Positions 1-64,000 of a DNA stretch of 64,000 bases are shown in pieces. The stretch is taken from positions 3,100,001-3,164,000 of the forward strand of contig NZ_CP032279.1 in the NCBI RefSeq assembly GCF_001696615.3. The letters run 5' to 3'. Source of the DNA: Acinetobacter sp. WCHAc010034. Lineage in GTDB: Bacteria > Pseudomonadota > Gammaproteobacteria > Pseudomonadales > Moraxellaceae. The notes under the pieces were generated by a model, which was not told where the DNA came from, did no database searches, and worked only from the letters and a program-made list of their open reading frames with translations. The position numbers were made by a program, and so were the translations under genes. Every line of letters starts with the position of its first letter. The first letter of the stretch is position 1.

Positions 1-175
1 CTTACCGAGTTAGGTAAATCTAAAGGCTAACTGAGAGTTCATTCGGAATGTATGAGACGGCTTTAAAACTTAATTCTAACTATTTTTCACCTTTGAAAAC
101 TCAATATTTTGAGAATATATAAGAGCCTGCAAGGTCAGGATTAGGTGAGATGGTGAAGATAGAAAAATATTGAAC

Positions 176-676
176 ATGCAAAAAAAATCATTTGAAGTCC
201 TGACGAAACTCAGAGCAGTTTTGATATTAGATTTACCAGATTTTATTCATGTATTTATATTGAATTTAAAAAACAAGCTGGATGTTTATATCAAAAAAAC
301 CTTGAAAAAGGATGCTAGAGCCAATCAAGTGATTGATGAATTTGAGATCCTGAAATGGTTAATCCACAACATTTCTCTAGATCTTAAGCAGATCCCAAAG
401 CACAAACATAAACAGATACACGCCTTGCTTTTTAGCTGTTTTTTTACTCAATTGTCCGATGCCTTGGTTCTGCAGTTATCTCAACATATGAGGATAGATC
501 GACATCCACAGCGTTGTGTTCAATTGAGTGCCAGCACCTATAAAAAATATTTCAAGTTGCATAAAGACTTGAACCTCAAGTTAGAGCAAAACCTAACTTT
601 CAATTTTGGTGGTGTATCAAAAAGTATGCTAAAAAAAAGCAGGTTGAATTTTGATAAAATAGAGAAATGCAAATAA
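176..676 (+). CDS. Small protein of recombinase trio, C-terminus replaced by IS1
   Basis: I do not recognise this family. The protein is basic and probably helical, with no signal peptide or membrane segment. ATG at 176 is preferred over TTG at 170. The native part is residues 1-144 (to base 607). An IS1 copy starts at 608 and supplies the last 22 residues up to the stop at 676. Removing the IS and one 8-bp duplication continues the frame with six codons (1404-1421) and TGA at 1422-1424, giving a 150-residue ancestral protein that ends 4 bp before the next ATG. It therefore heads a compact operon with the two recombinase-like genes downstream. Whether the altered tail is tolerated cannot be told from sequence. 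Confidence 0.6.
   Translation: MQKKSFEVLTKLRAVLILDLPDFIHVFILNLKNKLDVYIKKTLKKDARANQVIDEFEILKWLIHNISLDLKQIPKHKHKQIHALLFSCFFTQLSDALVLQLSQHMRIDRHPQRCVQLSASTYKKYFKLHKDLNLKLEQNLTFNFGGVSKSMLKKSRLNFDKIEKCK
600..607. repeat. Target-site duplication of IS1 copy A (left)
   Basis: TCAATTTT, repeated exactly at 1396-1403 directly after the element. Confidence 0.9.
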
Positions 677-1395
677 CTCTAGAAATCAAATGTCCAACCT
701 GCCTCAGTGACAGTATAAAGAAAAATGGCATCAAAGTAGATGGGAAACAAAACTACCAATGCAAAGACTGCAAACGTCAGTTTATTGGTGACCATGCTCT
801 GAGCTATCTAGGATGTAATTCTGGCATTACTCGTAAAATATTACAGTTAATGGTCAGAGGCAGCGGTATACGAGATATCGCTGAAGTTGAGCGCATTAGT
901 ATCGGTAAAGTCTTACGGACTTTAACTGAATCGGCCTATCAAATTCAGCCTAAACAAAGTCATTATGAATCTCTCGAAGTAGATGAATTCTGGACTTTTG
1001 TTGGAAATAAAAATAATAAACAATGGCTTATTTACGCCTACCATCGAGAAACAGGTGAGATTGTTGCTTATGTTTGGGGTAAGAGAGATTTAGCTACAGT
1101 CCAAAGGTTGAAGACAAAGCTTAAACAATTAGGTATTCACTACACCCGAATTGCAAGTGATCATTGGGACAGTTTCATCACTGCTTTTAAAAACTGCAAG
1201 CAAAGTATTGGTAAGTTGTTTACTGTAGGAATTGAAGGTAATAATTGCAAAATAAGGCATCGAATAAGGCGTGGTTTTAGAAGAAGTTGCAATTTCTCCA
1301 AAAAGCTTGAAAACCATTTTAAAGCCTTCGACTTAACCTTCTTTTACATCAATAATGGCTTCATTTAATGTCAGCATACTTTTTAAAACACCACC
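608..1395 (+). mobile_element. IS1-family element, copy A (788 bp)
   Basis: The ends are imperfect 23-bp inverted repeats starting GGTGGTGT(A/T)T. The element holds one transposase ORF. It is flanked by a perfect 8-bp direct repeat TCAATTTT at 600-607 and 1396-1403, as expected for IS1-type transposition. Copies at 9291-10078 and 24183-24970 encode an identical transposase, pointing to recent spread. Confidence 0.95.
667..1368 (+). CDS. IS1-family transposase (copy A)
   Basis: 233-residue transposase that moves the surrounding IS1 element. The N-terminus has a zinc-finger-like pair CPTC (residues 9-12) and CKDC (32-35), followed by a helix-turn-helix region around residues 55-90. The catalytic part shows EVDEFW, SDHWDSF and GIEGNN, fitting the acidic residues of the IS1 DDE domain, and a basic C-terminal RHRIRRGFRR segment. 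Classical IS1 makes InsA and InsB' by frameshifting; here one uninterrupted ORF covers both parts. The protein is identical in the three copies of this window. Confidence 0.93.
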   Translation: MQITLEIKCPTCLSDSIKKNGIKVDGKQNYQCKDCKRQFIGDHALSYLGCNSGITRKILQLMVRGSGIRDIAEVERISIGKVLRTLTESAYQIQPKQSHYESLEVDEFWTFVGNKNNKQWLIYAYHRETGEIVAYVWGKRDLATVQRLKTKLKQLGIHYTRIASDHWDSFITAFKNCKQSIGKLFTVGIEGNNCKIRHRIRRGFRRSCNFSKKLENHFKAFDLTFFYINNGFI

Positions 1396-1428
1396 TCAAT
1401 TTTTACCCTAAAAAATTATGGTGATTTT

Positions 1429-3771
1429 ATGAGTCAAAATGATAAATCGTCAGAGTTAGACGAAGAAACCAAATTATTGGAAGAATGGGTCAATCAGTCC
1501 CTGAGCGAAAAAAAACAAATTTTGAATCAGCTCCTGGCGCAAGATCAGCAGGCACAGGAACTGTATGCTGCTGCTCACGAGATACATGTGGTGATTAAAA
1601 ATAATCGGATGGTGACACAACAGAAATTATTGGCAGGCTTAACGCAATGGGCTAAAAGTGCATCTATAGGACAACTAAACGACCAACAAAAAGCAGCATT
1701 CATCTATTCCTATCTTTGGACTGCAGTCTTGTGTGAAATACTGAAGAGAATCTTCTGTTTAGAGTCTCAGACTGAAAAGACTGAAAAGACTGAAAAGACT
1801 GAAGAGACAGAAAAACGGGTTATTTTACATCAGTGTAAAAATAACAATAAGATCAATACAGTCGCTTATGATTTAAAGCTTTTGTTGCAAAAGCAGTTTT
1901 CCTACGCTAAGGAAAATGAACAACTGTATGCAGACATCACACAAAAACTCCAGGGGATGGATGAACTTGATGCCGTTGAACTCAAAGATTTTTTAGAGCA
2001 GCAAGCGTTAAAACAAACCTTTGAACAACTCAATTTGGGCCGTCATATCCAACAATTTATTATTGTGTGTAATGAACTCATCAAGTCCGGGTTAAATTCA
2101 TCAGGAATCAATGTTCAGGCTTTAATTGACAACATTAAAAAGGGCATGACCTATAAATCTGATTCTGGTACATCATCGTTGGATGTGGAGAATGAGGATA
2201 CTGGTCTAGATACGGACGCCAATATTTCTGATCCTGAACAGGATGAGATTGCCAAGCGGGAGAAGGAGATTTTTTCTTATGACCAGCAGAAAAATCAGGA
2301 ACAGCTTGAAAAGCAGGAAAAGCGAATTCAACGACGTAATTTACCCTATAAAACGAGTCCACTTTATTTGAAACCCAGTTTACTACATCAGGCCTATCAG
2401 CAATTGCAGGAATGTTATCAAGAAAAGATCAGCAAAGATCCATATCAATCGTCTTTAGCTGTATGTGGTCTGATGTGTCTCTTGACGGGTCTGAGTCCAA
2501 CGGTCTTTCAAAAGGTTGAGGATTTGATTGAGGGTGGCAGAATCAAAGAAAAATCAATCAACAAAGTCATTCATTATTACTGGGTGATTGATCCCAAGCT
2601 TAATGCCAATCATTCCGGTGCCATGGAGGATAAAACACAGCGTTATAATCGAGCCTTAACTCTAGAATGGTATATTCCAGTACCATGGATCACTAGTTTA
2701 AAGGCTTTAGAGAATTTAGAGCAAAGTGAATTTTGTGCGATTCAATATAATAATTTTTTGCGGGAAGTCTTTAAAGAGTATCAGATTGGTGAAATCACCT
2801 GCGGGATGTTAGAGCGACAAATCTATTTCCATCTGGATATGGAGACTGGTGATAACCTGGTCGCACACTTGTTGGCTAATCGAGATACTCATCATATCGT
2901 GCAATGGAACTATGAAGGGCGTCAGATCGATCAAATCGACCAGCATTTTCAAGGCTATATCAATGTTCTATTAGACCGTAGAAAAGGTGATCCATGGATT
3001 GAGCATGAACACCCTGGTTATATTTTTCATCGTGAGGAACGTATCGGCAGTCAGCGCTGCTGGACTATAGAGGCCGCGAGTGAATTTTTTAATCAGCTTT
3101 ATCATTCTGTCAAAAACACCTTGGCGAACGCTCAAGCGAATCGGATCGAGAAGCTGAATGCTTACAGCATTTGGATGTGGCATCTTTCCTTAATCTGCCT
3201 GACGGTGCGTCCAATAGTCGGCATGCCGGGGTTACTGAAACATTACGATCCTAAGGCACAACTGCTTTACGTGCATGATAAAAAAACTGATTCACGAAAA
3301 GTAGGACGTCCTGTTCCTGTTGCAGGCTACTGGCAGGATCATTTCAATGCGTATCGAAAATATCTGACGCAAACCATCGAATCACTCGGGATAAAAAGTT
3401 TGCAAGCGCAACTAGAAAACGATGGTTTTATACTCTATGTCATCTCACATTCTCGCATCAAGTCCAAGAAACGTCCGGTGAATCTTGCGGAAGTCGCAGA
3501 TCATCTGGAGTTGCAGCCCATGTCTGCTGATTTTGTCACGAATTACCTTAAAGAGACCGTGCAGATTTATAAAAACTGGCCAAGGCATTTCACTAAAAAT
3601 CATCTCGCCCTGAGTGGTGACATTCACAATACGCTGTATGCCCATGATAAGCAGAGCATGGGATTCGCGCATATTTCTGGATTAAGTCCTTATCTCTACA
3701 AAAAAGACATTCAGCAACAAATTGAAAGCTTGCTCAACAAGCTAGAAATCACAAAGCTTGAAGTGCTTTAA
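1429..3771 (+). CDS. Divergent tyrosine-recombinase-like protein of trio
   Basis: 780 residues. The C-terminal third resembles a degenerate tyrosine recombinase catalytic domain: an arginine in LTVRPIVG (about residue 593), a lysine/arginine-rich hairpin KKTDSRKVGRP (about 617-627), RHFTKNHLA (about 718) in place of the usual HxxR, and MGFAHISG followed by PYLY (about 743-755) where H and Tyr are expected. The N-terminal 550 residues are novel to me and include an acidic low-complexity patch (TEKTEKTEK) from a 9-bp tandem repeat. The start lies 4 bp after the ancestral stop of the upstream gene; the end overlaps the frame of the next gene. It is probably a partner of the large recombinase; catalytic activity is uncertain. 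Confidence 0.6.
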   Translation: MSQNDKSSELDEETKLLEEWVNQSLSEKKQILNQLLAQDQQAQELYAAAHEIHVVIKNNRMVTQQKLLAGLTQWAKSASIGQLNDQQKAAFIYSYLWTAVLCEILKRIFCLESQTEKTEKTEKTEETEKRVILHQCKNNNKINTVAYDLKLLLQKQFSYAKENEQLYADITQKLQGMDELDAVELKDFLEQQALKQTFEQLNLGRHIQQFIIVCNELIKSGLNSSGINVQALIDNIKKGMTYKSDSGTSSLDVENEDTGLDTDANISDPEQDEIAKREKEIFSYDQQKNQEQLEKQEKRIQRRNLPYKTSPLYLKPSLLHQAYQQLQECYQEKISKDPYQSSLAVCGLMCLLTGLSPTVFQKVEDLIEGGRIKEKSINKVIHYYWVIDPKLNANHSGAMEDKTQRYNRALTLEWYIPVPWITSLKALENLEQSEFCAIQYNNFLREVFKEYQIGEITCGMLERQIYFHLDMETGDNLVAHLLANRDTHHIVQWNYEGRQIDQIDQHFQGYINVLLDRRKGDPWIEHEHPGYIFHREERIGSQRCWTIEAASEFFNQLYHSVKNTLANAQANRIEKLNAYSIWMWHLSLICLTVRPIVGMPGLLKHYDPKAQLLYVHDKKTDSRKVGRPVPVAGYWQDHFNAYRKYLTQTIESLGIKSLQAQLENDGFILYVISHSRIKSKKRPVNLAEVADHLELQPMSADFVTNYLKETVQIYKNWPRHFTKNHLALSGDIHNTLYAHDKQSMGFAHISGLSPYLYKKDIQQQIESLLNKLEITKLEVL
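1770..1815 (+). repeat. In-frame 9-bp tandem repeat (ACTGAAAAG)
   Basis: Three exact copies of ACTGAAAAG followed by a diverged fourth (ACTGAAGAG) and GACAGAAAA inside the 780-residue gene. They encode a TEK-TEK-TEK stretch. Because the unit is 9 bp, copy-number change would keep the frame. Confidence 0.85.
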
Positions 3772-3781
3772 AGGATCAACT

Positions 3782-6700
3782 GTGTCTGATACATCACTCG
3801 ATCAATCGATCATTACGCAATTAGAAAATGCCATTCAAAGCGGAATCGCAGACATTTTTAAGGAAATTTCTCAGCTGATTACTGCGACATATATAGATGT
3901 AAATTCTGCCCCTGATCAAATTGATTTTAAACGCCTTGATCAACAAATTTTGGATAAGTTTACTGTCTATAGAACAGTTTTAGAGCAGCTCTGCCAAACA
4001 TCTAAATTGAAGGTGCATGCTGCAGCGTACTTTAAAATTTGTTTTAAACAGGTGAAACGGTTTAGTCAGGAGAGCAATCAGCAGTGGCAAAAGGATTACC
4101 CTTCCTATGCCCAAAGCTATGAGATTAAGTTGCCAGATTGGACAGTCTACGCAGCTAAACGCTATGACAATGTTTTTTCTGACTGCAAACTACAGCAGGG
4201 CATTATGCTTGCCGAGGTAAAAGAAAAACTGTATGTGAATTGGGCGGATTATCTCAAACAACAAACCCAAGGTATCCTCTTAGACTCTACGGCCAAAGAG
4301 CAACAAAAATTAGTGAATACCTTGTTTGAATGTCTGTGTATTTCATTAATTTTTGATCAGGGGTGTATTCAACCTGAACGGTTGATGGCCATTCATGATG
4401 CGATTTTTGAAGTGAACCTGGATAGTGGCTTGCTCCCGATTTATTCAGGTGCGCAAAAGGTTCAAAAGGCTTATGTCTTTTCATGTACATTGCCCTCGAC
4501 AAAGTATGGCAACATCTATCAGCAGTATGGTGAGAAAGAGGCGGAGTTATGGCAAACTCAGCACATCTATTTCAATGCCTTTGCGGTGCTATGTTACAGA
4601 AGGATCCAGCAGCTACTCAATGGACCACAAGCGTATGAATTACAAAACACGTCACCATTGCAGTGCTGGGAAAAAGAATATAGTGAGGCTGAAACGCCGA
4701 TGCAGCGTGAAGCCTTACTGCTGAAAAGACTCAAAACACATTTCAATAATGTGCTGAATCCGGAAAAGGAAGAGGATACAGGGAAGGAGAAGGATGGGAC
4801 AGCCTCTAAAAAATCGCCTGAGGAAGTACGAATTGAACAGCTTGATCATCACGTGCAGCTGTTTTTAAAAGGTCTGGAAAAAACTGGTTTTGCCATTTTT
4901 AAACATATGGATTATGTCTTGTGGCAAGAGATTCCCGATTTGGATGTGTTCAGCACCAGTGTACTGAACAATCAGATCATCACTTCGCCTTTAATCTATC
5001 AGCAGTATACACAGCTCTATGATCAACCCGATCGCTGGAAAACCATTCAAGCCAAAATCAAAAATCTTGAAAAAAATCCTCCCGCTTTAGACTTGGAGAT
5101 GCCTACAGTTACGGTCAAAACGTTTCATGATCGACGCATTGGTAAACGACATAATCTGAAATCCTGGCTTTTATCTTTTCATCAGGGCATCAAACTCAAA
5201 AAGCTCGAGGATCAACTCCAAGAATGCATCCAAAAATCCGAGGACTATAAATCTGCTTATGAAGCTGGAAATGGCGAGTATCTGGATTATGTGGTTGCCA
5301 TTGCACATTTACGCATATGCCAGTGGTTAAAAGGCGAATTTGTTTATCAAGAGAAGACGGGAAAAAGCGTCCTTAAGGTCTCGACGATCCAACGTTACTA
5401 TGGCAGTTTCGTACTTAACCTGCTTTATTATGTCCTAGAACAGCAGCTCAATCTAGAAACCGCTACCGAGGATCAGTTTGAGGAAATGTACCGCACGATT
5501 GTTGAAGAAAAACTGCTGAATGATCAGGGGAAACAGAAACAAACCGCTAAAACCAATAACAATAAAAAACACAATACCTCCGGTGATGCCTTCGACCGGC
5601 TGAAAGCCTTCCACCAGTACTTGGTTCATAAACATCGTGCACCCATTGTGCAATATTTATATGAACGCCAAAGTGATGGCTTATTTTTGAAAACCAGACT
5701 GATTAGTCCTCAGATGTTTGGATGGATGATGCGAATTCTTAGAGAGTATCCAGCGGCTCTAGGCCTGACCGAGCAGGATGCAACCTGTCTGCAATGGGTC
5801 TATATATTGGCATTTAGACTGGGCTTACGTATTGATGAGGCTGCCAGGATTTGTATCGATGATTTTGTATCTCCACAGCTGCGTAAACATCCGGACAATC
5901 GACAGCTTTATTATGTATTCGAATTTCCTTCGGATCAGCAGAATGGTGATCGGTCTGACCAGAAAAGGAATAAAACAACGGGTGATATCGATGATCTAAC
6001 CCTCAGGATTCGTCTGAATTCAGAGCGTGGTCTGAAAAGTGACAATGCCAACCGCCAGTTTGATTTGGCTTATTTTTTAGCACCGGACGAATTTACAGGG
6101 TTCTGTCGCTTTTATCAAAACCTGTTACCTGGCTCTAAAGCGGCTGCAGCCGTTCGTAAAAGAAAAACCAAACAACTTTTTATGCTGGGTGAACAACCCT
6201 TATCCAGTACAAATTTATCCACACTTACCCAGCAGCTGTTTAATGCTGTATTGGGAACAAACGATCATCAATATACCTTTCATGCCTTCAGGCATAGTAC
6301 CGCTTCACATTTGGCTATCCTGTTAAAAGGCAGCAGAGCACTGGTACGTTATTTTACTGACTATGATTCCGATTCAAATTCTAGGTTTGGACGTGAGCTT
6401 AAAAAGCACATTTTGCCCAATATTAAGGATGCTTCATCGCATAGTGCCCAGGCCTGGTCTCGACTCGCGCATTTGATGGGGCATGAAGACATTCGGATGA
6501 CTGCTAGACAATACCTACATCATCTACAGATCCTGATTGCTGACATGTTTTATCAAGCCAACCGTGAATATTCACCCCAACTGATCAAAGCATTATTAGG
6601 AAATAGTCAGTTGATGTGTTGCGGCTTCAAAATTGAATTTCAGTCAAATGAAAGAGACATTTTAAAATCGATGAAGAAATCTCATCACCTTCCACAAATT

Positions 6701-7387
6701 GATCGTCAATCTGATGCATTCCAAAACCAACAACAGCAAAAACGGTCTCAAAAGCAAAAACCACCTCAACAGCAGGATAAATTTTTATACCGTAAAATAT
6801 TTTTAGAGCATTACCGAAAGTGGAGAGAAAGAGATAAATGCACAACGATTGATGTTGACTTCTTGAAGTTGATTAAATCGATCAGTCAACCCTCTATGAT
6901 CTACACCAAGCAGGTAAAAAATGAAGGTAACAGTGTGGATTATATTGGTTCCACTTGGGATAGACTTGAAAAATGGTCAGATCAATATCGGATTGATCAA
7001 CCTTTTAGGTTAAATGAAAATGTAACCCAGAAAGATCTTAAACATTTCCTTTCCTGTTTAGAAAATAACATTTCATTGGTAAAAGATCGTCCTGTTTTAA
7101 CCTTTAAGGTATCCTGTGAAAAAGATCTGAATGACTACCATAAGTTTATAGATTGTATTGATAAAATCTATTCAGAAGGTACATCATATTTAGAATGGGA
7201 GCAACCTGATTCAAATATATTGAATGATTTAAAAGAGGGTAAAATCAAAATAATAAAATATGTAATCCGTAATAATAAAATACCAAAAGATAATCATTTT
7301 ATTCAAAAGATGCTGTTGCAAAGCATTTTTTATAAGGTGAAAGAGCATCAAGAACGTCCCAAAAAGATAGCTCAGGGTTCTACCTGA
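3782..7387 (+). CDS. Very large tyrosine recombinase/integrase
   Basis: 1201 residues from the GTG at 3782, chosen because AAGGA lies 6-7 bases upstream; the frame is open from TTG 3758, overlapping the preceding gene. A full tyrosine recombinase signature is present: Arg in GLRIDEA (about residue 680), HAFRHS (about 833, the H-x-x-R box), LMGHEDIRMT (about 898) and the nucleophile Tyr in ARQYLHHL (about 911). About 640 residues precede the catalytic domain and about 285 follow it, far longer than typical phage integrases (300-450). It is probably the active recombinase of a mobile element encoded with the two upstream genes. Tyrosine-recombinase trios (RIT elements, gamma-mobile-trio islands) are known; membership here is not shown. 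Confidence 0.8.
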   Translation: MSDTSLDQSIITQLENAIQSGIADIFKEISQLITATYIDVNSAPDQIDFKRLDQQILDKFTVYRTVLEQLCQTSKLKVHAAAYFKICFKQVKRFSQESNQQWQKDYPSYAQSYEIKLPDWTVYAAKRYDNVFSDCKLQQGIMLAEVKEKLYVNWADYLKQQTQGILLDSTAKEQQKLVNTLFECLCISLIFDQGCIQPERLMAIHDAIFEVNLDSGLLPIYSGAQKVQKAYVFSCTLPSTKYGNIYQQYGEKEAELWQTQHIYFNAFAVLCYRRIQQLLNGPQAYELQNTSPLQCWEKEYSEAETPMQREALLLKRLKTHFNNVLNPEKEEDTGKEKDGTASKKSPEEVRIEQLDHHVQLFLKGLEKTGFAIFKHMDYVLWQEIPDLDVFSTSVLNNQIITSPLIYQQYTQLYDQPDRWKTIQAKIKNLEKNPPALDLEMPTVTVKTFHDRRIGKRHNLKSWLLSFHQGIKLKKLEDQLQECIQKSEDYKSAYEAGNGEYLDYVVAIAHLRICQWLKGEFVYQEKTGKSVLKVSTIQRYYGSFVLNLLYYVLEQQLNLETATEDQFEEMYRTIVEEKLLNDQGKQKQTAKTNNNKKHNTSGDAFDRLKAFHQYLVHKHRAPIVQYLYERQSDGLFLKTRLISPQMFGWMMRILREYPAALGLTEQDATCLQWVYILAFRLGLRIDEAARICIDDFVSPQLRKHPDNRQLYYVFEFPSDQQNGDRSDQKRNKTTGDIDDLTLRIRLNSERGLKSDNANRQFDLAYFLAPDEFTGFCRFYQNLLPGSKAAAAVRKRKTKQLFMLGEQPLSSTNLSTLTQQLFNAVLGTNDHQYTFHAFRHSTASHLAILLKGSRALVRYFTDYDSDSNSRFGRELKKHILPNIKDASSHSAQAWSRLAHLMGHEDIRMTARQYLHHLQILIADMFYQANREYSPQLIKALLGNSQLMCCGFKIEFQSNERDILKSMKKSHHLPQIDRQSDAFQNQQQQKRSQKQKPPQQQDKFLYRKIFLEHYRKWRERDKCTTIDVDFLKLIKSISQPSMIYTKQVKNEGNSVDYIGSTWDRLEKWSDQYRIDQPFRLNENVTQKDLKHFLSCLENNISLVKDRPVLTFKVSCEKDLNDYHKFIDCIDKIYSEGTSYLEWEQPDSNILNDLKEGKIKIIKYVIRNNKIPKDNHFIQKMLLQSIFYKVKEHQERPKKIAQGST

Positions 7388-7866
7388 GGTTACGCATACG
7401 AACGGAAATCTTTTAAAATTAAAGTAAATAAAAACAAATAAATATTGTTGTTTTGAATTTTTTAGTTTTATCTTCCTCCGTGTTTTTTGAAAAAACCCGG
7501 GTTTTAGCTCTCAAAAACTGGGTAAATAAGGGTGGAAATCTTATCCCCATTTTTAGCCTTTTTTGAGCATTTTTTATTCAGAATCGGAAATTTCCTTGAG
7601 AATTAATGTCATATTCAATTTACGCTAAAATTAATAAAATGATCTGGAATTATTATTCATCTGAATAATATATTTTACTGGTAGTAAAAGGATTAATTTG
7701 GTTTAATATTAATCTATATTAAATAGGTTTTTAAGAGTTCTGGAAAGCTAATTGAAGAGTTGATTTTAATTAAAGATTTTTTAGTATTTTTAAAATGATG
7801 ATTCTAGTTTTTAATTTAGCTAAGAGGAAATTTTTTTAACATTTTAGTGGCTTGGTTGTATAAAGA
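7388..7866. other. AT-rich gap after recombinase trio
   Basis: About 480 bases with no plausible gene. It holds poly-A/T tracts, a palindrome AAACCCGGGTTT near 7492-7503, and short stems. This could be the end of the recombinase trio's element, but no clear inverted or direct repeat with the left edge of the window was found. Confidence 0.5.
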
Positions 7867-8373
7867 TTAGAAAGATAGAGCTACTCTAAACACTATAAAT
7901 TTAATATATAACTCCTCCAATAATTTGATGCAATCCATCTTAGTTTCCATCAATCTTTTTAGATGATAACCTGACCACTTTTTCCAAAGCGTTCTTCCTA
8001 GACGTTTGACTGTTTTTAATAATTCATTCCTCTCTAAAAATCTCAATTTCTTGTCTTTCCAGGGTTTTACATTTTTTCTTGGCGGAATAACAGCATGTGC
8101 CTGACGATCTGCAATCACCTGTCTGCAGTATTTCGTATCATAGGCTCCATCGGTATAGACGGATTCAATTTGCTCATCAGAGGGAATTTGATTTAGCAAA
8201 TCACCAAGGGCTTGTGAGTCACTGATATTATTCGTTGTGAGCTGTACAGTCCGTATTTGCAGAGTTTTAGCATCTATTTCAATGTGGAGCTTGCGCCATT
8301 GACGTCGATATTCAGGTTGATGTTTCTTACGTTTCCATTCACCTTCACATAGTTTGTGTTTTGAAATTTTGAA
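7867..8373 (-). pseudogene. IS5-family transposase fragment
   Basis: The frame (8373 down to the stop at 7867) matches the middle and C-terminal part of the intact IS5 transposase at 39126-40058: shared EWKRKKH, EYRRQWRKLHI, YTDGAYDTK and VIPPRKN, and the YHLKRLMETKMDCIK equivalent of the Y-R-E-K signature. The N-terminal third is missing: an in-frame TGA lies at 8376-8374 and similarity seems to go on briefly in another frame. The C-terminus diverges after KLL, so the last ~40 residues are also gone. No IS ends remain. Confidence 0.85.
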
Positions 8374-8508
8374 TCAATCAATTGTTTGAATTTTTTAGGT
8401 AGTATATAAGAGTTGTCAAATGGTGTAATGCAATTGAAATAATAATCACAGCGTTAAATAATTTAACAGGTTTAAGAGTGCGATTTCAAAAAAATGGAGG
8501 CGGACTAA

Positions 8509-8799
8509 ATGAAGCATACGTATATAGATGTAGATCATTGTATTCAAGAGGCTTTACAAGGGAATATTGTCCACTTAAACGATAATTTATATTTTTTAAG
8601 TGCTGAAACAGCCTTACAGCAAGTCCTTATACCTGAGCATGTTTGCTATACAGCACCATACTGGATCATTGGATATGAGTTGCCTAAACCGATTCAAAAT
8701 AAACAGGAATTAGAGTCATTATTTGCATGGCATAACTTTTTTGCTGAATTTGCTAGCAATGCTGATGAATTTAAAGATTTTAACCCCAGAGATGAGTAA
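8509..8799 (+). CDS. Hypothetical small acidic protein
   Basis: 96 residues; family not recognised. ATG at 8509 is preceded by a strong GGAGGCGG ribosome-binding site. The protein is acidic and hydrophilic with several aromatic residues and no signal or membrane segment. It is the first of three small co-directional genes, the last of which is cut by IS1 at 9291, so this looks like the left remnant of a larger operon. Confidence 0.6.
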   Translation: MKHTYIDVDHCIQEALQGNIVHLNDNLYFLSAETALQQVLIPEHVCYTAPYWIIGYELPKPIQNKQELESLFAWHNFFAEFASNADEFKDFNPRDE

Positions 8800-8894
8800 T
8801 GAACTTTTATAGTGTGTCATCCGCTATAGTTTTTAAATTCATCAGTGTGAGTACATGATAACTTCAGTATTAACTGGATATGAAAGGATTATTT

Positions 8895-9194
8895 GTGAGT
8901 AGAAGTGTAAAGAGGCAACTCAGTTTTTTTCTCATCGTACTTTGCGGAGTCATTACTTATATTTATATAGCTACTCGTCAAGTGGAAAATACGGAATTGA
9001 ATTCCAGCGTTCAAGAGCGTGAGCGAGCATTTATGCAAAAACGAGCTGAATACATAAAAAATTATGGCGAGACCAGTATTGCGGAGCAAGAGATTAAGCA
9101 AGAATTGGCATTTAGAAGGGGGCATGCTTTAATGAATAGTTCATCTTCGTATCAGAGTGTTGAAGAGCAAGACCTTGAGCAATCTGTAAAGTGA
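8895..9194 (+). CDS. Small single-pass membrane protein
   Basis: 99 residues from the GTG at 8895, chosen because AAAGGA lies 6 bases upstream; an in-frame ATG at 8880 has no such site. After a short basic start (SRSVKRQ), residues about 9-28 form one hydrophobic helix (LSFFLIVLCGVITYIYIA), followed by a charged probable coiled coil (VQERERAFMQKRAEYIKNYG). It is likely an inner-membrane protein with a small cytoplasmic start. Function unknown; it lies in the same short operon as its neighbours. Confidence 0.6.
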   Translation: MSRSVKRQLSFFLIVLCGVITYIYIATRQVENTELNSSVQERERAFMQKRAEYIKNYGETSIAEQEIKQELAFRRGHALMNSSSSYQSVEEQDLEQSVK

Positions 9195-9204
9195 GGTAAG
9201 TATT

Positions 9205-9315
9205 ATGGTAGATTGGATTGTTTCTGAAGAGAGTGCAAACATAACCGCTGAATCCGCAGTAAAAAAGCAGCAAGATGAAATAATAAAAGAGGTGGTGTAT
9301 CAAAAAGTATGCTAA
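9205..9315 (+). pseudogene. 5' fragment of unknown gene cut by IS1 copy B
   Basis: ATG at 9205 with GAGGTAAG upstream starts MVDWIVSEESANITAES. About 28 native codons run to base 9290; the rest, to the stop at 9313-9315, is IS1 sequence. Downstream of IS1 copy B there is no continuation of this gene and no target duplication, so the remainder was lost by deletion or rearrangement. Confidence 0.6.
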
Positions 9316-10078
9316 AAAAAAGCAGGTTGAATTTTGATAAAATAGAGAAATGCAAATAACTCTAGAAATCAAATGTCCAACCTGCCTCAGTGACAGTATA
9401 AAGAAAAATGGCATCAAAGTAGATGGGAAACAAAACTACCAATGCAAAGACTGCAAACGTCAGTTTATTGGTGACCATGCTCTGAGCTATCTAGGATGTA
9501 ATTCTGGCATTACTCGTAAAATATTACAGTTAATGGTCAGAGGCAGCGGTATACGAGATATCGCTGAAGTTGAGCGCATTAGTATCGGTAAAGTCTTACG
9601 GACTTTAACTGAATCGGCCTATCAAATTCAGCCTAAACAAAGTCATTATGAATCTCTCGAAGTAGATGAATTCTGGACTTTTGTTGGAAATAAAAATAAT
9701 AAACAATGGCTTATTTACGCCTACCATCGAGAAACAGGTGAGATTGTTGCTTATGTTTGGGGTAAGAGAGATTTAGCTACAGTCCAAAGGTTGAAGACAA
9801 AGCTTAAACAATTAGGTATTCACTACACCCGAATTGCAAGTGATCATTGGGACAGTTTCATCACTGCTTTTAAAAACTGCAAGCAAAGTATTGGTAAGTT
9901 GTTTACTGTAGGAATTGAAGGTAATAATTGCAAAATAAGGCATCGAATAAGGCGTGGTTTTAGAAGAAGTTGCAATTTCTCCAAAAAGCTTGAAAACCAT
10001 TTTAAAGCCTTCGACTTAACCTTCTTTTACATCAATAATGGCTTCATTTAATGTCAGCATACTTTTTAAAACACCACC
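9291..10078 (+). mobile_element. IS1-family element, copy B (788 bp)
   Basis: Same inverted-repeat ends and length as copy A. The left flank is ATAAAAGA (9283-9290) and the right flank CATTTTTC (10079-10086), so no target duplication exists. This copy marks a rearrangement junction, with a truncated gene on its left. Confidence 0.95.
9350..10051 (+). CDS. IS1-family transposase (copy B)
   Basis: Identical in protein sequence to the copies at 667-1368 and 24210-24911 (233 residues, CPTC/CKDC zinc finger, EVDEFW, SDHWDSF and GIEGNN motifs). It appears intact and able to act in trans on all three copies. Confidence 0.93.
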   Translation: MQITLEIKCPTCLSDSIKKNGIKVDGKQNYQCKDCKRQFIGDHALSYLGCNSGITRKILQLMVRGSGIRDIAEVERISIGKVLRTLTESAYQIQPKQSHYESLEVDEFWTFVGNKNNKQWLIYAYHRETGEIVAYVWGKRDLATVQRLKTKLKQLGIHYTRIASDHWDSFITAFKNCKQSIGKLFTVGIEGNNCKIRHRIRRGFRRSCNFSKKLENHFKAFDLTFFYINNGFI

Positions 10079-10165
10079 CATTTTTCCATGCAGGATCTTT
10101 GATGTGTGCTTAAAAAACAGGAGGGTTTAACTTGGTAAACTATACATACTCATTAGGAGTTTACC

Positions 10166-10465
10166 ATGAGCAAGAAACAGAAGACTTACACCGCAGAATT
10201 TAAAGCTGAAGCCATAAAAGCCATTGAAGAGAACCAAGGTAATGTATCGGAATCCGCTAGACAACTTGGCATTTCAATGCAAACCCTTTCGAACTGGAAT
10301 AACAAAGCAAAGGCTGGAACTTTAGCAGGCACAAAACAGTATTCGCCCGATCTAAACGCCTTACTCGAAGAAAATAAGAAGCTTAAACAACAGCTCAAAA
10401 CAGCTGAAATGGAACGTGAATTTTTAAAAAAGGCAGCAGCGTACTTTGCCAAAGAAAGTCAGTGA
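10166..10465 (+). CDS. IS3-family transposase OrfA
   Basis: 99 residues with an N-terminal helix-turn-helix (about 10-50: EFKAEAIKAIEENQGNVSES) and a leucine-zipper-like helix (ALLEENKKLKQQLKTAEMER). It binds the element's ends. The slippery run A6G at 10426-10432 near the 3' end fits the -1 frameshifting that makes the OrfAB fusion in this family. Confidence 0.9.
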   Translation: MSKKQKTYTAEFKAEAIKAIEENQGNVSESARQLGISMQTLSNWNNKAKAGTLAGTKQYSPDLNALLEENKKLKQQLKTAEMEREFLKKAAAYFAKESQ

Positions 10466-11331
10466 GGTACGCCTATATGAAATCGCAAAGCCACTTATTT
10501 CCGATTATTTTAATGGCTCGATTACTTCGTGTATCCGTTTCTCGCTTTTATGATTGGCTAAAGCGAGGCATGAGTAAAAGATCAATTCAGCGAAATCAGC
10601 AGACAATTTTGGTCAAAATAGCCCATGAAGAAACCAAACAAAGCTATGGCTATGTTCGATTAACCAAGCATTTACAAGCGCAAGGTATCAAAATAAGTAC
10701 GTATGCTGTGCGCCAAATAAAAAAATCAAATCAGTTGTATTGTAAGCGCCATAAGCGTTTCAAAAGAACCACGAACAGTGATCACAACCGTTCTATTTAT
10801 GACAATTTACTCAAGCAACAGTTTTCAATGACGAAGCCTAATCTTGCGTGGTCGAGTGACATTACCTACATTTGGACGGCTGAGGGCTGGTTGTACTTGG
10901 CAGCTGTCAAAGATCTTTACACGAAACAGGTTGTTGGCTATAGCTTAAATGAGCGCATGACAGCCAAGCTTGTTTGTGATGCATTGAATATGGCTATTCG
11001 CAATCAGAAACCTGCTAAAGATCTCATTGTACATTCAGATAGAGGCAGCCAATATTGCAGTAATGAATATCGAAACTTACTTGAGAAATTTGATTTTCAG
11101 GGTTCAATGAGCAAAAAAGGCGACTGCTTTGATAATGCACCGATAGAGAGTTTCTGGGGCATACTCAAAAATGAACTAGTCCATCATCGCAACTACAAAA
11201 CAAGGGAAGAAGCCAAAGCGGATATTACAAAATATATAGAGTTATTTTATAATCAGCGAAGAATTCAAAAAGGCTTGGATTTTAAGACACCAAATCAAAT
11301 GGCAGAAGACTTTTATCGGTTAGCTGCCTAG
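10462..11331 (+). CDS. IS3-family transposase OrfB
   Basis: 289 residues with an HTH_21-like region (residues 45-100) and an rve-type DDE domain: SSDITYIW, VHSDRGSQY and IESFWGILKNE carry the three acidic residues. The frame opens with GTG 10462 overlapping the orfA stop; it is probably translated mainly as the frameshifted OrfAB fusion. It looks intact. Confidence 0.92.
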   Translation: MRYAYMKSQSHLFPIILMARLLRVSVSRFYDWLKRGMSKRSIQRNQQTILVKIAHEETKQSYGYVRLTKHLQAQGIKISTYAVRQIKKSNQLYCKRHKRFKRTTNSDHNRSIYDNLLKQQFSMTKPNLAWSSDITYIWTAEGWLYLAAVKDLYTKQVVGYSLNERMTAKLVCDALNMAIRNQKPAKDLIVHSDRGSQYCSNEYRNLLEKFDFQGSMSKKGDCFDNAPIESFWGILKNELVHHRNYKTREEAKADITKYIELFYNQRRIQKGLDFKTPNQMAEDFYRLAA

Positions 11332-11407
11332 AATCTCCCAAGTGAAAGTCTCCTGCTAATTCAGCACACATCACTTTGAAAAATGCAGCAGAAAAACGGA
11401 GAAGCAT

Positions 11408-12379
11408 ATGACCATTAGTTTAGCTCCAACAGCTATTGCAGAAACCACACTAAAAGATCCTGCTGAAGCAGATCAGAACCTGCGGGATATCACTGAACTG
11501 GCGCGTTATATCTGCGATGTGCCGGTGGCTATAGTGACGCGAATCGATGACACAAAGCTGAATTTAATTGCCAAAGTTGGTATTTCAGGTACCTCTGTAT
11601 TAATTAAAGAGTCCTTTTGCGTGTATGCCATGGAAACACCTGATGCGGTAATGGTGGTCCCTGACGCGACTTTAGATCCCAGATTCAGTACTAATGCGAT
11701 GGTGGTTACTGAGCCTGGCTTCCGATTTTATGCTGGCTCGCCGCTGATTGATCCCGAAGGTGTAGTGATAGGTACAATTTGTGTCTATGATCATGTGCCT
11801 AAGCAGCTGAATCAGCGGCAGATAAGCTCTTTACAGGCTCTGTCCAGGCAAGTGATCGCCATACTTGAACTGAAAAAAGTCGGCGAACAACTACACAAAA
11901 CCAGCATGACAGATGCATTGACAGGGGTAAACAACAGACGAGCATTTGACCTCAGGTTTGAAGCTGAATTTGCTCGCAGGCAAAGAACAGGCCAGTCATT
12001 TGTGTTGGCGCTGATTGATATTGATCACTTTAAAAGTTTTAACGACAGCTATGGTCATGCCGCAGGAGATGAGGCACTGAGTCAAGTCGCGGCTCTGTTT
12101 CAGCGCCATAGCAGGAACTATGACTTTTTCGCCCGTTATGGTGGTGAAGAGTTTGTGCTGATCTTGCCAGGCACAGACATCGTGTCGGCCAATAAAACAC
12201 TGGAAAAATTAAGGCTGGTAGTGGCTAACCATGAATGGCCATTACGACAATTAACGGTCAGCATCGGTTTGGCCAGCGCTGATTTATTTAACGACAAAAA
12301 GCAGTTGCTCGAAGCCGCCGATCAGATGTTATACAAAGCTAAAGCCCAAGGCCGCAATCAAACCAGTGTGTTCTGTTAA
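11408..12379 (+). CDS. GAF-domain diguanylate cyclase
   Basis: 323 residues. Residues about 20-155 form a GAF sensor domain; residues about 165-323 form a GGDEF domain with TDALTGVNNRRAF, DIDHFKSFND and the active-site loop RYGGEEF (about 243-249). It should make cyclic di-GMP from GTP in the cytoplasm in response to a ligand or redox signal at the GAF domain. No membrane segment. GAF domains of this kind resemble free-methionine-R-sulfoxide reductase folds, which fits the methionine-sulfoxide genes next to it, though that link is inference. The ATG is preceded by GGAGAAG. An IS3 element directly upstream may have replaced its promoter. Confidence 0.9.
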   Translation: MTISLAPTAIAETTLKDPAEADQNLRDITELARYICDVPVAIVTRIDDTKLNLIAKVGISGTSVLIKESFCVYAMETPDAVMVVPDATLDPRFSTNAMVVTEPGFRFYAGSPLIDPEGVVIGTICVYDHVPKQLNQRQISSLQALSRQVIAILELKKVGEQLHKTSMTDALTGVNNRRAFDLRFEAEFARRQRTGQSFVLALIDIDHFKSFNDSYGHAAGDEALSQVAALFQRHSRNYDFFARYGGEEFVLILPGTDIVSANKTLEKLRLVVANHEWPLRQLTVSIGLASADLFNDKKQLLEAADQMLYKAKAQGRNQTSVFC

Positions 12380-12566
12380 TTTGAGGGGGATCACCTAACA
12401 ACTGGTAGATAAGCTGGTCTCATATGGGCAATAATTAGTCCGTTTAAATACATCGGTAAAATGCCACTTGCACAGCTTCTTTGTACACTGTGGGACTCTA
12501 TTTAAAGTTGGCCGGCACATTGATTGCGTAGCGAAAATAGAGTGCTTTAGCCAGCACAATTTCAGA

Positions 12567-13229
12567 TTAGCCGATTCGGTAAGCTTTCTGCATTTGCGGA
12601 GACAACTTTTTTAACCAGTTTGAAAGACTGAAGCCTTTTCTGTCGGTACTATTCAATTTAGTAAAATACAGATGTTCATCCCAGCGAGGACCGAAATCTA
12701 CTTCAGCAAGACTTACAAGCTGTTTGTTTCTGCGAAGACGATGCTTTTGATGGTAATCTTCGGCTGGCCAAAAATAACCATTTTGTTGTCCGGCTTCAAT
12801 CACCTCGGGAGACTTATCCTTTCCAATCGCTTGGATCAGTTCTTCAGTGACTTGTTTTTGCTCCTGATCAAAGACAAAAAGTATCTGGCGATACTGACCC
12901 TGCTTTCTGACATGAACAAACCATGACTCAAAACCTCCAAGAAGTTCTCTATAGCTAATTTGGTCTTTATCGTAGATCACTCTGACGACTTCGGCGTGTC
13001 CCTTGATGTTGCGGTAACTCGGATCCAGAGTTGATGCTCCAGCGTAGCCAACACGTGTTTGCACTACTCCCGGCGTCCCTCCAAAATTTGAATCCGGTCC
13101 CCAAAAGCAGCCCGTGCCAAAAACCGTTTGACTAAGTTTTCCGGTTTTCAATGCTTCTTCGATAGCTTCAGGGGTCGCAAATTCATAGCTTTCAACATCG
13201 TCTTCTTTATTCATTTTTAGATCCGACAT
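12567..13229 (-). CDS. msrA: Peptide-methionine (S)-S-oxide reductase MsrA, long form
   Basis: 220 residues from ATG at 13229, which has an AGGTGA site; a GTG at 13238 is an in-frame alternative. The MsrA catalytic motif GCFWG (Cys41) is followed by TRVGYAGAS, GHAEVV and the C-terminal EDYHQKH segment, all typical. It reduces methionine-S-sulfoxide in proteins, regenerated by thioredoxin or glutaredoxin. It has about 35 extra N-terminal residues compared with the second msrA at 14194-14682 and differs in sequence, so it is a separate paralogue rather than a recent copy. It lies in a same-strand group with msrB, a glutaredoxin gene and msrA. Confidence 0.88.
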   Translation of the reverse strand: MSDLKMNKEDDVESYEFATPEAIEEALKTGKLSQTVFGTGCFWGPDSNFGGTPGVVQTRVGYAGASTLDPSYRNIKGHAEVVRVIYDKDQISYRELLGGFESWFVHVRKQGQYRQILFVFDQEQKQVTEELIQAIGKDKSPEVIEAGQQNGYFWPAEDYHQKHRLRRNKQLVSLAEVDFGPRWDEHLYFTKLNSTDRKGFSLSNWLKKLSPQMQKAYRIG

Positions 13230-13457
13230 ATTTTTCACCTAACTTTTTAAGAATTGTAGCCACTCCCATTCGCAGATCAGCAGCAGCCGACGGTCGTCTT
13301 CATGAACATCCAAAAAACAAACTGGATCCCTTTTTCTGTCAAGTACGAATGGTAAATCTTGGTTTTATGGCAGTCTTTATGACCGAACAGCTTGATCAAC
13401 ACACAACGGCTTCTTTTTCCAAAAGGTTCACTTTCATAAAACTCCTCAATTTAAAAA

Positions 13458-13898
13458 TTATTCTACAAACTTCAATGACTCAGAGTTAATGCAGAATCGG
13501 ACCCCTGATGGCTCAGGGCCATCTGGAAAAACGTGCCCCAGATGGGCTTCGCACACATTGCATAACACTTCGATTCTGCGCCCGTACGTCGTATCCAGTT
13601 CATATTGAATTACGTTGTCGGCGACAGGCTCAGAAAAACTCGGCCATCCCGTTCCCGAATCGAACTTTAGGTTCGAGTCAAAGAGTTCGGTGTCGCAGCC
13701 AACACAGGCGTATCTACCTGCTTCATAAAATGAACAGAGTCCTCCCGTGTGCGGGCGTTCGGTGCCTTTCATTCGCATAACCCGAAATTGCGCGGGCGTC
13801 AGAATTTCTTTCCACTCTTCCTCGCTCCTTTCAACTTTTCTGGGAGGTGCTGGAGTGCCGTTATCGAGGTAGCTGTAAATGCTTTTCCAATTGAACAT
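13458..13898 (-). CDS. msrB: Peptide-methionine (R)-S-oxide reductase MsrB
   Basis: 146 residues, full-length SelR/MsrB domain. Two CxxC zinc motifs (CVGCDTELF and CNVCEAHLGHVF) and the catalytic cysteine in VRFCINSESL near the C-terminus are present, with GTGWPSF in between. It repairs the R-epimer of methionine sulfoxide, complementing the MsrA enzymes beside it. It is part of the same-strand msrA-grx-msrB-msrA group, likely under the divergent AraC-type regulator. Confidence 0.93.
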   Translation of the reverse strand: MFNWKSIYSYLDNGTPAPPRKVERSEEEWKEILTPAQFRVMRMKGTERPHTGGLCSFYEAGRYACVGCDTELFDSNLKFDSGTGWPSFSEPVADNVIQYELDTTYGRRIEVLCNVCEAHLGHVFPDGPEPSGVRFCINSESLKFVE

Positions 13899-13929
13899 AT
13901 ATTTGATCCTTTATTTTAGGGCTTGCTCT

Positions 13930-14166
13930 TTAGCCATCAATCCACGAGAAGAAGTCTGTAGCACTGCCAATGAATTCTCCATCCACAAAAACTTGCGGAA
14001 CAGTTTGAAGATTTGTTCTTTCCTTCAACTCCAAGTAAGTCTTCGGATCGTCGTCTACGCGAATTTGTTTGAAATCAACCTTTTCAGAAGTTAGGTAATT
14101 CTTTACGCGTGCGCAAAATGGACAATGGTCTTTCGTATAGATGACAACATTCTTAAGTGTTTTCAT
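13930..14166 (-). CDS. Glutaredoxin (GrxC-like)
   Basis: 78 residues from the ATG at 14166, chosen because GAGGAAATT directly precedes it; the frame extends to 14181. Active site CPFC (Cys15, Cys18), then TVPQVFVDGEFIG, the cis-proline and glutathione-binding region. It is a small cytoplasmic dithiol oxidoreductase and could regenerate the Msr enzymes encoded on either side. Confidence 0.92.
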   Translation of the reverse strand: MKTLKNVVIYTKDHCPFCARVKNYLTSEKVDFKQIRVDDDPKTYLELKERTNLQTVPQVFVDGEFIGSATDFFSWIDG

Positions 14167-14193
14167 AATTTCCTCTTTCATTTGGTTTATGGT

Positions 14194-14682
14194 TTAGTCT
14201 CTTTCAAAATGGCAAGAGTATCCGTTGGGATTCCTTTGCAAATAGTTTTGATGATATGCCTCAGCGTCGTAGAATTCTTTTTCCAAGGCGACGGTCGTAA
14301 CTACTTCATTCTCGAAGCGACCGATCTCATTGACCTCCTCAATCACGTTTTCGATAATCGCTTTCTGGGCATCGTCACGATAGAACGCAGCAGAGCGATA
14401 CGAAGATCCAACATCATTCCCTTGGCGATTCTTCGTAGTTGGATCATGGATCTTGAAAAAGTAATGTAGAATCTCTTCGAGAGATATTTCGTCTGGGTCG
14501 TATTCCACGCGAACAGCTTCGGCGTGACCCGTTTTCCCTGTTTTAATATCGGCGTAGGTAGGATCATCAAAATCTCCGCCAGAGTAGCCCACCTTTGTTG
14601 ACGTCACGCCGTCCAGATTCCTAAGGAGGTCTTCAAGACCCCAAAAACACCCTCCGGCAACGATCACATAATTTAGTTTCAT
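14194..14682 (-). CDS. msrA: Peptide-methionine (S)-S-oxide reductase MsrA
   Basis: 162 residues, usual length for MsrA. GGCFWG with catalytic Cys12, followed by TKVGYSGG, GHAEAVRVEYDP and AEAYHQNYL. First gene of the same-strand redox-repair group and divergent from the AraC-family gene at 14805 across a 122-bp intergenic region. A diverged copy of its promoter and first ~30 codons occurs at 17790-18000. Confidence 0.93.
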   Translation of the reverse strand: MKLNYVIVAGGCFWGLEDLLRNLDGVTSTKVGYSGGDFDDPTYADIKTGKTGHAEAVRVEYDPDEISLEEILHYFFKIHDPTTKNRQGNDVGSSYRSAAFYRDDAQKAIIENVIEEVNEIGRFENEVVTTVALEKEFYDAEAYHQNYLQRNPNGYSCHFERD

Positions 14683-14804
14683 AAAGCCTCCTTGGTTTTT
14701 ATCTATTTACTGATTAAACTGACTTTACAGCATGTATAATAGATATAACATGCCCAGTAGTTCGTATAATGTGACTTATTAGACAGTTTGCGTAGGAGCT
14801 AAGT
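14683..14804. promoter_or_regulatory. Divergent msrA/araC control region
   Basis: 122 bp between two divergent starts. It contains an inverted repeat GCATGT-N12-ACATGC (14730-14753), a possible operator for the adjacent AraC-type regulator, and ribosome sites AAGGAGGC (msrA side) and TAGGAGC (araC side). The block is conserved with changes at 17790-17908, where only one arm of the repeat is exact. Confidence 0.55.
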
Positions 14805-15740
14805 ATGGATGTTCTCAGTGAGATTTTAGATAAGGTAGAGCTTACTAGTAGCTACTGGTATAGAACATCATTTGCAGGAGACTGGGGCATCAGTCTCCCG
14901 CAGGAAGAGAATCTAGCGAGATTTCACATCGTGACCCATGGCGAGTTTTGGTACGAGGTGCCAAAACTTAAACTTAAGGCTTTGGCGGAGCAAGGCGATA
15001 TTTTGATTTTATTCAAAGGGATGGAGCACACCATGACCAGTGCACCAAAAATCAAGGCCGAGCCCGCGGTCGAATTTAGATCCAAGGCCAACCTCACTGA
15101 AACTCAAGTTCTGGAATATGGTGATCAGAGCAAGCTCAAAGCAAACGTCGTTTGCGGACATTTTTGTTTTGATGGCGGACCCGATCATCCATTCTTAAAT
15201 TCGCTGCCAAACGTCGTGCATATCAAGAGTACTGAGAACTCCCACTCGCCTTGGCTTACCATGCTTTTAAGTATTATAGAGCAGGAAGCAAAATCAGGGC
15301 TTCCTGGAAGCAACACGCTAGTCAGGAAGCTGACCGAAATTATCTTCGTGCAAGCGTTAAGAATTCACATGTACAAATCCAACAAAAATGTAGGATTTTT
15401 CAAATTGATCGAAAATCCGCAACTCAGCAAATCCTTGGAAGCTATCCATCATAGTCTCGATAAAAAATGGGGTCTTGACGATCTCGCTGAGATTGCTGGA
15501 ATGTCGCGTACGAACTACAGCGTTAAGTTTAAGAAACTGTCTGGCATGACACCTCTTGATTATTTAACCTATTGTCGGCTTGAAAAAGCGAAGCAGCTGC
15601 TTAAAGAAACCGGTAAATCTGTTCCTGAAGTGAGTGAAGCCATTGGGTATCCGGCACATGAACACTTTCAAAAATTATTTAAGAAAAAAATTGGCGTAAC
15701 TCCTAGTGCTTATAGAAAGGAAAATTCTAAAATGGCGTAA
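14805..15740 (+). CDS. AraC-family regulator with cupin sensor (RclR-like)
   Basis: 311 residues. The N-terminal part (about 1-190) fits the Cupin_6/AraC sensor family, with VCGHFCFDGGPDHPFL around residue 120; the C-terminal part (about 210-310) has two helix-turn-helix units and the signature AIGYPAHEHFQKLFKKKIG. E. coli RclR, a reactive-chlorine sensor, has this architecture; a DUF417/RclC-like gene lies 3 kb downstream and Msr genes are divergent, so a HOCl or electrophile sensor is a reasonable inference. It probably controls the adjacent msr-grx group and itself. Confidence 0.85.
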   Translation: MDVLSEILDKVELTSSYWYRTSFAGDWGISLPQEENLARFHIVTHGEFWYEVPKLKLKALAEQGDILILFKGMEHTMTSAPKIKAEPAVEFRSKANLTETQVLEYGDQSKLKANVVCGHFCFDGGPDHPFLNSLPNVVHIKSTENSHSPWLTMLLSIIEQEAKSGLPGSNTLVRKLTEIIFVQALRIHMYKSNKNVGFFKLIENPQLSKSLEAIHHSLDKKWGLDDLAEIAGMSRTNYSVKFKKLSGMTPLDYLTYCRLEKAKQLLKETGKSVPEVSEAIGYPAHEHFQKLFKKKIGVTPSAYRKENSKMA

Positions 15741-15784
15741 AAATGATAATCTAAGACACAACTTCGACTTTCATCGCTGAGAGT

Positions 15785-17056
15785 TTATAAATCGTCTCCC
15801 ACCACCGGTATCCATAAGCAGATAAACCGAGTTCTTGAAGCATTCCTGCTTTCAATGTCGTCGACGTGATCACGATTCGAGTTCAGATAACTACTCTGTT
15901 GATGAATACTCTCAGTTAATTGCTGCTCACCAGATTCCAACACAGCACCAGCGAGCTCGGCACATACGGAAGCAAAACCATAAAGCGCTTGATTATCACG
16001 GGTAAAATGCAGTGGCATCGTCTGGCCTTTTACATGGAGGGACCATTCCAAAACTCTGTACTTACCTTTTAATCGGTTACTGACAAAAATAGTTATACTT
16101 GTACCGCTGGCGCCAACAACTAAAAAGCTCGTGATAGCTAGTCCTATCAGAGACCATAACTCTGGTTTCCCACTTAGTAACAGTGGATTAGGCAAATGAC
16201 TCCTCAAAACGAGATCAGCACCAAGGGTCAGCGCTGTTTTATACACTGCTTGTTCTAATAATGGAGTTGCATTGACCAGTGACGCAACAGCATCACAACT
16301 ATAAGGTTCTAGAACTGCCGTAGCTCTCAACCATTCTGTTTCATGGGCAATCGCCAACAAATTTGACCAAATTCGAACCAGTGCCGCTATATGAATGGAG
16401 TTTTCATCAGTCAGGACGGTTTGATTAAGCTGCTTATCCAGTTCCTGATGCCAGTATTGGTATTGGCTTGTCAAAAGTACAAACAACTCAGATTGAAGCA
16501 ACTTATTATTAGTTACCGGTCTTATCCTATTTGACATCTCATTGAATAGTTGTATAAATTTTTTGTCTGCTTGTTGCTCACGCTTTAGCAGATCTTGCTG
16601 TTGTTGAAGCATCTGTAAATCGTATTCAATGGCCTGCTTAAAAAGTGTGAGTAAGGAACAGTGTTGTGATGCCCGATCTGGGCTTGAAAAGTCCAACATA
16701 CACAAAGTACCGAAAGTTTTTCCGCTAGGCCAAAGCAATGGCAGGCCATAGTAATAACTAAAGCCTGCTGCAAATGTTGGGTTATTGTTTTCATATCGGG
16801 TACCGATTGCATTTTCAACTAGTAATGGCTGGTTACTGGAAATGACTTGGGAACAATAAGTGTTAAGTGCCAATGGAACAGGTTCACCGCAATAAAAAGT
16901 TGGTACTGACACACTGCCAACAGCCTGACAAATTTCGTTTTTATCTAATCGATTAATCAGCACACAAGGCACTTCCGCGACTTGAGCCATCGAGTTTACA
17001 ATGCCTTGCCAGCGCTCTAGGAGCAGAGCGGTTTCTATGCTCAAATCTACTGCCAT
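15785..17056 (-). CDS. GAF-domain protein, possible sensor kinase relic
   Basis: 423 residues. Residues about 10-150 form a GAF domain (YYGLPLLWPSGKTFGTLCMLD). The centre is helical (LLKREQQADKKFIQLFNEM). The C-terminal half has the length of a histidine-kinase ATP-binding domain, but I see no clear H-box, N-box or G-box, so it may be degenerate or a different signalling module. Transcribed convergently toward the araC-type gene. Its GAF domain resembles that of the cyclase at 11408-12379. Confidence 0.6.
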   Translation of the reverse strand: MAVDLSIETALLLERWQGIVNSMAQVAEVPCVLINRLDKNEICQAVGSVSVPTFYCGEPVPLALNTYCSQVISSNQPLLVENAIGTRYENNNPTFAAGFSYYYGLPLLWPSGKTFGTLCMLDFSSPDRASQHCSLLTLFKQAIEYDLQMLQQQQDLLKREQQADKKFIQLFNEMSNRIRPVTNNKLLQSELFVLLTSQYQYWHQELDKQLNQTVLTDENSIHIAALVRIWSNLLAIAHETEWLRATAVLEPYSCDAVASLVNATPLLEQAVYKTALTLGADLVLRSHLPNPLLLSGKPELWSLIGLAITSFLVVGASGTSITIFVSNRLKGKYRVLEWSLHVKGQTMPLHFTRDNQALYGFASVCAELAGAVLESGEQQLTESIHQQSSYLNSNRDHVDDIESRNASRTRFICLWIPVVGDDL

Positions 17057-17908
17057 TTGTTCCCTCAGTATTTAAATAGTCCCCTTTTGCATCATTCGAT
17101 CTTGTTTATCTCAGAGTATCAAACAGGAAACAAAGTGATTGATGTCAATCAGGGAATTAGCAGCATTGATGCATTAAGCGGCGCACATACACTCTAAGTA
17201 AAGTGCTTAAGTCTGATTATGGCAAGAAATTGTTACTTTGTCAGGGATAGTCAACACTTTATTAGCGAGAGACTTGCTTGGCTGACATTTAAGACAAATC
17301 GCGAGATTCCAAATCTGCCACCAACAGTCGGAACTGAGTAACTCACTTGAGCTTTAAAAAGTAAAGCATTGAAATATTTATGGTATTTATACATCCTACC
17401 TAGCTCACAGCAGAGTTTAGCATCGTGCATTAATATGACCTTACACTAAAAATACGTACTAGTTGACGTCTATCAAACTCGTTTACGAGATAGTGTAGTG
17501 GTCGACAAATTTTGGCCACATCGTTATTGCCTAATAACCGATGCTCTCTTTAAATGCGAAATGAGTAGTGCACGCATTTTTAGCCTTTTGGCAAAACGTT
17601 GATGTCTCGAAATTTTCAAGCGCTGTGCCTTGTTTATTTTCAGAAACGTCTGCTTTCAGTGAGTTCCTGATGCTCGGGCGCTCTAAATTATGGGTATAGA
17701 CAATCTGATTTGCCCTATATTTGCAGTTTTTCGTGAACCCTTAATTTCACAACTCTTTTAATCTGATATCCAAAGTCTGCATCCATACATAGCCCCTACG
17801 TAAACTGTCCAATAGGTCATGTTATACGAACTATTGAACATATTATATCTATTTTACATGCTGTAAAGTCAGTCTAATCAGTAAGTGGATGAAAACTAAG
17901 GAGGCTTT
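17057..17908. other. Non-coding stretch with degenerate repeat and duplicated promoter
   Basis: About 850 bases without a convincing gene. It holds degenerate repeat 1 (about 17491-17670) and, from about 17790, a diverged copy of the msrA-araC intergenic region leading into a truncated msrA. Confidence 0.6.
17491..17670. repeat. Degenerate long repeat, copy 1
   Basis: Shares with 19511-19685 the blocks GTAGTGGTC, TTTTGGCCACATCG, CTCGAAATTTTC and GCTTTCAGTGA in the same order and spacing, with many substitutions between. Both copies lie in the same orientation about 2 kb apart and flank the truncated msrA, AhpD-like and DUF417 genes. Probably relics of an old mobile element; no transposase found. 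Confidence 0.65.
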
Positions 17909-18085
17909 ATGAAACTAGATTATGTGATCGTTGCCGGAGGGTGTTTTTGGGGTCTCGAAGACCTCCTTAGAAATCAGGACGGCGTGACGTCAACGAAGGT
18001 GTGTAGTGGCACTGAAATGGCGACTGCGCAAGACGTGAAGATGAGCTGTCTGATAGCAACGGATTATCAAGCAGAACCTTCTTAA
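17909..18085 (+). pseudogene. Truncated msrA copy
   Basis: 58 codons beginning [15 protein letters not shown]. About 31 residues match the start of MsrA at 14194-14682, then the frame runs into unrelated sequence after VTSTKV. The catalytic cysteine is kept but the domain is not. The AAGGAGGC site and upstream promoter region are conserved with the other copy, so it may be transcribed under the same regulator. Confidence 0.8.
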
Positions 18086-18143
18086 ATACAATTTATTCCA
18101 CGCCAATACAGCGTGCTGTCTTTCAAATCACTAGGAGAAATTT

Positions 18144-18698
18144 ATGTCACGTTTGAACACCCCTACCACAATCGACGCCGCGCCTACTGCTACCCATACC
18201 TCACTCAAGGCTGTGGAAAAACAACTGGGCCGCGTTCCTAACATGTTCCGCGTCGTTGCCAACAGCCCTGCTGCGCTGACTGGCTACCTGCAATTGAGCG
18301 CAGCATCAGCACAGGGCGGCTTGGGTACAGCGACTCTTGAGCGTATTGCCCTAGCCGTCGCTGAGATCAACGGCTGCGATTATTGCCTTGCTGCCCATTC
18401 CTTCCTAGGCCGTAAGGTGGCCAAGCTTGATGATGCTGAACTCACTGCCAACCGCAGCGGTGCATCAAATGACCCTAAGGCCGACGCAGCCGTGCGTTTT
18501 GCTGCCGCCGTAGTCCGCCAGCGCGGGCAAGTCAGCAATGACCAGGTCCAAGCGGTGCTGAACGCTGGCTACAGTGATGCACATGTAGTGGATATTCTGT
18601 TGGCTGTTGCCCTGAACACTTTCACTAACTACGTTAACGAAGTGACACAGACCGAGGTCGACTTCCCGGCCGTTCAACCACTAGGCATTGATGTCTAA
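18144..18698 (+). CDS. Carboxymuconolactone decarboxylase family / AhpD-like protein
   Basis: 184 residues. The AhpD-type redox motif is EINGCDYCLAAH (Cys78, Cys81, His85), typical of peroxidase-related CMD proteins. It likely reduces organic peroxides or other electrophiles using thiols, in the cytoplasm. RBS AGGAG upstream. It follows the duplicated msrA promoter and precedes the DUF417 gene, so the two may form an RclR-type-controlled unit. Its codon use is more GC-rich than the flanking Acinetobacter-like DNA, suggesting transfer. Confidence 0.85.
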   Translation: MSRLNTPTTIDAAPTATHTSLKAVEKQLGRVPNMFRVVANSPAALTGYLQLSAASAQGGLGTATLERIALAVAEINGCDYCLAAHSFLGRKVAKLDDAELTANRSGASNDPKADAAVRFAAAVVRQRGQVSNDQVQAVLNAGYSDAHVVDILLAVALNTFTNYVNEVTQTEVDFPAVQPLGIDV

Positions 18699-18835
18699 TC
18701 CATTGGTGCTCAACTACAGCAATTACCTAAGTTAGGTTCGACTCGAGTAAACATATAGTTTTTCTCAAGAGTCATATCATTTTAGTGGGCTACATAGAGT
18801 GAGTCCACATGGCTAAAAATAATTGGAGATATAAG

Positions 18836-19351
18836 ATGACTATTCCCGAAATTGAAAATGGTGTCCAGACTACCAATACCCTTAGTAATAATCTCGGTGC
18901 AAAAATCACTAAGTTTGGTATAGGTGGCATCTACGTTGCCATGACGATAATATATTTGTGGTTTGGTGGCATGAAATTCACTAGCTACGAAGCAAACGGT
19001 ATACATGGTTTTGTTAGTAATAGCCCTCTGCTTTCGTGGATGTATAGCTTCCTCAGCATTCAAGGATTCTCAAATTTTCTGGGTGTGCTTGAAATTTCAG
19101 TTGGCCTGTTAATCGCTGCACGAGTTTTCTCCCCTAAGCTCGCAATCTTGGGCGGTGTACTTTCAACCGGACTCTTTTTTACGACATTGTCGTTCATGCT
19201 GACTACACCCGGTGTTTTTGAGGCATCTCTTGGGTTTCCTGCGATCTCTGTGGTTCCTGGCCAGTTTTTGCTAAAAGATTTAGGCTTGTTTGTCGTGTCT
19301 ATATTTATCGTAGGTACATCACTTACAGCACTGGAGCACAAAACCAAATAA
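18836..19351 (+). CDS. DUF417 inner-membrane protein (RclC/YkgB-like)
   Basis: 171 residues from ATG 18836, chosen for the GGAG seven bases upstream (in-frame ATG 18809 lacks one). Four probable membrane helices: IGGIYVAMTIIYLWFGGMKF, FLGVLEISVGLLIAA, ILGGVLSTGLFFTTLSFML and LGLFVVSIFIVGTSL, with the DUF417 pattern WFGGMKFTSYEA. E. coli RclC of this family is part of the reactive-chlorine-resistance regulon. A terminator follows at 19380-19406. Confidence 0.85.
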   Translation: MTIPEIENGVQTTNTLSNNLGAKITKFGIGGIYVAMTIIYLWFGGMKFTSYEANGIHGFVSNSPLLSWMYSFLSIQGFSNFLGVLEISVGLLIAARVFSPKLAILGGVLSTGLFFTTLSFMLTTPGVFEASLGFPAISVVPGQFLLKDLGLFVVSIFIVGTSLTALEHKTK

Positions 19352-19379
19352 GCCGAACCCGAAACAACTATTAAGTTAG

Positions 19380-19406
19380 AGGGTTCCTAAACACATTAGA
19401 AACCCT
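19380..19406 (+). terminator. Rho-independent terminator after DUF417 gene
   Basis: Stem AGGGTTCCTAA / TTAGAAACCCT with one mismatch and a 5-base loop, followed by TTATTTTTAT. Confidence 0.75.
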
Positions 19407-20061
19407 TTATTTTTATCATTTAAAACACCTTTTATAAGTGCTTCAAGTACGTGCCTTACTAAATAATATCACTTCATTGGTCTTAAAAAGGCAAAATACA
19501 GTATTCAAAAACTGTAGTGGTCAACTATTTTTGGCCACATCGATATAGTCTGAAAAACGGTGCGTTCTTGAAACCCGAAATGAATAATGCACTCATTTTT
19601 TACTTTATGGCAATGCGTTGATATCTCGAAATTTTCGAGAGTCTCAGTTCCGTGATTGTCAGAAATGTCCGCTTTCAGTGAAAAGCGCCGATTTTGTCGA
19701 ATCTCAGTGAATTTCAGCTTTTGGCACAAAGCCGAGATCCGACGAAGTGGTACTTTCCGTGAAAGTTGTGGTGCGATTAATTTGCAACACGTGGTAAGGA
19801 GCGGTTGCAATGTGGTGGTAAATTAAGTGCAATTAATCAAGAAGGTGAATCAATGAGTGAACAACTGAACTGTCAAAGCCGCATGGATGCGGCGACAACT
19901 CTGTACTTGCCGCAAATAACTATCCCCGTCCTGCTAAACCAATGACGTAACTCCTATCTCTCCCGACTTGTTGGAACAAGTCGCACTCACAAGGTGCAAT
20001 TAAACACTGAACAAAAATTCATGGATGAATGGTTACCGCCGAAGGACTCGGCGCAAATAAA
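19407..20061. other. Non-coding junction between stress cassette and fadBA
   Basis: No convincing gene. It contains degenerate repeat 2 (19511-19685), a possible 30-codon ORF at 19853-19945 with no recognisable product, and a small GCCGCATGGATGCGGC stem near 19879-19894. The right edge of the transferred stress cassette probably lies here. Confidence 0.5.
19511..19685. repeat. Degenerate long repeat, copy 2
   Basis: Partner of 17491-17670, same orientation. Starts CTGTAGTGGTCAAC; shares TTTTTGGCCACATCGA, CTCGAAATTTTC and CCGCTTTCAGTGA blocks. Confidence 0.65.
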
Positions 20062-20096
20062 AAACGTACATACCATTATACACAGTATGTACGTTT
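20062..20096 (-). terminator. Terminator of fadBA
   Basis: Perfect 12-bp arms (AAACGTACATAC / GTATGTACGTTT) with an 11-base loop. Read on the minus strand the stem is followed by a T-run (TTTTTTATTT), placing it 115 bp downstream of fadA. Confidence 0.75.
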
Positions 20097-20211
20097 GAAA
20101 TTAAAGCCGCTGACGTTATATGTAAAGCCCTGTCACTCACTCACACGCGAATAGACACTGTTTTTACTATATACTCCAACAAGGGGGATTTTTATTTTAT
20201 CTTAGTGTTAA

Positions 20212-21384
<1,173 letters not shown>

Positions 21385-21396
21385 TCACGTTGCTCC

Positions 21397-23550
21397 TTAA
21401 CCGTAGAATTTTTTGTTGTTAGCAGCCATGTCACGCAACATTTGTGGCGCTTCATAAGCCTTACCTAAGTGTGCGTATTTGTCGCAAAGTGCAACGTATT
21501 CAGCAACACCAGTTTGGTCGATGTAACGGCATGGACCACCACGGAATGGAGGGAAACCTACACCCATAATCATTGCCATGTCTGCTTCAGAAGCAGTCGC
21601 TACGATGTTGTCTTCTAGGCAACGAACAGTTTCGTTACAGAAAGCCAGCATCATACGGTCAATGATTTCTTGAGCATCAAACTCGCGTTTTTCTGCAGTT
21701 GCCACAGTAGCAACAAGCTCATACGCAGTTGGATCAACCACTTTGGCTTTTTTGCCTTTACGGTCAAGTTCGTATTTGTAGAAACCAACGTCGTTCTTTT
21801 GACCCAAACGTTTGTTTTCGTACATGATTTCGATTGAACCTTTGAAGTCAGGCTTCATACGGTCAGGGAAACCTTCAGCCATGACTTCTGCACCATGAAC
21901 GCCCGTGTCGATACCAACAACGTCGATTAGGTAAGCAGGACCCATAGGCCAGCCGAATTTTTCCATCACTTTGTCGACTTGTTGGAAGTCAGCACCGTCT
22001 TTCAATAGAAGGTCAAATGCACCGAAGTAAGGGAACAAGACGCGGTTTACAAGGAAACCTGGGCAGTCGTTCACAACGATTGGTGTTTTACCCATTTTCT
22101 GAGCAAGAACAACCGTGGTCGCAATCGCTTCAGCCGAAGTCTTCTCACCACGGATCACTTCTACCAATGGCATCATGTGTACTGGGTTAAAGAAGTGCAT
22201 ACCGACAAAGTTTTCAGGACGTTGTAGGTTTTCAGCCAAACGTGTGATTGAAATGGTTGAAGTATTTGAAGCAATGATCGTGTTGTCACGAACATTCTTC
22301 TCAGTTTCAGCAAGTACAATGCCTTTTACTTTTGGATTTTCAGTTACTGCTTCAATCACGATGTCCACTTCTTTAAACTCGTCATAGCTTAAAGTTGGAC
22401 GGATGCGCGCAAGAGTTTCACCCATTTGAGCAGGTTTCATCTTCTTACGTTCAACTTGTTTGGTCAGTAAGCCATTGGCTTCTTTCATACCCAAAGCAAG
22501 TTGTGGATTACCAATGTCTTTCATGATGATTGGTGTGCCTTTGCTTGCCGCTTGGTAAGCAATACCACCACCCATGATACCCGCGCCTAGAACAGCCGCT
22601 TGGTTGACAGGGTGCGCACCTTTTTCATATTTCTTCGCAGTTTTCTTCACCACTTGGTCATTGATGAATAGACCAATTAATGCACCTGCTTGTGGTGTAA
22701 TCGCTGCTTTTGCAAAACCAGCTGCTTCAGCTTGCAGTGCTTCATTACGTGGAAGGCTTGCACCGGCTTGTAATGAGTCAAGAAGAAGTTTAGGCGCAGG
22801 GTATTGAGCAGGATTTGCTTTTGCAAGTACCGCACCTTTTGCCGAGTTGAACGCCATCATTTGTTCGATTGGGTTCAATTTAACTGGGTCAAGTTTTTCC
22901 TGACGTTTTGCTTTCCAGTCTACACGGCCAGCAAGAGCTTGTTTAACCAAGTCAATCGCAGCGTCTTGTAGTTTGTCCGCAGCAACAACCGCATCAACCG
23001 CACCGTCTTTCAGTGCTGCAGCTGGTTTTTTAGGATTAGCCATTGCCATCCATTCAACTGCATTGTCGATACCAATTAGACGGCTTAAACGAACCGTACC
23101 ACCGAAACCAGGGAAGATGCCCAGTTTGATTTCAGGAAGACCGACTTGAGCCGCTTCTGACATCACACGATAGTCACACACGAGACACATTTCAAAGCCG
23201 CCGCCCAATGCCATACCATTGATCGCTGCAACTTTAGGAATCTCTAAATCTTCAAACGCGTTGAAGATGTCGTGAACAGGCAATGCCCAATCCACAATCG
23301 CTTGTTCGCCTTGAGCGAAGTTTGCACCAAATTCAGTAATATCTGCGCCAACGATAAATGTAGATTTAGCCGAAGTAACGATTAAGCCTTTGATGTCACC
23401 GTTTGCTTTAACAGCGTCAATTGCAGCTTTGAAATCTTCAATCGTTGCACGGTTAAATTTGTTGACCGACTCACCTTGTAAGTCAAAGCGGAATTCTGCA
23501 ATTCCGTCCGAAAGCATTTGGACGGTAATGGCATTGCCAGCGTGGATCAT
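21397..23550 (-). CDS. fadB: Fatty acid oxidation complex alpha subunit FadB
   Basis: 717 residues. The N-terminal enoyl-CoA hydratase/isomerase domain (about 1-190) has [10 protein letters not shown] and [14 protein letters not shown] with the catalytic glutamates. The C-terminal 3-hydroxyacyl-CoA dehydrogenase (about 315-715) has the NAD-binding [12 protein letters not shown] and the signature [15 protein letters not shown]. Cytoplasmic complex with FadA. The divergent region 23551-24029 holds its promoter. Confidence 0.97.
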
Positions 23551-24029
23551 GCCTGATCTCCTTTATTTTGGAGGACTTCTAAGTTGATGTTGTGAAGCGA
23601 GTACGTCATTCCTACGTACATCTATGCTCCGCCAATCTTACGATAACTATATCGAAAAAGAACATAACAAGTTGTATCAAGCCGTGACGCAAGGGTCATC
23701 TATTTTTATTCAATTATTTCGTGTGCTTGCGTGATGTATTTTTGAATGATGCGGCCTAAATAGAGTGAAGTTTTTGTTTCATTTAAGATTTTTTATGGAT
23801 GAGTGATCAAAAAACGATTAGACCGCGCCCTTATGTTTCAAGTCGATCTTTGAGCCGATTTTGGCAATTTAGTCAATGCTGCACTTGCAGGTAAACCCAA
23901 ACAGAATGAAAACTTGTGATGAAAAGCTGGAAATAGGACGTACTTTGCAGCCTATGTTACAATTCGCAGTCTAGACCGAATACCGGTCTTTTTCTTTTAT
24001 TTCGTTTTCTTTGGTTTCCAGGTTTTCAT
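23551..24029. other. fadB-lpxO divergent intergenic region
   Basis: About 480 bases without a gene. GGAG (23563-23560 on the minus strand) precedes fadB. A hairpin with T-tract lies at 23973-23994, just before lpxO. Confidence 0.5.
23973..23994 (+). terminator. Hairpin with T-tract upstream of lpxO
   Basis: AGACCG / CGGTCT stem with a 5-base loop followed by TTTTCTTTT. It has the form of a terminator but lies in the leader of lpxO, so it could be an attenuator or the end of a short RNA. Confidence 0.45.
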
Positions 24030-24182
24030 ATGATTAAGTGGATCATTCTGGCGATTTTTATTCTTTCTGCACTTTACATTCAGCAACGTGGGAAGGTTCG
24101 TCACTCGTTTTATCGTCAATTTTTCGATCACTCAACGATTCTTGCGCCGATAAACTACCTCATGTACATGTTTTCAAAGGTG
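24030..24182 (+). pseudogene. lpxO: lpxO-type hydroxylase gene, 5' fragment cut by IS1 copy C
   Basis: The first 51 codons begin MIKWIILAIFILSALYIQQR (membrane anchor) and include RQFFDHSTILAPINYLMYMF, which I recognise from Acinetobacter LpxO-type aspartyl/asparaginyl beta-hydroxylases acting on lipid A acyl chains. The whole catalytic domain is missing: IS1 starts at 24183 and the sequence beyond it is the defence island. The strain should lack this enzyme unless another copy exists. Confidence 0.75.
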
Positions 24183-24970
24183 GGTGGTGTTTTAAAAAGT
24201 ATGCTGACATTAAATGAAGCCATTATTGATGTAAAAGAAGGTTAAGTCGAAGGCTTTAAAATGGTTTTCAAGCTTTTTGGAGAAATTGCAACTTCTTCTA
24301 AAACCACGCCTTATTCGATGCCTTATTTTGCAATTATTACCTTCAATTCCTACAGTAAACAACTTACCAATACTTTGCTTGCAGTTTTTAAAAGCAGTGA
24401 TGAAACTGTCCCAATGATCACTTGCAATTCGGGTGTAGTGAATACCTAATTGTTTAAGCTTTGTCTTCAACCTTTGGACTGTAGCTAAATCTCTCTTACC
24501 CCAAACATAAGCAACAATCTCACCTGTTTCTCGATGGTAGGCGTAAATAAGCCATTGTTTATTATTTTTATTTCCAACAAAAGTCCAGAATTCATCTACT
24601 TCGAGAGATTCATAATGACTTTGTTTAGGCTGAATTTGATAGGCCGATTCAGTTAAAGTCCGTAAGACTTTACCGATACTAATGCGCTCAACTTCAGCGA
24701 TATCTCGTATACCGCTGCCTCTGACCATTAACTGTAATATTTTACGAGTAATGCCAGAATTACATCCTAGATAGCTCAGAGCATGGTCACCAATAAACTG
24801 ACGTTTGCAGTCTTTGCATTGGTAGTTTTGTTTCCCATCTACTTTGATGCCATTTTTCTTTATACTGTCACTGAGGCAGGTTGGACATTTGATTTCTAGA
24901 GTTATTTGCATTTCTCTATTTTATCAAAATTCAACCTGCTTTTTTTTAGCATACTTTTTGATACACCACC
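24183..24970 (-). mobile_element. IS1-family element, copy C (788 bp)
   Basis: Same ends as copies A and B, opposite orientation. Flanks CAAAGGTG (24175-24182) and CAAAATTA (24971-24978) are not a target duplication. Both neighbours are truncated (lpxO lacks its 3' part, the methyltransferase its 5' part), so this is a deletion or recombination junction. Confidence 0.95.
24210..24911 (-). CDS. IS1-family transposase (copy C)
   Basis: Identical protein to copies at 667-1368 and 9350-10051 (233 residues). Intact. Confidence 0.93.
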   Translation of the reverse strand: MQITLEIKCPTCLSDSIKKNGIKVDGKQNYQCKDCKRQFIGDHALSYLGCNSGITRKILQLMVRGSGIRDIAEVERISIGKVLRTLTESAYQIQPKQSHYESLEVDEFWTFVGNKNNKQWLIYAYHRETGEIVAYVWGKRDLATVQRLKTKLKQLGIHYTRIASDHWDSFITAFKNCKQSIGKLFTVGIEGNNCKIRHRIRRGFRRSCNFSKKLENHFKAFDLTFFYINNGFI

Positions 24971-27467
24971 CAAAATTACAAAACAGCATGATTTGCATGG
25001 TCTTATTGATCAAATGAAGAATGAAAAGCGAACTGAAAGCAATAAGATTCGCTTCTTGATCGTAACTGACTTCAAAACTCTATTGGCCATAGATACTAAA
25101 ACACAAGATACATTGGATGTTCCTTTTGGTGATTTAGCTAAAAAATTTGATTTCTTCTTACCATGGGCTGGGATGGAGAAAGCTGTATATCAAGGTGAAA
25201 ACCCTGCGGATGTTAAGGCTGCTGAAAAACTAGCAAAGCTATTTGACGAAATTAAAGCCGATAATTTCAATGAAGACGACTTAAACAATAAAGAGAACTT
25301 ACATCACCTTAATATTTTCTTATCTCGACTGCTATTTTGTTACTTTGCTGAAGATACAGAGATTTTTAAGGACAAACAGTTTACTTCGGCAATATCAAAG
25401 AGTAATGAAGATGGTTCAGATTTATCTTCTCTAATTAGTCGATTATTTAAAGTCTTAAACCAGTCCCGTGAAGATCGTGAAACAGATTTACCTGACTACT
25501 TAGCAGATTTTCCTTATGTAAATGGTGGTTTGTTTAAAGATGATATTCAAGTTCCAAAATTCACACGTAAATCACGTAGGATTTTGATTGAGTGTGGTAA
25601 AGATCTAGATTGGTCCGATATCAACCCTGATATTTTTGGTTCTATGTTCCAAGCAGTTGTTCACACTGAACAGCGTAGCACGATGGGACAGCATTACACT
25701 TCTGTTCCCAATATTATGAAGGTAATTGAACCATTATTTTTAAATGATCTTTATGAAGAGTTAGAAAAAAATCAAGATAGTGTTAATAAGCTATTAAAAT
25801 TACAACAACGTTTAGGGCAACTTAAGATTTTTGACCCTGCCTGTGGTTCGGGAAATTTTCTAATTATTGCTTATAAAGAGCTTCGTAAGTTTGAAATGGA
25901 GCTTTTAAAACGTATTCAAGAATTAGAATTAGAAAAGACAGGTCAATTTTCAAAACCTTTTTCAGTGATTCAGGTTTCTCAATTTTATGGAATAGAAATT
26001 GATGATTTTGCTCATGAAGTTGCAATTCTGTCTTTATGGCTGACAGAACATCAAATGAATCTTACATTTAAAGATGAATTTGGAGAAATACTCCCATCTT
26101 TACCTTTAAAAAATTCAGGAAATATATATTCATATAATGCTTTGAGCTCAGATTGGGTAGAAATATGTGAGGCAAAAATACAAGATTATATTTATATTTT
26201 AGGAAACCCTCCTTATAAAGGATCACGAAATCAAACAAGTGACCAAAAAGAAGATCTCAAAAATATTTTTAAGACTAAATATAAAAGTTTAGATTATGTT
26301 TCAGGCTGGTTTTTAAAAGCTTCTCAATTTATAGAAAAATTTCCATCGACTGCTTGTGCATTCGTATCTACCAATTCTATTACTCAGGGTGAACAAGTTG
26401 CTTTATTATGGCCAAAAATTCTAAAAAATATTTTAGAGATTAGTTTTGCACACACCTCATTCCAATGGAAGAATAGTGCTAAAGATCCAGCTGCTGTTAT
26501 CGTGGTAATTATAGGAATCAAATCTAAATCATCCTCCGAAAAAATTATATTCGAAGAAAAAGTAGCAAAGAGAGTGACTTATATTTCACCCTACTTAACT
26601 GAAAATAAAAATATTAATATATTGAGAAGAAGTACTCCTATATCTCACGGCTATCCTCAAATGGTATATGGAAATTTAATAAATGACTCTGGTTTTTTAA
26701 CTTTATCTTCTGAAGAATATTCTGATCTAATTCTAAGATTTCCAGACCTCAAAAAGTTTATTAAAAAATATATTGGGGCAAGAGAATTCCTTAATGGAAT
26801 TGAACGATATTGCTTTTATATAAAAGATGCAGATTTAGATGAAGCTAAGAAGTATTTTGAAATAAACCATCGATTAGAGAAGGTCGAAGAACATAGATTA
26901 AATAGCACAGAGTCTAGTACTAGGGCTGCGGGCGCAACCCCACATAGATTTTATTTTCAATCATACAATGAAACTAGTTCGATTATTGTGCCTAGAACTA
27001 CTTCGCAAAGAAGAGACTATTTACCAATAGGTTACTTAGCTTCAGATACAATCATTTCAGATGCAGCCTCAGCAGTATATGGCGCCGAACCTTGGTTATT
27101 CTCTTTAATTTCATCATTTATGCATACATTATGGATTAGAACTGTTGCAGGGCGATTAAAATCAGATTACAGATATTCTTCTTCATTAGTCTACAATACT
27201 TTCCCATTCCCAAAGCTTTCAGATATTCAAAAAAATGACCTAACTGAATTAGCATTTGAAATATTAAGTGTTAGAGAAAATTATCCAACTAAGACTTTAG
27301 CTAAGCTTTATGATCCAGATTTAATGCCTAAGGATTTAAAAGACGCTCATGAAAAAAATGATAATTATGTAGAACGTTTGTATAACAAGAAAGGATTTGA
27401 TAGTGATAAGAGCAGACTAGATTTTTTAATTGAACTTTACGAAACTAATTTATTAGAGAGGGAATAA
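24971..27467 (+). pseudogene. Adenine-specific DNA methyltransferase (MmeI-like), 5'-truncated
   Basis: About 831 native codons remain; a frame opening at 24906 inside IS1 adds foreign residues. Retained order: end of an MmeI-type N-terminal domain (IRFLIVTDFKTLLAID), helical spacer (NIFLSRLLFCYFAED), methyltransferase motif I FDPACGSGNFLI (near 25835) and motif IV ILGNPPYKG (near 26200), then a target-recognition-like region. It would methylate adenine N6. In type IIL enzymes the nuclease site is N-terminal; that part and the native start are lost with the IS1 junction. It ends 3 bp before the helicase gene and probably formed an operon with the next three genes. Expression from within IS1 is possible but unproven. 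Confidence 0.75.
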
Positions 27468-27470
27468 TTT

Positions 27471-29399
27471 ATGAATCTTGTAGATATTACATATCAACAA
27501 ACTGGGGAAAGCACCTCAATCAATAATATGGGGATGCGAGCTATGCAAGCTCGTGCCTTTCAATCTCGCAATAGTCAGTATTTATTATTAAAAGCACCTC
27601 CTGCATCAGGTAAGTCTCGTGCATTAATGTTTTTGGGTTTAGACAAGATACATAACCAAGGGTTGAAAAAAGTTATTGTAGCCGTACCTGAACGCTCTAT
27701 TGGAGGTTCATTTGCCAGCACTAAGCTGAGCGAAAATGGCTTTTTTGTAGATTGGGACATCAAACCTGAAAATAATTTATGTACTGCTGGTGGCGAGAAA
27801 AGCAAAGTAAAAGCGTTTAAACGCTTTATGGTCGGCTCTGATCAAATCTTAGTATGTTCTCATAGCACTTTAAGAAATGCATTTGATGGACTTGAAGATC
27901 AAGTTTTTAATAACTGTTTGGTTGCAATAGATGAGTTTCATCATGTATCAGCAGATGCAGGTAATGTTTTAGGTACAGTACTTAAATCTTTAATGGACAA
28001 TACCACGGCTCATATTGTTGCGATGACAGGTTCATACTTCCGTGGCGATAGTGTTCCTGTACTTACACCTGAAGACGAAGCAAAGTTTGATAAAGTATCC
28101 TTTAACTATTACGAACAACTGAATGGCTATAACTATTTAAAATCTTTAGGCATTGGCTACCACTTTTATAAAGGGCGCTACTTTGCAGAAGATGATGAAG
28201 GTGTTATCGCAATTGCAGAAGTTTTAGATACCGATAAAAAAACTATCATTCATATTCCAAATGTGAATTCAGGTGAATCAACTAAAGATAAATATGATGA
28301 AGTGGATGCAATCCTTGAAATCATTGGTGAATTTGTCGCTAAAGATCCTGATACTGGAATTATCACCGTCAAACGAGCAGATGGTAAGATTTTAAAAGTA
28401 GCTGACCTCGTTGAAGAAGATGGGCGTGATAAAGTGGTTGAATATCTACGTAATATTAAAACTGTAGATGATCTTGATCTCATCATTGCCCTCGGCATGG
28501 CAAAAGAAGGCTTTGACTGGCAATTCTGTGAACATGCTTTAACGATTGGTTATCGTGGCTCTTTAACTGAAATTGTGCAAATTGTGGGACGCTGTACAAG
28601 AGATAGTTCGAACAAATCACATGCGCAATTTACCAACCTGATTGCTCAACCCGATGCACAAGATACCGAGGTGAAATTTGCAGTAAACAACATGCTGAAA
28701 GCAATTACTGCATCTTTGTTAATGGAACAAATACTTGCACCAAACTTCAAATTTAAAACTAAACGAGATGATGAAGATATTGTTCCACCGGGTACGCTCA
28801 CAATCAAAGGCTTTAAAGAACCAAGTACAGCAAAAACAAAGGCAATTATTGAAAATGATCTTGTGGACCTCAAAGCAGCTATTCTTCAAGATGCTAAGGT
28901 GATTGCAGGTTCAGCAGGCAAGGTTGAACCTGAAGTGGTGAATAAAGTCCTTATCCCTAAGATTATCCAAACAAAATATCCTGACTTAACGAAAGCTGAA
29001 CTTGAAGAAGTGAGTCAATATTTAGTAGTAGACTCAGTGATTAGCACAGCAGAAGTCAAAGAAGTTGGTGATAAAAAATTTATTCGTATGGCGGATAAAT
29101 TTATCAATATCGAAGACCTTAATATTGATTTAATTCAATCTGTAAATCCTTTCCAAAAAGCTTTTGAAATTCTATCAAAAGAAGTCACAGTCAATGTACT
29201 AAAATTAATTAAGGAAGCAATTGAAGCAACTAAGATTAGTATGACTCAAGAAGAAGCCATTGAGCTATGGCCTAAGTTAAAAGCCTTCAAAGTTCAGTTT
29301 GGTCGTGAGCCTAGCCTAGAATCAAACAACTTAATTGAAAAACGATTAGCTGAATGCCTAATCTATATTCGTGAGCAACGTAGAAGAGCTGGAGTGTAA
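27471..29399 (+). CDS. DEAD/DEAH-box helicase of restriction-like operon
   Basis: 642 residues. Walker A KAPPASGKSRA (about residues 41-51), DEXH box AIDEFHHVS, motif III AMTGSYF, and C-terminal RecA motifs LGMAKEGFDWQF and EIVQIVGRCTRDS. The C-terminal 200 residues are helical and not recognised. It is a superfamily 2 translocase that likely couples DNA recognition by the methyltransferase to cleavage by the downstream GIY-YIG protein. GAGAGGGA site upstream; 3 bp after the methyltransferase stop. Confidence 0.88.
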   Translation: MNLVDITYQQTGESTSINNMGMRAMQARAFQSRNSQYLLLKAPPASGKSRALMFLGLDKIHNQGLKKVIVAVPERSIGGSFASTKLSENGFFVDWDIKPENNLCTAGGEKSKVKAFKRFMVGSDQILVCSHSTLRNAFDGLEDQVFNNCLVAIDEFHHVSADAGNVLGTVLKSLMDNTTAHIVAMTGSYFRGDSVPVLTPEDEAKFDKVSFNYYEQLNGYNYLKSLGIGYHFYKGRYFAEDDEGVIAIAEVLDTDKKTIIHIPNVNSGESTKDKYDEVDAILEIIGEFVAKDPDTGIITVKRADGKILKVADLVEEDGRDKVVEYLRNIKTVDDLDLIIALGMAKEGFDWQFCEHALTIGYRGSLTEIVQIVGRCTRDSSNKSHAQFTNLIAQPDAQDTEVKFAVNNMLKAITASLLMEQILAPNFKFKTKRDDEDIVPPGTLTIKGFKEPSTAKTKAIIENDLVDLKAAILQDAKVIAGSAGKVEPEVVNKVLIPKIIQTKYPDLTKAELEEVSQYLVVDSVISTAEVKEVGDKKFIRMADKFINIEDLNIDLIQSVNPFQKAFEILSKEVTVNVLKLIKEAIEATKISMTQEEAIELWPKLKAFKVQFGREPSLESNNLIEKRLAECLIYIREQRRRAGV

Positions 29400-29402
29400 T
29401 AC

Positions 29403-29690
29403 GTGGAAGATTTTAGCTGGCTTCAAGATATGATTGCTGATGATGACTTAGGTCTTTTAAACGTAAAGAAAAAGACGTCTGGTCTAACGGCTGATGAACA
29501 ATTGGTCTCTAAATTTAATGAAATTAATAATTTTGTGACACAGCATGGGCGTGTACCTGCTAAGGATATGAAAAACATTTCTGAGTTTATGCTTGCGAGC
29601 CGTTTAGAAGCAATTCAAACCAATCCAGAGCAATACATGGCTTTAGCAGATTATGATGAACATAATTTGCTGCCACAACATCAGGATTAA
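29403..29690 (+). CDS. Small acidic protein of restriction-like operon
   Basis: 95 residues, GTG start at 29403, 3 bp after the helicase stop. Family not recognised. It carries the motif DDDLGLL (residues 14-20), which is also near the start of the GIY-YIG protein encoded 4 bp downstream, suggesting a shared docking peptide or an N-terminal module split into its own gene. Its remaining part (EFNEINNFVTQHGRVPAK-like) resembles short helical DNA-system accessory regions, but I assign no function. Confidence 0.65.
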   Translation: MEDFSWLQDMIADDDLGLLNVKKKTSGLTADEQLVSKFNEINNFVTQHGRVPAKDMKNISEFMLASRLEAIQTNPEQYMALADYDEHNLLPQHQD

Positions 29691-29694
29691 AGAT

Positions 29695-30609
29695 ATGTCA
29701 GATATTAAATCACTTGAAGATATTTTTAACGATGATGATCTAGGTTTGCTTGATGATGATAAAGATGGTGACATCTTTAAAATTAAGCATGTGCCTGTCC
29801 AACGTGCAGCAGCAGATGAAGTTGCTAAACGTAAACGTTGTAAGGACTTTGATCAGTTTGAGCATTTATTTAAAAATGTTCACAGAGAGCTTCGAGAAGG
29901 GAAACGTAAGCTCTTACCCTTTAATGATAAGGGTTATCAACTGGTTGAAGGTAATTACTATGTTTTAAACGGCTTATTAGCTTATTTAGCAGATATTAAT
30001 TTTACTTCCGAAGCGAAAACAGTTGATGGTAAACGTTTTCGTAAAGATGGGCGTACTCGTACTATCTTTGAGAATGGCACTGAATCAACTATGTTGTACC
30101 GCTCATTGGCTAAAGTCTTGTATAAAGATGGGCGTATTGTTTCAGAGACCAACGAACAAGAAAACTCTAACTTTTATACTAATTTTGGCGGTATCACTGA
30201 AGATGATACATCGACAGGTTATATTTATATTCTGAAATCTAAAAGTACAGATCCACGTATCCAATCATACGATCATCTTTACAAAATTGGTTTCGCCACG
30301 ACAACTGTTGAAAAACGTATTGCGAATGCAAAAAAAGAGCCTACTTATTTGATGGCTGATGTTGAAGTCATTGCTGAATATCAAGCTTTCAATATTAATC
30401 CTCAAAAATTTGAATATTACCTACATGCCTTTTTTGGTGAATCTTGCCTTGATCTATTAGTGGCAGATAAAGATGGTAAAAATCATCAACCGAAAGAGTG
30501 GTTTATTGCACCTTTAGAAGTAATTCAACAAGCCGTTGAGTTATTAGTAAATGGGCAGATCATGAGTTATCAATACAATAAGTTTAAGAAAGAGATTGAG
30601 TTGAGATAG
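29695..30609 (+). CDS. GIY-YIG nuclease family protein (T5orf172/MUG113-like)
   Basis: 304 residues from ATG 29695 (AAAGAT upstream; an earlier in-frame ATG at 29653 lies inside the preceding gene). Residues about 15-21 are DDDLGLL, shared with the upstream small protein. The C-terminal part (about 180-290) is a GIY-YIG-type nuclease fold: GYIYILKSK, LYKIGFATTTVEKRI and FEYYLHAFF provide the Tyr, Arg and Glu positions. It is the presumptive DNA-cleaving subunit of the four-gene set. Confidence 0.82.
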   Translation: MSDIKSLEDIFNDDDLGLLDDDKDGDIFKIKHVPVQRAAADEVAKRKRCKDFDQFEHLFKNVHRELREGKRKLLPFNDKGYQLVEGNYYVLNGLLAYLADINFTSEAKTVDGKRFRKDGRTRTIFENGTESTMLYRSLAKVLYKDGRIVSETNEQENSNFYTNFGGITEDDTSTGYIYILKSKSTDPRIQSYDHLYKIGFATTTVEKRIANAKKEPTYLMADVEVIAEYQAFNINPQKFEYYLHAFFGESCLDLLVADKDGKNHQPKEWFIAPLEVIQQAVELLVNGQIMSYQYNKFKKEIELR

Positions 30610-30643
30610 TGGTATTCTCAAAAGATATTGATAAAACTATATA

Positions 30644-30672
30644 TTGATTTTAATGATTTTTTTGTGTAAATT
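30644..30672 (+). promoter_or_regulatory. Putative promoter of DRT2 non-coding RNA
   Basis: TTGATT (30644-30649), 17-base spacer, TAAATT (30667-30672). It lies 35-63 bases after the GIY-YIG stop and upstream of the structured region before the reverse transcriptase. Confidence 0.4.
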
Positions 30673-30678
30673 CACTAT

Positions 30679-30990
30679 GCCTTTGGAGTGGATTATCCAG
30701 CTCGCAGAGGGATGCAGTTTGAACTGTCCAGCAGTTTATTGAGAAATATTGTAATAAAGAACTGAACCATCAAGGTTGTTAGTTGTTCCAATAGTATCAT
30801 TACACAGTTGTTCATCATACTAGCTCCAATAGTATAGCATATTAAGTTAATGCGTTATCCGAAGATGTTTTTCGGTAAAATTAGTGCTGGATTTGAAGAA
30901 GTAAGAACATTTTCAGATCAAAGTTTAAAGACTCCGTAAGGGCGTAACGTGGGACGCGACACAAGCCCTTACGGATCTGCTAAATAGGGA
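30679..30990 (+). ncRNA. Putative DRT2 template non-coding RNA
   Basis: The roughly 390-base gap before the reverse transcriptase has the size and position of the ncRNA used as template in DRT2 systems. It contains an 11-bp direct repeat TCCAATAGTAT (30787-30797, 30825-30835), a small stem ATACT/AGTAT (30817-30835) and a strong hairpin with 11-bp arms at 30933-30975. Sense bases 30838-30936 are free of stop codons in one frame (33 codons, ATG at 30850), as would be needed for a concatemeric neo frame; the antisense strand is open for 53 codons at 30696-30854. Boundaries are estimates. Confidence 0.55.
30933..30975 (+). other. Strong hairpin directly upstream of reverse transcriptase
   Basis: Perfect arms TCCGTAAGGGC (30933-30943) and GCCCTTACGGA (30965-30975) with a 21-base GC-rich loop. 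No T-tract follows, so it is more likely a structural element of the ncRNA than a terminator. Confidence 0.8.
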
Positions 30991-30996
30991 TTAGCA

Positions 30997-32397
30997 TTGA
31001 ATTTTGAAAAATATAAAAGTGAAATCTATGATAAAAAACATATTCTAAGAGTTCAGAATAAAAAAATCCCTAAATCAAGAATTCATTTTGATACACCACT
31101 TGATGCTCTACACGCTTATTCTCTTGTTTCTCAGCCAGATAATGTGGTTAAACATTGGTTTTTACCTTTTATCGGATTTGAACAACGTACACGAAAAATT
31201 AAAAGTCATAATGGTTTAAGTCGTAGAGCTGCTAAAAAACGACCTTTAAGATATGCAGCTAACCAAGACGGTTATATTTATGCCTATTATTCATATCTTC
31301 TCACTGAAAAATATGAAAATTTCATAAAAGATACTCCTCTACAAAACTCAGTATTAGCCTATCGCTCATTGGGTAAATCAAACATTGAATTTGCTAAAGA
31401 GATTTTTGATTGGATCAGTCAAATAAAGGAATGTAATGTACTCACAATTGATCTATCAAGCTTTTTTGATACTTTAGATCATGGAATACTGAAAGAACAA
31501 TGGCAGCGTGTTACTGGCGTACCTTGCTTATCTAAAGATCATTATATTGTTTTTAAATCTTTAACTAATTACTCATTTTTAGATATAGAGGAATCTCTGG
31601 TCGCTTTAGGATGGCCTGATAAGTCAAAAAGAAAAGAGAAAGATGAAAAAACTCCAAATCCTTTGAGAAAAAAAACTAGCAAGCCTTACCAAGCCCTAGG
31701 TGATTTTCGAAGCATTCGAAAAAAACAAGTTACTGATGCTGATGGTGTTATTAGACACCTAATCCAGAAACCAAATAAAATCGATGGGAAAAGATATGGA
31801 ATTCCTCAAGGTTCTCCTATGTCTGCCATACTTTCAAACATTTATATGTTGGACTTTGACAAATATTGTTGTGAGTTAGCAAATAATTTGGGTGGAATAT
31901 ATAGACGCTATTGCGATGATATTATTCTAGTTTTCCCCCAGAACATTCAAATGAGCGATGTTTATAAAACTCTTGAAGAGTTATTGCTTAATCATGGAGG
32001 AAAAGAGTTAAAGATAAATCCAAGTAAGGTTGAAAAAATAAAATTTACTTGTATTTTAGGTAAGCTGAAAGCCGTTGACATAGATACTAAAGTGGACAAG
32101 CCTCTACAATATCTTGGCTTTATATATAATGGTCAAGAAATTTTGATCAGGTCATCTAGCCTATCAAATTATTATCGACGTTTAATCTCCAAAATTAGAG
32201 CATCAAAAAATAAAGCTCGAAGAAATAGCTCAAAAACTTATCGTAGAAAAATCTATCGAATGTATAGCCATTTAGCGCGTAAACAACGTAATTTCATAAC
32301 TTATACATATAGAGCATCGGAAGTAATGAATGATCTATCTGTTAAGAAGCAGCTATCAAATCATTGGAAAAAAATTCACGAAGAACTTAGAAAGTAA
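30997..32397 (+). CDS. drt2: Antiviral reverse transcriptase, DRT2-type (UG2)
   Basis: 466 residues, TTG start at 30997 with AGGGA seven bases upstream. Reverse transcriptase motifs in order: VLTIDLSSFFDTLDH (about residue 148), KRYGIPQGSPMSAILSN (about 265) and the catalytic YRRYCDDIILVF (about 303) with YCDD instead of the common YADD, then LQYLGFIYNG. The basic C-terminus (KIRASKNKARRNSSKTYRRK) fits an RNA-binding thumb. YCDD and a single RT gene after a long structured non-coding region fit DRT2, which copies its ncRNA into repeats that encode a growth-arresting protein after phage infection. Other UG-group RTs cannot be excluded without a phylogeny. Confidence 0.78.
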   Translation: MNFEKYKSEIYDKKHILRVQNKKIPKSRIHFDTPLDALHAYSLVSQPDNVVKHWFLPFIGFEQRTRKIKSHNGLSRRAAKKRPLRYAANQDGYIYAYYSYLLTEKYENFIKDTPLQNSVLAYRSLGKSNIEFAKEIFDWISQIKECNVLTIDLSSFFDTLDHGILKEQWQRVTGVPCLSKDHYIVFKSLTNYSFLDIEESLVALGWPDKSKRKEKDEKTPNPLRKKTSKPYQALGDFRSIRKKQVTDADGVIRHLIQKPNKIDGKRYGIPQGSPMSAILSNIYMLDFDKYCCELANNLGGIYRRYCDDIILVFPQNIQMSDVYKTLEELLLNHGGKELKINPSKVEKIKFTCILGKLKAVDIDTKVDKPLQYLGFIYNGQEILIRSSSLSNYYRRLISKIRASKNKARRNSSKTYRRKIYRMYSHLARKQRNFITYTYRASEVMNDLSVKKQLSNHWKKIHEELRK

Positions 32398-32439
32398 ATG
32401 AGTCATACTTGAATTCTGAGCAATCAATTTGAAAGATGT

Positions 32440-32585
32440 CCAAGTAAGCCTTTGAGAAGAAATATTTTAAGAATTTAGAGGGATTTGTTGTCCACGATAC
32501 TGTCTAGGATCATCTTTCTGTCGAAAAATTATATGAAATTGCAAACACATTAGAAGTTCATGTTAGAGACTTACTTCCTAAATAA
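32440..32585 (+). pseudogene. Remnant of an XRE-family regulator
   Basis: The in-frame tail DHLSVEKLYEIANTLEVHVR then DLLPK (32508-32585) is the C-terminus of a small helix-turn-helix regulator of the type found with restriction systems. Upstream pieces resembling EEI and RYCLGS occur with stop codons and a gap. Non-functional. Confidence 0.7.
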
Positions 32586-32703
32586 AAATATTGATTGCTA
32601 AGACGTCAAAAACATCTAAATTTTATTTAATCTCTAGTTAACAGTATCTAAATCCACAAAAATAAAGTAAATTTTCGAAAAATATAAATTTTCGGTAATT
32701 TTT

Positions 32704-34503
32704 ATGTGGTCCGATATAGAATCTAAGATAGACTTTTTAAACTATTCTGAAGCATCAGAAATTATTATCAATGTTCTTCAAAATCCTCAAATGTTGCCTA
32801 TCTCAATAGGCGTATTTGGGTCATGGGGAACTGGTAAATCTACGATCTTAAATCTAATTGAAAACAATCTAGAACATATTGAAAATCATGATGACTATGT
32901 AATTATTAGATTTGATGCTTGGTTATATCAGGGTTTTGATGATGCTAGGGCTTCACTATTAGAGGTCATCAATACTGAAATTTCTAAATTAGTTAAACAA
33001 GATGAAAAATTATATGAAAAAGCCTTAAGTATTGGAAAAAGAATTAATAAATTGCGAGCTTTAGGTTGGGCTGCTGAGGGCACAGCTCTTGCTTTTGGCG
33101 TTCCTACATTTGGTCTACTCTCAAAAGCCATTGATTCTATTGGCAATGGAATCAATGGCAGTGCTGGGGATGAAGATGCACAACACGTCACTGAAGCTAT
33201 TAATAAAGGAAAAGAAAGCTTAAAAGATATTCTTAATGAGGAAAAAAGTTCAGCACCAAAAGAGATTACAGCTTTAAAAAATGAATTTGAAGATTTATTG
33301 GCATCTTTAAACAAAAAAGTTATTGTTTTTGTTGACAATTTAGATCGATGTCTTCCAAAGCAGACAATTGAGACTCTTGAATCTTTAAGACTATTTCTAT
33401 TCATGAAGAATACAGCTTTTGTTATAGCTGCTGACGAAGAAATGGTGAGATTTGCTGTCAAAGATCATTTTAATGGGATAGATGAAAGACATATAACCGA
33501 CTATCTAGATAAACTTATTCAGTTTCCTGTAAAAGTACCTCGTATTAGTACAAGAGAAGTGCGAGCTTATTTATTCTTATTGTATGCATCTATCCATGAA
33601 AACTATGCAACAGAAACAGCTAAACTAGAAAATCTTCGAAATGGATTGGAATCAAATCTGAGGCTTTCTTGGAAAGATGATCCAATTAAGGTTAAAGATG
33701 CCCTTGCCTTATTAGATGAACAGGCAGTTGATACACTTAATCTCTCTAACAACTTTTATGTCTCTGATCGTATAGCACATCTTCTAGCTGAGAATAAATA
33801 CATTGAGGGTAATCCACGAATTGTAAAAAGAATGCTTAATGTCATTAGTATGCGTCAAATGATTGCTAGCGCTAGAAAAATGCCTAACGATATTGGGTTA
33901 ATCACCAAAATGGCTTTATTCGAAAGATGTTGTAATTCAAAAAGTGTCTCTCTTTTATACAATACAATTAACAGTTCATCAGATGGTAAACCTAAAATAT
34001 TAGAAGAATTAGAAGAATTAACAAATGATATAGATACATTTAAAAGTAAGTTACCGAAGGAATGGGAAGAACATCATGATTTCTTATTTAGTTGGTTTAG
34101 CCTAGAACCAAAGCTAAAAGGTGTAAACCTTAGACCTTTAGTATATTTGAGCAAAGAGACTGTACCTTTAAGAACTATAACAAAAGGCTTATCTAGTGAT
34201 GGTGAAGCTGCATTAAAAACTTTATTGAAAGTTACGAATTCTTCTTCCAAAGCAGCAATTCAAGCTATTGGGAATATTCCTGTAGGTGAAGAGTCATTAG
34301 TTATGAATCTAATATTAGATGAATTAAATAAACATACTCATTGGGGGGCAAAACCAAATGGCTTCATAGGCGCATTTTTATTAGCTAGAGAACTAGAAGA
34401 TACTAGACCTCAGTTTATACATTTCATGAACACGGTCATGGTGGAAAAAACTCCATGGTTTAGCCTATTGATAAGTAAAGAAAAATGGTTTCCAAAAAAT
34501 TAA
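32704..34503 (+). CDS. qatA: QatA, KAP-family P-loop ATPase of Qat defence system
   Basis: 599 residues. Walker A FGSWGTGKST (about 38-47), Walker B VIVFVDNLDRCLPK (about 206-219) with the KAP-type DNLDR pattern, and FVIAADEEMV downstream. The KAP insertion region (about 115-165: GWAAEGTALAFGVPTFGLLS) is hydrophobic and may touch membrane. First gene of the qatABCD operon, a four-gene anti-phage system (ATPase, unknown protein, QueC-like enzyme, TatD-like nuclease). 13 bp before qatB. It looks intact, unlike qatB and qatC. Confidence 0.9.
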   Translation: MWSDIESKIDFLNYSEASEIIINVLQNPQMLPISIGVFGSWGTGKSTILNLIENNLEHIENHDDYVIIRFDAWLYQGFDDARASLLEVINTEISKLVKQDEKLYEKALSIGKRINKLRALGWAAEGTALAFGVPTFGLLSKAIDSIGNGINGSAGDEDAQHVTEAINKGKESLKDILNEEKSSAPKEITALKNEFEDLLASLNKKVIVFVDNLDRCLPKQTIETLESLRLFLFMKNTAFVIAADEEMVRFAVKDHFNGIDERHITDYLDKLIQFPVKVPRISTREVRAYLFLLYASIHENYATETAKLENLRNGLESNLRLSWKDDPIKVKDALALLDEQAVDTLNLSNNFYVSDRIAHLLAENKYIEGNPRIVKRMLNVISMRQMIASARKMPNDIGLITKMALFERCCNSKSVSLLYNTINSSSDGKPKILEELEELTNDIDTFKSKLPKEWEEHHDFLFSWFSLEPKLKGVNLRPLVYLSKETVPLRTITKGLSSDGEAALKTLLKVTNSSSKAAIQAIGNIPVGEESLVMNLILDELNKHTHWGAKPNGFIGAFLLARELEDTRPQFIHFMNTVMVEKTPWFSLLISKEKWFPKN

Positions 34504-34516
34504 GGGGATATAAATT

Positions 34517-35311
34517 ATGGGAACATCTACCTCAAGTAAAGGGCCAGGTAGTAAATCACCATTAGTGCCTTCATGGGCTGATAATGATGGTCAAGGTCCA
34601 GGTAACAATCAATTAGAACAACGTTTCAGAGGATTTCGAGCTGCCTTAGGACAAGCCGCTTCAGCTAGCGGGGGAAATACAAATAGTCTAAAAAAAGCTC
34701 TTGGTCATTATGCAAAGAGTGCTACTGGTGGTAAATCTAATGGAGCTAGACGATTTAGCTCTATGGTGGGAGCCGGCGGTAGTTTATTTGATACCTTAAA
34801 GTCTTTGCAATCAGGTTCAGATACTAAGTTTCTAAATCTTTCTGATTTACAAGGGCAACCTGTAGATGTCGTAATTGATCAAATCATTGATTCTATTATC
34901 GATATTAACGGAGACTCAGAGCGTATTAGAGCTGCAATGAATGAAGCTCTAGCAGAGGCTTTAGATGGATTCTCGACTTTCGATTTTTCAAAAATTACCG
35001 ATGATATTATTGTAGATATGATGATTAATTATCTCACCCAATGTATTTTTGAACAAATTATTCTAGATTCGAAAACAGCATTAGATAAAGCTGATACACC
35101 AGAAAAAGTAGAAATGATTGAATCAAGCCTATTGGAATTAATTAAAACATCAGTTGATTTGAATTTTGGAATACATTTAGAAAACATCAATACACTTAAC
35201 AAACAAGATATTGAAACAATACAAAAAAATGCGATCCAAGATATTTGTAAGCATCCGGCTAACACAGCCTTACCAAGCGATCCTATAAGCCTTAATTTAG
35301 TTCCCACCTAA
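34517..35311 (+). pseudogene. qatB: QatB, 3' end replaced by IS66 element
   Basis: Native codons run from 34517 to 35246 (243 codons plus one base), then IS66 sequence adds 21 codons ending at 35311. Removing the element (35247-37798) and one TSD copy restores DIWSEWEDNLND and a stop at 37836-37838, overlapping qatC by 8 bp: a 254-residue protein. The N-terminus (GTSTSSKGPG, SPLVPSW) and glycine/alanine-rich region match the QatB pattern as I know it. Losing only 11 C-terminal residues may leave some function, but qatC is now separated by 2.6 kb of transposon. Confidence 0.85.
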
Positions 35312-35332
35312 AAACAAGTGGGGACTTAATCC

Positions 35333-35716
35333 ATGAACATGGATATATATTCAGCAACACCTCCTGTTGCTAAAAAACGCAGAACATACAGCAAAGAATT
35401 CAAACTCAGTATTGTCAATGCCTGTAAAAATCCTAATACCTCGATCGCTTCGGTCGCACTGCAACATAGTATTAATGCCAACCTTGTCAGTCGTTGGATC
35501 AGGATCTTCAGCCATCATGAGGGTGCCGTGCAGGATCCTACTCATGTGAATCCAGCATTTATTGCTTTGCCTTACACTGCTGCAATCAGCCAACCTATTG
35601 ATGAGAGGATCACGTTGTGTATCACCGTGCCTCATACGAATAATGATATTCAGCTAAAATGGCAGACATCAGAAATACCTGCCTTGGCAGAATTACTCAA
35701 GGCACTTGCAACATGA
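35333..35716 (+). CDS. tnpA: IS66-family TnpA
   Basis: 127 residues with an N-terminal helix-turn-helix (RRTYSKEFKLSIVNACK to NLVSRWIRI), the accessory protein of IS66 elements. Its TGA overlaps the tnpB start (ATGA at 35713). Confidence 0.88.
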   Translation: MNMDIYSATPPVAKKRRTYSKEFKLSIVNACKNPNTSIASVALQHSINANLVSRWIRIFSHHEGAVQDPTHVNPAFIALPYTAAISQPIDERITLCITVPHTNNDIQLKWQTSEIPALAELLKALAT

Positions 35717-36048
35717 TCCGCATTGATGAAATCTGGTTGTCTACTCAGCCCATGGACATGCGTGCAGGTATGGATACGACCATGGCTCAGGTGGTGAGAG
35801 CCTTTGGCTACATCAAACCGCATTGTGCTTACCTGTTCTGTAATAAACGTGGCCATCGCATGAAAGTACTGGTACATGATGGACTGGGCATCTGGCTGTG
35901 TGCCCGGCGGCTGGAACAGGGCAAATTTCACTGGGCTCAAGTTCACCAAGGTGAAACCGTGGCCCTCAGCCCGGAACAGTTACAGGCACTGATCCAAGGT
36001 TTGCCCTGGCAGCGCATTGGACGACAGCAGGTGGTGACGATGCTTTAA
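35713..36048 (+). CDS. tnpB: IS66-family TnpB
   Basis: 111 residues from ATG 35713 (ATGA overlap with tnpA; the open frame begins earlier at 35659). MIRIDEIWLSTQPMDMRAGM and LFCNKRGHRMKVLVHDGLG are the IS66 Orf2 hallmarks. Required for transposition; mechanism unclear. Confidence 0.92.
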   Translation: MIRIDEIWLSTQPMDMRAGMDTTMAQVVRAFGYIKPHCAYLFCNKRGHRMKVLVHDGLGIWLCARRLEQGKFHWAQVHQGETVALSPEQLQALIQGLPWQRIGRQQVVTML

Positions 36049-36122
36049 ACCAGGCTGTTCCATTCTGCTATTCTCCAAACGTTCTATTTCATTCTTCTCA
36101 TGACCTCAGGCATACTGCGGTC

Positions 36123-37769
36123 ATGAATACGCTGCCTGACTTAAGCCAACTGACCCATGAACAACTGCTGGAATTCACCAGACAGTTGGCGATGCAGCAT
36201 CAGTCTCTAGCACAATCAAATCAAGAATTAGAAAAATCAAACCAGCAATTGGATGCCAAAGTTCAACATCTTGAAGTCACCAATCAGCAATTAGATTCTA
36301 AAGTTCAACATCTTTCTATTCTCAATCAAAAATACGAGCATGAACTCGCACTATTTAAACAGCACAAATTCGGCAGTAAAAACGAACATCTCACTGCAAA
36401 ACAAATCCACCTGTGGGATGAAGCGGTTGAAGAAGATATTGCTGCGGTTGATCTAGAACTGGAACGGCTAAATGCAGATAAAACCGATGCAGCGACACAG
36501 AAAGCCAAAACCAATAAACCTAAACGTCGACCACTGCCAGATCATCTACACACCATCCGTATTGAGCATGAACCTGCATCAACCCAATGCGCTTGTGGCT
36601 GCCAACTCCGTCGTATCGGCGAAGATGTCAGTGAAAAACTGCATTTCAGACCGGCACAGTTCTATAAGGAACAGCATGTGCGTGGTAAATGGGTCTGTGA
36701 TCAGTGTGACACCCTGACTCAGCAAGCGATGCCCGCCTATGTGATTGATAAAGGCATTGCTTCACCTGAACTGCTCAGCCATGTTTTGGTATCGAAATAT
36801 GCCGATCATTTGCCGCTGTACCGTCAACGTCTGATCTATCAGCGGGCGGGAATCGAACTTTCTAGATCAACTTTATCTGACTGGATAGGTCGCTGCGGTG
36901 TAGAACTGGAACCTCTAGCCAATGCCTTAAAAGAGGTGGTACTACAACAGCAGGTGCTGCATGCAGATGAAACACCGGTCACCATCATGCGGATGGGTGA
37001 GAATGATAAAAAACCGAAGAAAGGTTATGTCTGGGCCTATGCCACTACACAGTACAATCCAGTTCAGGCGGTGATCTATGACTTTCAGGATAGTCGTTCA
37101 GGCCAGCATGCTGCAGAGTTCTTGAAAGGCTGGCAGGGTTATCTAGTCTGTGATGATTACAGTGGTTATAAAGCACGCTTTAAATCAGGCCAGGTCATTG
37201 AGGTGGGCTGCATGGCCCATGCACGTCGTAAATTCCATGAACTGCATGTAACTGGGAAAAGTCAGGTCGCTGAACAGGCATTAGTGCTGATTCAGAAACT
37301 GTATGCGATAGAAGCAGAGCTCAGGAAAAAGACCGATGGTACAGCGGAAGACCGCCGCGAATACCGACAACAGCATAGTCAACCAGTGATGCAACAACTA
37401 TATGAATGGCTCAACCAACATCATCTGACAGTGCCATCGAGTTCTCCCACCGCCAAGGCCATCAATTACACTCTGAAGCGTTGGCCAGCTTTAAGCCGCT
37501 ATCTGGATGATGGCAATCTACCTATTTGCAATAATTGGGTCGAGAATCAGATGCGTCCCTGGGCGTTGGGGCGCAAGAACTGGCTGTTTGCAGGTTCGCT
37601 GCGCAGTGGTCAGCGAGCGGCAAACATCATGACGTTAATCCAGTCAGCAAAGCTGAATGGCTTGGATCCGTATGCCTATTTAAGTGATGTGCTGAAAAGG
37701 CTGCCGACACATAAAGTGACCCAGATTGAAGAGTTACTGCCACACTGCTGGAAACCTAAATCGAATTAA
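36123..37769 (+). CDS. tnpC: IS66-family transposase TnpC
   Basis: 548 residues. N-terminal coiled coil with imperfect repeats (QQLDAKVQHLE, QQLDSKVQHLS), a Cys-rich zinc region (CACGCQLR, CDQC), then the DDE domain with HADETPV, CDDYSGYK and NNWVENQMRPW. Intact. Confidence 0.95.
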   Translation: MNTLPDLSQLTHEQLLEFTRQLAMQHQSLAQSNQELEKSNQQLDAKVQHLEVTNQQLDSKVQHLSILNQKYEHELALFKQHKFGSKNEHLTAKQIHLWDEAVEEDIAAVDLELERLNADKTDAATQKAKTNKPKRRPLPDHLHTIRIEHEPASTQCACGCQLRRIGEDVSEKLHFRPAQFYKEQHVRGKWVCDQCDTLTQQAMPAYVIDKGIASPELLSHVLVSKYADHLPLYRQRLIYQRAGIELSRSTLSDWIGRCGVELEPLANALKEVVLQQQVLHADETPVTIMRMGENDKKPKKGYVWAYATTQYNPVQAVIYDFQDSRSGQHAAEFLKGWQGYLVCDDYSGYKARFKSGQVIEVGCMAHARRKFHELHVTGKSQVAEQALVLIQKLYAIEAELRKKTDGTAEDRREYRQQHSQPVMQQLYEWLNQHHLTVPSSSPTAKAINYTLKRWPALSRYLDDGNLPICNNWVENQMRPWALGRKNWLFAGSLRSGQRAANIMTLIQSAKLNGLDPYAYLSDVLKRLPTHKVTQIEELLPHCWKPKSN

Positions 37770-37830
37770 AATTGGTATGGGATTCAGCGGACGCTTACAG
37801 ATATTTGGAGTGAATGGGAGGATAACTTAA

Positions 37831-39129
37831 ATGATTGAGCTCTATTTTGATACAGATAACACTCAGTTACCTCCTTTATCAGATAGTTTGATTCCTGTTC
37901 ATCTATATGGTTCCCCAGCACAAAATGGTCAATATGCAAGTATTGGTCGCCCTTTATTGAATGAAATAAAAAGGATCAAAGAGGATTTAGATGAAACTGC
38001 ATTAGATTTTTTGACTATAGCTATGGCCATTACTGCAGCTGATACATTTGTTGAGAGAAACAAACAAGCTGAAGATGGATGGTGTCGAGAATTTAAGCTT
38101 TCAATTCCACTTATCAATCCAAATCTATGGCTTCCACAAATTGAATTATTGAAAGAAATTATGCACTTTTTGAGTGGAGACTTGTGGCATTTTCAATTTA
38201 GGACAGGAAGTTTTGTTTGGCCAGATAAGATCAAACGTGGTCGTAAAATACCTCTAGCTGGGCATGACTCTGCATGTCTTTTTTCAGGTGGATTAGATAG
38301 TGCTATTGGCATTATTGATTTAACCTCGAAAAATATTAACCCTGTGTTAATCAGTCATGCTTATGCTAGAGATAAATCTAAACAAGATAATCTATATAAT
38401 TTATTGGGTTTGAAAAATTCGAAATTTCAAGTTATTGCATATCCAAGAAAGGCTGGTGATATTCCAACTGACGTACAAATGAGGACAAGAAGTTTTAATT
38501 TTATAGCTTTCGGCGCATTAATCAGTACCGCAATCAGCCAACATCATCAAGCAGGTAAAGTAACGACCTTATATGTGCCAGAAAATGGTTTGATCTCTAT
38601 TAATCCACCTCTTACTCCTCGCCGAATTGGTTCTTTGAGCACTAGAACAACTCATCCTCATTATATGAACCTCTTAAACGAATTGTTTAAGCGAGTTCAT
38701 TTACCAGTGTTTTTAGAAAATCCTTACCAGTTTATGACTAAAGGTGAGATGATGCAAAACTGTTCAAATAAGATAGTTTTGAAGCAGATTGCCAAAGATA
38801 CGGTGTCTTGTGGTAAGTGGAAAAGAACAGGAATTCAGTGCGGCAAGTGTGTTCCATGTATAATAAGAAGAGCCTCGTTCAATTCAGCAGCTATACCTGA
38901 TCAAACAGTAGATTACGTTTATAAACACTTGGATTTAGTAATAAAAGATCCAGATAATCGTGATGATCTTATGTCAATGATTCTAGCTATTAGAAAATTG
39001 AAAAAGGCAAGAAACCCTAATATTTGGATCTCTAAGTCAGGAGCATTGCCTACTGATTTACATATCAGAAAGGCTTTGTTGCACAAACCTATCTGTAAAG
39101 GCTTTTTCAGCGATATAATTTTCAAATGA
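37831..39129 (+). pseudogene. qatC: QatC, QueC-like enzyme, 3' end replaced by IS5 element
   Basis: The PP-loop ATP pyrophosphatase motif FSGGLDSAIG lies at about residue 151, and the four-cysteine zinc site CGKW...QCGKCVPC at about 326-342 matches QueC (7-cyano-7-deazaguanine synthase). Native sequence ends at 39071; the last 19 codons come from an IS5 element. Excising 39072-40109 with one 9-bp duplication restores 27 more codons and a stop at 40198-40200, overlapping qatD (440-residue original). The deazaguanine-like chemistry of Qat is inferred from this family. The catalytic core is intact but the C-terminus is altered. Confidence 0.88.
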
Positions 39130-40109
39130 AGAAGCCTATACACAAAATCTATCGCACAACCAATTGGCCCGCATATAACCGAGCACTCATGAGTCGCGGA
39201 AATATTGCCATTTGGTTTGATCCTGCTACGCAATGGTATGCTCCATCAAAAGGCAAACAAGGGCGAAATCAAACCTACTCCGACGCAGCTATCCAATGCT
39301 GCTTAATGATTAAATCCTTATTCCGTCTATCTTTACGTATGGTCACTGGCTTTGTGCAAAGTCTGATTAAACTTTGTGGATTAAATTGGACCGCACCAGA
39401 TTACAGTACGCTTTGCAGAAGACAAAAACATATTGATATTGCGATTAATTATCAAAAAAGCAGTGGTGGGCTTAACTTGCTGGTAGACTCTACCGGTCTA
39501 AAGTTTTTAGGTGAAGGTGAATGGAAAAGGAAGAAACATGGACCTGAATATCGTCGCCAATGGCGTAAACTTCATATTGGTATAGATGCTGAAACCCTTC
39601 AAATACGCGCCATTCAACTCACTACAAATAATGTGAGTGATTCACAAGTGCTTGGTGATTTACTCGATCAGATTCCACAAGATGAGCAGATTGACTCTGT
39701 TTATACCGATGGAGCTTATGACACCAAGCAATGCCGTCAGGTCATTGCAGATCGGCAAGCGCATGCGGTGATTCCACCTAGAAAAAATGCGAAACCATGG
39801 AAAGATACAAAGATCAGCTCGCTAGCGCGAAATGAATTACTTCGAACAGTTAAACGTTTAGGCAGGACATTATGGAAAAAATGGTCCGGCTATCATTGCC
39901 GAAGTTTGGTCGAAACTAAGATGCATTGCATCAAATTATTGGGGGATAAACTCAGTGCAAGAAAATTTGATAGCCAAGTCAATGAAATTCATGCACGTGT
40001 AGCAGTCCTCAACAGATTTACGGAATTAGGTCGACCACTTACCCAAGTTACGCCTTAAATTTGGCTCAATTAGGGGGCTTTGTATTTCAAATCTTTGTGC
40101 AACAAAGCC
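39072..40109 (+). mobile_element. IS5-family element (1038 bp) inserted in qatC
   Basis: Perfect terminal inverted repeats starting GGCTTTGTTGCACAAA. Exact 9-bp duplication TATCAGAAA at 39063-39071 and 40110-40118, as in the IS903-like group. An old fragment of a related element lies at 7867-8373. Confidence 0.96.
39126..40058 (+). CDS. IS5-family transposase
   Basis: 310 residues. DDE residues in LLVDSTGLKF and YTDGAYDT, and the Y-(2)-R-(3)-E-(6)-K signature in YHCRSLVETKMHCIK. Intact single ORF. Confidence 0.95.
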   Translation: MKKPIHKIYRTTNWPAYNRALMSRGNIAIWFDPATQWYAPSKGKQGRNQTYSDAAIQCCLMIKSLFRLSLRMVTGFVQSLIKLCGLNWTAPDYSTLCRRQKHIDIAINYQKSSGGLNLLVDSTGLKFLGEGEWKRKKHGPEYRRQWRKLHIGIDAETLQIRAIQLTTNNVSDSQVLGDLLDQIPQDEQIDSVYTDGAYDTKQCRQVIADRQAHAVIPPRKNAKPWKDTKISSLARNELLRTVKRLGRTLWKKWSGYHCRSLVETKMHCIKLLGDKLSARKFDSQVNEIHARVAVLNRFTELGRPLTQVTP

Positions 40110-40196
40110 TATCAGAAATCAAATTTTAGATACAGTGGTTCGAGGATTTAAAGAAGTCGAAGACTATTTAAAGTCACAATCTTTAGGTGTTAATAT

Positions 40197-40940
40197 TTGA
40201 TTTACCCTTACATTGATTTCCATTGCCATTTAGATTTATATGATGATCCACATGCAGTAGCGAAAGCATGTGGAGATTCTAAAAGTTATATATTATCTGT
40301 AACAACAACACCTAAAGCGTGGTTTGGGACAGATAAATTAACTCGTCATGGTTCAAGAATCAAAACAGCATTGGGTTTACATCCTCAAATAGCTCATGAA
40401 CGTTATGACGAACTTGGGCTATTTGATTCATTAGTTGATCAAACTAGATACATTGGTGAAATCGGACTAGATGGTTCACCCAACTTCCGAAAACATGCGG
40501 AAATACAAAAAAAGGTTTTTTCACATATATTAAAAAAAACTAATAGCGGATCAGCTAAAATTTTAACAATACACAGTCTTAGAGCAATAAAACCTGTTAT
40601 AGAACTCTTAAATGAAAATTTTGATAACGGTATACCAGTGCTCCATTGGTTTACAGGCAATCTTTCTGAGTTAAGAGAGGCTTTGAAAGCTGGATGTTGG
40701 TTTTCAATAAATGAGCGAATGTTAAAAACAGAAAAAGGACGACAGTTAGTTCAGCATATACCAAAAAATCTGATCCTTACGGAAACCGATGGTCCATTCA
40801 TTGTGAAAACAGGTACTCCTTTATTGCCAGGTCAGGTTCAACCAGTTATTAATGAACTTGCGGACTTATGGAGGAGTAATTCAAATGAAGCTGCTGCTCA
40901 AATTTATGAAAACTTTAAGTATCTTCTAACTAATAATTAA
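40197..40940 (+). CDS. qatD: QatD, TatD-like metal-dependent nuclease
   Basis: 247 residues, TTG start at 40197 overlapping the ancestral qatC stop. TatD metal ligands: DFHCHLD (HxH), IGEIGLDG (Glu), IHSL and LHWFTG (His), and ETDGPF (Asp). The nuclease-like subunit of the Qat system. It looks intact, but it now follows an IS5 element, so its translation is no longer coupled to full-length qatC. Confidence 0.88.
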
Positions 40941-41682
40941 GGTGGTATCTATTCATAGGCTCTATTTATTATTTTAATCTCTGTTGGCTCATAAGGAACA
41001 GGTGGTTCAGTTGGAATAAGAAATAATTTTATTATTTCACCCACATTAATTTTTTTAATTTATCTTCGACGGCTTAAAGTGTAAATTTATGAACGATTTT
41101 TTGCGGTATTTATAGTTAAATTTACGAAAAATAAATTAATTGTAAATTTATAATTTTTATTTTCATTTTAAACAATGTCTTAGGTGTTTAAATATTTTTT
41201 TAAGTAAATATAACCATACAATACGGTACATTCGAAGATTCTATATAAAAATAATTTCGAACACTCTAGTTGGTTAACTTTATTAAATCAGTCAATTGAA
41301 AACGCAAAAAAATTAATAAATAAAGAACGATATTCCTTTGGTATGGCAATTGATGATTATGAAGTAAAGAATGCTTTGTCGTTAACTTATGATTTATTTC
41401 CTTATGATGAAGTTTCTCCTATCGTTATTAATCATCATCCTCAAGGTTCTGGTGGAAGATTATCTAGAACACACGAATACTTTATTCATGCGTCGCCATC
41501 TAATTGTCCTGCATTATTAGGTAAGCCTAAAGATAATAAAGAAGAGGATAGAAGCTTCATGCGTAGTGGTACTGGAGAGAATAACTTCAGATATGGACGT
41601 TGGAGAAGTTTTTATGCCTTATTGGTAGATTTAAAGAATAAAGTGATAGGCGTAGAACAACCACTGAATAGCCACCAAAACT

Positions 41683-42555
41683 CTAGACACACATAACCAT
41701 CTTTTGATGGGACTTTTCATAATCTAATGGAGAACGTTGTCCATTGGAACCATGTCTTCTTTTTGAGTTATAAAACATTTCAATATATTCAAAGATATCT
41801 GACCTCGCTTCAGTTCTTGATGCATAGTTTCTCTTCTTAACTCGTTCCCGTTTTAATAGCTGGAAAAAGCTTTCTGCAACAGCATTATCATGGCAATTGC
41901 CTCTACGACTCATACTGCATTCCAAATTATGTTGTTTAAGGAATGCTTGCCATTCATGACTGGTATATTGGCTGCCTTGGTCAGAATGAATCAAAACCTT
42001 GTTCTTTGGTTTTCTCCGCCATAAAGCCATCAATAACGCATCTAGCACAAGATCTGTAGTCATTCTTGATTTCATAGACCACCCAACAACAAGGCGTGAA
42101 AATAGATCAATTACAACAGCAAGATATAACCAACCTTCATGTGTACGAATATACGTAATGTCTGTTACCCACTTCCGATTAGGCTGAGTTGGATTAAACT
42201 GTCGTTCTAAGGTGTTTGCGGAAACAATACTTGGCGTACCTGCATAAGATCTAGGCTTGCGATAGCCGCGCTGTGATTTAAGCCCATTCGCTTTCATTAA
42301 CCTATGCACCCGGTTGATACCGCAATTTTCGCCAACATCTTTCAAATCACAGTGAATCTTGCGATAGCCGTAGACTCCGCCAGATTCCAGCCAGAACTGT
42401 TTAATCAATCCTGAAAGCTGTTGTCGTTTCCTCGCAGTTTTACTAGTGGGTTGTTTCAACCATGCGTAATAACCACTGTGATGAACATCTAGAGTCGAAC
42501 ATAAACGACGAACAGACCATATGTGCTGATTGTCCTGAATAAAGGCATACCTCAT
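41683..42555 (-). CDS. IS3-family transposase OrfB (element in mod)
   Basis: 290 residues with HTH_21-like GGVYGYRKIH and DDE domain VTDITYIRTHEG, IHSDQGSQY and AVAESFFQLLKRE. It overlaps orfA by 4 bp; expressed as a frameshift fusion in this family. Confidence 0.93.
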   Translation of the reverse strand: MRYAFIQDNQHIWSVRRLCSTLDVHHSGYYAWLKQPTSKTARKRQQLSGLIKQFWLESGGVYGYRKIHCDLKDVGENCGINRVHRLMKANGLKSQRGYRKPRSYAGTPSIVSANTLERQFNPTQPNRKWVTDITYIRTHEGWLYLAVVIDLFSRLVVGWSMKSRMTTDLVLDALLMALWRRKPKNKVLIHSDQGSQYTSHEWQAFLKQHNLECSMSRRGNCHDNAVAESFFQLLKRERVKKRNYASRTEARSDIFEYIEMFYNSKRRHGSNGQRSPLDYEKSHQKMVMCV

Positions 42556-42839
42556 TTGGACTGGCTTGCGAAGTACACCGCGGCTTTTTTTAATATGTCC
42601 CTTTCTTCAGTAACTCTTTGCAACTCCTTTTTTAGCTTTGCCAATTCTGAAACTGCATCCCTAGAGTCTGTGATTTTAGGTTCTTGAGGAGCATAACGCT
42701 TGATCCAAGCATAAAGACTATGCGTGGTTGTACCTAAACGTGCGGCAACTTCAGCCACGCTATGACCTTTTTCAGTCACTTGCTTTACTGCTTCAATTTT
42801 GAATTCTTCAGGGTATCGTTTGCTACTGCTCATAAGCAC
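42552..42839 (-). CDS. IS3-family transposase OrfA (element in mod)
   Basis: 95 residues: helix-turn-helix RYPEEFKIEAVKQVTEKGHS and leucine-zipper helix SELAKLKKELQRVTEERD. A run of A's followed by G near the 3' end (about 42578-42585 on the minus strand) is a likely -1 slippery site. Confidence 0.9.
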   Translation of the reverse strand: MLMSSSKRYPEEFKIEAVKQVTEKGHSVAEVAARLGTTTHSLYAWIKRYAPQEPKITDSRDAVSELAKLKKELQRVTEERDILKKAAVYFASQSK

Positions 42840-44056
42840 CTCGTTAATTAGCCATTTTATCTAACTAAAAGGTGTCTACAAAATCGGTGGCTATTCACAC
42901 CTCTGTTAGGACAAGATTATCCATTGGGTGAAACAGAAGATGGGTTGAAGCGAATTTATCCAATAAATTCTCAAAATGAAGAACGAGTCTGGCGATCGTC
43001 CTATGAGACTGGAAAGAGAAGAGTTGAAAATAATGAAATATTTTTAACTGATAGAGGGGCTGTTAAGCAGAAGATTTTCCATGAAGATAAGAGAGAAACG
43101 CTTTTTAGTAACTGGATTGGTACTGATTTCAATGCAGGCACACAAGGAACTAACATACTAGATTCTTTAGGCTTAGGAGGGAAATTTGATTATCCAAAAT
43201 CTATAAAAACCCTTGAATTAACTTTTTGGATGCAATCTTATGGGAAGTCAGATTATCAAATGATTGATTTCTTTGGCGGTTCAGGGACATCTGCTCATGC
43301 TGTTATCAACAATAATAGAGAAGATGACGTAAATAAAACAAGGAAATTCATAGTAATAGAACAAGGTGAGTATTTTGATACAGTCATTAAACCACGTATT
43401 CAAAAGGTCGTTTATGCCTCAGATTGGAAAGATGGTAACCCCCTTAATCCTGAATCCGGCATTAGCCATTGTTTAAAAGTCCTTAAACTTGAAAGCTATG
43501 AAGACACCTTAAATAACCTAGAGTTGGTACGTACTAGCCAACAACAAAAACTATTTGAGGGTTCAGGGCAGGAACGATTCGACCAATATCTCATGAACTA
43601 TATGCTTGAGATCGAAAGCAAAGGTTCATTGCTTAATGTCAAAGATTTCCTAAAACCATTTGACTACCAAATGAATATCACCACAGATAGTGCTGGTGCA
43701 TACGAACGCCGTCATGTGGACTTGGTTGAAACCTTTAACTACCTGATTGGTATGTATGTCGATTATGCCGACTACCAACTTGAAAAAGGTTATGTTCAAA
43801 TCACAGGTCATTTACGTACTGGTGAATACACCACAGTGCTATGGCGTGACTGCGAAAAAATTGGCTACCAAGAACTGGATGCTTTATTAGCAAAGCTTAA
43901 AATTAATCCAAATGACAACGAATACCAACTAATCTATATTAATGGTGACCACAACATTGCCAACCGCTATACCACGCAGGATGGGCAAGAAAAACAACTC
44001 AAAGTGCGTTCAATAGAAAAAGAATTTTTAACGCGTATGTTTGAGGGGGCTTAAAG

Positions 44057-47000
44057 ATGGCAAAGGCAACGAAAACAACACAAAAAGCGGTAAAAGCCAA
44101 TTTTCATGACCAGCTTATTCTAAGCAAATGGTCATGGGCCAAGTTTAATCCAAACTACCTACAAGCCATGCGTGACAGTTTGGATCATCCGCAATTTGAA
44201 GGTATAGAAACTGAAGGACAAGAAGCAGGTCAAACCAAATTTTTTGTCGAACTGACACGAGATTTAGTCGGTAAGCATCATATTGATACCGATACATTGC
44301 GCCGTTATGACTTAAATATTGTCAAACATTGGGAAAGTATTAGTCTTAAGCGTAATGAGATTGAAGGGCAAGTGCTGAATTTAAAGTACTTCCAATATCT
44401 ATCTTTATTGTTCACTGAACTCTATTTGGACCAATATTTTAATCATCAACAGACCATGCTTGATGAGTTAAATCACGCCGTAGCGGAATTTAACCAAGCG
44501 CAAAAGGCGATGAGTGAACAGTTTCAACCTTATGAAGCTGATGACCTCAATAAAATTGCATTTTGGAATGCGACGGGCAGTGGTAAGACACTGCTGATGC
44601 ACGTCAATATTTTGCAATTTTTAGACTATTACCAAGCATCGCACGGTGGGAATAGCTATCCTGAACAAATCATTTTATTGACCCCAAACGAAGGCCTTAG
44701 CCAACAGCATCTTAAAGAGTTTAGAGACTCAGGTCTACATGCCACATTCTTTGATAAGCAAAAGAGTTTTAGTGGTTTGTATCGAAATGAGATCCAGATT
44801 ATCGATATCAATAAACTAGCCGAAAAAGATGGTGATAAAACCGTTGCCGTAGAAACTTTAGAAGGTAAAAATCTAGTCCTGATTGATGAAGGTCATCGAG
44901 GCACCAGTAGTGCTGGTGTATGGATGGAACGTCGTGATGTACTGACACGCAATGGTTTTAGTTTTGAATATTCTGCTACCTTTGGTCAGGCGGTGAGTAA
45001 GGCCGAAAACGTCTATAAACGTTTTGAAGATGTCAAAAAGCAAAAAGCCAAGATGCTGTTTAATGGCACAACATTCTCAAAATTATCTGATGCTCAACTG
45101 GAACAGGTTCAGTTGGATGACTTAGAAAAACAAAAGTTCCGCCGTGAAGCATTACGCGAAGTTTATGCAAAGAGCATTTTGTTTGATTACTCATATCGTT
45201 ACTTCTATGCCGATGGTTATGGTAAAGAAGTCAGCATTCTCAATATGAAAGACTACCAAGCAGAAGATGAGCGCAATCTTTATCTCACTGCTTGTCTCTT
45301 GGGCTTCTACCAACAGCAATATTTGTTTGAAAAAAACAAAACCAAGCTGGCTCAATTTAATATTGAAAAACCGCTATGGGTATTTGTGGGTAACAAGGTC
45401 AATGATGATGATTCTGATATCTTGGCCATCGTAAAATTCTTATCTGAATTTTTAGATCCACAAAACAAAGCCAAAATTATGGGTTGGCTAACAGACTTGA
45501 TTCGTAATACATCACGTTTGGTAGATGCGAATGGCCATAATATTTTCACCAATCGCTTTATTGCTTTGCATGGCCAAGAGCCGGAACAACTCTATCAAGA
45601 GATCTTAAAGCATTTCTTTAATACCACAGCAAACTTACGTTTAAATGTAATTCGTATTACCGCCAACAAAGGCGAATTACGTTTACAGGTCGGTGAAAAT
45701 ACACCTTTTGCAGTGATTAATGTAGGGGATGAAAAAGGCCTCTATGACATGTGCTTAGAGAATGAAAAAACGCATTATCTTAATGCACGTACTGACGACT
45801 TTTCTCCATCGTTATTCCCAACTCTAAATGATGACGACAGCCAAACCCATCTATTAGTTGGTTCGCGTAAGTTTACCGAAGGCTGGAGCAGTTGGCGTGT
45901 GTCTACCATGGGCTTGTTAAACATGGGGACAGGCGAAGGTGCGCAAATTATTCAGCTCTTTGGTCGTGGCGTGCGTTTAAAAGGTGAGAACTTTTCACTG
46001 AAACGAACTCCAAGAGAAATTTGCCAAAAAGCAGAACATAAAGGCCTACATCTAGACCTGATGCAAACGCTGAATATCTTTGGTTTACGTGCGAACTATA
46101 TGGAACAGTTTAAAGCCTACTTAGAAGATGAAGGCATTATTCTGAATCAAGATCTCGTAACCTTAGATTTTCCAACCAATAAAATCCATGCCACACGTTT
46201 AAAAACCTTAGTGCTAAAAGATGGCTATAAGGACAATCAGGCGAATGGATTTAAGGCACAGCGTAAGCTATCAATGTTTGAGATTCCGAAGGAATTTGAA
46301 GGAAAGATCAAACAGCCACATGTGGTATTAGACTTATATCCAAGACTGCAAGCATTACATACCGATAAGTCAAAGCTGAATACAGCAGAATCTGTAGATA
46401 AGCGCCAAACACATGATATCTCGCGAGACATTATGTGCTTATTTGATTTCGACGACATCTATTTACAGTTACAGCAGTATAAATTTCAACGTGGTTATCA
46501 TAACTTGCGTTTATATATTGAAGGTTTACGTGAGTTTTGTGGCCGTGATATGTCATTAAAACAGAATGATTGGTACACCTTGAAGGTGGATGCTTCTGAA
46601 TTAAGCAATGACATGAAAGGTATTCAGAAGCAACAAGGCATTCTGATTGAGCTGTTAAAAGCGTATATGGATAAGTTCTATAACGCGCTTAAAAATGCGT
46701 ATGAAGGTCAATTCTACGAAGTCAAAGAATTTGATCTTAATGATGATGTCTTACCTATTGATATTTGTAAGCAATATACATTAACAGCGAAACCTGATCG
46801 CAATGAAGATGCAGAACTGGCATTTGAACGTTTAGTCGAGCTTAAAGAGTTAGTGGCGAAAGGCGATGTAGAGAAACTTGCGCCTTGGAAACAAGATGGT
46901 AGCTTTAGAGCGATTACGTTTGATCGTCATTTGTTCTATCCACTCTTTGATAAAACAGATGAAAGCCTGCCATTTACATGGTCACCTATGTTGTTTGACT

Positions 47001-47500
47001 ACACCAAAGGTACGCAAAGTAGTGAAGTGAAATTTGTCATGGATCTTCAAGCGTATATTAATCAAGCTAAGCATGTTGAAGAGTTAAAAAACTATAGTCT
47101 GTATTTACTTCGTAATGCTGACAGCAAATATAAAGGTTTAGGTTTTGCCTTGGCGGGTAACTTCTATCCAGACTTTTTATTGTGGTTGGTACATAAAGAA
47201 ACGGGCATGCAGTATTTAACCTTAGTTGATCCAAAAGGTCTACGTAACATGGATCATGATCATGCCAAAATTAAATTGCATCAAGAGATTAAAAGCATTG
47301 AGGCTAAAGTGGGTGATCCAAACTTAGTGCTTAATAGCTTTATTTTGTCGATCACGCCAATGAAGGACATCATCAACAACAGTCTGACGCAGGAAGAATA
47401 TGCGGAGCGCAATGTGCTGTTTATGGTGGGAGATGATCGGACTTATTTGGATCAGTTGTTTGCTAAAATTTTAGAGCAACAGATGAAGTTTGCGGCTTAA
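44057..47500 (+). CDS. res: Type III restriction endonuclease subunit Res
   Basis: 1147 residues. SF2 helicase: Walker A WNATGSGKTLL (about 172-182), DEXX box VLIDEGHRG (about 278), SRKFTEGWSS and QLFGRGVRLKG (motifs V-VI). The C-terminal nuclease domain contains NFYPDFLLWL and LTLVDPKG, the PD-(D/E)XK core. It needs Mod for target recognition in type III systems, so with mod broken it should not restrict. The gene itself appears intact, starting 2 bp after the mod stop. Confidence 0.9.
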   Translation: MAKATKTTQKAVKANFHDQLILSKWSWAKFNPNYLQAMRDSLDHPQFEGIETEGQEAGQTKFFVELTRDLVGKHHIDTDTLRRYDLNIVKHWESISLKRNEIEGQVLNLKYFQYLSLLFTELYLDQYFNHQQTMLDELNHAVAEFNQAQKAMSEQFQPYEADDLNKIAFWNATGSGKTLLMHVNILQFLDYYQASHGGNSYPEQIILLTPNEGLSQQHLKEFRDSGLHATFFDKQKSFSGLYRNEIQIIDINKLAEKDGDKTVAVETLEGKNLVLIDEGHRGTSSAGVWMERRDVLTRNGFSFEYSATFGQAVSKAENVYKRFEDVKKQKAKMLFNGTTFSKLSDAQLEQVQLDDLEKQKFRREALREVYAKSILFDYSYRYFYADGYGKEVSILNMKDYQAEDERNLYLTACLLGFYQQQYLFEKNKTKLAQFNIEKPLWVFVGNKVNDDDSDILAIVKFLSEFLDPQNKAKIMGWLTDLIRNTSRLVDANGHNIFTNRFIALHGQEPEQLYQEILKHFFNTTANLRLNVIRITANKGELRLQVGENTPFAVINVGDEKGLYDMCLENEKTHYLNARTDDFSPSLFPTLNDDDSQTHLLVGSRKFTEGWSSWRVSTMGLLNMGTGEGAQIIQLFGRGVRLKGENFSLKRTPREICQKAEHKGLHLDLMQTLNIFGLRANYMEQFKAYLEDEGIILNQDLVTLDFPTNKIHATRLKTLVLKDGYKDNQANGFKAQRKLSMFEIPKEFEGKIKQPHVVLDLYPRLQALHTDKSKLNTAESVDKRQTHDISRDIMCLFDFDDIYLQLQQYKFQRGYHNLRLYIEGLREFCGRDMSLKQNDWYTLKVDASELSNDMKGIQKQQGILIELLKAYMDKFYNALKNAYEGQFYEVKEFDLNDDVLPIDICKQYTLTAKPDRNEDAELAFERLVELKELVAKGDVEKLAPWKQDGSFRAITFDRHLFYPLFDKTDESLPFTWSPMLFDYTKGTQSSEVKFVMDLQAYINQAKHVEELKNYSLYLLRNADSKYKGLGFALAGNFYPDFLLWLVHKETGMQYLTLVDPKGLRNMDHDHAKIKLHQEIKSIEAKVGDPNLVLNSFILSITPMKDIINNSLTQEEYAERNVLFMVGDDRTYLDQLFAKILEQQMKFAA

Positions 47501-47571
47501 TTTATCCAGATAATAACGTGTCCAAATGAGTGAATTATGGACACTAACCTTAATTTATAAAGAGCTTATAC

Positions 47572-49449
47572 ATGTCAGGCCAGTACGAAAAACCGTTAAC
47601 GATTAAAGAAGCGGTAAATGCGATTCAATGCAATGATTTTTTACTCCCAGCCATTCAACGGAAATTTGTTTGGTCAAGTAATCAAATATGCCAATTATTT
47701 GATTCTATTTTAAGAGGCTATCCAATCAATTCATTTATGATGTGGGAGATTACAGACCCAGAAATTAAAAAAAATTATAAGTTTTATCAATTCTTGACGA
47801 AGTATTGCCAGCGATTTAATGAAGAAAACCCACATGTTGATGTAAATGCAAGTACTAAGAATTTTAAAGCGATCATAGATGGACAACAACGATTAACATC
47901 ATTGTACATTGGCTTATGCAGTACATATGCTTATAAGCAACCACGTGTTTGGTGGCCGACAGCTTATGATGAGGATGTATTACCGCCTAGAAAATTGTAT
48001 ATAGATCTAGAAAAGCCAATAGATAATGATGACGAATCTATGATGCATTACAACTTAAAATTTTTGACTGATGAACAATTTAAACAAGTAAATAGTTCAG
48101 CAATGAAGAATTGGTTGTGCTTACATGACATATTGAATATGCCAAATGTAGATTTGGCAGATGCTATTCTAAAAGTAGTTCTACCGGAACTAGCTCGTCG
48201 TAATTTGGCGACCAATAATTTTGCATCAGAAACCTTATTGAAACTCTATATGGCGGTTCATAAAGAACAATTAATTCATTACTTTAATGAAAAAAGTCAA
48301 GAAGTAGATCATGTTCTTGATGTGTTTATCCGTACCAACAGTGGTGGTACTAAGTTATCTTTTTCTGATTTACTCATGTCTATTGCGGTAGCTAACTGGC
48401 AAGGAGATTTCAGGAAAGAAATTGAAAACCTAACAAATTGGCTATATCAATCGCAAGATTTAGGATTTTACATAGAACGTGATTGGATATTAAAAACCTC
48501 ATTAATGTTAATTGATGAAGATGTACGTTTTAAAGTCAAAAATTTTACAGCAGATCGAGTTCAAACTATTCAATTACAATGGGATACAATCAAAGCTTGT
48601 ATCAAGGAAACTTTTAAGTTAATTAGAAAGTTTGGAATCAATGCACAGTCACTTACATCTAAGAATGCAGTAATACCAATATGTTACTACCTTTACAAGA
48701 AGGGTGATGAAAATGGTGATCCGCTATATTTAACAATTAATGATCTTGCTAAACATAATGAAGAGCGTGCCAAGATAAGCCAATGGTTCTATATGGTTTT
48801 ACTGAAAGGTATTTTTGGTGGTCAGGCAGATTCAATCATCTCAACGATGAGAAGAGTGCTGAAAGCAAATATGGCAGAGCCATTATTTCCGTTAGAACAA
48901 ATCATTAAAAATTATGAGGCTACTAACAAAGATTTAAGATTTGATGATGCTTATATCGAGAGCATGTTAAATATTCAGTATGGCGAAGCGAGATGTAGAT
49001 CTGTCTTACATCTTTTATTCCCAGAACTAAAAGCGACTGAAAACTTCCATATGGATCACTTACATCCACAATGGTTATTTACTAAGAGGAATATTTCTAA
49101 ATATGATGCTTTTACCATAGAGCAAAAAGAATTTTATACCAATGCTAGTCATTGGAACTCAATTGCCAATTTGCATCTCTTAAATGATTCTTTAAATATG
49201 TCGAAAAATGGCATGTTATTAGGAGAGTGGATTAAGTCTAATCAACATGGATTTGTAGTGAAGGATCTATTAATTGATGAAACAATATCTTTAGAATTCG
49301 AATGTTTTGAAGAGTTTTATCGTGCTAGACGAAAGGCTCTGAAAGAAAGATTTGAGAAAAGAGTTTTCATGCTAACAGATCAAAATATCTTGTCTTTAGT
49401 TAACATTAGAGAAGATGTGCTTGATGATTCAGAAATAGAAGAAGAATAA
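47572..49449 (+). CDS. DUF262/DUF1524 protein (GmrSD-like)
   Basis: 625 residues. The N-terminal DUF262 domain has FLLPAIQRKFVW (about 24-35), ILRGYPINSFMMWE and the hallmark IIDGQQRLTSLY (about 101-112), then RTNSGGTKLSFSDLL. The C-terminal DUF1524/HNH-like region has MDHLHPQ and NLHLLNDSLNMSKNG. GmrSD-type proteins cut modified phage DNA using NTP hydrolysis; single-chain DUF262 proteins also occur in defence islands. A terminator follows, so it is separate from the next operon. Confidence 0.82.
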   Translation: MSGQYEKPLTIKEAVNAIQCNDFLLPAIQRKFVWSSNQICQLFDSILRGYPINSFMMWEITDPEIKKNYKFYQFLTKYCQRFNEENPHVDVNASTKNFKAIIDGQQRLTSLYIGLCSTYAYKQPRVWWPTAYDEDVLPPRKLYIDLEKPIDNDDESMMHYNLKFLTDEQFKQVNSSAMKNWLCLHDILNMPNVDLADAILKVVLPELARRNLATNNFASETLLKLYMAVHKEQLIHYFNEKSQEVDHVLDVFIRTNSGGTKLSFSDLLMSIAVANWQGDFRKEIENLTNWLYQSQDLGFYIERDWILKTSLMLIDEDVRFKVKNFTADRVQTIQLQWDTIKACIKETFKLIRKFGINAQSLTSKNAVIPICYYLYKKGDENGDPLYLTINDLAKHNEERAKISQWFYMVLLKGIFGGQADSIISTMRRVLKANMAEPLFPLEQIIKNYEATNKDLRFDDAYIESMLNIQYGEARCRSVLHLLFPELKATENFHMDHLHPQWLFTKRNISKYDAFTIEQKEFYTNASHWNSIANLHLLNDSLNMSKNGMLLGEWIKSNQHGFVVKDLLIDETISLEFECFEEFYRARRKALKERFEKRVFMLTDQNILSLVNIREDVLDDSEIEEE

Positions 49450-49487
49450 ATTTTTGTAGTACTCTTTTCTTATTAAATCCGATACCT

Positions 49488-49517
49488 AACTAAAGATTAC
49501 AGTAGTAATCTTTAGTT
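49488..49517. terminator. Strong hairpin after DUF262 gene
   Basis: Perfect 13-bp arms AACTAAAGATTAC / GTAATCTTTAGTT with a 4-base loop, 39 bases after the stop. No long T-tract, so rho-independence is not certain. Confidence 0.65.
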
Positions 49518-49627
49518 CAATAAACGAAATTTTTCTACGAGAGCGGTGGCAGTCCATATCGAAGATATTCTCAAGAACTATTGAGCTGAATACTTGAACT
49601 TAAAGTAAAATTAAGCCTTTAGTACTA

Positions 49628-49656
49628 TTGATTTTTTTATTTTTTTGATAGATATT
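49628..49656 (+). promoter_or_regulatory. Putative promoter of peptide-modification operon
   Basis: TTGATT (49628-49633), 17-base spacer, GATATT (49651-49656), 66 bases before the 51-residue peptide gene. The region is very AT-rich, so chance matches are possible. Confidence 0.35.
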
Positions 49657-49721
49657 TAAGTTTATATTTCTAATAGTAGAAATATTTTAAATAACTTAAG
49701 AATACTTTAAGAGAGGGTTCT

Positions 49722-49877
49722 ATGGAAATTCAAGATGACAAATTGAATATCGAAGAAGTACAGCAATTAACATCTAAATTAGCATGTGTTAACAGTGTAA
49801 CAATTGATATCAATGAGCGTGAAAAACTAGAACAAGATTTGAATGCTATGTTTGGTCAGTGGTATGAAGGCGACTAA
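49722..49877 (+). CDS. Putative modified-peptide precursor (51 residues)
   Basis: ATG at 49722 is preceded by GAGAGGG. The product is acidic, begins MEIQDDKLNIEEVQQL, has one cysteine (Cys22), a charged helical middle (NEREKLEQDLN) and an aromatic C-terminus FGQWYEGD. It lies 53 bp upstream of a leucine-rich-repeat protein gene, a JmjC-like oxygenase gene and a radical SAM/SPASM gene, the arrangement of a RiPP (ribosomally made, modified peptide) cluster. The N-terminal helix would be the leader and the FGQWY tail the core; this is inference. I know no named class with this set. Confidence 0.65.
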   Translation: MEIQDDKLNIEEVQQLTSKLACVNSVTIDINEREKLEQDLNAMFGQWYEGD

Positions 49878-49930
49878 ATAGCATACTCAGTTAGCCAATG
49901 GTTCATTGGCTAGCTTAGAAGTCTAGTTTT

Positions 49931-51088
49931 ATGATTATCTATAATAGTAATTCGACCACTTCGAGTGGGTTGACACACAGACTGTCTAAAATTCTTAATA
50001 TTGAAGTTTTAGAAGTATCTAAAATTAATTTGGATGAGCCTACTCTTACAGAACTGATTATTTTATTTATTAATGTATCTGGTGAGGAAGAATTAAGCAC
50101 GGAATGGGAGATTCTTCTTAAAAGCCAATTTATAAACAAAAAGAGAGTAGTAGTTTTCCTATTTGGTATTTATGATGATTATATTGATCAAAATTCAATA
50201 ATAGTTAAGCAAATTTATCATTATTTGGAAATGCATAATCAGTATATAAAAATTTTTCCTAAAAAAATATCAAAATTTAATTTAAATGTTAATGAAGTAA
50301 AAGAGTTTATATTATATTTAAAGAGTAAAAATATAGCAGAATATTTATTTCATAAAGAAATATTAAGTTTAACTCATATAAACCAAAAGTTACCAAAAAT
50401 TTATGATGCTGAAACATTGAATTTGACTTGTAATTTTGATGGTTTTTCCAATCTTTTAAATGTAAAAAATATTAATTCATATCAAGTATTGCACCAGATT
50501 TTATTGCTATCTTCGCAAAAAATAATCATTTGTAATAGGGTGGATTTAAGTGGATTTAACTATGAATTAATCGAAAATAATATTTTAGAAAAAATATATT
50601 TTAAATCTTGTTTAATTCAGAACACCCCTAAATTAAGTAATTTTTCTAATCTAAAAACTATTAATTTTTCAGCTAACAAAATTATAGAATTAGAGGTTGA
50701 TAATTTCCCTTCTGGTGTGAAAAGGATTAATTTTTCAAAAAACACTATTAATAAAATTCTATTAGATAAAAGAAAAAACTATCATCATATTGAAAGTTTG
50801 GCATTATTTAACAATAGATTGATTGATTTTGAATGGTTGAATTGTTTTAAAAAAATTAAATACTTAAATATTGGTATGAATCCAATGCTTCATGTACCAG
50901 AGGAAATATTTGGACTAAAGGATATTGAACATCTTAATATAGCTGTAACTAATATTAAATATTTGCCAAAAGAAATACTTGATTTAAACAACCTAAAGAA
51001 ATTAGATATTAAACATTGTGTTAATTTAAGCAGTAATGACTTTGTTTTAAAAAAGTTGATCAGTCGTGGTATTGAGGTTATATGTTAG
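49931..51088 (+). CDS. Leucine-rich-repeat protein with flavodoxin-like N-terminus
   Basis: 385 residues, very AT-rich gene. The N-terminus (MIIYNSNSTTSSGLTHRLSK, then LIILFINVSGEEE and RVVVFLFGIYDDY) reads like a flavodoxin or NrdI fold with an S/T-rich phosphate loop. The second half (about 215-375) has leucine-rich repeats: LKTINFSANKI, VKRINFSKNTI, IESLALFNNRL, IKYLNIGMNP, IEHLNIAVTNIKYLP, LKKLDIKHCVNL. It may bind the precursor peptide or a partner. It overlaps the next gene by 7 bp. Confidence 0.6.
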   Translation: MIIYNSNSTTSSGLTHRLSKILNIEVLEVSKINLDEPTLTELIILFINVSGEEELSTEWEILLKSQFINKKRVVVFLFGIYDDYIDQNSIIVKQIYHYLEMHNQYIKIFPKKISKFNLNVNEVKEFILYLKSKNIAEYLFHKEILSLTHINQKLPKIYDAETLNLTCNFDGFSNLLNVKNINSYQVLHQILLLSSQKIIICNRVDLSGFNYELIENNILEKIYFKSCLIQNTPKLSNFSNLKTINFSANKIIELEVDNFPSGVKRINFSKNTINKILLDKRKNYHHIESLALFNNRLIDFEWLNCFKKIKYLNIGMNPMLHVPEEIFGLKDIEHLNIAVTNIKYLPKEILDLNNLKKLDIKHCVNLSSNDFVLKKLISRGIEVIC

Positions 51089-51972
51089 TTGAAAAAGATT
51101 TAAATAAATTAATAAGGATTCTTAATATTAATGAGATTCATAAATTTAAATTTGAAGAAGATTATAAAAAAATATATTCTTTAGATCAAATGAACTCTGA
51201 TATCAATTTTCAGAATTTAGTCTATCCTTATATTCGATTAAATAATCATAAAAATACAACTTCAAGATTGGATTTTATAGAGAAAACGAATAATAAGCAT
51301 CTAAATAATTTGGAAACAAAATTATCTCTGAAAAGTATCCTATATAGGTTAGCAAAAGGGGATACATTAATAATGGATGGTATAGATGTATTTAACCAAA
51401 ATGTTAGAATATTTTCCCGTGCTTTATCCAATGGATTAAATGCTAAAGTTTCCTCTAATCTTTATTATACATTTCGTGATAATACCGGTATCAATTTACA
51501 TTTTGATCAGCATGATGTGTTGGCAATTCAAATACACGGACAAAAAAAATGGCATTTCGTTAGGAATATTATAGAGGATATATCTAAAAAAAATGATCAT
51601 TCTATCAAGCCAATTTTGGATTCTAATTCAGTAGTTATTGAAACAATTCTTTTGGAAGAGGGTGAATTTTTATTTATTCCAAAAGGAATCTGGCATTATA
51701 CCGAGACAACAGCGGAAAAAAGTTCTTTGCATATTGCTTTTGGTTTAACTCCTCCTAATATTCATGATGTTTTAAATGAATTCATTAGGCAAAAAATAGG
51801 AAAATATGGTCAAACTAATGTCTACGGTTTAGATGAAAAAAAATATCAGTCTGTAGTTGATGAATTAATATCTAAATTAAATGAATCAGTTGATGAAAAA
51901 TTTAATTCTATAGAATTTTCTAATTTTTTAAAAATATACAAAAATCAATATACCAATATTGAATTAATTTAG
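51082..51972 (+). CDS. JmjC/cupin-like Fe(II)/2-oxoglutarate oxygenase
   Basis: 296 residues. The double-stranded beta-helix core shows the metal triad: H and D in NLHFDQHD (about 139-145) and a distal H in GIWHYTET (about 203), with QIHGQKKWHF between and EGEFLFIPKG before. This is the pattern of JmjC-like protein hydroxylases (ribosomal oxygenase type). Next to a precursor-like peptide and a radical SAM enzyme it most likely hydroxylates that peptide. Starts inside the previous gene's end, so co-translated. Confidence 0.78.
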   Translation: MLVEKDLNKLIRILNINEIHKFKFEEDYKKIYSLDQMNSDINFQNLVYPYIRLNNHKNTTSRLDFIEKTNNKHLNNLETKLSLKSILYRLAKGDTLIMDGIDVFNQNVRIFSRALSNGLNAKVSSNLYYTFRDNTGINLHFDQHDVLAIQIHGQKKWHFVRNIIEDISKKNDHSIKPILDSNSVVIETILLEEGEFLFIPKGIWHYTETTAEKSSLHIAFGLTPPNIHDVLNEFIRQKIGKYGQTNVYGLDEKKYQSVVDELISKLNESVDEKFNSIEFSNFLKIYKNQYTNIELI

Positions 51973-51990
51973 CAGGATTAAAAAGATTTA

Positions 51991-53049
51991 ATGAAACAAA
52001 TTTATTTAATTATTACAAAAAAATGTAATTTATCCTGTAATTTCTGCATAAGAGACTATGAATATAATGTAGATAATAGTCTATCTATACCAGATTATGA
52101 TCTTATTATTGAGAGATTAAAGCAATATTGGCATACATCTAATTTTATTATTTCAGGTGGTGAACCTACTGTTCATAAAAATTTTACTTACTTTTTAAAA
52201 AAGGCATGTGAAAAGTTCAAAAAAGTTAGTATCAATACCAATGGGACAAATAAATATTTTTCTACGACAAAATTTAAAGAGATTATTGAGCATTATAAAG
52301 TAAGAATACAATTTTCAATTGATGGTGCTCAAATTGTACATGATCAAATACGTGGCAAGGGTAATTATCAAAAAACTTTAAATAATATTCAGATTTGTAA
52401 GACTTATAAAAATGCTGAAATTATTGTTTCCACAACTGTATCAAATGCTAATTTTATGAGTAATTTTGTTGATCTATATAGAGATCTAGAGGATTACGTT
52501 TCAATCTGGAATATTAAAAGAGTTTCATACTCTGGGGAAGCAAGTAGTGATGATTTTGATTATTTAAGTAATAATCAATGGAATGAAATTGTTGATAAAG
52601 TCAAAAGTTTAGATTCTAAAAATATTATCAATATTCAAAAAATGTATGATTTTGAACCTTTGGAAAAAATAGATGACACAATACTATCATATGTAGAATC
52701 CAATGTAATAAAAAATTGTGGCAGTGGTACTTCAAAAATATATATTTATCCCAATTTAGATGTTTTAGCTTGTACTTGTTATGAAAAAAAACCATCTGGA
52801 AATCTAAAGTATCAAGATATAAATAATATTATTTCATCTGCCAAGCACTTAAAAGTATCAGCTCATCAGATTGATCACCCGATTTGTAATAGTTGTCGAT
52901 ATAAAAAACTTTGTAATGGTGGGTGTTTAGGTGCTGGGTTTTATTCTTCGGGTTCTTTAAATGAACCAGATGTTAAATGTCCAAAGATATTCGATTTTAA
53001 TCAAACTAGTTCTGATAATTCCCTGAAAATTTCATTTATTCAAATTTAG
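51991..53049 (+). CDS. Radical SAM/SPASM peptide-modifying enzyme
   Basis: 352 residues. Radical SAM cluster site KKCNLSCNFC (Cys12, Cys16, Cys19) and ISGGEPTVH (SAM-binding). C-terminal SPASM-type cysteines: NCGSGTSK, LACTCY, HPICNSCRYKKLCNGGCLGAG and VKCPKI, binding auxiliary 4Fe-4S clusters. Such enzymes make C-C, C-S or C-O crosslinks in RiPP precursors. 18 bp after the oxygenase; 22 bp before the helicase gene. Confidence 0.88.
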   Translation: MKQIYLIITKKCNLSCNFCIRDYEYNVDNSLSIPDYDLIIERLKQYWHTSNFIISGGEPTVHKNFTYFLKKACEKFKKVSINTNGTNKYFSTTKFKEIIEHYKVRIQFSIDGAQIVHDQIRGKGNYQKTLNNIQICKTYKNAEIIVSTTVSNANFMSNFVDLYRDLEDYVSIWNIKRVSYSGEASSDDFDYLSNNQWNEIVDKVKSLDSKNIINIQKMYDFEPLEKIDDTILSYVESNVIKNCGSGTSKIYIYPNLDVLACTCYEKKPSGNLKYQDINNIISSAKHLKVSAHQIDHPICNSCRYKKLCNGGCLGAGFYSSGSLNEPDVKCPKIFDFNQTSSDNSLKISFIQI

Positions 53050-53071
53050 TCTTTAATTAGGTCATTAATTT

Positions 53072-56000
53072 ATGTCTGCAACCTTATTTTGGAAATTATC
53101 CAATCAAGACCATGTTAATCAACGTTTAAAAAAAAATTTAGATCATATTATTAAGTTTAAACCTGAATTAGCAAAACTATTTGAGGATGTTGAAGATAAA
53201 TTAGGTCGTTTTTTATCATTGTTTTTTACGACCATTGAAATCCCACCTCCAGGCTATGTCGCAAACTTATCATTAGAGGATAAATCTTTCCAAAAGATAA
53301 ATCTTTCTTTACGTATTCCAGAACATCCTGAATTTCGTGAATATCTTGATATCCATAGTACGATTGCAGTAATTGGCTATTGGAACTTGACGACGAGCTC
53401 ACCATGGTTTACACCTGAAAAAATTATGGTCACGCATAATGATATAGAAGCAACTGAATATGAACACGAGATTGAGTGTGCTTATAAACAACTTGATGGA
53501 GATAAGTTTCCTGACCGAAATGTTACGAATGTGTTAAACCGTCAGCTAGCAAACGATTTACCTAAAATTTCCGTTTTAACAAGTCAAAGACTTGAAAATT
53601 GGTCCTCATTTCTACAATTTAAACGTCGGTTAATTCGTCAAAAAACCATAGGCTTACGTTATATTGGATATGATTACGATCATAAAAATAGCCAATTAAA
53701 ACTGTTAGTAGCAGCTCCAAATGCCGCTTATTTAGAAAAAGCAAGGAGAGGGTTCTTACGCCAAAACTTACAATTATTTGATCTGAATATTTCAGAAAAT
53801 GATTGGAAATTCGCTTTACCAGAGCTTGATAATGATAAAAAACCACAAAAATCGAGTTTAGAGTTAGGACAGGTTTCACGCGGAAAGAAAACTCTTGAGA
53901 TTGTCCATTTTTCTAAGCTGAGTTCAATCCAGCATCAAACAATGCAAGAGTCAGAGTTTCCTTTTAATCAGGCGACATATGCTTGGTTGCGTGTTGATAT
54001 TAGTGAAGATTGGAAAAATAGACTCGATGCAATTGATACTGAATCAACTGATGAAGAAACTTTGTTTAATAATCAAGAAATTTTAGGCAAATTTATTAAA
54101 AATATTCCAGATCAGGGATTTATATCTTTTTCACTTGTAGGTGATTGGGCGCTTATTAAGCGTCAGGAACGTAGTATTCGTAATCTTAAACAAAACGAAA
54201 ATTGTTATTCTCCATATTTGTCGAGTTATTTATTCGATATTACTCAAGCCAAAGAACCCCGTCAAATTCAAGAAGTGGACCATTGGTACAATGAGCAATT
54301 AAATCCTGCTCAGCAGAGTGCTGTCAAAAAAATGTTATCAGCACCAGACTTATGCTTGATCCAAGGGCCACCTGGTACAGGAAAAACTACAGTCATTGCA
54401 GAAGCTATTCTTCAATTTGCAAAAGAAGGACAAACCGTGTTGCTTGCAAGTCAAGCGCATGATGCGATTGATAATGCCTTATCACGGATTAAAAACAAAC
54501 CTGAATTACGTGCGATTCGTTTAGCAAAAGAGAGTCGTGGTCGTAGTAAAATTACAGATGAGGGTAAACAATTTGCAGGTGAGCAAGCACTTGCTCGGCA
54601 TTATGATGCTTTAGCTGAAGATATTGATCAGCGTTTCTTGAGGCCTTTGCGCGAGAAAAAAAGTAACATTGATCAATTAAAAAAATGGCTAGAGCAAGCC
54701 GAATTTTTGCTACTAGATATTCAAAATGCTGAAAAGAAGTTATTAAAAATTAAAGAAGATGGCATTCATCATGCTGAATTATTGAAATTTGAGAAGCAAA
54801 AATACGATCAAGAGCTACAAAAATATGATCAAAAATTGCATTTAAAACAAGAATTAGTTCAGTTATCTTCTTTTCTAACACAGAGTGGCCCAGCACCTCA
54901 AAATATACAACTACCGCAAGAAACTCATGTTTTAGCTGAAATATTGTTTTTGATGTCTCAAGCAAATGTGAATGTACCATTTAGCTGGAATGACTTTAAA
55001 TTTAATCCTACATCTCAAATGCTGATATTAAATGCTCTATTTGATATTTGGTCACAGCTTGAAGCTAATTTAGAGCAAATAACTAACGATATTCAGCGTT
55101 TGAATCAAGCGGGTCAAGGTGGTTTAGTGAGTATCGAAACACAAGTGCGTATATATGATTTGACTCAAGAAATTAATCGTTTATTTGATCAAATAGAAAT
55201 AGATGACTCAGATGAGGTTGTTGAATTATGGAAAAGTAAACGTCGAGAATTGAGAGAGTTAAAACTGGGTTCTGATGGGTTAACACATCCATGTTATACA
55301 CTATTTAATGATTCAGAACGATATGTACGTATCGATGATGCGAGAGAACTTTCTCAAATTTTAAGCAGTCGTTTGGAAGTGTTAAAAGGTATAAAGAAAG
55401 AATTTCATAGTAATTTGTCAATAATTTTAATTGGCTTAAATAATACGATAGCTCAGATTGATACATCGGTACCTAATGGTGAGAGTGTAAAGTATGAGCA
55501 GGCACAAGTAGATGCTCTGCGTGAGCAGTATCAATTGCTACAGACGCATTACCGTGCTTTAAATAATAAGCGAGATGAACATCTCCAATTACAAAATTTT
55601 GCCTCTAGTTTTGATTTTGCATCAGCATTAAATGCGACTAAACAACATTTACAGACTTTAGAAATAGAATTTAACAATTTGTGTGAACGTAATCAGGCGT
55701 GGCAACCAGTATTTGAGCAATGGAGAGCAATTCTTCAAGAGGAAGATCAGGCGAATCAAGATTGGGAACAATTACAGGACATTTACCCTGCAAATTGTAA
55801 TTTGGTTGCGATTTCTTGTAACGAAAGAGAGCAAACACTGACAGAGGCTGGACTCGATGGCTTTGATGTGGTGATTATTGACGAAGTATCAAAAGCAACA
55901 CCTTTAGAACTATTATTACCACTGATGCGAGCGCGTAAAGCTATTTTAGTGGGTGATCATCGACAATTACCTCCATTATTTCAAGAAAGTCAGGATGTCT

Positions 56001-56908
56001 CCAATACCTTAGAAGATATGGTAAACGAAGAGATGGAAGAAGGTAAAAGTGATACGTTGCTAACCAAAGAAAACTTTGAACGTTATGAAAAACTGGTGAC
56101 GGCATCCTTGTTTAAAGAGCTTTTTGAGAAAGCACCTGAAAGTTTACGTGAACGTTTAACTGTACAATTTCGTATGCACCCACAAATCATGAAAATGATT
56201 AACTGTTTTTATGACAATCAATTGACGTATACGGAAGAACCAAAAGACCATCAGCATTTTTTGACGTTCAAGAGTAAATATAATGATTTAGTTACATCAG
56301 ATAAACATTTGCTTTGGGTCGATACATCCTATGATGAAAAAGGAATAGCATGCTGTGATGATGATCGTACAAATATCACTGAAGCAAAATTGATCGCTCA
56401 GGCTTTAGTCAGGATTAATCAGCAAATGCGACAAAATGGCTTTAATGTGAAAGCTCCAAAAGGTAAACAGAAAGTAGGTATTGTTTCATTTTATCAAGCT
56501 CAATGTCGTGTCATTCGTGAAGCAATTAAAAATATAAATCAGGGTAATCTGAAATTTGATGCTATTGATGTAGAAATTAATACAGTGATTCGTTATCAAG
56601 GTAAAGAAAAGCCAATTATTTTAATTAGTCTTGTACGAAATGATGGTAAGGAGAAAACATATCATCGTCGTGGTTCTAATGCCAACATAGCGAGATTTGA
56701 ATTTATCAATGTTGCGATGTCTCGGGCTCAGGATTTACTCATGGTGTTTGGTGCAAGGAATATGTTGGAAATGCGGGACGTTATTTTGCCAAATATGGAT
56801 AAAGATGGATCTAGTACAAAGAAAGTATATAAAGATATTTTTGAAAGACTTGATCGTGAGGCTCGTATTTGCTCCGTCAAAGAATTTATGCAGGCATGCT
56901 CAAATTAA
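53072..56908 (+). CDS. SF1 (UPF1/DNA2-like) helicase of five-gene system
   Basis: 1278 residues. Walker A IQGPPGTGKTT (about 429-439) and motif Ia LLASQAHDA, then about 450 residues of coiled-coil insertion, then DEXX VVIIDEVSKATP (about 932-943), VGDHRQLPP (motif III), TVQFRMHPQ (motif IV) and NVAMSRAQDL (motif VI). The N-terminal 400 residues have no recognised domain. It is a superfamily 1 DNA or RNA helicase, the large motor of the putative system. Base composition is less AT-rich than the preceding four genes. Confidence 0.88.
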   Translation: MSATLFWKLSNQDHVNQRLKKNLDHIIKFKPELAKLFEDVEDKLGRFLSLFFTTIEIPPPGYVANLSLEDKSFQKINLSLRIPEHPEFREYLDIHSTIAVIGYWNLTTSSPWFTPEKIMVTHNDIEATEYEHEIECAYKQLDGDKFPDRNVTNVLNRQLANDLPKISVLTSQRLENWSSFLQFKRRLIRQKTIGLRYIGYDYDHKNSQLKLLVAAPNAAYLEKARRGFLRQNLQLFDLNISENDWKFALPELDNDKKPQKSSLELGQVSRGKKTLEIVHFSKLSSIQHQTMQESEFPFNQATYAWLRVDISEDWKNRLDAIDTESTDEETLFNNQEILGKFIKNIPDQGFISFSLVGDWALIKRQERSIRNLKQNENCYSPYLSSYLFDITQAKEPRQIQEVDHWYNEQLNPAQQSAVKKMLSAPDLCLIQGPPGTGKTTVIAEAILQFAKEGQTVLLASQAHDAIDNALSRIKNKPELRAIRLAKESRGRSKITDEGKQFAGEQALARHYDALAEDIDQRFLRPLREKKSNIDQLKKWLEQAEFLLLDIQNAEKKLLKIKEDGIHHAELLKFEKQKYDQELQKYDQKLHLKQELVQLSSFLTQSGPAPQNIQLPQETHVLAEILFLMSQANVNVPFSWNDFKFNPTSQMLILNALFDIWSQLEANLEQITNDIQRLNQAGQGGLVSIETQVRIYDLTQEINRLFDQIEIDDSDEVVELWKSKRRELRELKLGSDGLTHPCYTLFNDSERYVRIDDARELSQILSSRLEVLKGIKKEFHSNLSIILIGLNNTIAQIDTSVPNGESVKYEQAQVDALREQYQLLQTHYRALNNKRDEHLQLQNFASSFDFASALNATKQHLQTLEIEFNNLCERNQAWQPVFEQWRAILQEEDQANQDWEQLQDIYPANCNLVAISCNEREQTLTEAGLDGFDVVIIDEVSKATPLELLLPLMRARKAILVGDHRQLPPLFQESQDVSNTLEDMVNEEMEEGKSDTLLTKENFERYEKLVTASLFKELFEKAPESLRERLTVQFRMHPQIMKMINCFYDNQLTYTEEPKDHQHFLTFKSKYNDLVTSDKHLLWVDTSYDEKGIACCDDDRTNITEAKLIAQALVRINQQMRQNGFNVKAPKGKQKVGIVSFYQAQCRVIREAIKNINQGNLKFDAIDVEINTVIRYQGKEKPIILISLVRNDGKEKTYHRRGSNANIARFEFINVAMSRAQDLLMVFGARNMLEMRDVILPNMDKDGSSTKKVYKDIFERLDREARICSVKEFMQACSN

Positions 56909-56951
56909 TAGAACCTTTTTACTAAAATTAAATATTGAACTTGGAATATAA

Positions 56952-59063
56952 ATGAATACCCCATTGATTCAAACTAAAGTATGGCTACCAATTTATAAAG
57001 TAGAGTCTGCTATCCGTTATCAATCAATTCGTAAACCTACAGTTTTTGAAGCATTACTTTTAAACCTTACCGTACAGCATCAACAAAAATTAGGCGATTT
57101 TAATTTGGAGCAAATTTGCGAAGTTTTTAAAATCGAACAGAATTTTTTAGCAAATGCCTTAGAAACCATGGTGAATAATGATGTGTTGGAAAGCGTTTCT
57201 GGTTATCTAAAAGATATAAAAGTTAAACAGCTTAAGATCACTAAATTAGGGCGAGATCTTTTTCATAAAAATGAAATGCCTTCTACCCCCAAAACAGAGG
57301 CAGTTCCTTGTCACTATGACCCATTGCTTCAAAATTTAGTGAAAGCTAAAAATCACTGGGCAAAATATAAGAGTGACGAACAAATTACATTATCTAAAGA
57401 CATTTTCCCTGCAAATTTAGATCAAATTGGTCAATTAATTGATGATATTGTTAATAGTGCAGATGAAAAGACATTTGCATGGAAAAAACCTAATGTTAAA
57501 GTCACTCAAATTCAAAATGAAATAGAACGAATTATTTGGCAGGATTTGGCTGTAGAAATTAGTTTAGATCAAAATGCAAATATAGATGTCCATGCACTTG
57601 GAGATGGTGAGAGTGCTTCAAAATTTTCAGCATGGTTCAAACAGGCTGAACCAGAAGTACTTTGGGATAATATTATTTCATCAGTATTTCAAACAGTAGA
57701 AAATGATTTACCAAAAATAGATTGGCAGCAAGTCCTTGGGGTGAGTTTACCTGAGAATGAATTGAAAATGTCTTCTGCGAAAGTAAGTGTATATTTAAAT
57801 GAGAGCCCAAATCAGGTTGTACAGGGATATGAAATTATTTTATCTCAAAAATGCTTAGTCCCTAAGATCAGTGGTAAAACTTTAACTATTCCAATGCTTT
57901 TTAATCCCGTATCTGGATTTCGAGCATTGTATGTTGATCAAAATCTTGAAAGTTCAGTTGTGTTTCAAGGTAATACTGAAATATATCATGCCAAACAGCC
58001 TAGAGAAGTTGCATTACAATTACGGTTAAAGGATCAGGGGATATGGGATAAATTAAAAACAAGATTGTTGCAATTGATCAATGTCAATCAATTGATACCC
58101 TTGGTCTTTGCTCGATGCTTTTTATCTGAATCTCAACTAATTGGATATGCTCCTTTATTGACTGCTAAGCAAGCTTACAGTCTGCATGAGGACATGATAA
58201 AAACCCATAAAGTCGGTCTAGAAAATATATTATGGAAAGATAAAATTCAAACCTTGGAAACAATGGAAGATCTCAATTATTTTAGAAAGATTTTCCCAAA
58301 TGTTGAATTGAAGAAAATTTGGCTAGATTCAGCCTTACTGACACAAGTTTTGGATACAGCTTTTGAAAAAGGTAGCATCTCTAAGACGGAATTTGATCCA
58401 ATTCTTGAACCATTGATTAAAGTTAATAAAGATTTGAATAGCAGAATCCACCAGGACTTGCTTAAACAAGTTATTGCTCATCAGAAAATGGATATTAGTA
58501 AAATTGCTGCAAAAGATATGACCGTACTTGATCATTGGTTAGATGTTTATGAGCAGGCAAACCAAAAAATTCCTGATCTAATCAAAGACTGTAAAAAAAT
58601 CCATCAACAATTTATTGGAATAACTTTATTAAAACAACAAATTGAACAGCATTTTGCACCTAAACGCGAAGATAATAAATCAGTGGCCATTTTAGATTCT
58701 TGTTATTTAATGGATTTTAGTGATCGCGTAAAAGAAATTATTAAAGATAATTTTGTTATTATCCCTCAAATTGTTATAACTGAATTAGAAGGAAATAAAT
58801 TAAGTAAAGATCAAGAAAAAGCTTATAAGGCAAGGGAAGCGATAAGGGTTATAAAGGATTTACCACATGAACATATAGAGCCAAGTCGGTTGGAATTAAG
58901 TCATTTTATTAACAAAAGCCAAAACCATACTGGGCTAAGTAATGATGAACAAATTCTATCGGTTGCATTATATCATCGTTTAAATTCGGCTAAATTGTAT
59001 AGCCGTGATAATAGCCTCTGTAATTTAGCTAAGTCAGTTAATGTGAAAACTCAGAATAATTAA
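56952..59063 (+). CDS. PIN-domain protein of five-gene system
   Basis: 703 residues. The C-terminal ~125 residues are a PIN-type nuclease domain with the acidic set: AILDSCYLMD (Asp about 580), ITELEGNK (Glu about 611), NDEQILSVAL (Asp about 663) and LYSRDNSL (Asp about 685). The N-terminal ~570 residues are helical and unrecognised. PIN domains cut RNA, so this could be the effector of the system. 43 bp after the helicase. Confidence 0.82.
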   Translation: MNTPLIQTKVWLPIYKVESAIRYQSIRKPTVFEALLLNLTVQHQQKLGDFNLEQICEVFKIEQNFLANALETMVNNDVLESVSGYLKDIKVKQLKITKLGRDLFHKNEMPSTPKTEAVPCHYDPLLQNLVKAKNHWAKYKSDEQITLSKDIFPANLDQIGQLIDDIVNSADEKTFAWKKPNVKVTQIQNEIERIIWQDLAVEISLDQNANIDVHALGDGESASKFSAWFKQAEPEVLWDNIISSVFQTVENDLPKIDWQQVLGVSLPENELKMSSAKVSVYLNESPNQVVQGYEIILSQKCLVPKISGKTLTIPMLFNPVSGFRALYVDQNLESSVVFQGNTEIYHAKQPREVALQLRLKDQGIWDKLKTRLLQLINVNQLIPLVFARCFLSESQLIGYAPLLTAKQAYSLHEDMIKTHKVGLENILWKDKIQTLETMEDLNYFRKIFPNVELKKIWLDSALLTQVLDTAFEKGSISKTEFDPILEPLIKVNKDLNSRIHQDLLKQVIAHQKMDISKIAAKDMTVLDHWLDVYEQANQKIPDLIKDCKKIHQQFIGITLLKQQIEQHFAPKREDNKSVAILDSCYLMDFSDRVKEIIKDNFVIIPQIVITELEGNKLSKDQEKAYKAREAIRVIKDLPHEHIEPSRLELSHFINKSQNHTGLSNDEQILSVALYHRLNSAKLYSRDNSLCNLAKSVNVKTQNN

Positions 59064-59084
59064 GTATATACAAGAGGGAAATAT

Positions 59085-60200
59085 ATGAGTGCAATTCATG
59101 AAAGACGATATCGCTTGCAACGAGAGAGAGAAGTTGCTCAGAAACGTGTTAGACAAACGACTTTGCAGTATGTAGAGCGCTACGAAAATATTATAAATGA
59201 TTTGGTTCAACAGGGTCTTTCACAATATGTTCGTGAAGATATTCAGCTGATCAAGTCTCAAATCAATGAAATACGCTCAATCGCTACTAGAAATGCGTTT
59301 GAAGCACGAGAACTCAGCATTCAAGTCGGGCAACGAATTCATGCTCTACCAAGGATTGCAAGACAGTTGGCTCAAGTTGAGGAACATAATGCTGAATATG
59401 AGAGATTGGAGCGTGAAAGAGAAAAACAGGAAAGATTACGTCAGGAACACGAGACATTACAGAATGCTTGGCAAGAAGTATGGGGAGTATGGACGGATAA
59501 ATACTCCAGGAATTTAGCTCTTAAGGAATTATCAAACTTAAAGCAAAAGATATTTGTTCAAAATAGTACATATACACCTGAGCAAATCCAAAGAGAAATG
59601 CTAAATATTAAACAGGATGCTGAAAATAAGGCTAAAAAAAGACGAGAAGTTGATGTTCAAGAAGCACAGCAGGAAGCAGCAAAAGAAATGCTGGTACAAT
59701 TAGCTGAAGAGGTAAAACAGTTAAATTTACCTATCTCTGATACTCAGGCATTGAATGCAGATCTGAACATAATGTTGAATCAGCCAATAGCATCGTTTGA
59801 GCAAGTAAAGAGCTTAATTCAAAAGGCTGACAAAGCGATGGAAGATGAAAGTATCCGTCGTGAAATGGTAAAAGCTGTTTATGAATCACTTCAATATGCA
59901 GGTTTCAGTGTCTTGAAACCACAACGCACCAAAAATGATTCGGAAGATATTGTGGTGATTCAGGCAAGACGTCCTTCAGGAAATCAGGCTAAGTTTAAAA
60001 TCGAACTGGATGGCAAAGTCCGCTACGAATTTGATAACTATAGAGGACAATCTTGTAAAGAGGATATGGTTAAAGTCCTACCTCGATTATCTGAGATTTA
60101 TGGAGTTGATTTATCTGATGAAAGAGTAATTTGGTCCAATCCAGATGATGAGGATCAGGAAATGAAGCCAATTACTCCACACAATGTGAACCATCACTAA
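59085..60200 (+). CDS. Coiled-coil protein of five-gene system
   Basis: 371 residues. Residues about 1-250 form a long charged coiled coil (RLEREREKQERLRQEHE, AKKRREVDVQEAQQEAAKEM). The C-terminal ~110 residues form a compact domain (GFSVLKPQR, VVIQARRPSGNQAKFKIELD, YEFDNYRGQSC) of unknown function. Probably a scaffold between the helicase/PIN and AAA+ proteins. 21 bp after the PIN gene. Confidence 0.7.
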   Translation: MSAIHERRYRLQREREVAQKRVRQTTLQYVERYENIINDLVQQGLSQYVREDIQLIKSQINEIRSIATRNAFEARELSIQVGQRIHALPRIARQLAQVEEHNAEYERLEREREKQERLRQEHETLQNAWQEVWGVWTDKYSRNLALKELSNLKQKIFVQNSTYTPEQIQREMLNIKQDAENKAKKRREVDVQEAQQEAAKEMLVQLAEEVKQLNLPISDTQALNADLNIMLNQPIASFEQVKSLIQKADKAMEDESIRREMVKAVYESLQYAGFSVLKPQRTKNDSEDIVVIQARRPSGNQAKFKIELDGKVRYEFDNYRGQSCKEDMVKVLPRLSEIYGVDLSDERVIWSNPDDEDQEMKPITPHNVNHH

Positions 60201-60223
60201 TGAAATAATAGAAGTACGTAAAG

Positions 60224-62068
60224 ATGCAAACTCCATATATAAATTCTTGGTTAGATAATTTTCAACGCCAGTCATTGATTCGACGTGCAATCGTTATATC
60301 CGGCAATATTATAGATCTATCTTTTTCTGCTATGCGGGAATTAAAACCTATTAATCAGATTATTACTGAAACATTAAAAAATCAGGGTTTCCAGCATGTT
60401 GTTTACTACTCACGTGTTGGAGGGATTTCGGGAATTTCTCCTGAGCAATGGTCAGATTTACAAAATATTGGTCACCAACAGGATGATTTTGGTGGAGATG
60501 AATATGATATGGGAGAGTCGAGCCCAAATCATGCACAGCAACAAAATGTTGGACAAACAGAACTCACGCCGAAAGATTTTTTCGCTGTTGCAGAACAGGT
60601 TGTCTTAAAATCTAAATTAAAAGTTGCGTTTGTTGTAGATTGGTCCAATTATCTTTTTGGGCAAGTAAATAGCTTAAGTGATGCTGAAAGGGCGTGGCTG
60701 CAACAGATCTCGAAAAGTATCCGTGATGCTGAACTGAACATGAGTGCAACAGAAATGGATAAGCCGCAAAGTCTATTCATATTTCTTTGCTCTGGTGCCA
60801 CAGTGTTACCTCCAAGTCTTTATTTGAATAATCCTTTATTTAGCGAAGTAAATATTCCATTGCCAAGTATTACAGAACGGGAGCAAGTTATCTCTTCGTT
60901 TAACTTTGTCTTTCAAGTTCAAGAAGAGCTTAGTCCTTCAAGTCAAGGATTGAGAGATTTTGTGACTTTAACAGATGGATTAACGATTCGTGATATCTAT
61001 AATATGGCAAGGTTATCACGTCAACAAAATGAAACTTTATCAATAAATAATCTTGTATCACTCTATCAGTATGGCAAGCGTCAATCTCCTTGGGAGCAGC
61101 TAAATCATGCGAAGCTGAAGGATACTAAAAATAAGCTAAAACTAAGAGTAAAGGGACAGGATCAGGCTGTTGATGCTGTGAATAAAATTTTGATACGTGC
61201 TTATACAGGGTTATCAGGATTACAGCATTCAGCAAAAGCAAAAACACCAAAAGGAGCCTTATTTTTTGTGGGGCCTACAGGTGTTGGTAAAACTGAATTA
61301 GCGAAAGCTTTAGCAGAATTTTTGTTTGGGGATGAAGAAGCATGCATCCGCTTTGATATGTCTGAGTTTAATCATGAACATGCTGATCAGCGTTTAGTTG
61401 GAGCTCCTCCTGGTTATGTTGGTTATGAGCAAGGGGGGCAATTGACGAATGCCGTAAAATCACGCCCATTTTCATTGTTACTATTCGATGAAATCGAGAA
61501 AGCACATCCACGTATTTTAGACAAGTTTCTTCAAATTCTAGAAGATGGTCGTTTGACAGATGGTAAAGGCGAAACAATATCATTCTCTGATACGTTTATT
61601 GTTTTTACTTCGAACATTGGTGCCAGTGATATCGTTCCTTCATCACCTGAAAATGTAGCTGAACAATTCAAAATTGCCGTCCAGACTCATTTCAAAAAAG
61701 AGCTTAAACGTCCAGAATTATTGGGTCGTATTGGTGAAGCGAACATCATTCCATTTAATTTTATGGAAGATGACAATATTCTTAAGAATATTGCAAGAGC
61801 TAAACTTAAGCCATTGGAAAACCGTTTAATTGAAAAATGGAAGATCAATGCGTTCGTTTTTGAAAATGAAGATAAAGCATTACAAACTTTAGTTGATAAA
61901 GTAAATAGACAGCATGGTGGTCGTGGTGTATTGAATGTGCTAACGAAGGAATTATTTGACCCCTTGGCAGACTTCTTATTTACACATGTTCAGCATGCTG
62001 AGCAACTGAAGAATAGAACTATACGTGTGATTCAGGCAGGTAAGTCTTTTGATTTTGATATTATCTAA
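60224..62068 (+). CDS. ClpB-like AAA+ ATPase of five-gene system
   Basis: 614 residues. The C-terminal half is a ClpB/ClpA type-2 AAA+ module: Walker A VGPTGVGKTEL (about 347-357), FDMSEFNHEH, GAPPGYVGYEQGG (pore loop), Walker B LLLFDEIEKAHP (about 417-428), sensor-1 FTSNIGASD and the small domain RPELLGRIGE. The N-terminal half looks like a degenerate AAA domain (RRAIVISGNIIDL, LKVAFVVDWSNY). It could remodel the partner proteins or an invader complex. Confidence 0.88.
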   Translation: MQTPYINSWLDNFQRQSLIRRAIVISGNIIDLSFSAMRELKPINQIITETLKNQGFQHVVYYSRVGGISGISPEQWSDLQNIGHQQDDFGGDEYDMGESSPNHAQQQNVGQTELTPKDFFAVAEQVVLKSKLKVAFVVDWSNYLFGQVNSLSDAERAWLQQISKSIRDAELNMSATEMDKPQSLFIFLCSGATVLPPSLYLNNPLFSEVNIPLPSITEREQVISSFNFVFQVQEELSPSSQGLRDFVTLTDGLTIRDIYNMARLSRQQNETLSINNLVSLYQYGKRQSPWEQLNHAKLKDTKNKLKLRVKGQDQAVDAVNKILIRAYTGLSGLQHSAKAKTPKGALFFVGPTGVGKTELAKALAEFLFGDEEACIRFDMSEFNHEHADQRLVGAPPGYVGYEQGGQLTNAVKSRPFSLLLFDEIEKAHPRILDKFLQILEDGRLTDGKGETISFSDTFIVFTSNIGASDIVPSSPENVAEQFKIAVQTHFKKELKRPELLGRIGEANIIPFNFMEDDNILKNIARAKLKPLENRLIEKWKINAFVFENEDKALQTLVDKVNRQHGGRGVLNVLTKELFDPLADFLFTHVQHAEQLKNRTIRVIQAGKSFDFDII

Positions 62069-62079
62069 AGGCTAATGAC

Positions 62080-62664
62080 ATGGCTTGGATAAATTTAGCA
62101 AAAATTATTGAGGTAACCGAAGCTGAGGGACCTGGATTGCGTACAGCAATCTGGGTACAAGGCTGTCTAAAACGCTGTAAAGGATGCTGTAATGGTCAGT
62201 TTCTAAAAATACAACCAGCTGAACTGGTTCCAGTTAAAGAAGTGATGTCAAGGATTAAAGCTGCAAAAGAAAAGTATCAGATAGAGGGTATTACTTTGTT
62301 AGGCGGGGAGCCTTTTTTACAAGCAGAAAGTCTATCACAACTTGCCGAGTTTGCACATCAATTAGACTTGTCTGTTATGGTATTTACGGGATACTTACTA
62401 GAAGAATTAACAGAAATAAAATTCCGAGGAGCAACTCAACTTATTGCTGCGACAGATGTGCTCGTTGATGGAGAATATGAGATAGAAAATACTGAGATTG
62501 TAAGAAATTGGGTTGGTTCAACTAATCAGAGATTTCATTATCTAAGTGAGTTTTATAATTCTGAAATAGAAACAAGAGAGTTATCTGTGACCAATGAATG
62601 GCGCATTGATCACAGCGGTAATATTATTGGTAATGGTCTCCCTTTTATTTTAAGAACAAAGTAA
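62080..62664 (+). CDS. NrdG-like radical SAM protein of five-gene system
   Basis: 194 residues. Cluster motif GCLKRCKGCCN (Cys29, Cys33, Cys36), GPGLRTAIWVQGC before it and ITLLGGEPFLQ after it, the pattern of single-domain radical-activating enzymes such as NrdG or organic-radical activases. No glycyl-radical enzyme is encoded nearby, so its target is likely another protein of the system. Last gene of the array, 11 bp after the AAA+ gene. Confidence 0.85.
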   Translation: MAWINLAKIIEVTEAEGPGLRTAIWVQGCLKRCKGCCNGQFLKIQPAELVPVKEVMSRIKAAKEKYQIEGITLLGGEPFLQAESLSQLAEFAHQLDLSVMVFTGYLLEELTEIKFRGATQLIAATDVLVDGEYEIENTEIVRNWVGSTNQRFHYLSEFYNSEIETRELSVTNEWRIDHSGNIIGNGLPFILRTK

Positions 62665-62718
62665 AAGGAACCTATAAGTTTTCTGGAAACGTAAGAATGC
62701 TAGTCAAATGGGGGTATT

Positions 62719-63963
62719 TCAATTAATGCCATTTCGCGCTTGTTGCAAAATCCAATTCTCATATTCTTGTAGCGTTTCTTGCAGCATATCCATTGGTCTG
62801 ACTATATAGTGTCTTTCAACTAATGCACTTGGTTTATGACCTGATATCTGTGCTAAAGATCCTTCATTGATTTTTGCCCATATAGCTAACGTTTTATATG
62901 ACCTTCTCAATCCATGGGGAGTAAGTCCAATATTTAGTTTTTTACATATTTTCTCTAAACTATCGTAGGGATTAACAATATGCCCACATTCAGAGTCCTT
63001 ACTGCTAAATATGAATTTAGAATCAGAATTTTTCTTTAGTTCTAATAATAGGCTTTCAACATATGCAGTCAGAGGTATTAGGCGACCTTCATCTTCAATT
63101 TTATCTCTGACTTTTGCTGTTTTCCAACGAAAATCGACATCTGTCCATTTTAATGAAAGCAGCTCATTCTTTCTGCAACCAGTGATTAAACTACATATCA
63201 AAAAAATCGCAATTTTTCTACTAGTTAATTTATTTACCTCTTCAAACCATGGTTTTAGATGCTGTTTCATCAAACAATCATTTTTGGCTTTGGGGGAAGG
63301 GACTTTATCTTTAACTTTTTTAGAGTTATATGATTTTGGAGGCACTAAGTTTTCATAATCCTTGTGTTCCTCACACCAATTCAGGAAAGCTCGTGTAAGT
63401 CGGTATGCTTTAGCTGATGTTGTTGGGCGGAAGTCATTTTGATCAAGCCAATCGCAAAATACATCTGCAGTTAACTCAGAAAGTTTGTACTCAAACAGTT
63501 GAAAAATGGGTTGACTGGTATAAACACTATTTTTTTCAGGATCGTAACCACCTCTAGATAATTCGATATGGTCCTGATAACTTCTTGGTCGCCAATTAGA
63601 TTGTCTTGCTTTTAAATATTCAAACCATACATCTTTAAATTTAATAGTTTTGCGTTTTTCTTGTTTTAGCAGTTCTTTATTATCAGCTAAAGCTTTCTTG
63701 CGCTCGATCAATGGGTCAATCCCTTTATGGCACATAATAGCTAATTCTTGTGCATATTTACGAGCATCGTCTAATTTCCATGTATCGACATTGCCAATTT
63801 TGATACGGCGATTTTGGAGTCCAATACGGCCTTGGAAAATGTAGCTTTTATTATTTTTAGGTGTAACTTTGACGCCGAATCCAGGTGTTCTTTCATCCCA
63901 AAAAAAAGTTGGGTTGGTCTTATCTGAACAGGAGTTATGGTCAAATCTGGTGTACGAGCATCA
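62719..63963 (-). CDS. int: Tyrosine site-specific integrase, N-terminus uncertain
   Basis: The frame runs from an in-frame TGA (63963-63961) to the stop at 62719. The N-terminal arm-binding (DUF4102-like) region is present (FFWDERTPGFGVKV, GRIGLQNRRIKIGNV), followed by a core-binding domain and the catalytic Arg in GCRKNELLSL, HGLRRSY, and HKPSALVERHYIV with the Tyr. No good start lies between the TGA and the ATG at 63735, which would delete the arm domain. An ATG at 63990 is in frame but 9 codons before the TGA. It may be a recent nonsense mutation, or a start in another frame. It probably integrated the island. Confidence 0.8.
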
Positions 63964-64000
63964 GGCGGTTTTCCTGTCTGATTGCTCCATTACTTGTTCG

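What the first reader, a model, noticed from the sequence alone, without database searches (positions are those of the whole stretch)
49722..53049. Unclassified RiPP-like cassette inside a defence island
Seen directly: a 51-residue acidic peptide with an aromatic tail, a leucine-rich-repeat protein, a JmjC-like oxygenase with an H-x-D...H triad, and a radical SAM enzyme with SPASM cysteines, all co-directional, with overlaps or gaps of 53 bp or less, in DNA markedly more AT-rich than both sides. Known: SPASM enzymes and Fe/2-oxoglutarate enzymes modify RiPP precursors. Inference: the peptide is doubly modified (radical crosslink plus hydroxylation). I recall no named RiPP class or defence system with this set.
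Basis: partly seen in the sequence, partly recalled or inferred. Interest (0 to 1): 0.88.

Follow-up and report, generated by a model that had tools for sequence, protein, structure and literature searches.

The report
Modified-peptide cassette joined to phage defence
Four neighbouring genes, a short peptide plus two enzymes likely to modify it and a helper protein, form a conserved unnamed cassette that in several unrelated bacteria sits beside the same predicted anti-virus gene set, hinting that bacteria may use a chemically altered peptide as a part of their immune machinery.

Summary
A 51-aa acidic peptide (49722-49877), an LRR protein, a JmjC oxygenase and a radical SAM/SPASM enzyme lie co-directional in DNA of 25% GC, against 35-36% on both sides. 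No named family was found for the peptide. The unit is probably larger than the coordinates given. Five further genes follow at 11-43-bp gaps: Mokosh-like helicase, PIN protein, coiled-coil-like protein, ClpB-like AAA+, NrdG-like activase. These genes adjoin the cassette, or what the contig holds of it, in two Acinetobacter genomes and 4 of 7 distant relatives, in five layouts, and 0 of 72 other radical-SAM loci. Best reading: the peptide is cross-linked and probably hydroxylated, stays in the cell, and works as a component or trigger of the defence module. Chemistry and defence function are inferred, not shown.

The parts
49722..49877 (+). precursor-like peptide, 51 aa, C-terminus AMFGQWYEGD (motif G-x-W-x-E-x-D)
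   Evidence: ORF and SD-like site; short ORFs with the motif upstream of the enzymes in L003-L008; 93 database proteins at E<=10, 28 at E<=1e-3, 91 of 93 with the motif
49886..49918 (+). stem-loop between peptide and LRR genes, possibly setting a higher peptide dose (inference)
   Evidence: 12-bp stem in the fold of 49870-49935, -18.4 kcal/mol, z -2.36, 7 of 200 shuffles as good; not listed as a terminator
49931..51088 (+). LRR protein with a weakly predicted N-terminal alpha/beta domain
   Evidence: Pfam LRR_8; model: LRR part pLDDT blocks mostly 85-94, N-terminal 110 residues 49-76
51082..51972 (+). JmjC_2 Fe(II)/2-oxoglutarate oxygenase
51991..53049 (+). radical SAM/SPASM peptide maturase-like enzyme
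   Evidence: Pfam, cysteines, sub-cutoff NCBIfam hits led by PapB, DynA, MftC
53072..56908 (+). SF1 (IGHMBP2/Mokosh MkoA-like) helicase, first gene of the module
   Evidence: PADLOC MkoA 340 bits; Pfam AAA_11/AAA_12; NCBIfam IGHMBP2-family 198 bits, below cut-off
56952..59063 (+). PIN-domain protein
   Evidence: Pfam PIN_4; PADLOC MkoB only 25 bits
59085..60200 (+). coiled-coil-like protein (my reading of the sequence), no family
   Evidence: no Pfam (E 0.01), PADLOC (E 0.001) or NCBIfam (E 1e-5) match; present in each module copy read
60224..62068 (+). ClpB/ClpA-like AAA+ ATPase (PADLOC PDC-M37B, 106 bits)
62080..62664 (+). NrdG-like radical SAM activase-like protein (C29-x3-C-x2-C)
   Evidence: NCBIfam NrdG 101.8 bits, cut-off 126.1; Pfam Fer4_12; motif

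Best explanation
The four genes are a conserved RiPP-like cassette. The ribosomally made peptide has a variable N-terminal leader and a fixed C-terminal F-G-x-W-x-E-x-D. The SPASM radical SAM enzyme acts on that core, most likely by cross-linking the Trp (for example Trp to the Glu two residues on). The JmjC enzyme, built like protein hydroxylases, probably hydroxylates a core residue. The LRR protein is a scaffold, leader-binding or receptor subunit. The cassette itself encodes no exporter or leader protease, so the product probably stays in the cell. In Acinetobacter it is made from what looks like one nine-gene operon together with a helicase / PIN nuclease / coiled-coil-like / ClpB-like AAA+ / NrdG-like module, and there it serves as a component, trigger or inhibitor of that antiviral machine. 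Shown by sequence: conservation of the set, the fixed core, the recurring adjacency. Inferred: modification, its chemistry, cytosolic action, defence role.
For: Short ORF with G-x-W-x-E-x-D upstream of the enzymes in 6 of 7 distant relatives (L003-L008); the seventh, L002, keeps only the rSAM. Among 33 non-redundant peptides G, W, E and D are fixed in 33 of 33 and F in 32 of 33, while most leader columns vary. JmjC and LRR genes with it in L003-L007. Two gene orders: peptide-LRR-JmjC-rSAM (window, L003, L004, L006) and peptide-rSAM-JmjC-ORF-LRR (L005, L007). Module genes beside the cassette in the window, L004, L005 and L007, beside the lone rSAM in L002, and beside the rSAM end at which the G155 contig stops: five layouts, three rSAM clades. 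Control: module genes near 4 of the 7 top relatives and 0 of the other 72 rSAM loci of the same scan, flanks up to 8 kb, p 2e-5. Background: coiled-coil-like gene in 0 of 243 other genomes of the order and 3 of 172 other Acinetobacter. JmjC fold nearest to NO66/MINA53/YcfD protein hydroxylases.
Against: No chemistry or phage assay was possible. Module without this cassette: G275, Polaromonas, Moellerella, Leisingera, and two plasmids with other radical SAM genes. Cassette without the module: L003, L006 (and peptide + rSAM in L008); their genomes gave only matches to the AAA half of the AAA+ protein. So neither strictly needs the other. The cassette's GC (0.253) differs from the module's (0.351), so the Acinetobacter pairing may be recent. 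Numbers are small (seven distant loci); counting only loci with the motif ORF the link is weaker (3 of 6 against 1 of 73, p 1e-3), and in Acinetobacter without the window's own genome p is 0.017. The motif statistic is partly built in, since database candidates share 5-residue words with the query alignment. Co-residence in defence islands alone can give adjacency.
Confidence: 0.6

Rival explanations
1. A secreted RiPP (bacteriocin-like) cluster that merely shares mobile defence islands; the LRR protein is its immunity factor.
For: RiPP clusters are reported near or co-expressed with defence systems (PMC12715929 passages; PMC11118758 passages). L003 and L006 carry the cassette without the module. 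An integrase gene follows the module in the window.
Against: None of the four cassette genes is a transporter or protease (not searched for elsewhere in the genome); core fixed from Acinetobacter to Shewanella and Thiotrichaceae, unlike typical antagonistic peptides (general knowledge); adjacency to one particular module in five layouts, 4 of 7 against 0 of 72.
Confidence: 0.17
2. A peptide-derived redox cofactor or electron carrier (like PQQ or mycofactocin) used by an enzyme elsewhere or by the NrdG-like protein.
For: Fixed core, no exporter in the cassette, and sub-cutoff similarity to the mycofactocin maturase (86 bits window, 109 bits P0023).
Against: Scores far below the cut-off of 265; I noticed no dehydrogenase among the genes read (not searched systematically); the core does not show the MftA or PqqA signatures as I recall them; defence neighbours.
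Confidence: 0.1
3. A toxin-antitoxin-like unit: the peptide is harmful or inert according to its modification, and stabilises the island.
For: Small acidic peptide in a tight operon on an island with an integrase; stem-loop after the peptide gene.
Against: Two enzymes acting on a fixed core would be unusual for addiction (general knowledge); LRR and JmjC have no PADLOC match at E 0.001; sporadic presence says nothing either way.
Confidence: 0.08

Closest known systems
SPASM radical SAM RiPP maturases (PapB, DynA, MftC, SkfB)
   Same: Radical SAM + SPASM architecture, gene beside a short precursor; top NCBIfam hits; SkfB is the only PDB sequence match
   Different: The hits shown lie far below the curated cut-offs (PapB 96.8 against 340); different precursor core
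Triceptide / three-residue cyclophane RiPPs (recalled)
   Same: Trp followed two residues later by a fixed Glu would fit an aromatic-x-x crosslink motif
   Different: No model named as cyclophane-forming among the 25 of 70 NCBIfam hits shown; crosslink untested; different accessory genes
Biphenomycin-type RiPPs (JmjC BipG/BpmG; PMC12707348, PMC12257519, passages seen)
   Same: A JmjC hydroxylase and a radical SAM enzyme belong to one RiPP pathway
   Different: Those use a B12 radical SAM, an MNIO, an arginase and a transporter, and make an antibiotic; in the passages I saw no LRR or defence module
Mokosh (MkoA/MkoB in PADLOC)
   Same: Downstream helicase matches MkoA at 340 bits
   Different: PIN protein matches MkoB at only 25 bits; three further module genes and the peptide cassette
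vWA-MoxR-FtsH ternary conflict systems with a radical SAM and a predicted peptide effector (PMC7159879, section 21 read)
   Same: Idea of a radical-SAM-modified peptide effector in an immune-like operon with AAA+ proteins
   Different: No vWA, MoxR or double FtsH among the Pfam hits here; different nuclease/helicase core and different cassette
QatABCD (a gene set for it lies in this window)
   Same: Recalled, not from a call: modification of a protein or peptide inside a defence system
   Different: Unrelated enzymes; separate genes

Membership tests
RiPP (general) | short precursor gene with variable leader and conserved core | tested here: met
RiPP (general) | modifying-type enzymes encoded beside it, conserved with it | tested here: met
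   rSAM in 6 of 6 motif loci outside the window (they were found through it), JmjC in 5 of 6
RiPP (general) | peptide is actually modified | not testable with these tools
   needs MS
RiPP recognition element | beta3-alpha3 leader-binding domain | tested here: inconclusive
   not evident in the JmjC model's secondary structure; LRR N-terminus low confidence; rSAM cysteine motif starts at residue 12, leaving no room N-terminally
PapB ranthipeptide maturase | NCBIfam NF047865 cut-off 340 bits | tested here: not met
   96.8 bits
PapB ranthipeptide | Cys thioether donor in the core | tested here: not met
   window core AMFGQWYEGD has no Cys; its only Cys is in the leader (sequence)
Mycofactocin | MftC model cut-off 265 bits | tested here: not met
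   86.2 bits window, 108.7 P0023
Dynobactin | DynA model cut-off 450 bits | tested here: not met
   86.5 bits
Three-residue cyclophane (triceptide) | aromatic-x-x crosslink | not testable with these tools
   W-x-E fixed in 33 of 33 peptides, bond unknown
JmjC protein hydroxylase (NO66/MINA53/YcfD type) | HxD...H triad in a JmjC fold | tested here: met
Mokosh | MkoA + MkoB pair | tested here: inconclusive
   MkoA 340 bits, MkoB 25 bits
Prokaryotic viperin (pVip) | radical SAM of the viperin family | tested here: inconclusive
   PADLOC pVip 61 bits for the rSAM, but no viperin model among the 25 of 70 NCBIfam hits shown and SPASM cysteines invariant
FtsH ternary conflict system | vWA + MoxR + double-FtsH genes | tested here: not met
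   no vWA domain in the Pfam hits of cassette or module proteins and the AAA+ protein is Clp-like, with one weak AAA_3 hit; definition

The most novel reading that the evidence does not exclude
A cross-linked, hydroxylated peptide that never leaves the cell is a working part of an antiviral nuclease-helicase machine, and such peptide-modifying cassettes are exchangeable plug-ins: the same module carries the GxWxExD cassette in several lineages, a different 33-aa peptide with two radical SAM enzymes in Photobacterium toruni, and GxWxExD peptides also sit beside a McrBC-like pair in a Bacillota genome and a candidate helicase/PLD system in Pseudomonas.
Probability: 0.35. Interest if true: 0.92.

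Novelty: new variant of a known kind. Interest (0 to 1): 0.78.

Why it matters
RiPPs are mostly known as secreted antagonists, signals or cofactors. A fixed-core modified peptide built into an intracellular defence operon would be a new use of peptide chemistry in immunity, would make the prediction of radical-SAM-modified peptide effectors (PMC7159879) directly testable in a compact operon, and would add a RiPP family recognisable by a simple motif (FGxWxExD) with JmjC and LRR partners.

Tried and rejected
Chance ORF: rejected. Viperin: the rSAM has a 61-bit PADLOC pVip hit, but its SPASM cysteines are invariant and the top NCBIfam hits are led by peptide maturases; I set it aside, CTP chemistry is untested. 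Phage origin: no phage record matched the JmjC at E 1e-5 or rSAM relative P0031 at 1e-15; the 80 viral loci were weak, mostly partial rSAM hits with no other cassette gene and no motif ORF, and were dropped. Plasmid copies of the cassette: only distant rSAM or JmjC hits under 60% identity, none for LRR, none for P0031 or P0050 at 1e-25. A core DNA pattern (the Pseudomonas-type core with its HCD tail) gave no viral contig. L163 (G063, E 8e-34, one in-frame stop, no cassette genes) was dropped. The 72 other loci served only as controls. E. coli: 0 of 5,426 genomes held the Moellerella AAA+/activase stretch at 80% cover; the listed hits are Clp genes. Prevalence of the rSAM, centre genome included: 3 of 299 in the family at E 1e-30 (G063 among them), 1 of 369 (class), 1 of 390 (order), 2 of 175 (genus) at 1e-50, 1 of 87, 1 of 169 and 1 of 79 around L007, L003 and L005 at 1e-45: rare and patchy. 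LRR fold search: the 50 matches listed are mostly LRR proteins of many functions. JmjC hit P0122 shares only its first 37 residues; ignored. LRR N-terminal fold unresolved. Literature: ten searches; in their listings I saw no paper describing this gene set; most subscription papers are missing from the library and it says it holds no bioRxiv preprints, so this is weak evidence.
Full report
What is there. The window lies in a 3.6-Mb contig of an Acinetobacter genome: genome G297, given as the same genus, has a 71,326-base contig, the length of the Acinetobacter sp. WCHA55 plasmid record that carries the same module. The peptide gene has a strong SD-like site. A 12-bp stem-loop follows it; the stretches after the peptide genes of L006 and L005 also fold better than most shuffles (1 and 2 of 200 as good). 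It was not listed as a terminator.

Is it conserved? The radical SAM protein has 105 relatives at E<=1e-10 and the JmjC 17 at E<=1e-5, one of them spurious. A scan of one genome per species kept 79 loci. The seven best are L002 (Lentisphaerae MAG), L003 (Pseudomonas japonica), L004 (Halopseudomonas oceani), L005 (Colwellia ponticola), L006 (Thiotrichaceae MAG), L007 (Shewanella) and L008 (Anaeromassilibacillus). Six of the seven (all but L002) have, just upstream of the enzyme genes, a short ORF containing MFGSWREAD, MFGMWKEAD, MFGLWKEAD, SFGSWREWD, TFGSWFEAD or RMGDWREAD at or near its C-terminus. L002 has only the rSAM; close upstream lies an ORF that reads, by eye, like an unrelated ABC-transporter ATPase. 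A profile of the seven peptides found 93 proteins at E<=10, 28 of them at E<=1e-3; 91 of 93 carry .G.W.E.D, two do not (P0126, which lacks the Trp, and P0214, which lacks the core). Reduced to 33 at 70% identity, G, W, E and D are fixed in 33 and F in 32, whereas the two x positions and most leader columns vary. Caveat: candidates were gathered by shared 5-residue words, so motif bias is built in. An independent check is that among 18,270 ORFs of 30-120 aa in all 2.57 Mb of loci then held, the motif near the C-terminus occurs only in the six cassette loci and five overlapping copies of them. The window peptide has no Pfam or NCBIfam match at E 0.01. Ten relatives gave only three weak Pfam hits, below cut-off, in two of the peptides (E 0.06-0.1), and six relatives none in NCBIfam at the strict limit of 1e-15.

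What comes with it. JmjC genes lie in L003-L007 and LRR genes in L003-L007 (the LRR proteins are only 19-28% identical to the window's), so the quartet is complete in 5 of 7. Two orders exist: peptide-LRR-JmjC-rSAM (window, L003, L004, L006) and peptide-rSAM-JmjC-unknown ORF-LRR (L005, L007). L008 has the peptide and three radical SAM genes; no JmjC or LRR was found there. This suggests that the radical SAM enzyme is the one acting on GxWxExD and that JmjC and LRR are partners of the proteobacterial branch (inference).

The neighbouring module. Downstream of the window cassette, at gaps of 22, 43, 21, 23 and 11 bp, follow a Mokosh MkoA-like helicase, a PIN protein, an unclassified coiled-coil-like protein, a ClpB-like AAA+ and an NrdG-like radical SAM protein. 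The same five genes adjoin the rSAM end at which the G155 contig stops (L191), the lone rSAM of L002 (L187), and the cassettes of L004 (L185) and L005 (L186); in L007 the contig ends inside the PIN gene, so its helicase is not seen (L188). The layouts differ: before the helicase on the same strand (window, G155), divergent with about 2 kb and one 459-aa ORF between (L004), convergent through rSAM with 98 bp between the ORFs (L002; 168 bp between the matches), convergent through LRR (L005), and after the activase on the same strand (L007). These loci fall in three rSAM clades (support 95/98 for L002-L004, 100/100 for L005 and L007, 99/97 for window and L006). Of the 79 radical SAM loci of the scan, with up to 8 kb of flank, module genes lie near 4 of the 7 top relatives and 0 of the other 72 (Fisher p 2e-5). 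Counting only loci with the motif ORF it is 3 of 6 against 1 of 73 (p 1e-3). The coiled-coil-like gene is otherwise rare: own genome only among 244 of the order, 4 of 173 Acinetobacter, two of these with the cassette rSAM (p 4e-4, or 0.017 without the window's genome). The genomes of L003, L006 and L008 gave only matches to the AAA half of the AAA+ protein, as Clp proteins would.

Results against tight coupling. The module stands without this cassette in G275 and in Polaromonas, Moellerella and Leisingera plasmids (short ORFs were listed beside the three plasmid copies only). In a Photobacterium toruni plasmid it stands beside a different set: a 33-aa ORF ending SCAPGDCNPVN and two radical SAM genes. 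In the WCHA55 plasmid it is followed by a kinase-like gene and a radical-SAM-like gene that lacks the usual N-terminal cysteines. So the module and peptide cassettes look like separable parts that are often combined.

Other defence neighbours. L003: PADLOC candidate genes PDC-M27B and PDC-M27C; L008: a 1002-aa AAA protein (PDC-M26A, 89 bits) with a DUF2357/PDDEXK protein, a pair I read as McrBC-like; L004: JukA- and BrxL-type genes. L006 shows housekeeping genes (read from the ORFs by eye). In the window: a GmrSD-type HEC-05 gene before the peptide. Thus 6 of 7 distant loci, all but L006, have known or candidate defence genes beside them; no random-neighbourhood control was made for this count.

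What is known. PMC7159879 (section 21 read; passages) predicted a radical SAM enzyme modifying a peptide effector in FtsH ternary systems. PMC11118758 and PMC12715929 (passages) report RiPP clusters near or co-expressed with defence systems. PMC12710340 (passages) notes bacterial JmjC homologues in RiPP-like contexts. I saw no description of this set in the listings of ten searches of an open library. Hence: a new RiPP-like family, and a new variant of the known idea of modified peptides in conflict systems.

Noticed in passing
window 32704-40940: QatA, QatB, QatC and QatD matches (PADLOC), with three ORFs in DNA of higher GC (35333-37769) between qatB and qatC, perhaps an inserted element.
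   Followed up: partly
window 41683-44054: The type III methylase ORF 42924-44054 matches only the C-terminal part of its model (678-1053 of 1057), next to a minus-strand integrase-core ORF: mod looks interrupted or truncated, while res (44057-47500) matches nearly its whole model.
   Followed up: partly
window 24906-29399: MmeI-like type IIG restriction enzyme followed by a DEAD-box helicase gene.
   Followed up: no
window 62719-63735: Phage-type integrase on the minus strand right after the module, suggesting the edge of a mobile island.
   Followed up: no
L197 2574-4807: Photobacterium toruni plasmid: 33-aa ORF ending SCAPGDCNPVN with two radical SAM genes, divergent from the same five-gene module; a possible second type of peptide cassette. 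No other plasmid record has this radical SAM at E 1e-20.
   Followed up: partly
L196 15910-17892: WCHA55 plasmid: kinase-like gene, radical-SAM-like gene without the N-terminal CxxxCxxC, and a 162-aa ORF directly after the module.
   Followed up: partly
L005 9827-10534 and L007 6233-6955: Extra 235-240-aa ORF without Pfam match between JmjC and LRR in the swapped-order cassettes.
   Followed up: no
L164 2699-3592: A small E. coli plasmid carries a JmjC-like cupin gene next to an ABC transporter ATP-binding gene and a hypothetical ORF, perhaps another peptide cluster.
   Followed up: no
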